The notes under the pieces: generated by a model
Seen by the model: the letters and a program-made list of their open reading frames with translations, nothing else
What the model was told of the DNA's origin: nothing
Databases searched by the model: none
Program-made: the position numbers and the translations under genes
Shown: positions 1-46,366 of the stretch, piece by piece
Numbering within the stretch: position 1 is the first letter of the stretch
How the letters are laid out: each line of letters begins with the position of its first letter
Source of the DNA: a virus
IMG/VR virus record: IMGVR_UViG_3300025083_002446
Location: 1 to 46,366 of that record
Length of the DNA stretch: 46,366 bases
Direction: 5' to 3' (one strand)

Positions 1-1
1 T

Positions 2-3000
2 GTCTATGATTCTTACACATACACCCTAGAGTGGTTTGTATGTGACCGTAAAACAACAAGAGCATTTCAAGAACAAGAAGCATTTGATATGGAGACAATC
101 GTCTCAGACGGATGGCCACGTTCGACGGACAATGCCATAACAATAGCAAAAACTGGTGTTACTACCGAATTCACAGTGGCAGATTTGACTGTAGAGGCTG
201 TTGGTGTGGGTAATGGAGATTATAGTAAGATTGCCGGAACAGCCGATAAGTTAAGTTTCACTGTTACCCAAGTTGGCAATACAAGCCTAGCAAACAGTTT
301 ACAAACTGTGGTTGCATTGTGTGGATTCAGTTCTATTACTGATGCTGAATATTTTATTAAAATAAATTTCGTAGGTCACGGCACACATGCGAAAAAAAAG
401 AAACTTGCACAAACAAAGGTTATACCATTTAAAATCGTAAATTATCAAAACTTAAATACTACAACTGATGCAAGAGGAACAACAACGGTCATTAGTGGAC
501 AAGTTCCGGCCGATAAAGTTGTAATGGACACTGATGTTGCGAAGACCCAACATGGATTCAATTACGAAATAGCCAATAATTTAGAGGTATCATTGAACAA
601 ATTTTTTGCAAGATTAAACGAGTCTATTAAAGATAACGACCAGGCGCTTCTTGAATCTATGAAACACACATATGGTTACCAGTTCTCTGAGCGAGTTAAA
701 ACTTTAGGATGGGATAAGGGTAGCATGCCTCCAGACCATTCACTCAATGTCAACAAAAACATGGTTGCGAAAGGTGAAAATCAGGCTAAGGCCTCTGAGG
801 GAATTTTGCCTGGAAGTCATATCTATAGTATTGTAGAAGAATTGTGTAATGTATCTACGTTGATTAAAAAAGAAATTGCGGCAGACAATCCAGGATTTAC
901 AAAAGTTCTAAAAATAACTCCACATTTGATGATTAAACCAGATGGATATAATCCAGTCAAAGGAACAGAAGCATATGATGTTTTATTTTTTATAGACTAT
1001 GAAGAAAAAGTTGTTGTTCATAATATGCCAGACCAACTAAACAAGATAAGAAATAGTAAAAAAATGGTCGAAGACATGTTTGCAAATGGACACGTAAACA
1101 AGAAATACGAATATCTGTTTACTGGAAGAAATGACCAAATATTAGATTTCAATATTTCATTAGACGCAGAACTAACAAAAATATTTTCAACACCAGATGA
1201 TATTTGGGCATATGAGCATTTTAAAAAAGAGGGAAATCAGAGTATAAGACTAGATGAACATCATCAAGAACTTGTTGACAAAGCGAAAAATAATTTTGAG
1301 AAATCAAATGAAGAATATTTAAAACATCAAACAAGAGCAGATAGTTTAAAAAAAGAATTAACAAATTTACAAGATGATTATAGAAATAAAATAATAACGG
1401 AACTCTCAAACCAGCGAGGTGGTTTATCACCTATGGCAATAGAGCGTGCCTTTGGTGACAAATCACTAGAACAATTAATGAATGATTATTCTGTAGTAGA
1501 TGAGGAGCCAGACAAACCTGGACCAGTAGGCTTTGCAGCCGCGGCAAAAAATAAGAGTAAGTCAAACTCTGAAATGATTGGCGAGTTGAATATTACTCAT
1601 ATGAAATCAAATTTGAGTAAAAAAGAAAAAGCAGTTGAAGAAGCACAAGAAAAAGCGAATAAATATGAAGGCGTGGCACTTACAAAAGAAAAATTTGCAC
1701 AAGACGAATATTCAAACGCTATTGCTTCTAAGTTGAATACGAACAACCTAAACTTTCAAGATGTAGGAAGCAAAGTATTCACTGACATTCGAGATATAAA
1801 TCCTGACGGCAAAAATCTTATACTTGCTGAAGAACTTGGAGAAGATTTAATAAATCGTCTATCCAATTCAGATTATGAAATTATACTTAAAGCACAAGCA
1901 AATAATCCAGTCACATTCAGAAGATTAATCCAGGGGATGGATGAAGATTCTAAACAAGTCGCTATAAGTAAAGGAGATGAAACAGAGATTGAGTTAGCGA
2001 GAGAAAAATATTACGAAGCAAAGGGTGGTAAGTTGAGCATGATATATGCAGATATGACCATCAAGGGCGACCCTTTTTGGTTAGAAGGATATATACCACC
2101 AGCAAAAGAAAAAGAAGTTTTTGGTGATAAAGGCAGTGACTTGAAATGGAATATACATTCAAAACTTAATGGATTTCCTTATCTAGTATTAAAATCGGGT
2201 GTCGCAAAGGGCGTTGACGAAAATGAAAACATTAAGACTAGAACACTTGTCTTTAGTTTATACGCAGTAAGAACAATCACGAGTAATTTTACGAATGGTA
2301 TGTTCACTCAAAACTTAAGCATGGTAAAATGGACCGAAGCAGAACAATTTACATCTGAGGCTGGTGAGAAAGTTGGAATGGTTGAAGTTGAAGGGAACAC
2401 AAATTCGCCAGGACATCCATCTGACCCAGAAGGAACTCTATATAAATCTTCTGATATTCCACCTGTTGACTTAGATGGTGCTAGTAATGTCGATATTAAT
2501 GGAGACCCTATTACAAAAAATATAGACAGTTATACTGATGAAGAGAGAGCAGAAAAAATCAATAATTTCACTACCTTTGATGAAGACGAATACAACAAAT
2601 TCAAGGAAATGACACAAGAAGAAAGAGAGGCGGCATGGGCGGCTCAAGAGGCCGAAGAAATAAGAATTGATGAAATGGAAGAGGCTATGAGTTCTTATGG
2701 AAATAGAACTGGACCAGGACAAGAACCAATTACTACTGCGCCAAAAAACAGGCTTAATAAGAATGCATCGCGGTATGTAGATGAACACGCTGATACGACC
2801 GACGATACTATAACAGCACAGAGTAGTATGGTAGGACACTTTAATCCAACTGTTGATGCGATTGTAAGAAATACCTTGGCAAATGAAACTTTAGACCAAC
2901 TTCCAACATTGCACAAAACATGTGAATCTCAAAGAAAAGGCGGCCAATTGCCTTTTACTGCATGTGATATTATTAAGGACAGTAATAAAAAGAGGTTAGA

Positions 3001-4762
3001 ATCTCTTGGATTAACTATAGAAGACCAAGGAAAACCAAGTGCAGTAGCGGCAATGAATACACAAATAAATGATTGGATATCAAATGATGGTGTCACGTTT
3101 TCAGACGAAGAAATTGCAGTTTATCAAATCGCCGCAGGTGGCGAACTGAACATCACCGGCCATGACCCAGATGATATACAGAAACTAGTAAAAAGAGCAA
3201 CATTTGAGAGAACTCCAGAAATTATTTTAGATGAACAAGCAAAAGGTATCACAGCAGAAAATTATTATACTGAATCTGGTGTAGCAAATAATAGAATATT
3301 AGAGGAGTCAAAACCCCTTAATTCTGAAACAATAAAAGGAACAGAACTAAACACAATAACAATACAACCATATCAAAAGTCTGATGGGTCTATTAAAACG
3401 TCAGAAGATTTTGAAGCAGAATACGAGGCAATAAAAAATGATTCTAGTTGTGTTGGTGCATGTAGAACTGCAAAATATCTGAAATTAAGCAAAATTGAGA
3501 ATGATGCCTGGAAAGCCCAATATGAGTTGAATAGAATCGAAGAATCAAAAGTTAACAAAATAGTAAAAGAGTCTTGTCCTGAGGGCACAAAGAACAAAAT
3601 GAATATTAAAAATAGAAAACTGGAATGTGTTCCAATTCTTTCAGACAAGTTAACTGATAATGAAATGATTGATGTTGAAGTATTAAAAGAAGAGATTAAT
3701 AAAACACTTGAAGAAAACTACTATAGTGAATCCGGCATAGCAGAAGAAGATGCATGGAAATCCAATGCAGTTGAATTAATAGAAACTGAACTAAAAAACG
3801 AAGACTTAATCATTACAAATAAAGACAAAACTGCAATGAAATTTGCGGTAGCATCTAAGATTAATAATACTATGGCGCTAAATGAACTATCGGACAACGA
3901 CTATCGCAAAATTCAAGGATTAGAAACAGGGATTAGCACAGTAATTGCGGCGGCAGAAGACGGACATCGTGGCGATTTAACTGAAGCCGTAAAGGTTGGT
4001 AACCTTCAACACGAATTGAATACCTTATCAGCAGATGTAACTGCATCTAATACAAAACTAGATGATTATTATTTTGACTCATCTCACCGAGATATAGAAG
4101 TTAAAAATCTAGAAGAACTTGAATTAGAGGTGGCAATTGCCGACCTTTCTCTGCCAGCAGAAAAAGTAACTGAGGTGGCGACTATAAAAAATGGCAACAA
4201 TACAGACATTGTTCAGATAAAAAATCCAGTTGAACAGATTGCGGTTGAAAACGCACCAATCTTGATAAAATCTGGCACCGATACTATGGATATTATATTA
4301 CCTGGAAGTCTAAAAGACAAACTAGAGGGCGCCGGTGTTGGTTGGGATTATGCAATGGCTAATCCTGAAAAAATATCTCAATATCATGAGGCTAAAAAGA
4401 TATATAAAATACTGATGAGAACTCAGCCAGGAGACATGACTACTGTGACTGATGATGCAGGAAGAGATATAAAAGTTAAAGATTTTAGTAACATTGGACC
4501 GATTACATACACAGATGCAAATGGAGTTTCACAAACAATTAGTAATCCTAGTACATATTTTGGCATACATACAACTACATACAATGATATGAATCCAACA
4601 TATTTAATTGATTATGATATTTTAAAAGGAAAGGTTGCAGACTTGTTTCCAGATATTAAATCAGGACAAAAAAGTCAAATGATAGATGGCAAGTTACCTA
4701 GAGATAAAGATGGCACTCTTGTGATAACTATATCAGCCGATAAATTTTATATTGACAAGTAA
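2..4762 (+). CDS. Large baseplate hub-like structural protein, 5'-truncated by window edge
   Basis: The reading frame is open to the first bases of the window. The first ATG is at 89, but 29 protein-like codons precede it with no convincing ribosome site, so the gene probably starts outside and 1586 residues are visible. A hub or central-tail role is inferred because the gene sits directly before a gp5-like spike gene. A middle segment (roughly residues 300-400 from the visible start) with the short motif KKYEYLFTG and then ILDFNI resembles large structural proteins of marine T4-like phages. Lys/Glu-rich, coiled-coil-like stretches lie near residues 420-480 and 535-580. A degenerate repeat (NYYTESG, NYYSESG, DYYFDSS) recurs in the C-terminal third. 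I see no enzymatic motif. The next gene starts 15 nt after the stop, so co-transcription is likely. The exact T4 equivalent is not established. Confidence 0.6.
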   Translation, partial: VYDSYTYTLEWFVCDRKTTRAFQEQEAFDMETIVSDGWPRSTDNAITIAKTGVTTEFTVADLTVEAVGVGNGDYSKIAGTADKLSFTVTQVGNTSLANSLQTVVALCGFSSITDAEYFIKINFVGHGTHAKKKKLAQTKVIPFKIVNYQNLNTTTDARGTTTVISGQVPADKVVMDTDVAKTQHGFNYEIANNLEVSLNKFFARLNESIKDNDQALLESMKHTYGYQFSERVKTLGWDKGSMPPDHSLNVNKNMVAKGENQAKASEGILPGSHIYSIVEELCNVSTLIKKEIAADNPGFTKVLKITPHLMIKPDGYNPVKGTEAYDVLFFIDYEEKVVVHNMPDQLNKIRNSKKMVEDMFANGHVNKKYEYLFTGRNDQILDFNISLDAELTKIFSTPDDIWAYEHFKKEGNQSIRLDEHHQELVDKAKNNFEKSNEEYLKHQTRADSLKKELTNLQDDYRNKIITELSNQRGGLSPMAIERAFGDKSLEQLMNDYSVVDEEPDKPGPVGFAAAAKNKSKSNSEMIGELNITHMKSNLSKKEKAVEEAQEKANKYEGVALTKEKFAQDEYSNAIASKLNTNNLNFQDVGSKVFTDIRDINPDGKNLILAEELGEDLINRLSNSDYEIILKAQANNPVTFRRLIQGMDEDSKQVAISKGDETEIELAREKYYEAKGGKLSMIYADMTIKGDPFWLEGYIPPAKEKEVFGDKGSDLKWNIHSKLNGFPYLVLKSGVAKGVDENENIKTRTLVFSLYAVRTITSNFTNGMFTQNLSMVKWTEAEQFTSEAGEKVGMVEVEGNTNSPGHPSDPEGTLYKSSDIPPVDLDGASNVDINGDPITKNIDSYTDEERAEKINNFTTFDEDEYNKFKEMTQEEREAAWAAQEAEEIRIDEMEEAMSSYGNRTGPGQEPITTAPKNRLNKNASRYVDEHADTTDDTITAQSSMVGHFNPTVDAIVRNTLANETLDQLPTLHKTCESQRKGGQLPFTACDIIKDSNKKRLESLGLTIEDQGKPSAVAAMNTQINDWISNDGVTFSDEEIAVYQIAAGGELNITGHDPDDIQKLVKRATFERTPEIILDEQAKGITAENYYTESGVANNRILEESKPLNSETIKGTELNTITIQPYQKSDGSIKTSEDFEAEYEAIKNDSSCVGACRTAKYLKLSKIENDAWKAQYELNRIEESKVNKIVKESCPEGTKNKMNIKNRKLECVPILSDKLTDNEMIDVEVLKEEINKTLEENYYSESGIAEEDAWKSNAVELIETELKNEDLIITNKDKTAMKFAVASKINNTMALNELSDNDYRKIQGLETGISTVIAAAEDGHRGDLTEAVKVGNLQHELNTLSADVTASNTKLDDYYFDSSHRDIEVKNLEELELEVAIADLSLPAEKVTEVATIKNGNNTDIVQIKNPVEQIAVENAPILIKSGTDTMDIILPGSLKDKLEGAGVGWDYAMANPEKISQYHEAKKIYKILMRTQPGDMTTVTDDAGRDIKVKDFSNIGPITYTDANGVSQTISNPSTYFGIHTTTYNDMNPTYLIDYDILKGKVADLFPDIKSGQKSQMIDGKLPRDKDGTLVITISADKFYIDK

Positions 4763-4777
4763 TAAAGGAAGTTAACT

Positions 4778-6043
4778 ATGGCAAAAGAAGGAAAATTAGT
4801 TGGACAGTTTAGGTCTGCCGCGGCAAACCAAGCATCTCCTATTACTAAGAAATTAGGTAAAGGTATATTTAAAGCAATAACTGTAACAGAAAATTCAAAG
4901 GGCGAAAAATTTATTGACCCAACAGGCCAAGGTAGAGTCGCCGCATATATTCCTTCATTAGGTGAAAATGGAGAAGACCCAAGATTTTTTAGACACGCAC
5001 AAACAGGTGCATTGTTTAATGTTCCAGACAAAACAGGTATTACACTTCTCGTCTTCTTTGCTGATAGTGGCAGTTCAACCGAGGGATTTTGGTTTGCAAC
5101 ATCGACTGATGTAGTTGATATAGTTAGTGGTGGTGCTTCTGGAAAAGCAAAACCTGAAGAAGGTTCCGCAATCGGCACAGGTGTTTTTGCTGATGTACCA
5201 ACAATGAAAGTTCACAAAACCCAAGATGACGTAGAACTGGATGATGCGACATTACCAAACAGTACAACAAATAAGAATGTTGCTGACCAAGGAACATATA
5301 CTGATTCTCTAAGAGGAACAACAACTACAACCCCTCGTAGAGATGCCGCATATGGCGAAACACAGCATTCTAAAGTTATGGGAATTAAATCATCAGGTGG
5401 GTCTTCTTTATCTATAGATGATGGAAGTGTCGGTGATGATGGGACAATTCATCCTGAGCAAATAAGAATAACGACTTCTTCGGGTGCCGGAGTTATATTA
5501 GATGGCGGAAATGATTTTATTTACGTTGTTAACAGTTCTGGTTCTGGATGGGTAGAGATTGGGGCAAGTGGCGAAGTTATGGTATACGCAGAAGGCTCGT
5601 TAAATATGAGAACTGAGAAAGACTTCAATGTTAGAGCAGACAAAAATATAAATCTTGAAGCAAAAGAAAATATTAATATTAAGAGCATCGAAGGAAATAC
5701 TAAAGTTAATTCAGATAAAGAAATACATTTACGAAGTAAAGGAAATACAATGTTACAGACCGAATCGACTCTTAATGTGAATGTTGGAATTAATGGTTTT
5801 ATAACAACAAAAGGTGGCAAATTGCACTTGAATGGTCCAATTGCACCAGAGTCAGAACTTATTCTAGTTACAGAACATCCAGATATGCAAAATTTAACAT
5901 GTACAATAGTTAAAGATACTATTGTATCTGAAATGCCAACACACGAACCTTTTGTTAGACCTCATTCTAAAAAATTATCAACAAGCCAATTTGCAATAGA
6001 TTCCGCTAGTAAAGATGGCAAAGATAAAGCGGGAATAAAATAA
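4778..6043 (+). CDS. gp5: gp5-like baseplate central spike (OB-fold plus beta-helix, no lysozyme domain)
   Basis: The 421-residue protein has the organisation of the T4 gp5/VgrG spike family. An N-terminal OB-fold-like region (about residues 1-120) starts with KLVGQFRSA and includes GQGRVAAYIPSLGE. A variable linker follows. From about residue 215 to 350, short repeating beta-strands rich in Asn, Lys and Glu (for example NINLEAKENINIKS) look like the triple-stranded beta-helix needle. The tail motif MPTHEPF near the C-terminus resembles gp5 proteins of other marine T4-like phages. In T4, gp5 carries a lysozyme domain between the OB-fold and the helix; none is present here. A lysozyme-like protein is instead encoded by the next gene, whose ATG overlaps this stop by one base. 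The start is supported by AAAGGAAG upstream of the ATG. The predicted role is the membrane-puncturing spike at the centre of the baseplate. Confidence 0.85.
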   Translation: MAKEGKLVGQFRSAAANQASPITKKLGKGIFKAITVTENSKGEKFIDPTGQGRVAAYIPSLGENGEDPRFFRHAQTGALFNVPDKTGITLLVFFADSGSSTEGFWFATSTDVVDIVSGGASGKAKPEEGSAIGTGVFADVPTMKVHKTQDDVELDDATLPNSTTNKNVADQGTYTDSLRGTTTTTPRRDAAYGETQHSKVMGIKSSGGSSLSIDDGSVGDDGTIHPEQIRITTSSGAGVILDGGNDFIYVVNSSGSGWVEIGASGEVMVYAEGSLNMRTEKDFNVRADKNINLEAKENINIKSIEGNTKVNSDKEIHLRSKGNTMLQTESTLNVNVGINGFITTKGGKLHLNGPIAPESELILVTEHPDMQNLTCTIVKDTIVSEMPTHEPFVRPHSKKLSTSQFAIDSASKDGKDKAGIK

Positions 6044-6675
6044 TGATATACGATAAACGAAAAGGTTCATTACTAAATTACATTCAGTTACCATTGCATG
6101 TTATAACTGAGAATGGTACATTCTTGGGAACAGGTTATGATGAAAATGATAAACCTACATACATACTGTCACATGTAAAAGTAAATTTAGAAAACGTAAA
6201 AGATTTAACATTCTCGACAATGAGTAAGAATGCAATTATATTAGATAATAAACCCACACTCACAGTTGAAAATAATGTAGTTGGATATAATTATAAAATA
6301 TCTGACACTGAAGTGAACTACGGTTATATTACGGTTGCATCTACACGAATAGATATCACAACTAATAAAATAACAAAAGGAATGGCAGATTTTATCTTAG
6401 AGAAACAATTAAGAAATATTGGTAATGTATTAGAAAAGTTTATTACAGTAAAAATATCACAACCACATTATGATGCACTCTTATATCATTTCTTTAATGA
6501 AGGCATTAGTACTATAGAAAACAGTTCAATTATTGCACTTATAAATGCACAAGACTGGTACTCAATAACAGACGAAATCCAAAAGAATATAAAAGAGAAC
6601 GGAAAAGTAAACGAAACATTAGCAAATCAAAAGATAAAAACTGCTAAATTGTTTAGTTTTGTTCCGGGATTTTAA
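6043..6675 (+). CDS. GH24 (T4 lysozyme-type) lysozyme-like protein, probably baseplate-associated
   Basis: The C-terminal half of this 210-residue protein reads like the C-lobe of GH24 phage lysozymes. [17 protein letters not shown] matches the family pattern (L-[ST]-Q-x-x-x-D-A-L..F.FN-x-G). [12 protein letters not shown] matches the S-[ST]-L-L-x-x-L-N-x-G-D region, and [18 protein letters not shown] matches the usual G-x-V-x-x-G-L-x-x-R-R-x-x-E-x-x-L-F end. Upstream, VNYGYITV may correspond to the TIGYGHT segment. The catalytic Glu and Asp of the N-terminal lobe cannot be placed with confidence: a Glu in TVENN lies about 17 residues before that segment, and the usual Y-x-D is not clean. The gene is translationally coupled to the spike gene (TAATG). 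I infer that it supplies the muramidase function, or a non-catalytic relic of it, that T4 keeps inside gp5. Confidence 0.6.
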
Positions 6676-7262
6676 CGATTTGCTATAACTTTATCTGCTA
6701 GACCAAATGCTACTGTTTCTTCTGCATCCAAGTAGTTATCACGTTCCATAGCCGCAGTCAATTCATCAAATGTCTTACCAGCGGTATTATGAGTTACATA
6801 AATTCCAGTCAATCTCTCTTTCATTTTCATAATCTCATCAACTTGAATCTTCATATCTGTTGCTTGACCACCAGCACCACCACTTGGTTGATGAATCATA
6901 GTGCGACTGTTTGGTAGTACGTGTCGTTTTCCTTTAGCACCCGCCTGAGCAAGTAATGAACCCATTGAACATGCTTGTCCCATCACAGTAGTTGCTACTG
7001 GACACTTAATAAACTGCATTGTGTCGTAAATTGCCATGCCAGAAGTCACTGCACCACCCGGCGAATTGATGTAAAAATGTATATCTTTGTCTTGATTTTC
7101 TGCTTCTAAGAATAATAACTGGGCACAAATCAAGTCTGCCTGATAGTCATTCACTTCGCTAGTTAGAAATATAACTCTTTCTTTTAATAAACGAGAGAAA
7201 ATATCGTAACTACGCTCTCCATTTGTTGATTGGTCAACGACCATTGGTACTAGATTTGGCAT
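6672..7262 (-). CDS. clpP: ATP-dependent Clp protease proteolytic subunit ClpP
   Basis: The 196-residue protein is a full-length ClpP serine peptidase. The nucleophile Ser99 lies in [10 protein letters not shown], His124 in MIHQP and Asp175 in ERDN, so the catalytic triad is complete. INSPGG near residue 65 and the GGQATD helix region are also typical. Bacterial ClpP usually has Ala just before the nucleophile; here it is Cys98. There is no long propeptide. ClpP forms a double-heptamer chamber fed by ClpX or ClpA; no Clp ATPase is in this window, so a host partner is likely. The gene lies opposite to the flanking tail genes, its stop overlapping the lysozyme-like gene by 4 nt. Its upstream region holds a consensus sigma70-type promoter and an overlapping late-like motif. 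A role in virion protein maturation or in degrading host regulators is possible but not shown. Confidence 0.95.
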
Positions 7263-7294
7263 GAATTGTTATCCTTTGATATAATTAATAGTAT

Positions 7295-7301
7295 TATTTA
7301 G
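7295..7301 (-). promoter_or_regulatory. Possible late-type promoter motif CTAAATA before clpP
   Basis: CTAAATA on the minus strand ends 32 nt before the clpP ATG, the same distance as the GATAAATA motifs of other genes here. It differs from the T4 consensus at the first bases and overlaps the early start region, so it may be chance in AT-rich DNA. Confidence 0.3.
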
Positions 7302-7306
7302 TACTA
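7299..7306. promoter_or_regulatory. Palindrome TAGTACTA abutting the clpP -10 box
   Basis: This perfect 8-nt palindrome overlaps the last base of the minus-strand -10 hexamer and covers the expected start-of-transcription region. Comparable palindromes sit in the same position at the two other sigma70-type promoters of the window. It could be an operator or a discriminator preference; function is unproven. Confidence 0.35.
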
Positions 7307-7334
7307 TAATAACAGAATTGCATCCATTTGTCAA
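7306..7334 (-). promoter_or_regulatory. Near-consensus sigma70-type promoter for clpP
   Basis: On the minus strand, TTGACA (7329-7334) is followed after exactly 17 nt by TATTAT (7306-7311), about 44 nt upstream of the clpP ATG. It resembles the promoter at 23718-23746 in both boxes, in spacing and in the AGTACTAA sequence just downstream. Host-polymerase, early transcription is inferred. Confidence 0.7.
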
Positions 7335-7359
7335 TCTAAAACTACGAATATTAACTGGA

Positions 7360-7367
7360 GATAAATA
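7360..7367 (+). promoter_or_regulatory. T4-type late promoter motif GATAAATA for the gp25 operon
   Basis: GATAAATA lies 32 nt before the gp25 ATG in an intergenic region. It differs from the T4 late consensus TATAAATA only at the first base. No -35 box is expected for this class, which needs the phage sigma factor gp55 and the sliding clamp, neither encoded in this window. Confidence 0.6.
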
Positions 7368-7399
7368 CATGTGTAATAAACTACAGAGAAAACAAAGTT

Positions 7400-7756
7400 A
7401 TGCCATTATTTACAGGTTTTAGTACCAAAAATACAAATGCGATAAATCACGAGTTACAAGATAAAGACTTGGTGATTGAAGACCTTATGAATCATATCAT
7501 GACCCGTAGAGGTGAGCGTGTGATGTTGCCTACTTATGGGTCAATTATACACGAAATGATATTCGAGCCACTAACTGAGGAAACAACTGAGTTGATTGAA
7601 GAAGATTTGACAGACATTGTAAATGATGACCCGAGATGTAGTTTTGTTAGCGTTGACATTACTGAATCGGACCACACAGTAAATGCTATGTTACGACTTA
7701 CGATATTGCCGTCGGGTGAACCAGTAGAGTTGAGTATAGACTTAGCAAGAGAATAA
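7400..7756 (+). CDS. gp25: gp25-like baseplate wedge protein (GPW/gp25 family)
   Basis: This 118-residue protein matches the GPW/gp25 family in size and sequence. The family's hallmark segment is present: RRGERVMLPTYGSIIHEMIF (about residues 35-55), where an RxGER-x-M-x-P-x-x-G-x-x-x-x-x-x-F pattern is expected. Next come LIEEDLTDIV and a beta-rich C-terminus. In T4, gp25 is the inner wedge component from which sheath polymerisation is templated. The gene is followed after 13 nt by gp6, the same neighbour as in T4-like phages, and preceded by a late-type motif. The start ATG has a weak purine-rich leader rather than a strong Shine-Dalgarno site. Confidence 0.92.
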   Translation: MPLFTGFSTKNTNAINHELQDKDLVIEDLMNHIMTRRGERVMLPTYGSIIHEMIFEPLTEETTELIEEDLTDIVNDDPRCSFVSVDITESDHTVNAMLRLTILPSGEPVELSIDLARE

Positions 7757-7769
7757 AAGAGAGAATATT

Positions 7770-10700
7770 ATGAGCCAAGAACGTACAGATAATTTATTCG
7801 CAAGTGAGAGTTGGACAACAGTCTACACTGCTTTCACTAACGTTAGTCTTAAGGCATATGACTTTGACACAATTAGAGCGGCCCTACTAGACTATACAGC
7901 CAGGATGTATCCTGAGAAATTTAATGACTTCATAGCAAGTTCAGAATTCATAGCAATTTTAGATTTAGTTGCATATCTAGGACACAGTTTAGCATTTAGA
8001 CTAGACATGAACACTAGAGAAAACTTTATGGATACTGCTGAACGTAGAGCAAGTATTCTTCAGATGGCTAAAACTTTAGGATATAATAAGACACGCCCAA
8101 TTAACGCAAAAGGCTTTATGAAGATTTCGAGTGTCACAACCAACGAAGATGTATTAGATAATGAAGGTGTCAGTCTTGCTGGAAAAATTATTAATTGGAA
8201 TGACAGTAATAACATAGACTGGTATGAAAACTTTATCAGCATCTTAAATTCTTCTTTCTCTGGAACTACAAAAATTCAAAATCCCACATCTAAATTAACA
8301 ATCGCAGATATAGAACATTCTTTGTATGAGATTAATGAAGACGTAAATTCAAAAAATATAAACTATCCATTTTTTTCTAATGTAAGTGGAAAATCTAGGC
8401 AGTTTGAAGCAGTTCGTGTAAGGATTAACAATACAGATTCGACCATCTTTGAAGACGAACCAAATTTAAACAATAATTTTACAATTATAAATCGTAATGA
8501 TAATCTCGGCTCTGCTAGTGATAGAACAGGGTTCTTTGTTTATGCATGTGCTGGACAATTAGGGTTTCAAGATGAAAACTATACTACGACAATTTCAAAC
8601 AGAACACAATCGATTACAGATATTAATATATCAAACTCTGATGTATGGGTACAAAAACTAGATTCACAAAGAGCATATGTTTCAAGTGTAGTAAAAGTAG
8701 ACAATGATACACGTGAAACTGCAATTTATAATGCTTTACGAACTGGCTCTGGAGACATTGTAAGTGTCAACTCAATAGAGAATAACAGAATTGAACTACA
8801 TTATCCTGATGGTGTGTTTGGTAATGCGGCAACTGGTGCATACAGAACATGGTATAGAACAGTAGACAATGAAAACTTTACTGTAAATGCAGATGATATC
8901 ACAAACGAAGTCATAACAATTCCATATAAAGGAAGTGATAATAGAACATATAGAATAACTTTGACACTAACAAGCACTAGAGATTTCAGTGAAAACTATT
9001 CTGGTGAAACTTATGCAAGTATACGTAGAACTGCTCCAAGAAGTTACTACTCACAAGATAGAATGGTAAATGCACAAGATTATAACGTATATCCGTTGTC
9101 TCTTGGAACTAATGTTGTTAGAAAAGTCAAAGCAGTTAATACTTCTTTTGCAGGTAACTCTCGTTTTTACGAGATGGACGATGTTTTAGGACATCACTCA
9201 AATCTAAGTGTCACTGGTTCAGACGGCTCATTATTTGTTGAAGATGAAACAATAAAGATTCCATTAAGTTACAATAAACTACAAGGCAACAGTGACAACT
9301 TTATAAGAAACGAACTTACTAAAGCAATAAAACATCCAAGTTTTTTAAATTCCTTTTTCCACAAATATAAAGGACATAGTAGTATTTTAGTTTCTATTGC
9401 AAAAAACTATACATATGATTCTAGTAATCATATGAAGATTTCAGCATCATCAGTGACAACAGTTATAAATGAAGGCGACACTCTTGAATTATCTTCATTA
9501 TCTGGAACTACATATGCAAAAGTCATCGAAGTCTCAGGAACTACTTATACTCTAAGCAAAGCAATTAAAGAAAACGGAACTATTGTAAACGTAATAAGAG
9601 GACTAAGAACTAAGTTTACAGAAGCAGAAGTAACATCAATAAAAACTAAGATTAATAGTTCAACTGAAGAAACATTTACAATAAAATATGCACTAAAGAC
9701 AGGGCAGACAAATATATGGGAATGGCAGTTACATACAATATCAGGAACTCCATCAGAGTGTCATGTAGTGTTCAACTACAGTTCTGGTATCAGAGATAAT
9801 GAATCAGAATATGTGGCGGAATTCACAGGCAAAAAGATAGCATTTGAAAGTAGAGACCAAGTTAAGTTCTTCTACGGCAATACAACAGACGTAATTGATA
9901 ATGAAACTAACTTATCAATGAGAGATACAATATATCTAAACTATCTAACAACTGGTGGCAATACTACTAGTGGATATGGTTCTACTGTGGGCGATGTTGT
10001 GACTATTGGACAAGCGCCAATATCAAACTCAGCAGTATATAATACAACTGGTGCAACTTTTGATGCAATATTCCAATACACAGGAGCAAGAGAATCATAC
10101 GAGTTTGCTAACAGTAATCCAGCAGTTTCAGGAACAACATACACTCATTCTTTGATATCACCAAATGGTATTGAATATCCGTTAGCACCAAGTAATATAA
10201 TTGCGCCAACGTCAGCATCAGGTAAAATCATTGGCGATGCTACAGAGTTAGGAAACGGCATAGACAAACTTCAATTAAGAATTGATGACCTATCAGCAAT
10301 AACAGGATTATCCACAACTGTAGGGTTAGATAGTCCAGTTACAGCATCTTCAGAAACTAATACTTCTCTTTCAAATGTTACTATAAACTACGAGGGTGAA
10401 CCAGGAGATATAAAAACTTTAGCAAATGCAGACAGTTCTTTCACAACAATCAGTTCTAGCAGTCTTACCTCTCTTGGCTTTAAAGGAAAAAAATCTTTAA
10501 GTTATTTTAATGCGGCTTCAACGAGTAGCAATTTTGTTTTCAGAGATAACTCAGACAGTGCTGAACAAAATGATATGGTAGTAACTTACCATGCGGGATT
10601 TGACGAATATACATTTGTGTTACCTTGGCAAACAGCATTCCAAATTAATACACTTGACTCGGATATAGATTTCAAACAATATGCTTACGGAGAATTCTCA

Positions 10701-11993
10701 ATAACAAGTTCAACAGCACTTACAACCAGTAATATACTACTTAGAACTGAAACTGGAGCATTTATTGATAATGAACATATTACAGTTACAAACACTTCGG
10801 GCACTACATATAAAGTTATTTTCTGGACATATGCAGTTACCGTTGGTGATTTGATTGACGTTTTTATTGGTTCGGCAGCAACGTTATCTGATATTGCAGA
10901 TTACTCAGTGAGAGTCAAAGCATCATTTGATTTAGCAACACAAACAAATACAACCGTAGCAACATACAAGACTATGGCATCATATGTATATGATGATTAC
11001 TTAACAGGCGCAGGCTATAAAGATAATACAAAAGTTAAACTACTTGCTTCAAATGTTGATGACCATCCGTATAGTGTGTTCGATATTACTGCTAGCCAAA
11101 GTATTATATTAGAAAGTTATACAAAAGACAATATATCATACGAAAGAGCATCAAAAGTCGCAATAGCGGCAGCACAAGATTCATCACCAACAGACCCAGA
11201 TTCATCAGTCCCATCATCTGCAACGTTATGGTTTAACACAACAAACAGTACATGGTATAAACGTATCGGTGGTCTTTGGAATCCGGCGTTTACGTACACG
11301 AGTGCAGGTGGAAATGATATAGTATATAACACAATTACTTACTCAGTAAAAGAAGGAATAACTTTCGTTGAAGATAACTTTTCAAGTTTCAGATGGGAAC
11401 ATTATGCAGATGTAAATAAACGAATAGACCCTAGCACGAGTAACATTGTTGACATGTATGTATTGAGTTCTGACTATGTAAGAAATGTTGAGAAATGGAT
11501 AGCAACCGACTTTACAACTACTACACCAGTCCCTCCTAATAATTTTGAATTATCAAAAATAATGAACACAATTGAGCCAAAGAAGGCGATTGCTGACCAT
11601 GTGGCTTATATTCCAGTAGAGTTTAAATACTTATTCGGTTCATATGCTGAAAATGAGAATCAAGCAATATTCAAAGTTATTAAAAAGTTAGGTGTAGGTT
11701 ATACTGATAGTGAAATAAAAACAGAAGTATCTAAAAAAGTAAATGAGTACTTCTCAATTGACAACTGGGATTTTGGCGCTACATTTTACTTCTCAGAACT
11801 TGCGGCATACTTACATAAAGAACTAGGAGATTATATATCAAGTGTAGTAATTACACCAAAATATGCTTCAAATGAATTTACAAACTTATTAAGCATCTCA
11901 TGTGCCTTAAACGAAGTGTTTATGGCAGTAACAACCTCAAACGATGTAAAAATAATTACACAATTAGCACAATCTGAATTAGTAGGCAAATAA
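7770..11993 (+). CDS. gp6: gp6-like baseplate wedge protein, greatly enlarged
   Basis: The N-terminus (residues 1-120, with MYPEKFNDF, LDLVAYLGHSLAFRLDMN and AERRASILQMAKTLGY) is typical of T4 gp6 and related baseplate-J-type wedge proteins. The C-terminus (last 130 residues, with WDFGATFYFSELAAYLHKEL, SVVITPKY and a final Ala/Ser-rich segment) matches the gp6 end. T4 gp6 has 660 residues, whereas this protein has 1407. The excess lies in the middle: a Ser/Thr/Asn-rich region and, near residue 1150, the segment TLWFNTTNSTWYKRIGGLW, which looks like a fibre or appendage module. gp6 dimers form the iris ring of the baseplate and trigger its rearrangement. The gene lies between gp25 and a giant tail gene, with 2 nt before the next start. 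Confidence 0.85.
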   Translation: MSQERTDNLFASESWTTVYTAFTNVSLKAYDFDTIRAALLDYTARMYPEKFNDFIASSEFIAILDLVAYLGHSLAFRLDMNTRENFMDTAERRASILQMAKTLGYNKTRPINAKGFMKISSVTTNEDVLDNEGVSLAGKIINWNDSNNIDWYENFISILNSSFSGTTKIQNPTSKLTIADIEHSLYEINEDVNSKNINYPFFSNVSGKSRQFEAVRVRINNTDSTIFEDEPNLNNNFTIINRNDNLGSASDRTGFFVYACAGQLGFQDENYTTTISNRTQSITDINISNSDVWVQKLDSQRAYVSSVVKVDNDTRETAIYNALRTGSGDIVSVNSIENNRIELHYPDGVFGNAATGAYRTWYRTVDNENFTVNADDITNEVITIPYKGSDNRTYRITLTLTSTRDFSENYSGETYASIRRTAPRSYYSQDRMVNAQDYNVYPLSLGTNVVRKVKAVNTSFAGNSRFYEMDDVLGHHSNLSVTGSDGSLFVEDETIKIPLSYNKLQGNSDNFIRNELTKAIKHPSFLNSFFHKYKGHSSILVSIAKNYTYDSSNHMKISASSVTTVINEGDTLELSSLSGTTYAKVIEVSGTTYTLSKAIKENGTIVNVIRGLRTKFTEAEVTSIKTKINSSTEETFTIKYALKTGQTNIWEWQLHTISGTPSECHVVFNYSSGIRDNESEYVAEFTGKKIAFESRDQVKFFYGNTTDVIDNETNLSMRDTIYLNYLTTGGNTTSGYGSTVGDVVTIGQAPISNSAVYNTTGATFDAIFQYTGARESYEFANSNPAVSGTTYTHSLISPNGIEYPLAPSNIIAPTSASGKIIGDATELGNGIDKLQLRIDDLSAITGLSTTVGLDSPVTASSETNTSLSNVTINYEGEPGDIKTLANADSSFTTISSSSLTSLGFKGKKSLSYFNAASTSSNFVFRDNSDSAEQNDMVVTYHAGFDEYTFVLPWQTAFQINTLDSDIDFKQYAYGEFSITSSTALTTSNILLRTETGAFIDNEHITVTNTSGTTYKVIFWTYAVTVGDLIDVFIGSAATLSDIADYSVRVKASFDLATQTNTTVATYKTMASYVYDDYLTGAGYKDNTKVKLLASNVDDHPYSVFDITASQSIILESYTKDNISYERASKVAIAAAQDSSPTDPDSSVPSSATLWFNTTNSTWYKRIGGLWNPAFTYTSAGGNDIVYNTITYSVKEGITFVEDNFSSFRWEHYADVNKRIDPSTSNIVDMYVLSSDYVRNVEKWIATDFTTTTPVPPNNFELSKIMNTIEPKKAIADHVAYIPVEFKYLFGSYAENENQAIFKVIKKLGVGYTDSEIKTEVSKKVNEYFSIDNWDFGATFYFSELAAYLHKELGDYISSVVITPKYASNEFTNLLSISCALNEVFMAVTTSNDVKIITQLAQSELVGK

Positions 11994-11995
11994 AC

Positions 11996-14900
11996 ATGGC
12001 AAAGAAGATTTATGACTTTTTACCAGGGCACCTGAAGAATAGCGAGTTAGAAACAATATTTGACACGACACTTGACCGCGCCTTCTCTTCTGGTGAGATG
12101 GAGAAAACAAAAGCATTTGTTGGTAGAAAAGAAAAAGGAATATTTAAAAGTAGTGATATATATCTTTCTTTTCCATCTTCAGCATACGCACGAGACAATT
12201 ACGGTTTAGAACCAACATTCACAAACAGAGATGCAAGTGATAGTGTATTCTATGATGACTTACTGAATGCGACCTATAATAAAGGCGCATTAACAAACGA
12301 CCACAGACGATTATTTAATAGCACTCTAAACACGGTCTCTCTTCCAATAGACATAGACAAGTTTGTCAACTACAGTATGTATTACTGGGTCTCTCCTGGA
12401 TTTGACGCTTCAATACCTGGCTCAGACGATAAACATTATGTCACAATAGAAAACAGTGTAGGTTCGTGGTGGAGTGGTAGTAACTCTTGGTATCATTACG
12501 ATGATATCAAAGCATTAATTACAGATGCAAACTTTACAAAAATATCACAAGCACTAAGACCAATTATTGAATTTGACAAAGATATTGAATTAAGTACTAC
12601 ATCAGCCGCAGTGTATACTGCCGGAGAAATACCAACATTCAAATCATATGACTCAAATAACACATATGTAAAAGATATAAACATATTTCACTATGTAGTT
12701 GGTGATAATTACATAACAGACACAGAATTAGGATTTAAACCCAAACTAAAAGCAGGTGACTATCAAAGTGAATTTGTATTTAATATTGACTTAGATGAAT
12801 CATCAACGTACAAATACAATACAGATTATAAAAAGTTGATGATACCTTCAACATTTGAATACCGAAATCTAAGACAAGAGATAGGCGACAAAATATCAGT
12901 TTCAGAAATAGAACTACTTCAATCACCAAAGAACTCAAACGGTCAGATTCAAATAGACTTATATATAAATGGTGATAAGCAAATAGGAAATCATGTATAT
13001 AATAGTACTACAAAGAAAATAACATTCACTGAAGCAGTTTCTGGAAACATATATGTAGACTATTGCACCGATGCTCCAGTAGTTTTTGACGGACAAACTG
13101 TGTTTCAAAGAATTAATCCGGCACTAGAGTATAATATAGACAACACAACATATTATAACACAGAGATGGTATATTCTCTTGTTTATGAACACTGTGTTCG
13201 TATAATTGAAACTACATTCGGATTAACAGGAAGTGCAAATGCTGCCAACAACTATAGAGTATTAGGAAATAACTCAGATAAACTACGATTCGCAGACAAG
13301 GGTAGTGTTCTCATTAAAAACTCAATAGATATTAAAGAGGCATACTTTGCATTAACACGAGAAGATTATAACCCAATCAAAGCAACTGAATTTTTATCAG
13401 GCGCATATAATGGTTACAAAAACAAATTACTCACAACAGTTCAATCTATTATAGACTCAGATTCAAGTGAAACTAAGACAGATTTAGAGATACTAGAAGA
13501 AGCAATTACTACTATTTCTCTTGGAAAACATAAGAGTGTAAGTATCTTTAGAGATAGTGCAATGGTGAACTTTGGTGAGGCAAACGCCCACTACCAATCA
13601 CTTGATGTTTCTGTTATTAATGGTGCAACTGAACAAGTTATGCCAACATTTACTAACTCGATATTAAATGACAAAGACATAACTGTTATCTTAAATAATG
13701 TTGTTCAGAGATTAAATGTAGATTATACGTTATCTTCTGGTGCAACAGAAATAAACTTTACAACAGCAAGGTCTACTGGCGATGTAATAAGTGTGAGACA
13801 TTATAGTAGCACAAAAGAAACTTATGTGCCGCCAAGTGCAACTGCATTAGGAATTGCTCCTGCATATAAACCAGAATCAATTACAGATTCAAGATATAGT
13901 CCTTCAGTAGACTTTATTAGAGGTCATGATGGCTCATTAGTTCCAAAATATGGAACTAAAATCGATGCAATACTACTTGCATTTGAAACTTTAATATTCA
14001 ATAACCTAGCAGATAATACAAGTTCTAAAGTTGATAGTATGAATTATGGAGTATACGATAGTGCTTCTAATGATTATACAAATGCTGAAAGGAAATATAT
14101 TATGTATCCATTCTTTAAGAAATGGATGATGCGTAATAATATTGACAACTTAAATAATGATGATTTTGATGCAACCGATTATAAGACTTGGAATTACAGA
14201 GCAAAAGACAATAACTCAGCCGGTCATTGGAGAGGACAATTAATATATACGTACGGGACAGATAGACCACTACAAGAGCCTTGGAAAGTACTAAAATATT
14301 CACAAAAGCCTGCGGGATTCGATACATGGTACGGAACAGCAAATTACACATCATCGTCTTGGTGGAATCAACTTATAACACAAGAATCATTAAATATTCC
14401 TAATCCAGTTGACGGTTCAGGAAATCTAAAAACACCAGAAGATTTGTTCTTTGGCGGGTCAATTCATTCGTCCGAGATTGCATTGATGGACCAAGCATGG
14501 GAATTTGGAGATAATTCTCCAGTTGAACTTGCATGGACTCGTAGTAGTGAATTTCTATTTGCTGAATTTGTGCTAATGTTACTAACAAAACCATTTCAAG
14601 TTATGCACGATTATCGTACTGAAATGAAAAATATCATCGATTACTCAAATAAAAACGATGGTATTGATACCGACTTAGTAGTTGCAGAGAAAGACAATTA
14701 TTCATTTAAGTTGGGTTCAAAACTAGGTGGCTTTGTTAATAACTTTACATTACAAACAGAAAACAACTCACTAACAAATAGTAGATTTACTGATTTGCCT
14801 GCAGACAACTTTGATTTGTTTGTTCATGCTGGTGTGCCAAATAGAAGTGAATTCTTTAGTGCTATTGTATTGGAAAAAGTATCACTAGATGCCAAGCATC

Positions 14901-17900
14901 CAACATACTCTTTCGGAAATTTATCAAATTATGGAAAGGGTGATATTGTTCTGAATTTAAATGATGGCAAATATTATAAAAGAAAAGCCATATCATTGAC
15001 AACAAAGGAATTATCTCCTCCTAGTGGAACATTCTTCGACTATAGTGGCTGGACATTAATTTCACAACCAAAAACCAATAAGTTCGGTTTTAGAGTACAC
15101 GGATATGACGAAATAAATCCTACATTTTATGCGATGGGATGGGACAAAGCGAGTGGAGAAAAAGCATTCTCAACATCAGGTGACAAACTTACACTACAAC
15201 AGTGGCAACCTGGTGAATACTACAGAATGGATTCATATATATTGTGGAACGATACTCCGTATGTTTGTCTTACAAATCATACATCTACTTCAATATTTGA
15301 TGATAACATTAAAGATTGGAAGCCAGTAACAGAATGGCCTAGAGTTAATAAAGTTCAAGCACTTGGATATAACGAATTAGTAAATGACACAGTAAAGAAT
15401 TATAACTACGGTGACATTTTAGAATCAATAGATGATGTTGCTCATTTGATAATGGGTTATGAACATTATCTTAAATTAGTAGGATGGGAATTCACAGACA
15501 CAAGTGAATTTGGTGACGTAATAGATTGGGAAAATCTGTTATATAAATTCTTAGAATGGCAATCAGAAGTACACGAAATAGGCGACTTTATTACTCTTAC
15601 TCCGCTATTAACGGGTGGTAGTTTTGATTCAACCTATGGTGTTGCAAGTGTAACTACTGAAACATTTAAAAATTATTATCGTGTAATCGATTCAGCAGGC
15701 AGACTTATACCAAATTCTGAACTTGAGTTTCGCACAGATGGTTCTAAATTAATATTTAAAAGCACTGTTCCTATCTATGGAATGAAAATGGATATCAGAG
15801 ATATCGAACACGCATTTGTTGTTGACCGAACTGATAGTTATGGAGACGTGATATACGACCCTCATAATCATAATAGAAATCTTAGAATGCAAGTAGACTG
15901 TAATAGAACTATCGGCTGGGACGGAACTATGGCAGTAGATGGTTACATCGTCAAAGATGACCAATTGATACCGAACTTCGATACAATGATTGAAGAAACA
16001 CGCTATTATAGAGATACTCTTGTTGACCAAAGCCTTTCAATTATTAATAAATTAAAATCAAATCATTATGGATATACAACAAGAACATATCTAACAAATC
16101 ATGGTGTTGAAAGAGAATCGCAATTAGAATTTTATAAAGGATTTTTATCTCATAAAGGAACTAATTCTAGTATTAACAAAATTGTTAACAATAATAATAA
16201 CTTTGAGAATATAACACATGCTGATGTCTGGGCAGTTAAACTAAGCGACTACGGCCACGAGTCTAATAAATTTACAATGGCAAAAGATATTACCGTATCT
16301 GATATGATTAAAGACCCATATCTAATAGAATATACTGACCCAACTAAACAACTTTTAGAAGTATCTGGTAAAAAGAATATAGCACTAAAAACAACAGGAT
16401 ATGTAGACGAAGCAGATGTAAACTATATCACGCCAACACACGAATCACTAGTTAATCTAACAGACAAAACATTGTATGAGGGAGATATATCTTGGGTACA
16501 AGCAGATGAGGATAGAGATTGGGATGTTGTACGACTAAGTGAAGTAGCAGAAATAAGTTATGTAGGAGAAACATCAGACAACCAATTATATATTGGAACT
16601 ACAAATGCGATTGCTGAAGAATTTACTAATAAGCCAATTTATTTAAAAATTTCAGCCGCTGAAATAAGTCCAACAATAGGTGGATATTATCTTCTATCCG
16701 CTAACGGAACGAAAACAGTAAACGGAACTACCATACACGAGTATATAGTGTTTGAAGAAGATTTCGAACCTCTAATTGTTGAGATAGATTCAACAACTAC
16801 TAACAGTGTATTCGTGCCAACGAATGAAGATTCTGGTGTAGAAGCAATAGGTTCAGTAAGTAATCCAGTATTTTCTAGTGGCGATTCGATTTCAATTGAC
16901 GGCACAACGTTCACTTATGCACCGTCGGGAACTACTAGTACTGGAATAACAATACTAGGAACAGTTGCAAACCCAGTTGTATCTGAAGGTGAACAAGCAA
17001 GATTTGTTGTTTATAACGATTCTGGTCTAGTTGAAAATGGAACAAACACAACAGTCACATTCTCTGGAACTGTTGCAAAAACAACAGGTGCATTTAGTTC
17101 AACTTACGGTGACCAAATAACAATAGATGGCACATCATTGACTGTTGATTATAGTTCAACTGATAGTATATCACAGACCACAACAGCAACAAGAAGTTCG
17201 ACATTAACGACAGGTAACACTGTTGTTATTGATGGTACTACAAAGACAGTTCAGGATTTATTAGTCACAGGTACAGTTACATCACCAGTGATGACATCAA
17301 CAAAGCCCCTAACAATTAATGGTGATACAATTACGTTAACAAATGGAGATGATTTAGCCGCAATTATAATTGCGATTAACTCAGGAACAACTGAAGTTAT
17401 AGCATCACAAACATCAAATCAATTGGTTTTGACAACATCAGTTCCACAACTAACTATGACTGGCGGTGTATTGACTGATTTAGGACTTTCAACTACTAAC
17501 TCATATACAAATTCAAAACTAGACCAATTAGCAGACGAATTAGACACAATAACTAATATTACTGCCACTATTGATTTAAACAATCGTATGACTATAGCAA
17601 GTTCAGGAAGTCAAATGATTATTTCTGGAACAGCATTATCTGAATTGGGAATAACAGCAGGAACTTATCTTTCTAATTCTAATCCAACACAAGCAAGTGT
17701 TGTTCAACAAATAAATGCACTATCTATTTTAGGAGTCACTGCTGAAGTTGTTACAGGCACAATTAAAATTACAAGTACAAATCACAATTTAGATATAGTT
17801 GAAGTAACATCGGGTGCTATGGGTAGACTGGGATATGCAACTACTACAGTTGCAATTGATGCCACAGACACAATAGTATCTGACTTAAATACTCAAGTAT

Positions 17901-20900
17901 TTTCGGGTGCAACTGTTTCCGCAGTCAAGACTGATAGACAAGTGAAAATAACAAGTACAGAAAAGAGTATAGTCACGAGTAATATTTCTGGTGACCCTCT
18001 TGCCGATATAGGCATCACAGCAGGCACATATAGTAATACAGTATCATCAAGTCCAACAGCACTAGAGTTTGCAAGTCAAATCTCTGCCGCATCTGAACTT
18101 ACGGTGGGTGTATCAAGTGATGGCAGAATGATATTCACTAACGATACTGTGCAGATGTCATTCTCTGGAACTTCCACTGCAATGTTGACTAGAATAGGAC
18201 TATCGTTGATATATTCTAATGTCACATCAAGTGCCAATTTCAAAGCAATGATTTGGAAATCAGTAAGACACACAATCGGTGTCAACGGCGCTACACTTAC
18301 AGAATTCAATACTAGTCTAGGACTAAACAGTACAAGTAAGTTGTGGATAGATGAATATGATTCATCTGGTTGGGCAGTTTTAAACTATGACCCAGTTGGT
18401 GGATTCACAGCCCATGCTAGACAGACAAAAGTTATAGATACAGATTTGACAAAGAGATTAATAATTCAAGATGGAGAACAATCTACAATTCATCAAGTAT
18501 ATGACCCACTTAATTTAAAACTACCTGGCACTATCATGTCTAAATTAGATTATGTTATGTGGACAGACCCAGCAAAATATGATACGACTACAAGTAATGA
18601 TATTTGGTTTGATGAAAGACTTGATGAACTTTGGTGGGATACAGACTTAGCACGCTTCTATCGTTATAATGATTATGGTGATGCCAACGGAAACTTAAAC
18701 ATTGATTACGTGAGAAAGTATTGGGGTGCAATAGTTCCAAGTTCAACTGTAATTGTAAGGAAATGGACAAAATCTAGAACATTACCAACAACTACATCAA
18801 CGTATAATACTAAAGAATACTACGATGACATTGCTGGCAAACTTGTTACTGATTATTTCTATTGGACAGAAGACGATGACACGTCAGAACTAAAAATGCT
18901 AATTGATTCTGGTGGACCGAAAAACAGTTTCTTGCCAGTTTCCACATCAAGTGTGGTTATTAGTAATAATGCGAAGACATATGATAACCAGACTGTTACA
19001 GCATCATTAGAATATCAACAAGAAAAAGGTCTTGTTAAGGAACACTCAGATTGGGAAATGTTGTTAGATGACTCAAAGTCTGTTATACCTAACAGATTCT
19101 TAGATGACTTAACAAATTCTATCTCTGGTGTCACTATATTGAAATCTTATGTTACTAAACTAGTGACATCTGAATTAGTTGACGTTAACTTTGCAGTTGT
19201 AACGCCAAAAGACAGGCACGGAAACAACTTTATGAGTGGACTATCAACTGATAATATTGTTGTTACTACAAACTCAGGAACAGTAAAAGCAAGTTATCTA
19301 AGTATTGACGGTAATAATTTAAAGATTAGTAAGCAACATACAATGGTAGTGGGAGATGTATTAAGAGTTTACTCAGTAGAAGCAACGAAGAACAATTGGT
19401 TTACTAATACTACAAAAACTCGCAATAACTTTGCTTCAGTAATAAACACAATGATGAGTAACAAAATGTTACAGACTGTATATTCTAAGTATACTCAATA
19501 CATAGATACTGATGATATTATTTTCAAACTAGGCAATTGGTATATAGATGACAGTTACAAAACGATTAATTCGTTCTCATATCTATCGACTACTAGAGAG
19601 TTTGATATGATTGAACAATACGAGAATGGTATAAAGTCATTTAAATTAAAATTACCAACACACGATGAATACTACTTTGAGCATGAAGGACAACTGCAAT
19701 TAGTTCACAGAACTAAGAGTACGTTGAATGTATCTTTCGATTCGATAGCATTACCAGAAACAGGTTATGATATTTATTATAGTAATGCAATAGGAATTCA
19801 AGTACACGAGTTGATGAATTTAATCAGAGATTATCCAAATACTTCATTTATTAATGACATATTCTTTTCTATGATTAAATATCTTTACACAGAAAAAACA
19901 TATCCTTCTTGGTTATTCAAAACAAGTTATTTTGATTTAGATTTACATAACCGAGAGATGAAACAATATGCCGTTTATCAAAGAGATAGTGAAGAAGATG
20001 TGGTAGAGTATGTTAGAGAAGCAAAGCCATATCATGCGAAGATAAGAGAAATCAAAAGAATAAACACTACAACTGATTCAATAACAGCAACTACTACAAT
20101 TGATGAGAAAATGGCTCTTAGTTTAGACTTTGGTAATAACAGTAGATACTTAGACACTACGTTAGATGCTGGCAAATATGGAACACTTTCCACTCCAACA
20201 ACAGTCACAGATGCTGGTTCATTTATAACTGGTAAAGAATATACAATCGTAACAACAGGAACGACAGACTTTACTTTAATTGGTGCAAGTGATAGTAATG
20301 TTGGTACTACATTTACAGCAACAAATAATGGTGTCGTAATAATTAACGCTGGTTCATTTATAGTTGGAAATTCATATTATATATCAGCACCAGGAACGAC
20401 AGACTTTACTTTAATTGGTGCAAGTGATAGTAATGTTGGTACTACATTTACAGCAACAGGCGTAGGCACAGGAACAGGTACGGCAGGTTGGAGCGGAACT
20501 GGTACTGCAAAAACTAATTCATTCAATGACATTGCTGATGGAGAATATGAGCAGGGACAGTTCTTACTAAACAGATACACACCAACATCAGAAGAGGGCG
20601 GATTTGACACCGGCTTAGTAAACTCAAAAGCATTAGAGAGTTCAATAGTCAGACTACAGACATACAGTGGTGATATCACTGGTGGAATTGGTTCAGAGAC
20701 AGTTGACAAAACAGAATTTTATGTGTATGATATGTATGGTAGAGGTTACAATATCGGAGTTAAATCTTCGGGTACAATCTCATCATTTAATGGCACAACT
20801 TTGGTAGTAAATAACGCATCGTTGTTTGATACTGCCTCTAAAAATAATAAAAAATTAATAGCAGTGCAGAAAGCAGGCACTTCTAACGTAGAATTTATGA

Positions 20901-21040
20901 TGTATGATAAGAAAGCAAGTACATCACTTACTATTAGTGACCGAGTATTGTATACGGGTCTAGGGCATTCATTTGCTAATAACGACTTAGTATATGTGCT
21001 TGAGACTCCATTACAGTTGGTTTTACAAGACTTAGTGTAA
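11996..21040 (+). CDS. Giant (3014-aa) baseplate wedge/tail structural protein in the gp7 position
   Basis: Immediately downstream of gp6, this gene takes the place gp7 has in T4, but the product is about three times as long as T4 gp7. Residues 1-150 (MAKKIYDFLPGHLKN onward, then a Tyr-rich VNYSMYYWVSPGF region) form a distinct N-terminal domain. Two short aromatic modules near residues 980-1020 and 1065-1110 (QWQPGEYYRMDSYILW then TPYVCLTNHTS) resemble carbohydrate-binding modules of tail proteins. Residues about 1778-2070 hold five degenerate repeats ending in LG(I/L/Y), like flagellar hook IN motifs. Around residue 2640-2690, PSWLFKTSYFDLDL and EYVREAKPYHAKIRE match the end region of giant proteins in other marine T4-like phages. 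A 68-nt perfect duplication lies near residues 2754-2821. I infer a wedge with attached fibre or adhesin parts; no enzymatic domain is seen. Confidence 0.6.
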   Translation: MAKKIYDFLPGHLKNSELETIFDTTLDRAFSSGEMEKTKAFVGRKEKGIFKSSDIYLSFPSSAYARDNYGLEPTFTNRDASDSVFYDDLLNATYNKGALTNDHRRLFNSTLNTVSLPIDIDKFVNYSMYYWVSPGFDASIPGSDDKHYVTIENSVGSWWSGSNSWYHYDDIKALITDANFTKISQALRPIIEFDKDIELSTTSAAVYTAGEIPTFKSYDSNNTYVKDINIFHYVVGDNYITDTELGFKPKLKAGDYQSEFVFNIDLDESSTYKYNTDYKKLMIPSTFEYRNLRQEIGDKISVSEIELLQSPKNSNGQIQIDLYINGDKQIGNHVYNSTTKKITFTEAVSGNIYVDYCTDAPVVFDGQTVFQRINPALEYNIDNTTYYNTEMVYSLVYEHCVRIIETTFGLTGSANAANNYRVLGNNSDKLRFADKGSVLIKNSIDIKEAYFALTREDYNPIKATEFLSGAYNGYKNKLLTTVQSIIDSDSSETKTDLEILEEAITTISLGKHKSVSIFRDSAMVNFGEANAHYQSLDVSVINGATEQVMPTFTNSILNDKDITVILNNVVQRLNVDYTLSSGATEINFTTARSTGDVISVRHYSSTKETYVPPSATALGIAPAYKPESITDSRYSPSVDFIRGHDGSLVPKYGTKIDAILLAFETLIFNNLADNTSSKVDSMNYGVYDSASNDYTNAERKYIMYPFFKKWMMRNNIDNLNNDDFDATDYKTWNYRAKDNNSAGHWRGQLIYTYGTDRPLQEPWKVLKYSQKPAGFDTWYGTANYTSSSWWNQLITQESLNIPNPVDGSGNLKTPEDLFFGGSIHSSEIALMDQAWEFGDNSPVELAWTRSSEFLFAEFVLMLLTKPFQVMHDYRTEMKNIIDYSNKNDGIDTDLVVAEKDNYSFKLGSKLGGFVNNFTLQTENNSLTNSRFTDLPADNFDLFVHAGVPNRSEFFSAIVLEKVSLDAKHPTYSFGNLSNYGKGDIVLNLNDGKYYKRKAISLTTKELSPPSGTFFDYSGWTLISQPKTNKFGFRVHGYDEINPTFYAMGWDKASGEKAFSTSGDKLTLQQWQPGEYYRMDSYILWNDTPYVCLTNHTSTSIFDDNIKDWKPVTEWPRVNKVQALGYNELVNDTVKNYNYGDILESIDDVAHLIMGYEHYLKLVGWEFTDTSEFGDVIDWENLLYKFLEWQSEVHEIGDFITLTPLLTGGSFDSTYGVASVTTETFKNYYRVIDSAGRLIPNSELEFRTDGSKLIFKSTVPIYGMKMDIRDIEHAFVVDRTDSYGDVIYDPHNHNRNLRMQVDCNRTIGWDGTMAVDGYIVKDDQLIPNFDTMIEETRYYRDTLVDQSLSIINKLKSNHYGYTTRTYLTNHGVERESQLEFYKGFLSHKGTNSSINKIVNNNNNFENITHADVWAVKLSDYGHESNKFTMAKDITVSDMIKDPYLIEYTDPTKQLLEVSGKKNIALKTTGYVDEADVNYITPTHESLVNLTDKTLYEGDISWVQADEDRDWDVVRLSEVAEISYVGETSDNQLYIGTTNAIAEEFTNKPIYLKISAAEISPTIGGYYLLSANGTKTVNGTTIHEYIVFEEDFEPLIVEIDSTTTNSVFVPTNEDSGVEAIGSVSNPVFSSGDSISIDGTTFTYAPSGTTSTGITILGTVANPVVSEGEQARFVVYNDSGLVENGTNTTVTFSGTVAKTTGAFSSTYGDQITIDGTSLTVDYSSTDSISQTTTATRSSTLTTGNTVVIDGTTKTVQDLLVTGTVTSPVMTSTKPLTINGDTITLTNGDDLAAIIIAINSGTTEVIASQTSNQLVLTTSVPQLTMTGGVLTDLGLSTTNSYTNSKLDQLADELDTITNITATIDLNNRMTIASSGSQMIISGTALSELGITAGTYLSNSNPTQASVVQQINALSILGVTAEVVTGTIKITSTNHNLDIVEVTSGAMGRLGYATTTVAIDATDTIVSDLNTQVFSGATVSAVKTDRQVKITSTEKSIVTSNISGDPLADIGITAGTYSNTVSSSPTALEFASQISAASELTVGVSSDGRMIFTNDTVQMSFSGTSTAMLTRIGLSLIYSNVTSSANFKAMIWKSVRHTIGVNGATLTEFNTSLGLNSTSKLWIDEYDSSGWAVLNYDPVGGFTAHARQTKVIDTDLTKRLIIQDGEQSTIHQVYDPLNLKLPGTIMSKLDYVMWTDPAKYDTTTSNDIWFDERLDELWWDTDLARFYRYNDYGDANGNLNIDYVRKYWGAIVPSSTVIVRKWTKSRTLPTTTSTYNTKEYYDDIAGKLVTDYFYWTEDDDTSELKMLIDSGGPKNSFLPVSTSSVVISNNAKTYDNQTVTASLEYQQEKGLVKEHSDWEMLLDDSKSVIPNRFLDDLTNSISGVTILKSYVTKLVTSELVDVNFAVVTPKDRHGNNFMSGLSTDNIVVTTNSGTVKASYLSIDGNNLKISKQHTMVVGDVLRVYSVEATKNNWFTNTTKTRNNFASVINTMMSNKMLQTVYSKYTQYIDTDDIIFKLGNWYIDDSYKTINSFSYLSTTREFDMIEQYENGIKSFKLKLPTHDEYYFEHEGQLQLVHRTKSTLNVSFDSIALPETGYDIYYSNAIGIQVHELMNLIRDYPNTSFINDIFFSMIKYLYTEKTYPSWLFKTSYFDLDLHNREMKQYAVYQRDSEEDVVEYVREAKPYHAKIREIKRINTTTDSITATTTIDEKMALSLDFGNNSRYLDTTLDAGKYGTLSTPTTVTDAGSFITGKEYTIVTTGTTDFTLIGASDSNVGTTFTATNNGVVIINAGSFIVGNSYYISAPGTTDFTLIGASDSNVGTTFTATGVGTGTGTAGWSGTGTAKTNSFNDIADGEYEQGQFLLNRYTPTSEEGGFDTGLVNSKALESSIVRLQTYSGDITGGIGSETVDKTEFYVYDMYGRGYNIGVKSSGTISSFNGTTLVVNNASLFDTASKNNKKLIAVQKAGTSNVEFMMYDKKASTSLTISDRVLYTGLGHSFANNDLVYVLETPLQLVLQDLV
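17329..18205 (+). repeat. Five degenerate hook-IN-like protein repeats within the giant tail gene
   Basis: Units begin near 17329, 17524, 17698, 17873 and 18065. Each encodes about 45-55 residues: a short helix with Ile/Asn/Ala, then a beta pair, then a Thr/Ser-rich strand, and a closing (D/E/G)(L/I)G(L/I/Y) motif, as in TDLGLST, SELGITAG, GRLGYAT, ADIGITAG and TRIGLS. The repeats are diverged at DNA level and visible only in translation. The pattern resembles the flagellin hook IN motif of flagellar filament-cap and hook-junction proteins. Confidence 0.5.
20256..20323 (+). repeat. 68-nt perfect direct repeat, copy 1
   Basis: This segment is identical base for base to 20391-20458, offset by 135 nt, inside the giant tail gene. 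It encodes TTDFTLIGASDSNVGTTFTA. A shorter shared stretch (GCTGGTTCATTTAT) lies at the same distance before each copy, so the duplicated unit is about 135 nt (45 codons) and stays in frame. Confidence 0.9.
20391..20458 (+). repeat. 68-nt perfect direct repeat, copy 2
   Basis: This is the second copy of the duplication at 20256-20323, with no mismatch over 68 nt. After it the sequence continues into a Gly/Thr-rich tract (GVGTGTGTAG). The identity suggests a recent or gene-converted in-frame duplication of a surface-type module. Confidence 0.9.
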
Positions 21041-21075
21041 AATAGAGTGACTATATAACCTAAACAGATGGTTTG

Positions 21076-21083
21076 TATAAATA
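21076..21083 (+). promoter_or_regulatory. T4 late promoter consensus TATAAATA
   Basis: This is an exact match to the T4 late promoter octamer, in the 88-nt gap between the giant tail gene and the next virion gene, 45 nt before that gene's ATG. A second motif follows at 21092. Confidence 0.65.
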
Positions 21084-21091
21084 CAATAGTA

Positions 21092-21099
21092 GATAAATA
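21092..21099 (+). promoter_or_regulatory. Second late-type motif GATAAATA
   Basis: GATAAATA ends 29 nt before the ATG at 21129. That is close to the spacing of the GATAAATA motifs before gp25, the cupin gene and the gene at the right edge. Together with 21076-21083 it forms a possible tandem late promoter. Confidence 0.55.
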
Positions 21100-21128
21100 T
21101 ATGAAACAATCTAAGAGACGGAAGGAAC

Positions 21129-21788
21129 ATGTTTAAAGATACAGTAAAATCACAAGTAGTCGGCACACTTAAAATCTATGATAAAGAGAGTGGTGACGTA
21201 CTTGTACAAAAGAAAAACGCAATTCATCCAGGGAACATGGCATATGTTATGGCTTCGGCTATGGCAGGCAAGGCAACGAGTGTAAATTCGGCAGGCAATG
21301 CGCCATCAATTAATTGGATGCAGTTCGGCAGTGGTGGTAGTACCTCGACTACTACGCTTTCTTATCGTTCTCCTAGAGTGTACCCAACATATGACCAACT
21401 AGCCATAACGGCCAGTAATTCATCACTGTATGTACCAAAGTATGAACAGTTGACTACAAATACCGTGTATTATCCAGGAGAGGACATGGGGGCTGGAGTA
21501 ATAGTACCAAACAATACATCCAAAGTAAAATTTAGCGTGAATTTAACTCATGCAGATTATGCCACGGCTGTAGGAGAATCGATTCCATCAAGTGACAGTT
21601 CGGCTAGTTCAGCACAAGTCGAAGCGTTTACTTTTGATGAAATTGGTTTGATGGCTGGGGTTACCGATAGTGGTGCCTTAGATAAAACAAAAACCTTAAT
21701 GCTAACCCACGTAACATTCCATCCCGTGTTGCTGGCAGCAAATAGAACTATTGTAATTGACTATACAGTTACAATACAAATTAGTTAA
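21129..21788 (+). CDS. Virion structural protein, probably baseplate or tail-fibre attachment
   Basis: The 219-residue product starts after a good ribosome site (GGAAGGAAC before ATG). Its N-terminus (VGTLKIYDKESGDVLVQKKNAIHPGNMAYVMA, split here by a Gly turn) and C-terminal FTFDEIGLMAG, LTHVTFHPV and IDYTVTIQI are of a kind seen in small structural proteins of marine myoviruses that sit among tail-fibre and baseplate genes. No catalytic motif, signal peptide or membrane segment is visible. It follows two late-type motifs and precedes two related virion proteins with short gaps, so late co-expression is likely. I cannot assign a precise T4 equivalent. Confidence 0.5.
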   Translation: MFKDTVKSQVVGTLKIYDKESGDVLVQKKNAIHPGNMAYVMASAMAGKATSVNSAGNAPSINWMQFGSGGSTSTTTLSYRSPRVYPTYDQLAITASNSSLYVPKYEQLTTNTVYYPGEDMGAGVIVPNNTSKVKFSVNLTHADYATAVGESIPSSDSSASSAQVEAFTFDEIGLMAGVTDSGALDKTKTLMLTHVTFHPVLLAANRTIVIDYTVTIQIS

Positions 21789-21805
21789 ATTTTAGGAGTA
21801 TAACA

Positions 21806-22723
21806 ATGGCTTCAGGCTCACAAATATCAAACTCAGACTTATCAAGTCTACGAAGTGCTATGAATACTATCTTAAACGGCACGGGTGTACATGGTGGATA
21901 TAACCAGTCACATACTATCGCGGCAAATCCTACAACTGGTGACACGGTTGACGATGCATACCATGATTCACTATTCGCTGCCGCGGCAAAGATAGCAAAT
22001 TATTATAATATTACAAACCCATTTACGGCAGTTGATGCAGGAACAACAATCGACTGGGACCATTATGGTTCTGTAGCGGCACAATTCATCACTGACATCG
22101 AAACACGTTTTGATTCTCCTTGGTCTTACACAGACTGGGACACAAGTGTACAGAATGAAACACAAGAAACAGCATCAAACTGGAACGGAACTAGAACTCA
22201 AATTGTTAAATTCGAATTTGGTTCAGTGGCTAACTTGAATGCTTGGTTCGCCGCGGGTGGCGAACTTAGAGTTACAGCATCACATAGTGACTCAAGTGGC
22301 AACCAACAGGGCACTTCTTGGGAACAACTTACTGGTGAACTAGGTACTTTTACTTACTCAGTAAGACCAGAAGATTCAAGTTCAGTTGATACACGTTCAA
22401 GATATAAACACAGTGATATCACAACTTCTTATGTTGTACATAAGAAAGAAATAGCAGATGATTCAGATTATAGTGCGAACTATATTCAAGTTTCAGCCAA
22501 AACAGAAAACAGTGGCGCAGACATATTAGTTAAAATAGAATTAGCAGATGCTCACGTTGCCCGTTCAGGCAGTGGTTCTGGTTATGGTGGTGCATGGTCA
22601 TGGACTGGTGCTGACAATGTACCGGGAACATCGACAGTTACTATTGCATCGAAAAAATTAACAAATGCGTCTGGCTCAGTTATGGCTTCGAATCCAACGT
22701 CTACTGTTACTGATTCTCTGTAA
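21806..22723 (+). CDS. Virion structural protein with GYNQS/GGELR motifs, paralogue of the next gene
   Basis: The 305-residue protein begins after TAGGAGT. Residues about 10-45 contain ILNGTG then GGYNQS, and residues about 150-170 contain LNAWFAAGGELRVTASH. Both motifs have counterparts in the gene at 22746 (GYGQS, RRHFFNSGGELRFDA). A C-terminal ADAHVARSG region matches FDDAHVSDN of the neighbour. The pair is therefore an old tandem duplication. Aromatic- and Thr-rich beta sequence and the setting behind late promoters suggest a tail-fibre or baseplate decoration protein. No enzymatic signature was found. Confidence 0.55.
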   Translation: MASGSQISNSDLSSLRSAMNTILNGTGVHGGYNQSHTIAANPTTGDTVDDAYHDSLFAAAAKIANYYNITNPFTAVDAGTTIDWDHYGSVAAQFITDIETRFDSPWSYTDWDTSVQNETQETASNWNGTRTQIVKFEFGSVANLNAWFAAGGELRVTASHSDSSGNQQGTSWEQLTGELGTFTYSVRPEDSSSVDTRSRYKHSDITTSYVVHKKEIADDSDYSANYIQVSAKTENSGADILVKIELADAHVARSGSGSGYGGAWSWTGADNVPGTSTVTIASKKLTNASGSVMASNPTSTVTDSL

Positions 22724-22745
22724 ACTAAGTTGTGGGACGATGTAA

Positions 22746-23714
22746 ATGCCACAGAGTTATTATCTAAATAGATGGAAATTACATGTCGCAGATTTTAACT
22801 CATTTGCAGACGATATCAATGATATAGTCGGTATCGGCGCATCAGATTCGGGATATGGTCAAAGTCATCTCGTTGTTACTAAAGCATTAGAAGAAGTAAC
22901 AACATCATTGTGGGATGAACTTTTGACCTCAATGCTCTATGCTGGCAGACATCAAGGTACAGTACTAAACTCGCCAACTAGCACAAGTCATGCTAGTTGG
23001 CCATCCTCACATCAACTAGATTCAATTCTTCCCACTATAACTACAGATATAGCAAACATAGTAGGAAACAAACTAAACAGTGATGTAGCATACATGACTG
23101 CAACTCCAAATCAAATATCTTCATCAAAAGCATACGTAGACCCAGCAGGTAGTCCCGGTACTCCTATTTGGACTAGTGCAAATCAAGTATTTTATGAAGC
23201 AAAAGTTACCTTTACAGACGAAGATAATCGCAGACACTTCTTTAATTCTGGTGGAGAACTTAGATTTGATGCAACATTGACTGGCGTTGATGCGGCACAT
23301 GCCCAAAGTGTTGACTGGGAAACAATGTTAGCCGCGATTCAAACGATTAAATTGTCTCATTCTTCTACAGAAAGTTCAGCAAGTCTAGGCACTCCAGGCT
23401 ATGGATTTAATATGTTAACTGGCACATATCAACTTGTTTACACAAAAGGCGGAACAGGTGATTATGCTGGAAACCAAATAAACATATATGCAAAACTGTC
23501 AGGTTCAAATGCAATAGATATTAAAATATCATTTGATGATGCTCATGTCTCTGACAATGGCACTTGGACTACTCCTCCATATTCTGGCAACTGGACAGGA
23601 ACAGACTATGTAGCAGGGACATTAACAGTTACATTAGATGAACTTAGACCAGTTGATTCACCAAATGGCGTAACGCTCTCATCCCCAACTTATTCCCATA
23701 TTTCTCAACTTTAA
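22746..23714 (+). CDS. Virion structural protein with GYGQS/GGELR motifs, paralogue of the previous gene
   Basis: The 322-residue protein shares its overall plan with 21806-22723. An N-terminal helix-rich part contains IGASDSGYGQSH and then LYAGRHQGT. The middle RRHFFNSGGELRFDA segment is followed by WETMLAAIQTIKLSHSS, and the C-terminal part holds FDDAHVSDNGTW. In marine myoviruses such proteins sit with tail fibre genes. It ends at 23714, and the -35 box of the following sigma70-type promoter lies only 3 nt after the stop, so the late virion block ends here. Function beyond virion structure is unknown. Confidence 0.55.
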   Translation: MPQSYYLNRWKLHVADFNSFADDINDIVGIGASDSGYGQSHLVVTKALEEVTTSLWDELLTSMLYAGRHQGTVLNSPTSTSHASWPSSHQLDSILPTITTDIANIVGNKLNSDVAYMTATPNQISSSKAYVDPAGSPGTPIWTSANQVFYEAKVTFTDEDNRRHFFNSGGELRFDATLTGVDAAHAQSVDWETMLAAIQTIKLSHSSTESSASLGTPGYGFNMLTGTYQLVYTKGGTGDYAGNQINIYAKLSGSNAIDIKISFDDAHVSDNGTWTTPPYSGNWTGTDYVAGTLTVTLDELRPVDSPNGVTLSSPTYSHISQL

Positions 23715-23717
23715 GTG

Positions 23718-23746
23718 TTGACTTTTGGTCGATTTTACTGTATTAT
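23718..23746 (+). promoter_or_regulatory. Near-consensus sigma70-type promoter for the glycan/radical SAM operon
   Basis: TTGACT (23718-23723), a 17-nt spacer and TATTAT (23741-23746) lie in the 57-nt gap before the gene at 23772. No other promoter is obvious before the next 15 overlapping or abutting genes, so this element may drive the whole 17-kb operon with host RNA polymerase. Confidence 0.7.
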
Positions 23747-23757
23747 TAGTACTAATA
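23744..23757. promoter_or_regulatory. 14-nt perfect palindrome at the early promoter start region
   Basis: TATTAGTACTAATA is its own reverse complement. It overlaps the last three bases of the -10 box and spans the expected transcription start. The shorter palindromes at 7299-7306 and 46254-46263 sit in the same place at the other two sigma70-type promoters, which suggests an operator for a dimeric regulator or a shared initiation sequence. Confidence 0.5.
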
Positions 23758-23771
23758 CAGGAGAATAATTT

Positions 23772-24155
23772 ATGGCCGAGAGCATTAAAGGTGTATCATC
23801 AGAGAAAGACTTAGAGAGATTAGAAAAAGCACTAGACTTTTCTAATACAATGAAGACTTTCAATCTAAACAAAAACAATCTAAAAGTCAAAACACAGAAC
23901 TTGCTAAGTTATAGCACGGCTGGTGGCTCATTCATAGTTGACCAATCACTTATATCTTTTATGAACTTCGTTGTTTCAAGTGGTAAAACAGAGATAACTC
24001 TACTTGATAAGAACGATATACCTGTTCGTATTGAAGACACTGAAAAATTCCTTGACGAAACATCGAGTTTATACTTCGAAGTAGTGAATGACTATTATAA
24101 CGAATATCAAAAATTAAGAAGTTCCCGTAAAATAGAAAAAGTATTAGAAATTTAA
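23772..24155 (+). CDS. Hypothetical protein, first gene of the glycan/radical SAM operon
   Basis: The 127-residue product is not recognised. It is charged, with a helical N-terminus (SEKDLERLEKALDFSNTMK), a central hydrophobic stretch (FIVDQSLISFMNFVVSSG) and an acidic/aromatic helical C-terminus. It has no cysteines, signal peptide or transmembrane segment. The start follows CAGGAGAATAATTT, a good ribosome site, and the next gene starts one base after the stop. Position at the head of the operon could mean an accessory or regulatory role, but nothing in the sequence supports a specific function. Confidence 0.6.
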   Translation: MAESIKGVSSEKDLERLEKALDFSNTMKTFNLNKNNLKVKTQNLLSYSTAGGSFIVDQSLISFMNFVVSSGKTEITLLDKNDIPVRIEDTEKFLDETSSLYFEVVNDYYNEYQKLRSSRKIEKVLEI

Positions 24156-24156
24156 T

Positions 24157-25026
24157 ATGAGTAAAGGTATTATAATATTTGCTCAGAACAATGAGTACGT
24201 TGACTATGCTAAACAGGCTTGTGCTTGTGCTGGTTATGCCAGAAAGAATCTTTCATTGTTTGACGAGATATGTCTAATAACTAATACCGAGACTTTAAAA
24301 TCGAACGAAACACTAATTAACGAGTACTTTGATAAAGTAATTGTTAGTGATGAGTTTCAACCAGAAAACATACGATTGTTTAAAGATACCACACATATAA
24401 CTGAGTATGCATCATTTAAGAACATGGGCAGAAGTGAGGTATATGAGTTGTCTCCTTACGATGAAACACTTGTGATAGATAGTGATTATTTCATAATGAA
24501 TGATGTGCTAGACCAAGTATGGGATAGTGAAAACGATGTGATGATTAACTGTAAATACAGAGATGTTTCGGGACGTCATAAAGGGAACATAGAATATCTG
24601 GATAACTTTAGTATTCCAATGTATTGGGCAACAGTTTTTTATTTTAAGAAATCTGATTTTGCCGAAAATCTATTCACTCTTATAAGTCATATAAAATATA
24701 ATTACAAGTATTATTATTACCTATATAATTGTAGTGGCAATCTATATAGAAATGATTTTGCATTTTCTATGGCACTACATATATTGAACGGTAGTGTTGC
24801 GTTTGATGTGCCATCATTGCCATTTGATTATCTGAATAATAGTTTTGACCTTGATGATATTTACAGAGTCAACTCACATAATGATATTATTATGTATTGT
24901 GCTGATGCTGAAAGAATTACAAACCATATACTATCAAGGTTTAAAAACATAGACGTGCATATTATGAATAAGAAAGCAATAGCAAGATGTATTGATGACC
25001 TATTGACAAACGGAGAGAAAGTATGA
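24157..25026 (+). CDS. GT-A-like glycosyltransferase 1
   Basis: The 289-residue protein starts with a beta strand (KGIIIFAQN) and carries a D-x-D motif, Asp108-Ser-Asp110, in YDETLVIDSDYFI. This is the usual metal and nucleotide-sugar binding element of GT-A glycosyltransferases. A second segment, FYFKKSDFAENLFTLI, matches the position of acceptor-loop helices in such enzymes. It is clearly related to the next gene (same N-terminal KG-I-I/T-I-AQN and same PYDET-IDSD block). Its stop overlaps the next ATG (ATGA) after GGAGAAAGT. Sugar donor and acceptor cannot be told. It probably acts in the cytosol on the glycan or virion acceptor handled by this operon. Confidence 0.65.
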   Translation: MSKGIIIFAQNNEYVDYAKQACACAGYARKNLSLFDEICLITNTETLKSNETLINEYFDKVIVSDEFQPENIRLFKDTTHITEYASFKNMGRSEVYELSPYDETLVIDSDYFIMNDVLDQVWDSENDVMINCKYRDVSGRHKGNIEYLDNFSIPMYWATVFYFKKSDFAENLFTLISHIKYNYKYYYYLYNCSGNLYRNDFAFSMALHILNGSVAFDVPSLPFDYLNNSFDLDDIYRVNSHNDIIMYCADAERITNHILSRFKNIDVHIMNKKAIARCIDDLLTNGEKV

Positions 25027-25880
25027 GCAAAGGATATATAACTATTGCCCAGAATAGTGAAGACATTGATTACTTAGAAATGTCATATGCTCTCGCTCTC
25101 AGTTTAAAAGCAACACAAGAGAATAGCAATCTATGTGTATGTGTAGATGAAGAAACAAAGAAACTAATAACTGATAAACATAAGAAAGTATTTGATGCTA
25201 TAGTTGATATTCCTTGGAATGATGATGCTAAAGGAGACAAGTGGAAGATACACAATAAGTGGAAATATCCACATATGACTCCTTATGATGAAACTATCAT
25301 ACTTGATAGTGATATGATATTCACTGAGAGTGTAGACTATTGGTGGGAGTATCTTGTTAAGAAAGATGTTTGGTGTTGCACGAATGTTAAAACATTTCGC
25401 AATGAAGATGTAACAAGTGACTACTATCGAAAGAAGTTCACTCAATTAAATCTACCAAATGTGTATAGCAACTTCACGTACTTCAATAAATCAGAATTAA
25501 CTTTTGAATTCTTTAGAATGGTTGAGTTAATTATGACTCATTGGAATGTATACTTTGATAAGTTTCTTTCTGGTGTTGGACAGAATTGGATGAGTGCCGA
25601 CGTGGCATACGCATTAGCAATTCAACTATTAGATATTGAAGCAGAAACATGTGATTACGATATTAAAGATGTTCCTACTTTTGTTCATATGAAAAGTATG
25701 GTACAGAATGTACCAGTAACTATGATAGAGAGTAACTGGACTAAAAGTATAACAAGTGAGTTGGGAGATGATTTACAAGTAAAGATTGGTAATTTCACTC
25801 AAACATTGCCTGTACATTATGTAGAGAAGAATTGGATGGACGAGAATAAGATTAAACAACTCGAGGATGCAGTACTATGA
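25023..25880 (+). CDS. GT-A-like glycosyltransferase 2
   Basis: The 285-residue protein is a paralogue of the preceding gene. It has KGYITIAQN at the start, then KYPHMTPYDETIILDSDMIF with the D-x-D motif at Asp95-Ser-Asp97, and a Trp-rich C-terminal half (VGQNWMSADVAYALAIQ). The repeated PYDET-IDSD block in two adjacent genes shows tandem duplication followed by strong divergence. It has a good ribosome site (GGAGAAAGT) inside the end of the previous gene, and its own stop overlaps the next start by 4 nt. Donor and acceptor are unknown. Confidence 0.65.
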   Translation: MSKGYITIAQNSEDIDYLEMSYALALSLKATQENSNLCVCVDEETKKLITDKHKKVFDAIVDIPWNDDAKGDKWKIHNKWKYPHMTPYDETIILDSDMIFTESVDYWWEYLVKKDVWCCTNVKTFRNEDVTSDYYRKKFTQLNLPNVYSNFTYFNKSELTFEFFRMVELIMTHWNVYFDKFLSGVGQNWMSADVAYALAIQLLDIEAETCDYDIKDVPTFVHMKSMVQNVPVTMIESNWTKSITSELGDDLQVKIGNFTQTLPVHYVEKNWMDENKIKQLEDAVL

Positions 25881-26449
25881 TAAGTGTTATAGAAAAAACA
25901 AAAACATGTCGTGCTGTTTATTTCGATGGGTTCAATAAGATTACACAGATAACGAATCAAATCCAAGACACGAAAGATTTATTTGCATGGTTTGAGATTA
26001 AAGAGATTGAGCCTTTTCTTAATGGCAGTTACAAATTTTCAGATTACATAGTCAAAAGAACAAAGAATCCACTCATATATGAGATTATAAAATCAAAAGT
26101 TGACATTAAACGAAGAAACAAAGACAATCAACTACATAAGATATTAACAACAGAAGATGCTGATATACTACTTTCACTCAATGATGACGAATTGATATTC
26201 GAAGCAAACGACAAATTGAAAGAAAGTATTGAAATTGATGCAAATCAATTGGTTAGTGTTGCTGGCAAAACAGACCATGTGTTCTTTATCACACACAAAG
26301 ATAGACCAGAATTTCTAATAAAAACAGTAGAAGTACCATTTTCTGAACTATTATCCACTGGAAAACATGTTAAGTTAGCATTTAATAAATACAGTATAAG
26401 TGTCTATACACAGAAGTATTTTGACAAGTATTCGTGGAGAAAAGTATGA
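25877..26449 (+). CDS. Hypothetical protein in the glycan/radical SAM operon
   Basis: The 190-residue protein is not recognised. It is rich in Lys, Asp and Ile, with alternating charged segments and no cysteine cluster, signal peptide or membrane segment. A Phe-rich strand HVFFITHKDRPEF lies near residue 135. It is joined to its neighbours by ATGA overlaps on both sides, so it is very likely translated with the glycosyltransferases. It could be an accessory subunit or an acceptor protein for the modification machinery, but there is no direct evidence. Confidence 0.6.
   Translation: MISVIEKTKTCRAVYFDGFNKITQITNQIQDTKDLFAWFEIKEIEPFLNGSYKFSDYIVKRTKNPLIYEIIKSKVDIKRRNKDNQLHKILTTEDADILLSLNDDELIFEANDKLKESIEIDANQLVSVAGKTDHVFFITHKDRPEFLIKTVEVPFSELLSTGKHVKLAFNKYSISVYTQKYFDKYSWRKV
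26436..26440 (+). promoter_or_regulatory. Ribosome binding site GGAGA deciding the start at 26446
   Basis: GGAGA lies 5 nt before ATG 26446, which overlaps the previous stop as ATGA. The in-frame GTG at 26434 would put this site inside the coding region, so the ATG is preferred. Confidence 0.6.
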
Positions 26450-27429
26450 AAGAATCAAAAGTTGTCATAGGTGATTTAGATGTATTCTATATCAGTTATG
26501 ATGAACCAGCAAAAGAAGAACATTGGGCGAACCTAATGATGAAGTTTCCATTTGCTAAAAGAGTAGATGGAGTAAAAGGATTTGACAACGCACACAAAGA
26601 ATGTGCAAGACAAAGTGAAACTGACAGATTTATTACTATCGATGGTGACAACATCGTTGATGAAAAGTTTTTTGATTTAGAGATAAGTTTCACAGAAAAC
26701 ACAGACTTAGCAAACTCTATTATTAGTTGGAGTGCTAAGAACATGATTAATGGATTAGTATACGGTAATGGTGGTATCAAATGTTGGCCAGTAGACTTGG
26801 TGTTAGAAATGAAAACACACGAGAATGCAGAAGATGAAACAAAGAAAGTAGACTTCTGTTGGGATTTGAATTATATTCAAATGAATGACATTCATTCAGA
26901 AGTATACAACGCAGGCTCACCATTTCAGGCATTTCGTGCAGGATATCGTGAAGGTGTTAAGATGTCTTTAGATGAAGGCAAGACTGTGCCTATTGAAGAT
27001 TTTAAAAAGAGAATATGGCCAAAAAACTACGAAAGATTAGTAACATGGTGTAATGTTGGTGCTGATGTAGAGAACGGCATTTGGGCTTGCTTCGGCGCAA
27101 GACTAGGATGCTATGATATTAATTTTGTAGAAGATTACTTATTGGAAAACATTTCATCGTTTGATTGGTTCAAATCTTATTTTGAAGAAGAAATTCTTCC
27201 TACTGTTGCTGGTGGCGAAGAGAAATGTTCTAAAACTGGAGTAGAATGGGACTACGATAAACTATATGATGAGTGTTTACGTATCGGTGACATTCTTACT
27301 GAAAAGATGGGAATGGAAATCGCAGACCCAACACCAGAATTAGGTAGGTTCTTTAAGAGAGTTTACACAAATCCACCTAGAGTTAATAATCCAACTGCAA
27401 CAGAAAAGCAAACTGGTTGGGATAGATAA
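26446..27429 (+). CDS. GT-A-like glycosyltransferase 3 (DGDN type)
   Basis: The preferred start is ATG 26446, giving 327 residues; an in-frame GTG 12 nt upstream lacks a ribosome site. The N-terminal part has FYISYDEP, then a GVKGFDNAHKECARQSE segment and TDRFITIDGDNIV, with Asp66-Gly-Asp68 as the likely metal-binding D-x-D. This order (sugar-nucleotide strand, G-x-x-x-AH, DGDN) is seen in glycosyltransferase-like proteins of marine phages. The C-terminal third carries Trp- and Glu-rich helices and ends in a Pro/Asn-rich tail. Its stop overlaps the next ATG by one base (TAATG). It is more distant from glycosyltransferases 1 and 2 than they are from each other. Confidence 0.6.
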   Translation: MKESKVVIGDLDVFYISYDEPAKEEHWANLMMKFPFAKRVDGVKGFDNAHKECARQSETDRFITIDGDNIVDEKFFDLEISFTENTDLANSIISWSAKNMINGLVYGNGGIKCWPVDLVLEMKTHENAEDETKKVDFCWDLNYIQMNDIHSEVYNAGSPFQAFRAGYREGVKMSLDEGKTVPIEDFKKRIWPKNYERLVTWCNVGADVENGIWACFGARLGCYDINFVEDYLLENISSFDWFKSYFEEEILPTVAGGEEKCSKTGVEWDYDKLYDECLRIGDILTEKMGMEIADPTPELGRFFKRVYTNPPRVNNPTATEKQTGWDR

Positions 27430-29003
27430 TGTCAAATTATGACGATGATGCAGTTGTCACTCGGGACAATTTAAATGCATTGTCGCCGTCTATGTGCATG
27501 GCGAAATGGCTTCAAGTAAGTCTACACTTGCCGCAAGGAAGAACGCATAGTTGTTATCATCCGCCAACACATGCGATTCCATTAGATGAACTAAAAGCGA
27601 ATCCAAACGCATTACATAATACACAGTTCAAATTACAAGAACGAAAACAAATGAAAGAGGGCACTCGTCCTGAAGGATGTCAGTACTGTTGGAATGTAGA
27701 AGATGCTCCGAATCCACCAGAGGGTGGTAGATTAAGCGATAGACACTATCGCTCAAGTGAGTGGTGGGTAAAAGATGCATGGGATGAAGTTGTAAACAAT
27801 CCTTGGGACCACGACATTACTCCACGATATGTCGAAGTCAATTTTAATCAAGCATGTAACTTTAAATGTAGTTATTGCTCACCCCACTTGTCTACTGCAT
27901 GGGAAGATGATGTAAAAGAACATGGTGGATTTCGTTTCTCAAACGGAACAGGACATAATGACATAGACTATCTACGTAAAACTGGACTTATGCCTCTTGA
28001 AGTTGCACGTAAAGATAATCCATATGTAGAAGCATTTTGGAAATGGTTTCCTAATGTGTACCAAGATTTGAAAGTTTTTCGTATGACTGGCGGTGAGCCA
28101 CTGATGGACAACAATACATTCAAAGTGTTAGATTATGTAAACGAGAATCCAAACGCAACGCTAGATTTAAGTATAACTTCTAATATGTGCCCACCACAAG
28201 ATGCATTGTTTGAGAAGTTCTTAGACAAGTTAAAAGCAATAGAAGAAGTTCGTGTATGGGAAGACACAGAAAAGTTTAATCCAGACAGTGGTAATAACTG
28301 GTACGTTGCACCAGCATGTAAACATTTTAGTTTATACGTAAGTGTAGATGGAGTAGGCAAACAAGCAGAATACATGCGTGACGGTCTTGATTTTGAGAAA
28401 ATGTATCAAAACTGTAGACGAGTTCTAAGTGAAACTGCTGGTACTGAAATATCATTCATCAATACATTTAACTTGTTAAGTATTCCTAATCTACGTGGAT
28501 TCTTACAAATGATATTAGACCTGCGTGAAGAATTCGGTTACGAAAACCAAGAAGATACAGTTATTCAACCACCAGATAGAAAAGGATTTAAACATCCAAA
28601 ATTTGTTCGAAAGAAAAGACAACGAATTTGGTTTGATACTCCATATCTAAGATATCCAGATTGGATGACTTTACAATTAGCAGATGAAGATATGTTAGAC
28701 ACTATACAAGAGAACATCGATTTTATGAAAGAGAATGTTTTAGAGAATGATTTATATGGTCGCAAGTATACAGGCTTTAAGAATTATGAGGTATTAAAAT
28801 TAGAAAGAGATTTAGCATGGGCTAAAGAAGGACTAAATATGAGTGAAGAAGAATTAAGCACCAACTTAATTCGCTTCTATGAATATTTTACACAGTATGA
28901 TAAACGTAGAAACTTAAATTTCTTAGCCACATTTCCAGAGATGACTGATTTCTGGAATGAAGCAAAAGAAGAATATCAGGAGCAACATGGACGAAACATT
29001 TAA
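27429..29003 (+). CDS. N-terminal-twitch radical SAM protein 1
   Basis: The radical SAM core is shown by C-x3-C-x2-C at Cys143, Cys147 and Cys150 (ACNFKCSYC), followed by the SAM-binding FRMTGGEP. The N-terminus (about residues 20-95) carries four further cysteines: Cys23 in MCMAKW, Cys42 in SCYHPP, and Cys84 and Cys87 in CQYCW. They are well placed for one auxiliary Fe-S cluster in a twitch/SPASM-like domain at the N-terminus, the opposite of the usual arrangement. The C-terminus ends with QYDKRRNLNFLATFPEM, shared with radical SAM proteins 2 and 3. Such enzymes cleave SAM to a 5'-deoxyadenosyl radical. The substrate is unknown. It is the first of five related genes, and the next start lies inside its 3' end. 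Confidence 0.88.
   Translation: MSNYDDDAVVTRDNLNALSPSMCMAKWLQVSLHLPQGRTHSCYHPPTHAIPLDELKANPNALHNTQFKLQERKQMKEGTRPEGCQYCWNVEDAPNPPEGGRLSDRHYRSSEWWVKDAWDEVVNNPWDHDITPRYVEVNFNQACNFKCSYCSPHLSTAWEDDVKEHGGFRFSNGTGHNDIDYLRKTGLMPLEVARKDNPYVEAFWKWFPNVYQDLKVFRMTGGEPLMDNNTFKVLDYVNENPNATLDLSITSNMCPPQDALFEKFLDKLKAIEEVRVWEDTEKFNPDSGNNWYVAPACKHFSLYVSVDGVGKQAEYMRDGLDFEKMYQNCRRVLSETAGTEISFINTFNLLSIPNLRGFLQMILDLREEFGYENQEDTVIQPPDRKGFKHPKFVRKKRQRIWFDTPYLRYPDWMTLQLADEDMLDTIQENIDFMKENVLENDLYGRKYTGFKNYEVLKLERDLAWAKEGLNMSEEELSTNLIRFYEYFTQYDKRRNLNFLATFPEMTDFWNEAKEEYQEQHGRNI
28978..28982 (+). promoter_or_regulatory. Ribosome binding site AGGAG deciding the start at 28987
   Basis: AGGAG lies 4 nt before ATG 28987. 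The longer reading frame starting at ATG 28957 has no purine-rich site upstream and adds residues with no counterpart in the sister proteins. Confidence 0.6.
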
Positions 29004-30423
29004 AGAATATAAAAAGCGAGTCATTGACCCGATTAGTCCTTCGTTCTGTGCGGCGAAATGGCACAATGCAACTATCTGGTTAGGTCACGGACAGACTACT
29101 AGTTGTCATCAGCCACCAATGCATGATATTCCATTAGAAGAAGTAAAACATAATCATACTGCGATTCACAACACTAAGCACAAAAAAGCAATGCGTAAGT
29201 TAATGCTTAACGGTGAACGCCCGGCCGAGTGTGCAGTTTGTTGGAAAATGGAAGATTCTGGCAAGGATGTAGTATCAGTGCGAGTACAAAAAACGCAAAT
29301 GTCAGAAGAGAAAGACATAGCAAAAATACCAACTCAGGCTTGGGACAATGACTCAGCATTACATACATTAGAAATATCATTTGACAGAGCCTGTAATTTT
29401 AAATGTTCATATTGTAATCCTGCCTTCTCAACTGCATGGGTAAAAGATATTAATGACAACGGACCATATAAGAATATTCAGTCAGATACTAGAGGACACT
29501 TTGTTGGTACCGCACCATGGGCAGAAAAAGTAGCAAAAGATGATAAAGACAATCCATATATACAAGCATTTTGGAAGTGGTGGGAAGAGCCAGGCGGTCT
29601 AGTAGATACCCTATATGAAATACGAGTGACGGGCGGAGAACCTATTATGCATCCCGGAGTGTGGAAATTATTTGATTGGTTTAAAAATAATCCCACTAAA
29701 GGCCGTGATATGATATTTTCAATCAATAGTAACTTAGTTCCAGAGAAAGAAAAAACATTTGATAAGTTATTAGAAATTACACAATATGTTCCTAATTTTA
29801 AAATATATACTAGTTGTGAAGCAGTCGGAAAACAGGCAGATTATATTCGTGATGGAATGAAGTATGATACATGGTTGAGCAATATCTCTAGGTTATTAGA
29901 TAATCCTAAAGTTCGTGAATTTCATGTTATGATGACTATAAATTCTTTGTGTTTAGATGGAATAACAGACTTTATGGATGATATGTTAGCACTACGTAAG
30001 ATATACGGAGAACGTGCGCCTGTAATGTCATTGAATAGGTTGGACTTTCCAACATTTCAAAGTCCAGATATTTTGCCTGAGTATATGTTAACTCATTACC
30101 ATGACAAATTAGAAACATGGTATGAAAAGAATAAACATTTACTAATAGATGTAGAACATCTTCATGTTGGAAACTTATTGCATCACTTAACACGATGCAA
30201 GACACGATATCACAATCCTGAAGAACTAAAAAAACAATATAACGATTTTAAAACATTCTATACACAATATGACAAACGCAGAGGATTCGATTTCAGGTCA
30301 ACATTCGACCCTATGATGGTAGAGTGGTTTGATTCACTTGAAATACAACAGTCAACAGTGGCAGAAATAGGACCAGACCCTGCTACTATTGAAAAATATA
30401 ATGAGGACAACAAACATGGGTAG
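28987..30423 (+). CDS. N-terminal-twitch radical SAM protein 2
   Basis: With the start at 28987 the protein has 478 residues. The auxiliary-cluster cysteines are Cys21 (FCAAKW), Cys40 (TTSCHQPP), Cys82 and Cys85 (CAVCW). The radical SAM triad is Cys136, Cys140 and Cys143 (ACNFKCSYC), followed by IRVTGGEP. The N-terminal EYKKRVIDPIS and C-terminal TQYDKRRGFDFRSTF are nearly the same in protein 3, and the two genes are similar even at DNA level around the cysteine motif, so they are a fairly recent tandem duplication. The gene overlaps the end of protein 1 by 17 nt and the start of protein 3 by 8 nt. Substrate unknown; its neighbours suggest a carbohydrate or peptide modification. Confidence 0.88.
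   Translation: MDETFKEYKKRVIDPISPSFCAAKWHNATIWLGHGQTTSCHQPPMHDIPLEEVKHNHTAIHNTKHKKAMRKLMLNGERPAECAVCWKMEDSGKDVVSVRVQKTQMSEEKDIAKIPTQAWDNDSALHTLEISFDRACNFKCSYCNPAFSTAWVKDINDNGPYKNIQSDTRGHFVGTAPWAEKVAKDDKDNPYIQAFWKWWEEPGGLVDTLYEIRVTGGEPIMHPGVWKLFDWFKNNPTKGRDMIFSINSNLVPEKEKTFDKLLEITQYVPNFKIYTSCEAVGKQADYIRDGMKYDTWLSNISRLLDNPKVREFHVMMTINSLCLDGITDFMDDMLALRKIYGERAPVMSLNRLDFPTFQSPDILPEYMLTHYHDKLETWYEKNKHLLIDVEHLHVGNLLHHLTRCKTRYHNPEELKKQYNDFKTFYTQYDKRRGFDFRSTFDPMMVEWFDSLEIQQSTVAEIGPDPATIEKYNEDNKHG
30403..30407 (+). promoter_or_regulatory. Ribosome binding site GAGGA deciding the start at 30416
   Basis: GAGGA lies 8 nt before ATG 30416. A longer in-frame start at 30389 adds residues absent from radical SAM protein 2 and has no ribosome site. 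Confidence 0.55.
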
Positions 30424-31906
30424 AAAATACTGGGAGTTTGAAACACTCCACGAATACAAAAAACGAATTATTGACCCAGTTAGTAAGTCATATTGCGCCG
30501 CCAAGTGGTACAATGCTACTATCTGGTTAGGACATGGACAAACTACAAGTTGTCATCACCCACCAGGACATCCTATTCCGGTAGAATTATTAGACGACAA
30601 TCCATCAGCAATTCATAATACGCCACATAAGAAGAAAATGCGTAAGATGATGCAAGAGGGCGAACGTCCAGCAGAGTGTGAATACTGTTGGAAAGTTGAA
30701 GACATGGGCAAAGATAATATATCTGACCGTGTGTTTAAGACTGAAATCTATAAAGATGAAGATATTCAGAAATCAGTTGATTTGCCATGGGAAGAAAATG
30801 TTAATCTAAAGACACTTGAAATATCTTTTGATAGAGCGTGTAATTTTAAATGTTCATATTGTAATCCCGCATTCAGTACTGCCTGGGCAAAAGATATCAA
30901 TACGTATGGTCCATATCAGAATATTCAATCTGACGCAGTAGGACATTTTATTAATTCAGCCCCTTGGGTTGGCGCTATTGCTCCAGAAGATAATCCATAC
31001 ATTAAAGCATTTTGGAGATGGTGGGAAAGTGACCTTGCAGATAGTTTAGAAGAGATACGCATAACGGGTGGTGAACCTATTATGCATCCTGGTACTTGGA
31101 AATTATTTGATTGGTTTAAAAATAATCCAGGTCGAGGAAAAGATATGAGATTTGCCATCAATTCAAATATGTGTCCTGAAACTCCAAAGGTGTTGAACAA
31201 ACTGATTGAACAATCATGGCATGTGCCTAATCTTGAAATTTATACGAGCATGGAATCTACAGGCAAACAAGCAGAATATATTAGAGACGGACTTAATTAC
31301 GATGAATGGATGTCAAATATTCATCGTGTATTGAACGAAGCGAATATAACGAAACTGCATATGATGATGACTATAAACTCCTTGTGCCTAGATTCCATTG
31401 TTGAATTTTTAGATGAAATGTTAGACCTACGAGAACAATATGGACAACGAGCCCCAACGCTATCGCTGAATATTCTACGATTTCCTTCATTTCAGAGTAA
31501 TGCAATATTACCAGATGATATCAAAACTATTTACAAAGATAAGTTAGAGGCATGGTATAAGTCTGAACGCCCACAAAAAATGTTACACGATGGTGAGATG
31601 GCTAGTGTACAACGATTAATTGACTATCTTGATATCATTAAGACTCCTCATAGAAACACGGCAGATAAAGCAAAACTATATAATGATTTTAAGGCATTCT
31701 TTGCACAATACGATATTCGTAGAGGTAAAAGTTTCACAGAGACATTTCCAGGGCCGTTAGCAGACTGGTTCAATTCATTGTCTAGTGAAATTCCTACAGC
31801 AGAGAAAATATTAAGTAAAGAATTACAGTTAGAGGTATCTGATACTGCGATAGACCCGAAGACAACTGAAACTTATATTGACCAGACTGATGATGTATTG
31901 AAGTAG
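30416..31906 (+). CDS. N-terminal-twitch radical SAM protein 3
   Basis: The 496-residue protein is the close sister of radical SAM protein 2. Auxiliary cysteines are Cys27 (YCAAKW), Cys46 (TTSCHHPP), Cys88 and Cys91 (CEYCW). The radical SAM triad is Cys142, Cys146 and Cys149 (ACNFKCSYC), and the SAM-binding motif is IRITGGEP. It has a C-terminal extension of about 35 residues, rich in Asp, Glu and Thr, beyond QYDIRRGKSFTETF. Retention of every cluster ligand in both duplicates argues that both are active, perhaps on related substrates. The next gene follows after an 11-nt gap with a weak ribosome site. Confidence 0.88.
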   Translation: MGRKYWEFETLHEYKKRIIDPVSKSYCAAKWYNATIWLGHGQTTSCHHPPGHPIPVELLDDNPSAIHNTPHKKKMRKMMQEGERPAECEYCWKVEDMGKDNISDRVFKTEIYKDEDIQKSVDLPWEENVNLKTLEISFDRACNFKCSYCNPAFSTAWAKDINTYGPYQNIQSDAVGHFINSAPWVGAIAPEDNPYIKAFWRWWESDLADSLEEIRITGGEPIMHPGTWKLFDWFKNNPGRGKDMRFAINSNMCPETPKVLNKLIEQSWHVPNLEIYTSMESTGKQAEYIRDGLNYDEWMSNIHRVLNEANITKLHMMMTINSLCLDSIVEFLDEMLDLREQYGQRAPTLSLNILRFPSFQSNAILPDDIKTIYKDKLEAWYKSERPQKMLHDGEMASVQRLIDYLDIIKTPHRNTADKAKLYNDFKAFFAQYDIRRGKSFTETFPGPLADWFNSLSSEIPTAEKILSKELQLEVSDTAIDPKTTETYIDQTDDVLK

Positions 31907-31917
31907 TACGCTAGAAA

Positions 31918-33159
31918 ATGATAGACACAACTAAAATTATAGAAATTAAAACTGATGAAGACTATGCTAATTATTTGCTACGAGAGAATCAAGAAGCATA
32001 TAATAATAATATTGTCTTAATAGCAGATTTACGTCCTGATAAGAATATTATAATGTGTTCCTTAGATTTTGGCTTCGGAAGAAATAATGTGTCAATGTTA
32101 TCTGATTTTATAAAAGACCGATTTGATAACAACCATGGTCTACCAGATAAGATTTATATTACGTTCACGACTGAACCATATTTAAAGATGGGTCAAGAGA
32201 GAGTTCTTTCTAATGTTATAGAAACGGGATTTTATGTAGAAATTAATCCAGATGACGACCCAACTCCAAATGAAGATATTGAATGTGTATTTATTAATGG
32301 CGACCTTGGTGTTGAATCTAACGTTAAAAGATATTGTGGCGAAATTCCTGTTACAATCGGAAATGTAAAATTTTACGGATTCCCTTTTGGACTGCTATCA
32401 AGAACAAGAAAAAGACTAATATATGCACAAGATAGTAATAAAATAACAAATTACTACATGTGCCAATTTTACAGAGACATTCCAACTGGACATTTTTTAA
32501 AACATTTTGTATGTCTAAACGGAGTTCCAAATTTGATTAGGATAAAACTTCTAACTTGGTTACATGAAACAAATATTATTGAGAAGTGCCATTGGAGTTG
32601 GTTAAAACGCCACCCAGAAGGAACTGTTTTGTCAGACAACTGGAATAATATGATTTCAAAGACAGATGGTATTAACACTGCAATATTTGATTTTGAGCAA
32701 ACAAAAGAACTCGATATGTCATTAGAAGATTTAGAAATAGGACTAAATCAAGATAGAATAAGCCATTCTTATTATTTAAATAATAGTCTAATTGATATTG
32801 GAGTTGAAACTGTTCCGGAAAAATATCAGTTTTTTACTGAAAAAACATGGAAACCATATCTTGTTGGAAAAGTATCATTATTTTTTAACTGTCAAAGTTA
32901 TTATGCTATATTAAAAAATCTTGGATTCGAATTGTATGATGAAATATTTGATTATTCTTTCGACACAATAATAGATATAGATGAGAGACTGAGTGCATAT
33001 TTTAATGAAATAAAAAGAATAAGTGAAATCCCTCTCGAAGAGTTACAAACGAAGATATTAGGTATCGAAGATAAAATTTTAAGAAATAGAAACCATGCAT
33101 GGAATTGCGACATAACAACAATTTCACCTTTTAAGGAATATCCCACATTACTGCCATGA
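31918..33159 (+). CDS. Putative glycosyltransferase-like protein with C-terminal TEK motif
   Basis: The 413-residue protein is mostly unrecognised, but its C-terminal third has FFTEKTWKPYLVGKVSLFF (about residues 304-322), then LKNLGFELYDE and a YSFDTIIDIDERL segment. The pattern TEK-x-x-KP-x-x-x-G, hydrophobic strand, L-x-x-x-GF, acidic, D-x-R recurs in the genes at 35724 and 41499 of this window. It resembles the donor-binding C-terminal part of fucosyltransferase-like (GT-B) enzymes found in marine phages. The N-terminal half alternates beta strands and helices without a D-x-D motif. It sits between radical SAM genes 3 and 4, and its stop overlaps the next start by 4 nt. Function as a glycosyltransferase is a moderate inference. 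Confidence 0.45.
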   Translation: MIDTTKIIEIKTDEDYANYLLRENQEAYNNNIVLIADLRPDKNIIMCSLDFGFGRNNVSMLSDFIKDRFDNNHGLPDKIYITFTTEPYLKMGQERVLSNVIETGFYVEINPDDDPTPNEDIECVFINGDLGVESNVKRYCGEIPVTIGNVKFYGFPFGLLSRTRKRLIYAQDSNKITNYYMCQFYRDIPTGHFLKHFVCLNGVPNLIRIKLLTWLHETNIIEKCHWSWLKRHPEGTVLSDNWNNMISKTDGINTAIFDFEQTKELDMSLEDLEIGLNQDRISHSYYLNNSLIDIGVETVPEKYQFFTEKTWKPYLVGKVSLFFNCQSYYAILKNLGFELYDEIFDYSFDTIIDIDERLSAYFNEIKRISEIPLEELQTKILGIEDKILRNRNHAWNCDITTISPFKEYPTLLP

Positions 33160-34544
33160 AAAAAATAGTACCAATTTGGAATAGAGACGGCAGTTGTGCT
33201 GAAGAAAGTGAGAACAAGACTTTCTGTATGGCTCCGTGGTCGCACACTTACATATCTCCACAAGGTGAGAGAAGAATGTGTTGCGCCAGTAGAGAAGAAC
33301 ACTCATTTCAAAAACAGTATATTGATGCTACTAACGATGAGAAGTATGGCGAGATAAAAGAATCTAAAACATTAGCAGACGATTTTAATCCTGTTAGTTT
33401 AGAAGAACATTGGAACTCACCGTATATGAAAGACATTCGTAAGAAACTTATGGCAGGTGAACGTATATCACAATGTGATGTGTGTAACGATGACATCTTA
33501 AGTATATCATCATATCGTAAATGGTTCACAGGTGTTCTGTTTAGAGATAAGATACAAGAAGCGTTTGACAACACAGATGATGACGGACACACAACAATGC
33601 CTACTATTTCGTTTGACTATAGATATTCAAATCTATGTAACTTCAAATGTCGTATGTGTGGTGAACAGTTATCATCATCTTGGGAAGCAGAAAAGAAAAT
33701 CAATAACATGTGGAGTATAGAACAACAACCATTCATGCAGAAAGATGTTAAGAAGAAGATGACTACGTTTCAGACTGAAGTTGTTGAACCAGAATTTAGA
33801 GAAGCAATATCAAAAGGCATAGTTGAAGAAATATATTGGGTCGGTGGCGAACCGTTGATGTATGATATACATTGGTGGGCATTAGAAGAAATGGTCAATA
33901 ATGGTTCAGCAAAGAACTGCCATTTAAGATATAATTCTAATCTATCACGCACAGAATTCAAAGGTAAAAAACTTTTTGACTATCTGCCTCAGTTCAAAGA
34001 TTGGTTGATGTGTGCGAGTATCGATGGCACAGGTGACATTGTAGAATTTATTCGTAAGGGCATTGTATGGGAAGAATGGTTAGAAAACTTCAAAGAAGGT
34101 TTGGCCGCACCGGGCGGTAAAGACAAGATGTTGTTTGACTTAACGATTACTGGTCCAGGTATGTTTAGTATCAAAGACTTGTTTGATTTGAGTTTAGAAC
34201 TTGACGTGAGAATAGAAACAAAGATTATGTTTGCGTTTCATCCAGATATTATATTCTCACCCTTTGCATGGCCGAAACACATTCTTGCTAGAAAGATTGA
34301 CGAGTTACTTGAGTATATTGAGCCTCGAGCAACACAAAAACAATCAACACTAGTTAATACACTACGTGAGATGAGAAATAGACCCTCATTTGAAGAAGAA
34401 TATCCAGAACAATTTGTTCAAGGCAAGAAGAATGGCAAAGGATTCCAAGATAGACTAGATGAAATTCGAGATGAAAAAATTACAATCGCTGACATATACA
34501 AAGCAGACGATGAACTATATGAATGGTGGATGAACGATGAGTAG
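33156..34544 (+). CDS. N-terminal-twitch radical SAM protein 4
   Basis: The 462-residue protein has the same order of motifs as the other four but is clearly diverged. N-terminal cysteines are Cys24 (FCMAPW), Cys42 and Cys43 (MCC), and Cys107 and Cys110 (CDVC). The radical SAM triad is Cys161, Cys165 and Cys168 (CNFKCRMC), followed by YWVGGEP. FCMAPW with a CC pair after QGERRM is typical of SPASM/twitch-like cluster domains. The middle part reads DWLMCASIDGTG, the usual strand after the GGEP motif. It has no C-terminal QYD-x-RR motif, unlike proteins 1-3. Coupled to its neighbours by overlaps of 4 and 8 nt. Substrate unknown. Confidence 0.87.
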   Translation: MKKIVPIWNRDGSCAEESENKTFCMAPWSHTYISPQGERRMCCASREEHSFQKQYIDATNDEKYGEIKESKTLADDFNPVSLEEHWNSPYMKDIRKKLMAGERISQCDVCNDDILSISSYRKWFTGVLFRDKIQEAFDNTDDDGHTTMPTISFDYRYSNLCNFKCRMCGEQLSSSWEAEKKINNMWSIEQQPFMQKDVKKKMTTFQTEVVEPEFREAISKGIVEEIYWVGGEPLMYDIHWWALEEMVNNGSAKNCHLRYNSNLSRTEFKGKKLFDYLPQFKDWLMCASIDGTGDIVEFIRKGIVWEEWLENFKEGLAAPGGKDKMLFDLTITGPGMFSIKDLFDLSLELDVRIETKIMFAFHPDIIFSPFAWPKHILARKIDELLEYIEPRATQKQSTLVNTLREMRNRPSFEEEYPEQFVQGKKNGKGFQDRLDEIRDEKITIADIYKADDELYEWWMNDE

Positions 34545-35724
34545 TACTTTCTGTCCATTATTATTTCAACATCTTGCTACACATCCGCATGGCGGAGTAA
34601 CGCATTGTTGTGTTGCTGACCATCGTAATGCGTTGAGTAGTTCACGTGATGGTGATAGATTTTATAATCTAAATCGGGACACGGTACACGACACAATGAA
34701 TAGTGAGAGTTACAAGAAAGCAAGACTAGAAGTATTAGATGGTGAAAAACCAAAAGCCTGTTTACGTTGTTATGAAGAAGAAGATAAGGGCATGAACTCA
34801 AAACGCATAGAAGAAATTAGAAATTACCCAGAATACACTATAGACGTTGCGAGAGAGTCTACAGATAGCACAGGTTATATGAAAGATGTACAATTAGAAT
34901 TTGTAGAACTACGATTGGGCAATACTTGTAACGTTGCTTGTCGTACTTGTAATCCTGCTTCTAGTAGTAAATGGAGAAATGATTATGACGCATTACAGAA
35001 AGCAACTACATTTCAGTTGACAGATTATAACACGATGGAAGGTTTTAGATGGCCAGAACGAGAAGGTTTCTGGGAAGACTTGTTACAACATTGTGACCGG
35101 GTGAAGACATTTTATATTAATGGTGGCGAACCAATGTTAATTAAAGAACACTTTGCATTCTTAGAACGACTTGTTGAATTAGGCAAAACTGATATCAAGT
35201 TGTGGTATAATATTAATATGACATTGATGAATGAGAAAGTTATAGACTTGTGGCGCAAGTTTGACCATGTAAAAATAAGTTGTAGTATAGATGACTTAGG
35301 AATACGAAACGAGTATATCAGACATCCAACGAACTGGGACACTGTAATGAAAAACTTTTTAAGATTAAAAGAAGAAGATTTTGAAATCGATATTACTCAG
35401 ACTGTTTCGTTTATGAACTATTCAACTCTTGGAGATTTTTATAATTTCTTCTACAAAGAACATGGTACTTATGTATATCATAACATGGTATATGACCCTA
35501 TTATATTATCTCCGGCTGTGTTGCCCAAAAAGATGAGAGATGACATTCACAAGACATTTGAAAACGTATTCGAGGATTGGAGATTTGAGCAACTACTAAG
35601 TATGTTCAGTAATGAAACAAATGAAAAAAACTGGAATGACGCAATAGAATATACGAACAAATTAGATAATATACGAAATCAAGACATCGGCGATTATTTG
35701 CCAGAATTTAAGGAGATTATGTAA
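34537..35724 (+). CDS. N-terminal-twitch radical SAM protein 5
   Basis: At 395 residues this is the shortest of the five. Auxiliary cysteines are Cys6 (TFCPLLF), Cys24 and Cys25 (HCC), and Cys75 and Cys78 (CLRC). The radical SAM triad is Cys131, Cys135 and Cys138 (CNVACRTC), followed by FYINGGEP. The segment KISCSIDDLGIRNEYIRH after it is typical of SPASM-type radical SAM enzymes acting on peptides or sugars. It begins inside the end of protein 4, and its stop overlaps the next ATG by one base after AAGGAGATTATGTA. It is as distant from protein 4 as from proteins 1-3, so the array holds at least three sub-lineages. Confidence 0.87.
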   Translation: MSSTFCPLLFQHLATHPHGGVTHCCVADHRNALSSSRDGDRFYNLNRDTVHDTMNSESYKKARLEVLDGEKPKACLRCYEEEDKGMNSKRIEEIRNYPEYTIDVARESTDSTGYMKDVQLEFVELRLGNTCNVACRTCNPASSSKWRNDYDALQKATTFQLTDYNTMEGFRWPEREGFWEDLLQHCDRVKTFYINGGEPMLIKEHFAFLERLVELGKTDIKLWYNINMTLMNEKVIDLWRKFDHVKISCSIDDLGIRNEYIRHPTNWDTVMKNFLRLKEEDFEIDITQTVSFMNYSTLGDFYNFFYKEHGTYVYHNMVYDPIILSPAVLPKKMRDDIHKTFENVFEDWRFEQLLSMFSNETNEKNWNDAIEYTNKLDNIRNQDIGDYLPEFKEIM

Positions 35725-37901
35725 TGCAAACATTATTTGACCCGTTACATGTAGAGACTCATAAACTAAAGACATCAGTAAAAAATTTAAATAAAACAAT
35801 AACTATTTTGTCAGAAAGTCCAGATTATAAATATCAAACTTATAGTAATATAATTTTAAATATAAATCCCAATAAAAGATATGACCATTATTATATTATT
35901 AATACTGATATGACGTTCTATGATGAAAATAATAATTACTATAGTGATTATAATGATGAAGAAATAAATTACACAGATAAAATATCCATCGTAATCGACC
36001 GTGTACTTGCAGATGACACTATAATGTCACGCATTAAGTCAGGTAAAGCCATGTTACTATTTGATTTTAGTGTAGAAGATTGTCCTATATCAATAGATGA
36101 TTCAACCATATATGGAAAAATAAATAAATATTTCAGCAAAATAAACACTCATAACAATGTAGTATATTGGACGATGAATGAAAGTGTTTATGATAAAATT
36201 GACAAGAAAGATTGTAATGTTAGAATTGAATGCGTTTCATTGAGTACCCTGCGATATGTTAGATTCAATTATAATGATTACAACAAATTAATATACAGCA
36301 ACCAAAACGGACTGGGACGCAAATCAGCATTGTATTTGAACAGGAGACCTAGAGAACATAGAATAATACTATTGGCAGAATGTGTCAAACGAGGGGTAGA
36401 TATTGATAATATGTACCTTTCATTTATCGGTAATTCACTTTCTGATTATGATAAGAAAAACGATGCTGAAATTATTAAAAATACAATAGATATTCATTAC
36501 GGAGATGCATACCCAACTCATATAGGAAAAGGCATATCACCTTTCTTATTTGAACAATTAACTCCACATATGGGCAAACACATAGAAATACGCACAAGCG
36601 AGGATGATGGAAAAATAAGATTAGGAGACAAAGTTGATGGTGATGTAATATCACGAGTAACCGATATGTTACCTCATAGATTAAAATCAAAATTTGAAAT
36701 CATTACAGAATATACATATACTGATTCTGATATTTCAATAAGTGAAAAATTATCATTAGCAATGTTAAGTAAAATTCCATTTGTTGTTCTTGGTGATAGA
36801 CATTATTTGCGCCATTTAAAGAAACTAGGATTTAAAACATTTGACAAGTTCTGGTCTGAGGCATATGACCATAAAAATAAAGACGACAGAATAAGTGTGC
36901 TTGCCTCAACAATAAATGATATAGTTAATTTTTTTCATTGTAACACCGATGAATATGGCAATAGTGTATACTCTAAAGAAATGAATGAAATATTAGAACA
37001 TAACTATGGTCACTATAAAGATGTATATGCTCCTACTATTATTGACAGAGTTTTAAATACGTTATCGACAAATGAAAAGGACACAGATATGATAAACAAT
37101 GAAGAAGAAAACATAACAGAGTACGCATTAACGTTGAATAAACAAATGGCAAATCATTTTGATAACTTCAAACAAAATTATCCAGAAATAGCACAATGCA
37201 AAGAATTAATGGGATTCCATGGTGATGGATTCGAAGAGTCAATGAAAAAGGGGTTCTGGCAAAATCATACAAGAATGTTAGAAGCATTGGGATTATCAAA
37301 GAACGGATTCAGGTCTAAGTCAAATCCTGCTATATTAGATTTGGGGACACAATTTGGAATGTTCCCTCATTTCTTAAATTCTATAGGACTAACTGATGTA
37401 AGTTATACTAATTCGGTAGAGGAGGCATCTAGTGATATAGGAGATTTAAAACTTATTTGGGACAAAATAGGGACTTCCAACGCAGAAGGAACTCAAATGC
37501 CAATTCCATTGCACATTAAAACAGGAAAAAGTTTCAGTTTGCCTAAAAAGTATGACTTAATCATATGTACTACGTCAAACGTATTGTGGCAAACTGAGAC
37601 AGTTCTACGATTTCACAGTCGTACTTTAGGATTTTCATATTATGTAACGGATAAAAATGATGAATCTCATACATTTTTTGCACCATATGATGTTGATGAC
37701 CTTAGATTTTTCATTGAGAATATAAAAGAATACTTAAATGACGACGGAATTGCACTAATACAGCCTTATCCTTTTCCTTATCATGTAGGCGCATTCAAAG
37801 AAGAATTGGAATTATTAAAAGCATATCAATCACCAGAAGACGGATACATTGGACCGCCAGGCGAAGATAATCTATTTGATTACTTTGTAATTAGGAAGTA
37901 A
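35724..37901 (+). CDS. Two-domain protein: TEK-like glycosyltransferase part fused to a SAM methyltransferase
   Basis: The 725-residue protein has two parts. Residues about 1-430 include, near 338-385, SEKLSLAMLSKIPFVVLG, LKKLGFKTFDKFW and EAYDHKNKDDR. This is the motif series also found in the genes at 31918 and 41499, and it points to a GT-B-like donor-binding domain. Residues about 450-725 contain AILDLGTQFGMFPHFL near 535, a variant of methyltransferase motif I, then KYDLIICTTSNVLW and a DDGIALIQPYPF strand, as in class I SAM-dependent methyltransferases. A linker of acidic residues (NNEEENITEY) separates them. A fused transferase that adds and caps a sugar by methylation is a reasonable inference. 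The methyl acceptor is unknown. Confidence 0.55.
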   Translation: MQTLFDPLHVETHKLKTSVKNLNKTITILSESPDYKYQTYSNIILNINPNKRYDHYYIINTDMTFYDENNNYYSDYNDEEINYTDKISIVIDRVLADDTIMSRIKSGKAMLLFDFSVEDCPISIDDSTIYGKINKYFSKINTHNNVVYWTMNESVYDKIDKKDCNVRIECVSLSTLRYVRFNYNDYNKLIYSNQNGLGRKSALYLNRRPREHRIILLAECVKRGVDIDNMYLSFIGNSLSDYDKKNDAEIIKNTIDIHYGDAYPTHIGKGISPFLFEQLTPHMGKHIEIRTSEDDGKIRLGDKVDGDVISRVTDMLPHRLKSKFEIITEYTYTDSDISISEKLSLAMLSKIPFVVLGDRHYLRHLKKLGFKTFDKFWSEAYDHKNKDDRISVLASTINDIVNFFHCNTDEYGNSVYSKEMNEILEHNYGHYKDVYAPTIIDRVLNTLSTNEKDTDMINNEEENITEYALTLNKQMANHFDNFKQNYPEIAQCKELMGFHGDGFEESMKKGFWQNHTRMLEALGLSKNGFRSKSNPAILDLGTQFGMFPHFLNSIGLTDVSYTNSVEEASSDIGDLKLIWDKIGTSNAEGTQMPIPLHIKTGKSFSLPKKYDLIICTTSNVLWQTETVLRFHSRTLGFSYYVTDKNDESHTFFAPYDVDDLRFFIENIKEYLNDDGIALIQPYPFPYHVGAFKEELELLKAYQSPEDGYIGPPGEDNLFDYFVIRK

Positions 37902-37902
37902 T

Positions 37903-38811
37903 ATGAAATATTACATAGCAGGCAATAGAGGATTAGTAGGAACACACTACAGCAATGTAGTTAGTAATTCTCTGGGCGGGAACACAGACTTAGTTGACTA
38001 CAGTGACCCGACTAGTACAAACGAAGAATTCAAAAGACTAGAGAAAACATATGGATTGCCTACACATGTAATTATCAATGCGGCTACAGTTGGTGGTCTA
38101 CAAGAAGATTTAGATTTTTCGTATGAACTGATGATAAAGAATTTAACTATTCAGAATAATATATTCAATGTATGTTCTGAGTTTGGAATAGATAGAGTGC
38201 TACTACAAGGAAGTACTTGTAGTTATCCTGCCGAAGGAAGTCAACCGTATACTGAAGACCAATTGATGAATGGCGAACCCCACAAAACATATTTGCCAAC
38301 AGCAATGCCAAAATTAATGGGCATGTATCAATGTAGAGCAAAGAATGAAAAAGCAGGAACACATTGGCGCACTGCGATAAACTCTAATATGTTTGGACCA
38401 AATGATAGAACAGGAGAACACGCACATGTAATTGGTGCGTTGATGCAAAAGTTTGTTACAGCAGTCAAAGAAGACTGGACTGAGATTGAGATATGGGGTA
38501 GTGGAAATCAAAGTAGAGATTTGATTTATATCAAAGATGCCATAAGTGCAATGGATATAATTCTAAACAACAATAAATATGATACAGTTAACGTTGCGAG
38601 TGGAGTTGAAACTTCTATTAGAACATTAGCAGAAACATTAAAAACAATAAGCGGATTTACAGGCAGATTGTGGTATAACACTGATAGGCCAGAAGGAATT
38701 AAAAACAGAGCCATTGATAATTCAAAGTTAAAAGAACTAGGATGGACACCAAAATACACATTAGAAGAAGCACTAACAGAAACATACGGATGGTATTATG
38801 ATAGACATTAA
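37903..38811 (+). CDS. GDP-L-fucose synthase-like short-chain dehydrogenase with altered active site
   Basis: The 302-residue protein is an extended SDR most like GDP-L-fucose synthase. It has G7-x-x-G10-x-x-G13 (GNRGLVG) for NADP, NAATVGG, the family's GSTCSYP with Cys106, FGPNDRTGEHAHVI with His175, and SRDLIYIKDA. The Cys and His used for epimerisation in that family are therefore kept. However, the catalytic Y-x-x-x-K is replaced: alignment with the usual PYAIAK segment puts Thr133 in the Tyr place (TAMPK, Lys137 kept), the nearest Tyr being Tyr130. It may be an epimerase without normal reductase activity, or it may use Tyr130. The gene starts one base after the previous stop, and the next gene starts inside its 3' end. 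Confidence 0.75.
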   Translation: MKYYIAGNRGLVGTHYSNVVSNSLGGNTDLVDYSDPTSTNEEFKRLEKTYGLPTHVIINAATVGGLQEDLDFSYELMIKNLTIQNNIFNVCSEFGIDRVLLQGSTCSYPAEGSQPYTEDQLMNGEPHKTYLPTAMPKLMGMYQCRAKNEKAGTHWRTAINSNMFGPNDRTGEHAHVIGALMQKFVTAVKEDWTEIEIWGSGNQSRDLIYIKDAISAMDIILNNNKYDTVNVASGVETSIRTLAETLKTISGFTGRLWYNTDRPEGIKNRAIDNSKLKELGWTPKYTLEEALTETYGWYYDRH

Positions 38812-39559
38812 CAATATTAAATATAAAAGAATATTCTGTTTCGGATGCAGTTTTACTAATTATCATAAAATGCCCACATGGGCTGATATTCTAAAATTAC
38901 ATTTTGAAAATACAAGCACTGTAGTACACAATGAAGGTAAACCCGGTGTAGGCAACTATTATATATTTAATAAAATAGTTCAAACGGGTTTAAGATACAA
39001 TTTTACTAAAGATGATTTAATTCTAATACAATGGAGTGGTGTTTTTAGAGAAGATAGATTTAAAGATGGGCAGTGGATTACACCAGGAAATATATTGACT
39101 CAATCTGTATATTCTACCTCTGTTGTTAATAAATGGTTTTTTGATGAAGAGGGAATGCTGATGCGTGATTGCTCTTATATTCATGTAATAAAAAAGATGT
39201 TAGAATGCGATGATTTGAATTATGAAATGTTCAGTATGAATGGAATTCAGGCAATCGACCAATATTATGAGCCTAGTATAGAAAACGCTAGTCTTCAAAC
39301 ATTCAAGGAGAATAGGTTCATCGGTTTAACATCTCTATACCAAGACACGTTAAAAAAAATAAATCCAAGTATGTATGATATAGTACTTGGAGAAAATGCA
39401 GGTGTAGGAGAGGGTGTTAGATTAAAAGGCGATAAGCATCCCGACTATCATTTTCTGCCAACTCAACATTTGTTATATTTAGAAAAAGTCTTTCAATTCA
39501 AACCATCTGATGAATTGAGAACACGAGTAGAGAAAATTACAAAGGAATTATTACCATGA
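38798..39559 (+). CDS. SGNH/GDSL-type hydrolase-like protein
   Basis: The 253-residue protein begins with IFCFGCSFTNY, in which Ser18 of GCSFT takes the place of the GDSL nucleophile. Then come an EGKPGVGN block (the Gly/Asn region), LILIQWSG, and near the C-terminus GDKHPDYHFLPTQHLLYLE, which supplies the Asp/His part. The order fits SGNH hydrolases, which act as esterases or as de-/transacetylases on carbohydrates. There is no signal peptide, so cytosolic action on an intermediate or acceptor is likely. It overlaps the previous gene by 14 nt and the following aminotransferase gene by 4 nt (ATGA). Substrate unknown; an O-acyl group on a sugar would fit the setting. Confidence 0.6.
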   Translation: MIDINNIKYKRIFCFGCSFTNYHKMPTWADILKLHFENTSTVVHNEGKPGVGNYYIFNKIVQTGLRYNFTKDDLILIQWSGVFREDRFKDGQWITPGNILTQSVYSTSVVNKWFFDEEGMLMRDCSYIHVIKKMLECDDLNYEMFSMNGIQAIDQYYEPSIENASLQTFKENRFIGLTSLYQDTLKKINPSMYDIVLGENAGVGEGVRLKGDKHPDYHFLPTQHLLYLEKVFQFKPSDELRTRVEKITKELLP

Positions 39560-40641
39560 TAACGCCTAACAGTCACATGAACCCAGTATATGGGCAAGAA
39601 GAAATAGATAGTGTAACAGAGTACATCAACTCTGGTGGTTGGATAATGGAACACACCAAGACTAGAGAGATGGAACAAATGATATGTGACTACACTGGCG
39701 CCAAGTACGCACACATGGTAACGAGTGCAACAACTGGGTTATTAGTTGCATCAATGGTCGCTGATATAAAACCAAATGAAAGATTTGCTGTAAGTGCCTA
39801 TACTCAAGCCGCTACGGCTAATGGTGCTATTCTAATGGGAGCAACACCAGTTATAGTTGACGTAGACACGAGTTCTTACACTATTGACTTTGAAAGTATA
39901 CCCGATGATTGTCGTGTTGTGTTTGTTACAAGTATCAATGGAAGATATCCAGATGATGCATGGTTGCATATAGCAAAGTTGAGAAGTGAAGGAAGATTTG
40001 TAATTGAAGATAGTGCCCAAGCATTAGGAAGTTGGCATAAAGAAAATCATATTGGTACAATGGGACATCTTGGAATATTCAGTTTTGGTGCTCCTAAGAT
40101 TATCACAACAGGTCAAGGTGGTTGTATTATCACTAATGACGAAGAACTAAGCAAGAAGATAGTTGCGATAAAGAACTTTGGTAGAACGGTTGCTGTGGGT
40201 GAGGTCTACAATGTAATGGGTATGAACTTTAAGTTTACAGACATTCAAGCCGCATTCGGTGTTGCACAAATGAAAAAGTTGCCTGGCATTGTTGAACGCA
40301 AGAAAGATATCTTTGATGCATACACTGAAGGACTACACGATGTTTGTGATTTTATTTCTACTGATTTAGATTCTACAACGCCAACTTATCCAGAAATTTT
40401 AGTTGACAATAGAGATGCGTTAGCAAATTATCTTAGAGAAAATGGAATAGGATGTAGAGCAGTATACTATAGTTTATGTGACCAACCCTATCATAGTCAA
40501 TGGAAAACTCCAACACCTAATACTGATTACATAGCAAAGATGGGATTACATTTACCAGGTCAAGCAGACTTGACTAGAGACGATGTATTATCTATATGTG
40601 ATATTGTGAGAACTGGCCTTATAGAGTGTAACAAGATTTAA
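39556..40641 (+). CDS. DegT/DnrJ/EryC1/StrS-type PLP aminotransferase
   Basis: The 361-residue protein matches the sugar aminotransferase family. Lys181 in FGAPKIITTGQGG is the PLP-binding lysine, preceded by VIEDSAQALGS (the Asp that contacts the PLP ring nitrogen and the Gln next to it). KNFGR and a C-terminal CRAVYYSLCDQPYHSQW region are also typical. Such enzymes convert 4-keto or 3-keto nucleotide sugars into amino sugars. It is the last gene of the plus-strand operon, and its 3' end overlaps the convergent epimerase gene by 54 nt. Its substrate could be a keto-sugar also handled by the minus-strand genes, but the keto-sugar-forming 4,6-dehydratase is not in this window. Confidence 0.88.
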   Translation: MITPNSHMNPVYGQEEIDSVTEYINSGGWIMEHTKTREMEQMICDYTGAKYAHMVTSATTGLLVASMVADIKPNERFAVSAYTQAATANGAILMGATPVIVDVDTSSYTIDFESIPDDCRVVFVTSINGRYPDDAWLHIAKLRSEGRFVIEDSAQALGSWHKENHIGTMGHLGIFSFGAPKIITTGQGGCIITNDEELSKKIVAIKNFGRTVAVGEVYNVMGMNFKFTDIQAAFGVAQMKKLPGIVERKKDIFDAYTEGLHDVCDFISTDLDSTTPTYPEILVDNRDALANYLRENGIGCRAVYYSLCDQPYHSQWKTPTPNTDYIAKMGLHLPGQADLTRDDVLSICDIVRTGLIECNKI

Positions 40642-41502
40642 TATACCAGAGTCAAGTGTTTCTGTTGCTACAAATCCCGTACGTTCTTTTATTTTAGAAT
40701 AATCAACAAAGTAATTTCTTCCATCTTTGTCGTGTTCTAGTGTTGTATTCACTTCAAGTTCATAGTCAACATATTTTTGAATAGTTGTTGCTATGTCTAA
40801 CTTTGTATGATTAAGAGTTTCATCACCAACGTTCCAGACTTCACCTTTCATATCATCATACTTCTCTATTCCGAGAGCAAAGCCTCGAACTAAATCGTTA
40901 ATACTTAGGAATGTTCTTTTGAAATGACCTTCAAACAATACGAGTTTGCCTACATTAATTGCTTGATTAACAAAGTCATTGACGAGCAAATCATTTCGTA
41001 ATCTATTACTGACACCAAATGCAGTTGCTGGTCTAAAGATAACTGCGTTATCTCCTGAGTATTCTTCTCCTATCAATTTGTATTCACTATACTTACTGAT
41101 TGGATTTGTTTCTGAGCCTTCTGTGCAAATGCTATTAAGGGCACCATAGACACTACCTGTACTCGCATATACAAATGGCTTATCGCCAGTGGCATCAATA
41201 ACTCGTTTCGTTGCTTCAACATTGATAGAGTGTGCTAGTATTGGCTCGGCATCACACGCTGGATAACCAACAATACCTGCTAGATGAATAACCGCATCTG
41301 CTGATTTGATTACAGACTCAACTTCTTTGTTCCTAATGTCCATGACATGAAGATGAAAGTTAGGATGGTCTATGATATTCAATATCGGCGTAACTCCCCA
41401 TCGCATCCAATCTATACATATTACTTCGTGACCTTGTTTTAGAAAGTATTCACTAAGTCTACATCCAACATATCCTGCCCCACCTGTTATTGCTATTTTC
41501 AT
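40588..41502 (-). CDS. NAD-dependent nucleotide-sugar epimerase/dehydratase
   Basis: The 304-residue extended SDR has G7-x-x-G10-x-x-G13 (GGAGYVG), a DWMRWG segment after strand 2, HLAGIVGYPA, a YASTGSVYG strand with the active-site Ser/Thr, and Y-x-x-x-K in YSEYKL. RPATAFG and RTFLSINDLVRG complete the pattern of UDP/dTDP-sugar epimerases and dehydratases. The dinucleotide site and catalytic residues are intact, unlike the fucose-synthase-like gene at 37903. It is the last gene of the minus-strand operon. Its start overlaps the stop of the previous gene (ATGA), and its last 17 codons are antisense to the DegT gene. Exact sugar unknown. Confidence 0.85.
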   Translation of the reverse strand: MKIAITGGAGYVGCRLSEYFLKQGHEVICIDWMRWGVTPILNIIDHPNFHLHVMDIRNKEVESVIKSADAVIHLAGIVGYPACDAEPILAHSINVEATKRVIDATGDKPFVYASTGSVYGALNSICTEGSETNPISKYSEYKLIGEEYSGDNAVIFRPATAFGVSNRLRNDLLVNDFVNQAINVGKLVLFEGHFKRTFLSINDLVRGFALGIEKYDDMKGEVWNVGDETLNHTKLDIATTIQKYVDYELEVNTTLEHDKDGRNYFVDYSKIKERTGFVATETLDSGILNLVTLYKASSHNITYR

Positions 41503-42599
41503 ATTTTTTCTACCTGGTTACATATCCAAACAGCACGTTCATACTTAGTTTCGCTTTTAATCTGTTCGTATACTTTTTGATTGTGTATTCTTGCTTCCTT
41601 TGTATCTTTATAAATCTTTTTTATATAATTCTTATTATCACCAATTTCTTTAATAAGTTCAAATATGGTTTCTAATCTTGCATCATCAGGTAATCCATTA
41701 TCGTATTCGGATAAGTAATCTTGTAATTCGAATCCATACTTTCTTAGATATCCTGCTGTATTTGGAGAATTAAACCATATAAAAAATCTACCAGTGCTTA
41801 ATGGTTTTGCAGTTTTTTCTGTAGTAAAGTGCATACTTCCACGTACATGTTGGCTTTCGCATACAATATCAAAGTGTGTGTTATTGTATATCGTCTCGGG
41901 CACTACGTGTGATAAAATATAAGGTCTGTTTTCTTGAATTACAGGTATCATAGTGTCTAACTTTCCTATTGAATAACTAGCACCTAAATCTTGCTGAGTC
42001 AAATGGTATAATGTGCCGGCATCTTCTAGATGGGTATCTGAATCATTTTTATACTGACTATGACCCATATATGTTGAGTACACATATGAATGGGGTCGAA
42101 CCGCTTCAAACATTTTTGTTCTGTATTCTCGTTCAGAACCCAATAACATATTAAATGTAAAGTCTTTTTGTCTATAATCAAAGTCTATTGTTGTATCTTG
42201 GGACGTGTATATAGACCTATCAGCAAACCATGGCATATTAAAAGTTCTAGATAGGTCAAGAGGGTAATTGCTATCTTCTGACGATGCTATATAAAATACA
42301 TTAAGTTTATCAACTTCTGTCATAAATTCTTGTAGTAATTTTTTACGTTCGCCAGTTGCCTGCTGTTCTGTCATCTCTATCAATTCTGATATTACAAAAA
42401 AACAAATATCATATTTTTCTATTTCTATTAATAAATTATCTAATTGTAATTTACATAAATGAACTCTATGTTCAATATCATACCAAGAAGAGTCAAAATA
42501 TAACCATCTCTCCCAGTTAAAAATAAGAATCTTTTCTGAAGATTTTTCATATTTTTTTAATAAGTCGCTTTCATAGTTGTTGAATACTTGACGAATCAT
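41499..42599 (-). CDS. Putative glycosyltransferase-like protein with C-terminal TEK motif
   Basis: The 366-residue protein is not recognised over its N-terminal 240 residues, which alternate strands and helices (KILIFNWERWLYF, YDICFFVISEL). Near residues 255-305 it has MHFTTEKTAKPLSTGRFF, then LRKYGFELQDYL and EYDNGLPDDARLETIFELI. The same ordered motif occurs in the genes at 31918 and 35724 on the other strand. The motif resembles the donor-binding end of fucosyltransferase-like enzymes. It sits between a sugar C-methyltransferase and an epimerase, with one base and a 4-nt overlap as spacings, so a role as the transferase for the sugar made by this operon is plausible. Confidence 0.45.
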   Translation of the reverse strand: MIRQVFNNYESDLLKKYEKSSEKILIFNWERWLYFDSSWYDIEHRVHLCKLQLDNLLIEIEKYDICFFVISELIEMTEQQATGERKKLLQEFMTEVDKLNVFYIASSEDSNYPLDLSRTFNMPWFADRSIYTSQDTTIDFDYRQKDFTFNMLLGSEREYRTKMFEAVRPHSYVYSTYMGHSQYKNDSDTHLEDAGTLYHLTQQDLGASYSIGKLDTMIPVIQENRPYILSHVVPETIYNNTHFDIVCESQHVRGSMHFTTEKTAKPLSTGRFFIWFNSPNTAGYLRKYGFELQDYLSEYDNGLPDDARLETIFELIKEIGDNKNYIKKIYKDTKEARIHNQKVYEQIKSETKYERAVWICNQVEKI

Positions 42600-42600
42600 T

Positions 42601-43797
42601 TTATTTACCTTTAATAATTTCTACATCAGGCATAGCAAACACCATTGTGCCGCCGCCATCTATCCATTGTTTTTCTTTTTCTACAAACATATCTTTGAAC
42701 CCGAAGTTAGGAACAAAGAACACGTCAGCATCTTTTTTAGCATCGTCTTCGTGTACGATTGGAATATTAGTACCAACAGTCACTCTTCCTACTTTACCAG
42801 AATGAATTTCGGCTGCACCCTTGAAGTACTTTCCTAATTTCCATAGTTGTAGCATTGTATTTCCTTTTGTACTTGCACCATATACATAACAGTTCTTATC
42901 CTTGTATGTTTCGAGTGTATCTCTCAGAACTTTACCATTATGTTCAATCTCTGAGAAGAAATGTTTCAGTGTAGATATATCTTCATCATACTGAATACTT
43001 CCTTTGTCTAAATGTCTTGCCCATAGTTGATAACTTCCACCTTGTATGTCATTTTCTTCTACATGATATATTTCTAATCCATTACGTTCATATAATTCTA
43101 CAAGACTTGCATATGAATAATATTCTAAATGTTCGTGACAGACGTTACCCAAATCTCTCATTCTTAACATTGGTGCAAGTGTCATTAACTGTGCAATAAA
43201 AATACCATCATCTGTCAGTGCTTCTTTCACACTTGATATGAAATCATTTGGATTGTCCATATCATAGAACATACCAATAGCGGTGATTGCCTTTGCTTTG
43301 TTGTTAATGTATTCAGGTGAGGCGTGTGTGCAGATGTATTGGTCAAGATATTTATGGTCCCACATTTCTGGAATCATTATATCACAATTGTCTTTTAACT
43401 TGTCCCATAGGTTTGGTGCTGGCTCACATCCAATTCTAATTCTATACCTTGATACTCCATCTAACAGAGTTCCATCGTTCGCCCCAATGTCTAATACTGT
43501 GTCACCCTCATCAGTATATGTATTGATAATATTTGCTATGTCGATTAGATTGTCTTTTAGTTTCTGATTCAATCCACTCTCGTACCAATAGTGTTCACCA
43601 TATAATACTTTAGGGTCAACTGTATGTCGAAGTTGAACTAAGTCACACTTCTCACACTGGTCTAACACCATTGGTGCAGATGAAGTAGGGTCTTGACTAG
43701 ACTGAGGGAAATCATTAATACATATCTCACCAAAGTCTACAACTAAATGAACAGGACTATCACAAACCCTACAAGTATCTTTCTCATTAATTATCAT
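42601..43797 (-). CDS. Sugar C-methyltransferase (TylCIII/NovU type)
   Basis: The 398-residue protein has the three-part plan of nucleotide-sugar C-methyltransferases. The N-terminal zinc-binding domain has C-x2-C pairs (Cys9/Cys12 in CRVC, and CEKC near residue 50). The SAM domain has VLDIGANDGTLL and the characteristic VCHEHLEYYS, whose His/Glu/Tyr residues act in catalysis in this family. The C-terminal Rossmann-like domain has VYGASTKGNTMLQ. These enzymes add a methyl group to C3 (or C5) of 4-keto nucleotide sugars. With the cupin upstream and the epimerase downstream, it points to a branched-chain deoxysugar. Its ATG overlaps the cupin stop by one base. Confidence 0.88.
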   Translation of the reverse strand: MIINEKDTCRVCDSPVHLVVDFGEICINDFPQSSQDPTSSAPMVLDQCEKCDLVQLRHTVDPKVLYGEHYWYESGLNQKLKDNLIDIANIINTYTDEGDTVLDIGANDGTLLDGVSRYRIRIGCEPAPNLWDKLKDNCDIMIPEMWDHKYLDQYICTHASPEYINNKAKAITAIGMFYDMDNPNDFISSVKEALTDDGIFIAQLMTLAPMLRMRDLGNVCHEHLEYYSYASLVELYERNGLEIYHVEENDIQGGSYQLWARHLDKGSIQYDEDISTLKHFFSEIEHNGKVLRDTLETYKDKNCYVYGASTKGNTMLQLWKLGKYFKGAAEIHSGKVGRVTVGTNIPIVHEDDAKKDADVFFVPNFGFKDMFVEKEKQWIDGGGTMVFAMPDVEIIKGK

Positions 43798-44177
43798 TAC
43801 TCACCTGCTCTAGTGATAGGTTCATCACAATCGTTCCACTTCTTTGTTATCATTGCGACCATCTTGCAATCTGCCATTGGAATGAATGTATGTGCTACGT
43901 TCTTTGGCAAGTATACACAGTCACCAGAAGCAACAGGAGTAGGGACCTCAGTGCCATCGTCTTGTAACTCTAAGTATACTCCATTACCTTCTACAAACAT
44001 AATGTATTCATCAAACTCTTTATGATAGTGGTGTCCACGTTGTGAACCTTTAAGTGTTACAATATAACTCCATTCTACAACTGGGTCACCTTGTTCTGGA
44101 TAGTATGTGAATATACCACCTCTGCCATCTTTTAGTGTAATTGGATTAATTTCTGGGTCAAGTTTTCTAATATGCAT
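43797..44177 (-). CDS. Cupin, nucleotide-sugar isomerase/epimerase-like (WxcM/FdtA type)
   Basis: The 126-residue single-domain cupin has RGHHYHKEFDEYIMFVEGNG, which matches cupin motif 1 (G-x5-H-x-H-x3-4-E-x6-G), and GDCVYLPKNVAHTFIP as motif 2. The size and the RG-x-HYHK start are similar to sugar 3,4-ketoisomerases of the FdtA/WxcM group and to some 3,5-epimerases; sequence alone does not decide which. It is the first gene of the four-gene minus operon, preceded at 37 nt by GATAAATA on the same strand. Action on a 4-keto-6-deoxy nucleotide sugar would prepare the substrate for the adjacent C-methyltransferase. Confidence 0.75.
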   Translation of the reverse strand: MHIRKLDPEINPITLKDGRGGIFTYYPEQGDPVVEWSYIVTLKGSQRGHHYHKEFDEYIMFVEGNGVYLELQDDGTEVPTPVASGDCVYLPKNVAHTFIPMADCKMVAMITKKWNDCDEPITRAGE

Positions 44178-44214
44178 ATAATTATCTACCGTTTATTAAC
44201 TCTGTACATAATTA

Positions 44215-44222
44215 TATTTATC
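44215..44222 (-). promoter_or_regulatory. T4-type late promoter motif GATAAATA for the cupin operon
   Basis: GATAAATA on the minus strand ends 37 nt before the cupin ATG, between the lipoprotein terminator and the gene. It suggests late expression of the four-gene sugar operon, in contrast to the early-type promoter of the convergent operon. Confidence 0.5.
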
Positions 44223-44229
44223 ATATAAA

Positions 44230-44253
44230 AAAGCCCTCGATTAAGAGGGCTTT
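44230..44253 (-). terminator. Rho-independent terminator after the lipoprotein gene
   Basis: AAAGCCCTC and GAGGGCTTT form a 9-bp perfect stem around the 6-nt loop GATTAA. On the minus strand the stem leads directly into a run of six T. It lies 20 nt after the stop of the FG-GAP lipoprotein gene and just before the late motif of the cupin operon, so it separates the two minus-strand units. Confidence 0.9.
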
Positions 44254-44273
44254 AATTTAACAGTTAGAAACTA

Positions 44274-45842
44274 TTACTTAACTATCATTGCATCAAGTTC
44301 TGCTTCTAGTTCGGCTTCAAACGCCGCTAGTTCATCTTCTACAGATTGTGCTTCATCAGTTAGTTGATTAGTACGTTTTTTATAACTGAATTTTATTTTA
44401 CTATCAGTTCTATCAGTAATAAACTTATGTGAATCAGCGGGTCTTATTAAGTCAAATACAAACGAACCTTGGTTAATCAGTATTGAACCATTACTTTGTT
44501 TGTGTTCGCCTGTTAAAAAGACATCCATGTCTCCGTCATTATCAACATCTGTGAATATTATTGAGTTAATAAAAGAATTCCATTCATTAGCCTCAGATTT
44601 CTTTGCATCGGCAACAGCATTATCAGGTGCTATCAGTAATTCAATCAAGCCGTGGTCTTTAAACTTCTTATTACCTAAGTTTTCTATGATTTGTATAGCC
44701 GTACCTACATAGTATTCACCGACTCGACTAATAACAATATCTAAGTCGCCATCGTTGTCTAGGTCCGATGCAGATATCTCTGGTATTTCGCTATATTTCT
44801 TTTTATAGTATTGTACTTTGGTTTTTCTAGAAAAGTTGCCTTTACCATCATTCCAAACAATGCCAGTTAAACCTGGGATTGCATTATTGCCATATTCTAG
44901 TTCATGACCGCCGACCAGTGCATCTAAGTCTCCATCGCCATCCATATCAGCAAGTTCTAGACCAAAGGCAAAAACACCTCCACACTTACGTTTCTTTAAG
45001 TATCCAGTACCGTCATTCATTAAACACCAGAATGCTGTTTTGTTCTGCCAAGTGTGCATCTCAGTGATAACTATATCCATATCACCATCGTTATCAATAT
45101 CGCCAGTAGCCGCGCCATGGTCCCATACTCGAAAATTTGGGTGACTAAGATGAGTGTCCGATGACTCTAGCCAAGTACCGTCTGGCTGACTAAGAAAATA
45201 ACTATCAACTTGACCATCCAAGCCTGCTACTCCAGTGTCTGCAAAATAGAAATCTAAAACACCATCGTTGTTGTAATCAGCATTGTGAATTTGATTAGGT
45301 GCCTCAAGACCAGGAATATCACGATTATCAACCAACAACCAAGACGAGTATGTCAAGTTCCCATCAGCATCACCTAAGAATAATGCTGGCTCTCGAAATA
45401 TGCCGATACAGTCATTATTATTAGGACACCAATCTCTTCCACCAGCCTCCATCGGATTATTCATACCGTCAATCATATTGCTCGGTTTAATAACGCCTAT
45501 GTAAATTACATCATTATATCCGTCATTATTAAAATCCGCTATTCTCCATTGACGCCCATACCAAAAGTTTCTATCAACTGGTTGAGGAGCCCTTGGCGGT
45601 TTGAAAAAATCGATATTGGGGTCATTTTCAATATCAATTCCAGCAAGTGCCTTGGTTACTTTTTGTGATGAAGTATTACTAGTTGTTGTGTTTGAGCCGC
45701 CACAGTTGTAAACAAAATAAGTGCCATCTGCGGAAATACTCTTTACTGGTTTACTACCATCAAGACATCCTCCTGCTTTGGTAACACCCGAGCATCCTAA
45801 CATTAATACTGCTAAAAATAACAGTGATACTATATTTTTCAT
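44274..45842 (-). CDS. FG-GAP/VCBS beta-propeller lipoprotein
   Basis: The 522-residue protein begins with a lipoprotein signal peptide: basic MKN, a hydrophobic core, and the lipobox LMLGC with Cys17 as the lipidation site and Ser at +2, compatible with outer-membrane sorting in Gram-negatives. At least six calcium-binding loops of the FG-GAP/VCBS kind follow between residues about 100 and 450: DFNNDGYNDV, DYNNDGVLDF, DIDNDGDMDI, DMDGDGDLDA, DLDNDGDLDI and DVDNDGDMDV. They are regularly spaced, as expected for propeller blades. The last 30 residues are Glu/Ala-rich and probably a helix. The gene follows a small unknown gene by 34 nt and ends at a terminator. A ribosome site (AGAGG) precedes the ATG. 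An envelope role such as receptor masking or exclusion is inferred. Confidence 0.88.
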   Translation of the reverse strand: MKNIVSLLFLAVLMLGCSGVTKAGGCLDGSKPVKSISADGTYFVYNCGGSNTTTSNTSSQKVTKALAGIDIENDPNIDFFKPPRAPQPVDRNFWYGRQWRIADFNNDGYNDVIYIGVIKPSNMIDGMNNPMEAGGRDWCPNNNDCIGIFREPALFLGDADGNLTYSSWLLVDNRDIPGLEAPNQIHNADYNNDGVLDFYFADTGVAGLDGQVDSYFLSQPDGTWLESSDTHLSHPNFRVWDHGAATGDIDNDGDMDIVITEMHTWQNKTAFWCLMNDGTGYLKKRKCGGVFAFGLELADMDGDGDLDALVGGHELEYGNNAIPGLTGIVWNDGKGNFSRKTKVQYYKKKYSEIPEISASDLDNDGDLDIVISRVGEYYVGTAIQIIENLGNKKFKDHGLIELLIAPDNAVADAKKSEANEWNSFINSIIFTDVDNDGDMDVFLTGEHKQSNGSILINQGSFVFDLIRPADSHKFITDRTDSKIKFSYKKRTNQLTDEAQSVEDELAAFEAELEAELDAMIVK

Positions 45843-45876
45843 TTTTTCCTCTCTTTTTATGTTATACTTTACTAAA

Positions 45877-46227
45877 TTAATCTAAACGTGAACCCGTAGT
45901 TAACTTAATTCCACTACCTAGTTCATTCATCTTTGAAACATATGCTTCTGCACCTGCTTCTTTGACATCAATGTTCTGTGTAGAATAACCCGATGGATTC
46001 CATATCTGATAAGTCTTACCAGTCCAGTCTTTCTCAAAGCCAATACTCTCAAGTATCGCTCTCTCTTCTTTACCTAGACGTGTATTGCCTTTATTCACTG
46101 GATGAGCAGTCACCCAAGCAAATCCACACATACCAAATCGGTCACCCCATTTGTCATCTTCTGCTTTGGCCGCTTTTTGAGCCGCAAAAACACTCTCTTC
46201 GTGATATTTCTGAAACATTGTAGCCAT
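45877..46227 (-). CDS. Conserved phage hypothetical protein
   Basis: The 116-residue protein looks like a small family found in many phages: FGMCGFAWV near residue 32, a mid-protein GFEKDWTGKTYQIWNPSG, and a C-terminal KEAGAEAYVSK ending in SRLD. The function is not known to me. There is no signal peptide or membrane segment; one Cys lies in GMCGF. It is first in a two-gene unit with the lipoprotein gene, behind a consensus sigma70-type promoter and a strong ribosome site (AGAGGAGT), so strong early expression is likely. Confidence 0.75.
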   Translation of the reverse strand: MATMFQKYHEESVFAAQKAAKAEDDKWGDRFGMCGFAWVTAHPVNKGNTRLGKEERAILESIGFEKDWTGKTYQIWNPSGYSTQNIDVKEAGAEAYVSKMNELGSGIKLTTGSRLD

Positions 46228-46253
46228 AATTTACTCCTCTTTTTTTATTATCT

Positions 46254-46263
46254 ATACTAGTAT
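46254..46263. promoter_or_regulatory. 10-nt palindrome ATACTAGTAT at the promoter start region
   Basis: This perfect palindrome overlaps the last two bases of the minus-strand -10 box and covers the expected transcription start. It sits in the same position as the palindromes at 7299-7306 and 23744-23757, though its centre is CTAG rather than GTAC. Confidence 0.4.
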
Positions 46264-46289
46264 TATACCACAAAACCGTATTTTGTCAA
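46262..46289 (-). promoter_or_regulatory. Consensus sigma70-type promoter for the minus-strand early unit
   Basis: On the minus strand, TTGACA (46284-46289), a 16-nt spacer and TATAAT (46262-46267) form a full consensus promoter 34 nt before the ATG at 46227. It would drive the small conserved gene and the lipoprotein gene as far as the terminator at 44230-44253. Confidence 0.8.
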
Positions 46290-46310
46290 GTTTTTGCCGT
46301 TTTTTATATA

Positions 46311-46318
46311 GATAAATA
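46311..46318 (+). promoter_or_regulatory. Late-type promoter motif GATAAATA at the right edge
   Basis: GATAAATA on the plus strand ends 33 nt before ATG 46352, the same geometry as the motif before gp25. It marks the start of a plus-strand late unit that continues outside the window. Confidence 0.55.
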
Positions 46319-46351
46319 CGTATATAATTAGCATATAATTGAGAAAAATAC

Positions 46352-46366
46352 ATGAAAAATAGATTT
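46352..46366 (+). CDS. Start of an unknown gene cut by the window edge
   Basis: Only five codons (MKNRF) are visible. The ATG follows a purine-rich stretch (TTGAGAAAAATAC) and lies 33 nt after a GATAAATA motif, which together suggest a real late-gene start. Nothing can be said of the product. Confidence 0.35.

Follow-up and report, generated by a model that had tools for sequence, protein, structure and literature searches.

The sequence analysed here, referred to throughout as the window, is an entire IMG/VR record of 46,366 bases, close to the right end of which a two-gene unit is located on the (-) strand, with little sequence readable 5' of its promoter. The first gene of the unit (45877..46227 (-)) encodes a 116-aa protein (phrog_22149), while the second (44274..45842 (-)) encodes a 522-aa FG-GAP beta-propeller protein of the exported type, which constitutes the cargo of the cassette described below. 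The unit is preceded by a sigma-70 promoter that matches the consensus at 12/12 positions (46262..46289 (-); TTGACA-16-TATAAT, with TG preceding the -10 element) and is followed by an intrinsic terminator with a 9-bp stem and a T-run (44230..44253 (-)). The original prediction, which had described a two-gene unit with a full-consensus promoter and a strong terminator, is therefore borne out, as are the coordinates of both reading frames.

Fold and N-terminus of the 522-aa protein

The strict motif D-x-[DN]-x-D-[GA]-x-x-D occurs six times in the 522-aa protein, at residues 103, 189, 248, 299, 360 and 432, and Pfam analysis returned FG-GAP_3 (E=9e-26, in six stretches) and FG-GAP (1e-12), placing the protein among the FG-GAP/integrin-like propellers (PF13517, PF01839) with 90.6 bits against a cut-off of 26.9. 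An AlphaFold model, obtained with a 30-row alignment of relatives and the sequence cut to the propeller, reached a pLDDT of 81 and a pTM of 0.82 (an earlier run with 15 close sequences was poor, at pLDDT 57). In this model a six-bladed propeller with six D-x-D-x-D-G loops spans about residues 95-468 (44439..45560 (-)), the six four-stranded blades, at about residues 95-466, being our own grouping of the strand list of the model. Both the six blades of the model and the six Asp loops, which are conserved in relatives, identify a propeller fold, and the earlier claim of a beta-propeller with at least six DxDxDG blades was thus upheld. The Asp loops are of the metal-binding type and would be expected to bind calcium. 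An acidic C-terminal helix (about residues 484-521; 44280..44393 (-)) is shared with the host copies of the Thioglobaceae. Sequence matches to AMP kinase were dismissed as chance, being weak, short and gone in a deeper profile.

The nearest solved folds are those of CRTAC1, integrin alpha chains, aldos-2-ulose dehydratase and Bap1, the best fold and profile matches being CRTAC1 (Foldseek E=1e-9, TM 0.55) and integrin alpha-V (sequence profile E=4e-8); the sequence profile finds integrin alpha, CRTAC1 and Bap1. These matches represent a fold relation at 9-16% identity (about 10-16% for integrin alpha and CRTAC1), which does not imply the same function. Integrin alpha and CRTAC1 are animal proteins, unlike the phage protein of the window, and integrin propellers have seven blades. 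The biofilm matrix adhesins Bap1 and RbmC resemble the window protein in possessing a beta-propeller with DxDxDG-type loops; the match to Bap1 is weak (hmmsearch E=3e-5; Foldseek E=2.6e-5). Bap1 possesses eight blades, as opposed to six in the window model, as well as extra domains, and its propeller binds exopolysaccharide (PMC10102183).

The protein starts with a signal sequence (residues 1-17, MKNIVSLLFLAVLMLGC; 45792..45842 (-)) that ends at Cys17 of the lipobox M-L-G-C (residues 14-17). The best lipobox sites carry L, V or I at position -3, and MLGC, which fits a relaxed pattern, is acceptable. Serine is present at +2 after the lipobox Cys, which under the Lol +2 rule, derived from enterobacteria, is of the outer-membrane type. 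Residues 26-47 (45702..45767 (-)) constitute a Thioglobaceae-specific two-Cys module, CLDGSKPVKSISADGTYFVYNC. In the module-bearing phage contigs the lipobox Cys is located 9-12 residues upstream of this module (MLGC in the window, the canonical LVGC in G001 and TSAC in G358). A lipobox is thus present in 3/3 module-bearing phage proteins versus 0/37 different host signal sequences (Fisher p=1e-4), a comparison that was made post hoc, after the sequences were seen, and in which the 3/3 amounts to about two independent events, as the signals of the window and G001 are related (both GC[ST]GVTKA). In G358 a homologue of the 116-aa protein (59% identity) is found 1.9 kb from the module gene, which is lyase-like and is also preceded by a perfect sigma-70 promoter.

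Copies of the gene at the same position in other phage contigs (see below) carry either a lipobox (LWGC in G367, LTAC in G373) or a plain Cys-less signal peptide (G375 and G377/G378), while the copy of G361 is cut. Because of the Cys-less signal peptides, lipid anchoring is not a rule of this position. Furthermore, the phage proteins retain the Ala of the presumed signal peptidase I site of the host (TKA-GG), so that secretion without a lipid anchor would be possible. The lipoprotein claim of the original prediction therefore stands as regards an exported protein with the lipobox motif MLGC, whereas lipidation itself is something that we infer, given that the signal peptidase I site is also kept; judged by its N-terminus, the 522-aa protein is likely to be lipid-anchored in the envelope. 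That the module Cys might be the lipobox Cys in the hosts is disfavoured by the presence of K, R, N, D or F at -1/-2 in some of them and by a near-invariant Ala at -3.

Relationship of the cargo to Thioglobaceae genes

Close relatives of the 522-aa protein (53-57% identity) among 84,980 bacterial and archaeal species genomes are all gammaproteobacterial and mostly belong to SUP05/Thioglobus genomes, and a copy with 62% identity is present in host genome G030. The Thioglobaceae FG-GAP proteins that carry the module (CPDGSEPVKS..DGTYFVYNC) resemble the window protein in propeller (53-62%), two-Cys module, linker and acidic helix, but differ from it in the absence of the upstream lipobox and in that a perfect promoter was found in none of the nine Thioglobaceae loci scanned. 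The host relatives are flanked by ordinary-looking chromosomal genes, with no phage genes among them, the function of these neighbours having been read from sequence rather than by searches.

The module, C-x-DGSEPVKS-x-S-x-DGTYFVY-x-C, heads many unrelated host bodies, among them FG-GAP propellers, Alginate_lyase and GH5 cellulase. Within Thioglobaceae, 18 of 83 genomes contain it, with 45 occurrences in total and up to eight module genes in a single host genome; among 274 gammaproteobacterial genomes sampled, it was detected only in one Thioglobaceae genome, the seed of the sample. As the module is specific to the Thioglobaceae, the cargo gene of the window very probably derives from the SUP05/Thioglobus family and the window phage very probably infects Thioglobaceae. 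Slot cargo predicts the same host for the phages of G001, G367 and G361, which, like that of the window, are without isolates. In G002, G006 and G030 (L017, L114, L116, L118) the module is present in numerous secreted proteins whose bodies are unrelated and which frequently form tandem arrays, and it has the appearance of an undescribed module for export or display that is specific to the SUP05/Thioglobus family.

The phage copies are nested in the host gene tree, which marks the cargo as a host-derived accessory gene. The window copy groups with host copy L116a (98/96), that of G361 with another group of host paralogues (100/100), and those of G375 and G378 with alphaproteobacterial genes (96/95), on long branches. 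One acquisition event for all the phages was rejected (AU p=0.0009 for one phage clade and p=5.5e-37 for a clade of window and G361), while a clade of window and G001 alone gave an AU p of only 0.035; the GVTKA shared by their signals suggests that the window and G001 have a common 5' end and differing bodies.

A fixed slot with exchanged content

The window encodes a contractile-tail baseplate module (baseplate wedge, hub/lysozyme and a ClpP-like protease), a 3,014-aa ORF, a series of radical-SAM-like ORFs and nucleotide-sugar genes. Because its large baseplate protein is 34-35% identical to counterparts in phages of 337-378 kb (GAP32, RaK2 and CBB) and because a contig of 342,607 bp is among its relatives, the window most likely represents part of a jumbo myovirus genome. 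It belongs to an uncultured marine jumbo-phage clade, the members of which are probably lytic jumbo phages and not prophages. The protease, of the ClpP-like head-maturation type (6672-7262 (-)), is situated on the opposite strand within the baseplate operon and is 91% identical in G001; since it is present in more than 590 IMG/VR stretches, relatives of the window phage are very abundant.

A conserved gene of the clade (25023..25880 (+)) served as an anchor for locating the corresponding slot in other contigs. This gene is present in 25 IMG/VR contigs, one of which, L162, equals G001. Seven of these contigs extend at least 18 kb past the anchor and in each of the seven an FG-GAP gene is located 14-23 kb from it, the distance in the window being 18.4 kb; shorter contigs were not counted either way, with L170, L172 and L180 stopping at 15.5-17.3 kb. 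With the window included, the slot is filled in 8/8 contigs that reach it, about seven of which are independent (G377 and G378 are near-copies). The notion that the propeller is an unusual one-off in a phage consequently had to be abandoned, as the slot is filled across the clade. The FG-GAP gene in the slot invariably runs opposite to the anchor gene, its products are of the exported type but come from different host-type families, all members with intact 5' ends possess signal peptides, and no copy has a disrupted reading frame or Asp loop. In G001, G367, G375, G377 and G378 the gene is internal to the contig with phage genes on both sides, on which grounds host contamination was rejected. 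No matching between tail fibres and cargo was found.

The promoter of the unit is the sole perfect site in the 46 kb of the window, where shuffling leads one to expect 0.2 and yielded at least one perfect site in 18 of 100 shuffles; taken alone, this single site is weak evidence, and its uniqueness in the window and G001 partly reflects short contigs. The evidence gains strength because a perfect or one-off site is present at the same position in relatives with an intact 5' end, namely a perfect promoter in four of six independent slots and one mismatch in the other two. A scan of the clade set for perfect matches to TTGACA-N16-19-TATAAT returned 42 sites in 1.2 Mb, i.e. one per 28.5 kb, and the four perfect slot promoters lie no more than approximately 100 bp upstream of the unit (chance P about 1e-10). 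The T4 late promoter TATAAATA was rarer than chance in a motif scan. There is thus good evidence that the unit is transcribed by host sigma-70 RNA polymerase, and since such transcription usually means early expression in large lytic phages, the unit would be expected to be expressed early.

In a comparison of the window with G361, most genes are 80-96% identical (92-96% adjoining the slot) and the FG-GAP proteins 28% identical, each being about 57% identical to a different host paralogue; both paralogue types adjoin in contig C48 of host genome G030. The 3' edge of the cassette, comprising the terminator and the last codons (44225..44306 (-)), has 93% DNA identity to G361, and upstream of it the gene bodies of the two are unrelated at the DNA level, while the 5' edge (46225..46307 (-)) matches, at 74% in DNA, the promoter region immediately preceding the FG-GAP gene of jumbo phage G378. 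G361 starts inside its FG-GAP gene, and chimerism is to be considered there; in G001, G367 and G373, where both edges are inside the contig, the pattern is similar, with downstream neighbours at 85-98% and cargo at 34-54% identity. These data show a cassette with cargo of host origin, the body of which has been replaced repeatedly.

The unit had been described in the original prediction as a moron-type cassette, and like lambdoid morons it is an autonomous promoter-gene-terminator unit among phage genes. That it behaves as an exchangeable cassette is shown by the DNA breakpoints and by the replacement of the gene body between near-identical phages. However, a classic moron is found in some related phages and lacking from others at an otherwise contiguous site, whereas this slot was filled in 8/8 contigs that reach it and differs in content, and its carriers are probably lytic jumbo phages.

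Of the window genes that vary relative to G361, the cargo stands out most but is not alone: the 116-aa gene and two other window genes are missing from G361. Positions 31918-33159 and 35724-37901 are also poorly conserved (35% and 43%), and 38798-39559 and 41499-42599 are among further genes that differ sharply or are absent. The radical-SAM/sugar region seems to be a second variable zone. At 27429-35724 at least five radical-SAM-like ORFs (PHROG 1802/14086/13987) lie in tandem, some of them duplicates of one another; this run, which adjoins the nucleotide-sugar genes and is kept across the jumbo-phage clade, is unusual in a phage.

Possible role of the cassette

The reading that we favour, tentatively and with somewhat less than an even chance of being correct, is that the cargo acts as an early, envelope-anchored host mimic that alters the surface of the infected cell, most likely excluding competing phages. 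The promoter-cargo-terminator cassette at its fixed position in the genomes of the clade would be transcribed by host RNA polymerase from the consensus promoter, probably early, and would supply an exported FG-GAP propeller of six blades that was acquired from the host, in this case from a member of the SUP05/Thioglobus family. In the window version, which keeps the two-Cys module of the host and has a lipobox in front of it, the protein would become attached to the infected cell's envelope, where a propeller resembling the surface or secreted propellers of the host could occupy the same envelope or glycan partners and so change the cell surface; receptor masking or altered adhesion would be plausible. 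Such a surface would most likely keep competing phages out, and close phages would exchange versions because the useful version would be set by the local host surface or competitor set. Exclusion of competing phages would, in our estimation, best explain why close phages differ just at the slot. It is also possible, albeit rather doubtful, that the locus of the clade displays a copy of the surface propeller of the current host, swapped by cassette recombination at the conserved promoter and terminator; if true, this would represent a host-matched surface-disguise or exclusion system, analogous in phages to antigen cassette switching.

The phage surface lipoproteins known to date are for the most part small exclusion factors of coliphages. 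The parallel with T5 Llp that had been drawn for this locus holds as an analogy of lifestyle, as the window protein, like Llp/Cor, is a (predicted) phage-encoded exported lipoprotein from a small unit of its own. In sequence and structure the two differ: T5 Llp is small and periplasmic and jams the FhuA plug (PMC9586334), whereas the window protein is a host-derived six-bladed propeller of 522 aa that need not jam a plug and that has no PHROG family match at E 0.01, and a sequence relation is not claimed, although the protein might still work in a comparable manner.

Since the cargo comes from several families of host paralogues, which lie side by side in one host contig (both types in C48 of G030), host genomes carry numerous module genes and phage G358 has a lyase-like module protein instead, the phage propeller might alternatively be a decoy or dominant-negative that disturbs the exported propeller/glycan system of the host, for example an infection-blocking or virion-trapping assembly. 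We regard this as unlikely, as an antiphage role of these host proteins is not known and the mechanism is unspecified. The proposal that the propeller is an auxiliary gene for nutrition or particle attachment, allowing the infected cell to capture glycans or to stick, is similarly improbable, given that Thioglobaceae are mainly sulfur oxidisers, that a gain inside one lytic cycle is doubtful and that swapping between near-identical phages would be left unexplained. It does draw on the Pfam Alginate_lyase and GH5 cellulase bodies of host module proteins and on the likeness of the fold to Bap1, with its exopolysaccharide-binding propeller (PMC10102183).

A structural or tail protein of the virion is a highly improbable identity for a gene product that has a signal peptide in every slot member with an intact 5' end and whose gene has a dedicated promoter and terminator and runs counter to the baseplate and tail-fibre genes, even though these genes are about 20 kb away and BFVD gives distant propeller-like matches in phage structural proteins. 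That the window stops just past the unit and G361 starts within the gene might indicate host DNA misassembled onto a phage contig, or a functionless passenger gene; with the gene between phage genes in G001, G367, G375, G377 and G378, one of these contigs being 342,607 bp long, and with frames and Asp loops intact in all copies, this too is very unlikely. In a widespread marine jumbo-phage clade, then, one fixed genome position has so far always been occupied, with repeated exchange, by genes for large exported proteins of host origin under host-type promoters, and exclusion or surface change in infected major ocean sulfur oxidisers becomes testable gene by gene.

The 522-aa protein has no match in PHROGs or in the INPHARED phage collection, nor do its relatives L003 and L085 in INPHARED, and FG-GAP lipoproteins in phages were not found reported in the literature searched, while VCBS-type proteins are annotated in uncultured phages. 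What is new here is a phage cargo cassette whose slot has been occupied in every case so far, by host propellers that are swapped. A different phage contig (L003, IMGVR_UViG_3300025695_001236, 228-1568) encodes an FG-GAP lipoprotein that is distantly related and has an FTAC lipobox, which suggests that FG-GAP lipoproteins may have been recruited independently in that phage. On contig IMGVR_UViG_3300025108_004223 (L085), a gene at 2702-4105, directly following a perfect sigma-70 promoter, combines the Thioglobaceae module and a lipobox with a body that is 24-25% identical to host lyase-like module proteins, and an exported DegP-like protease and a nuclease-like ORF are encoded nearby.
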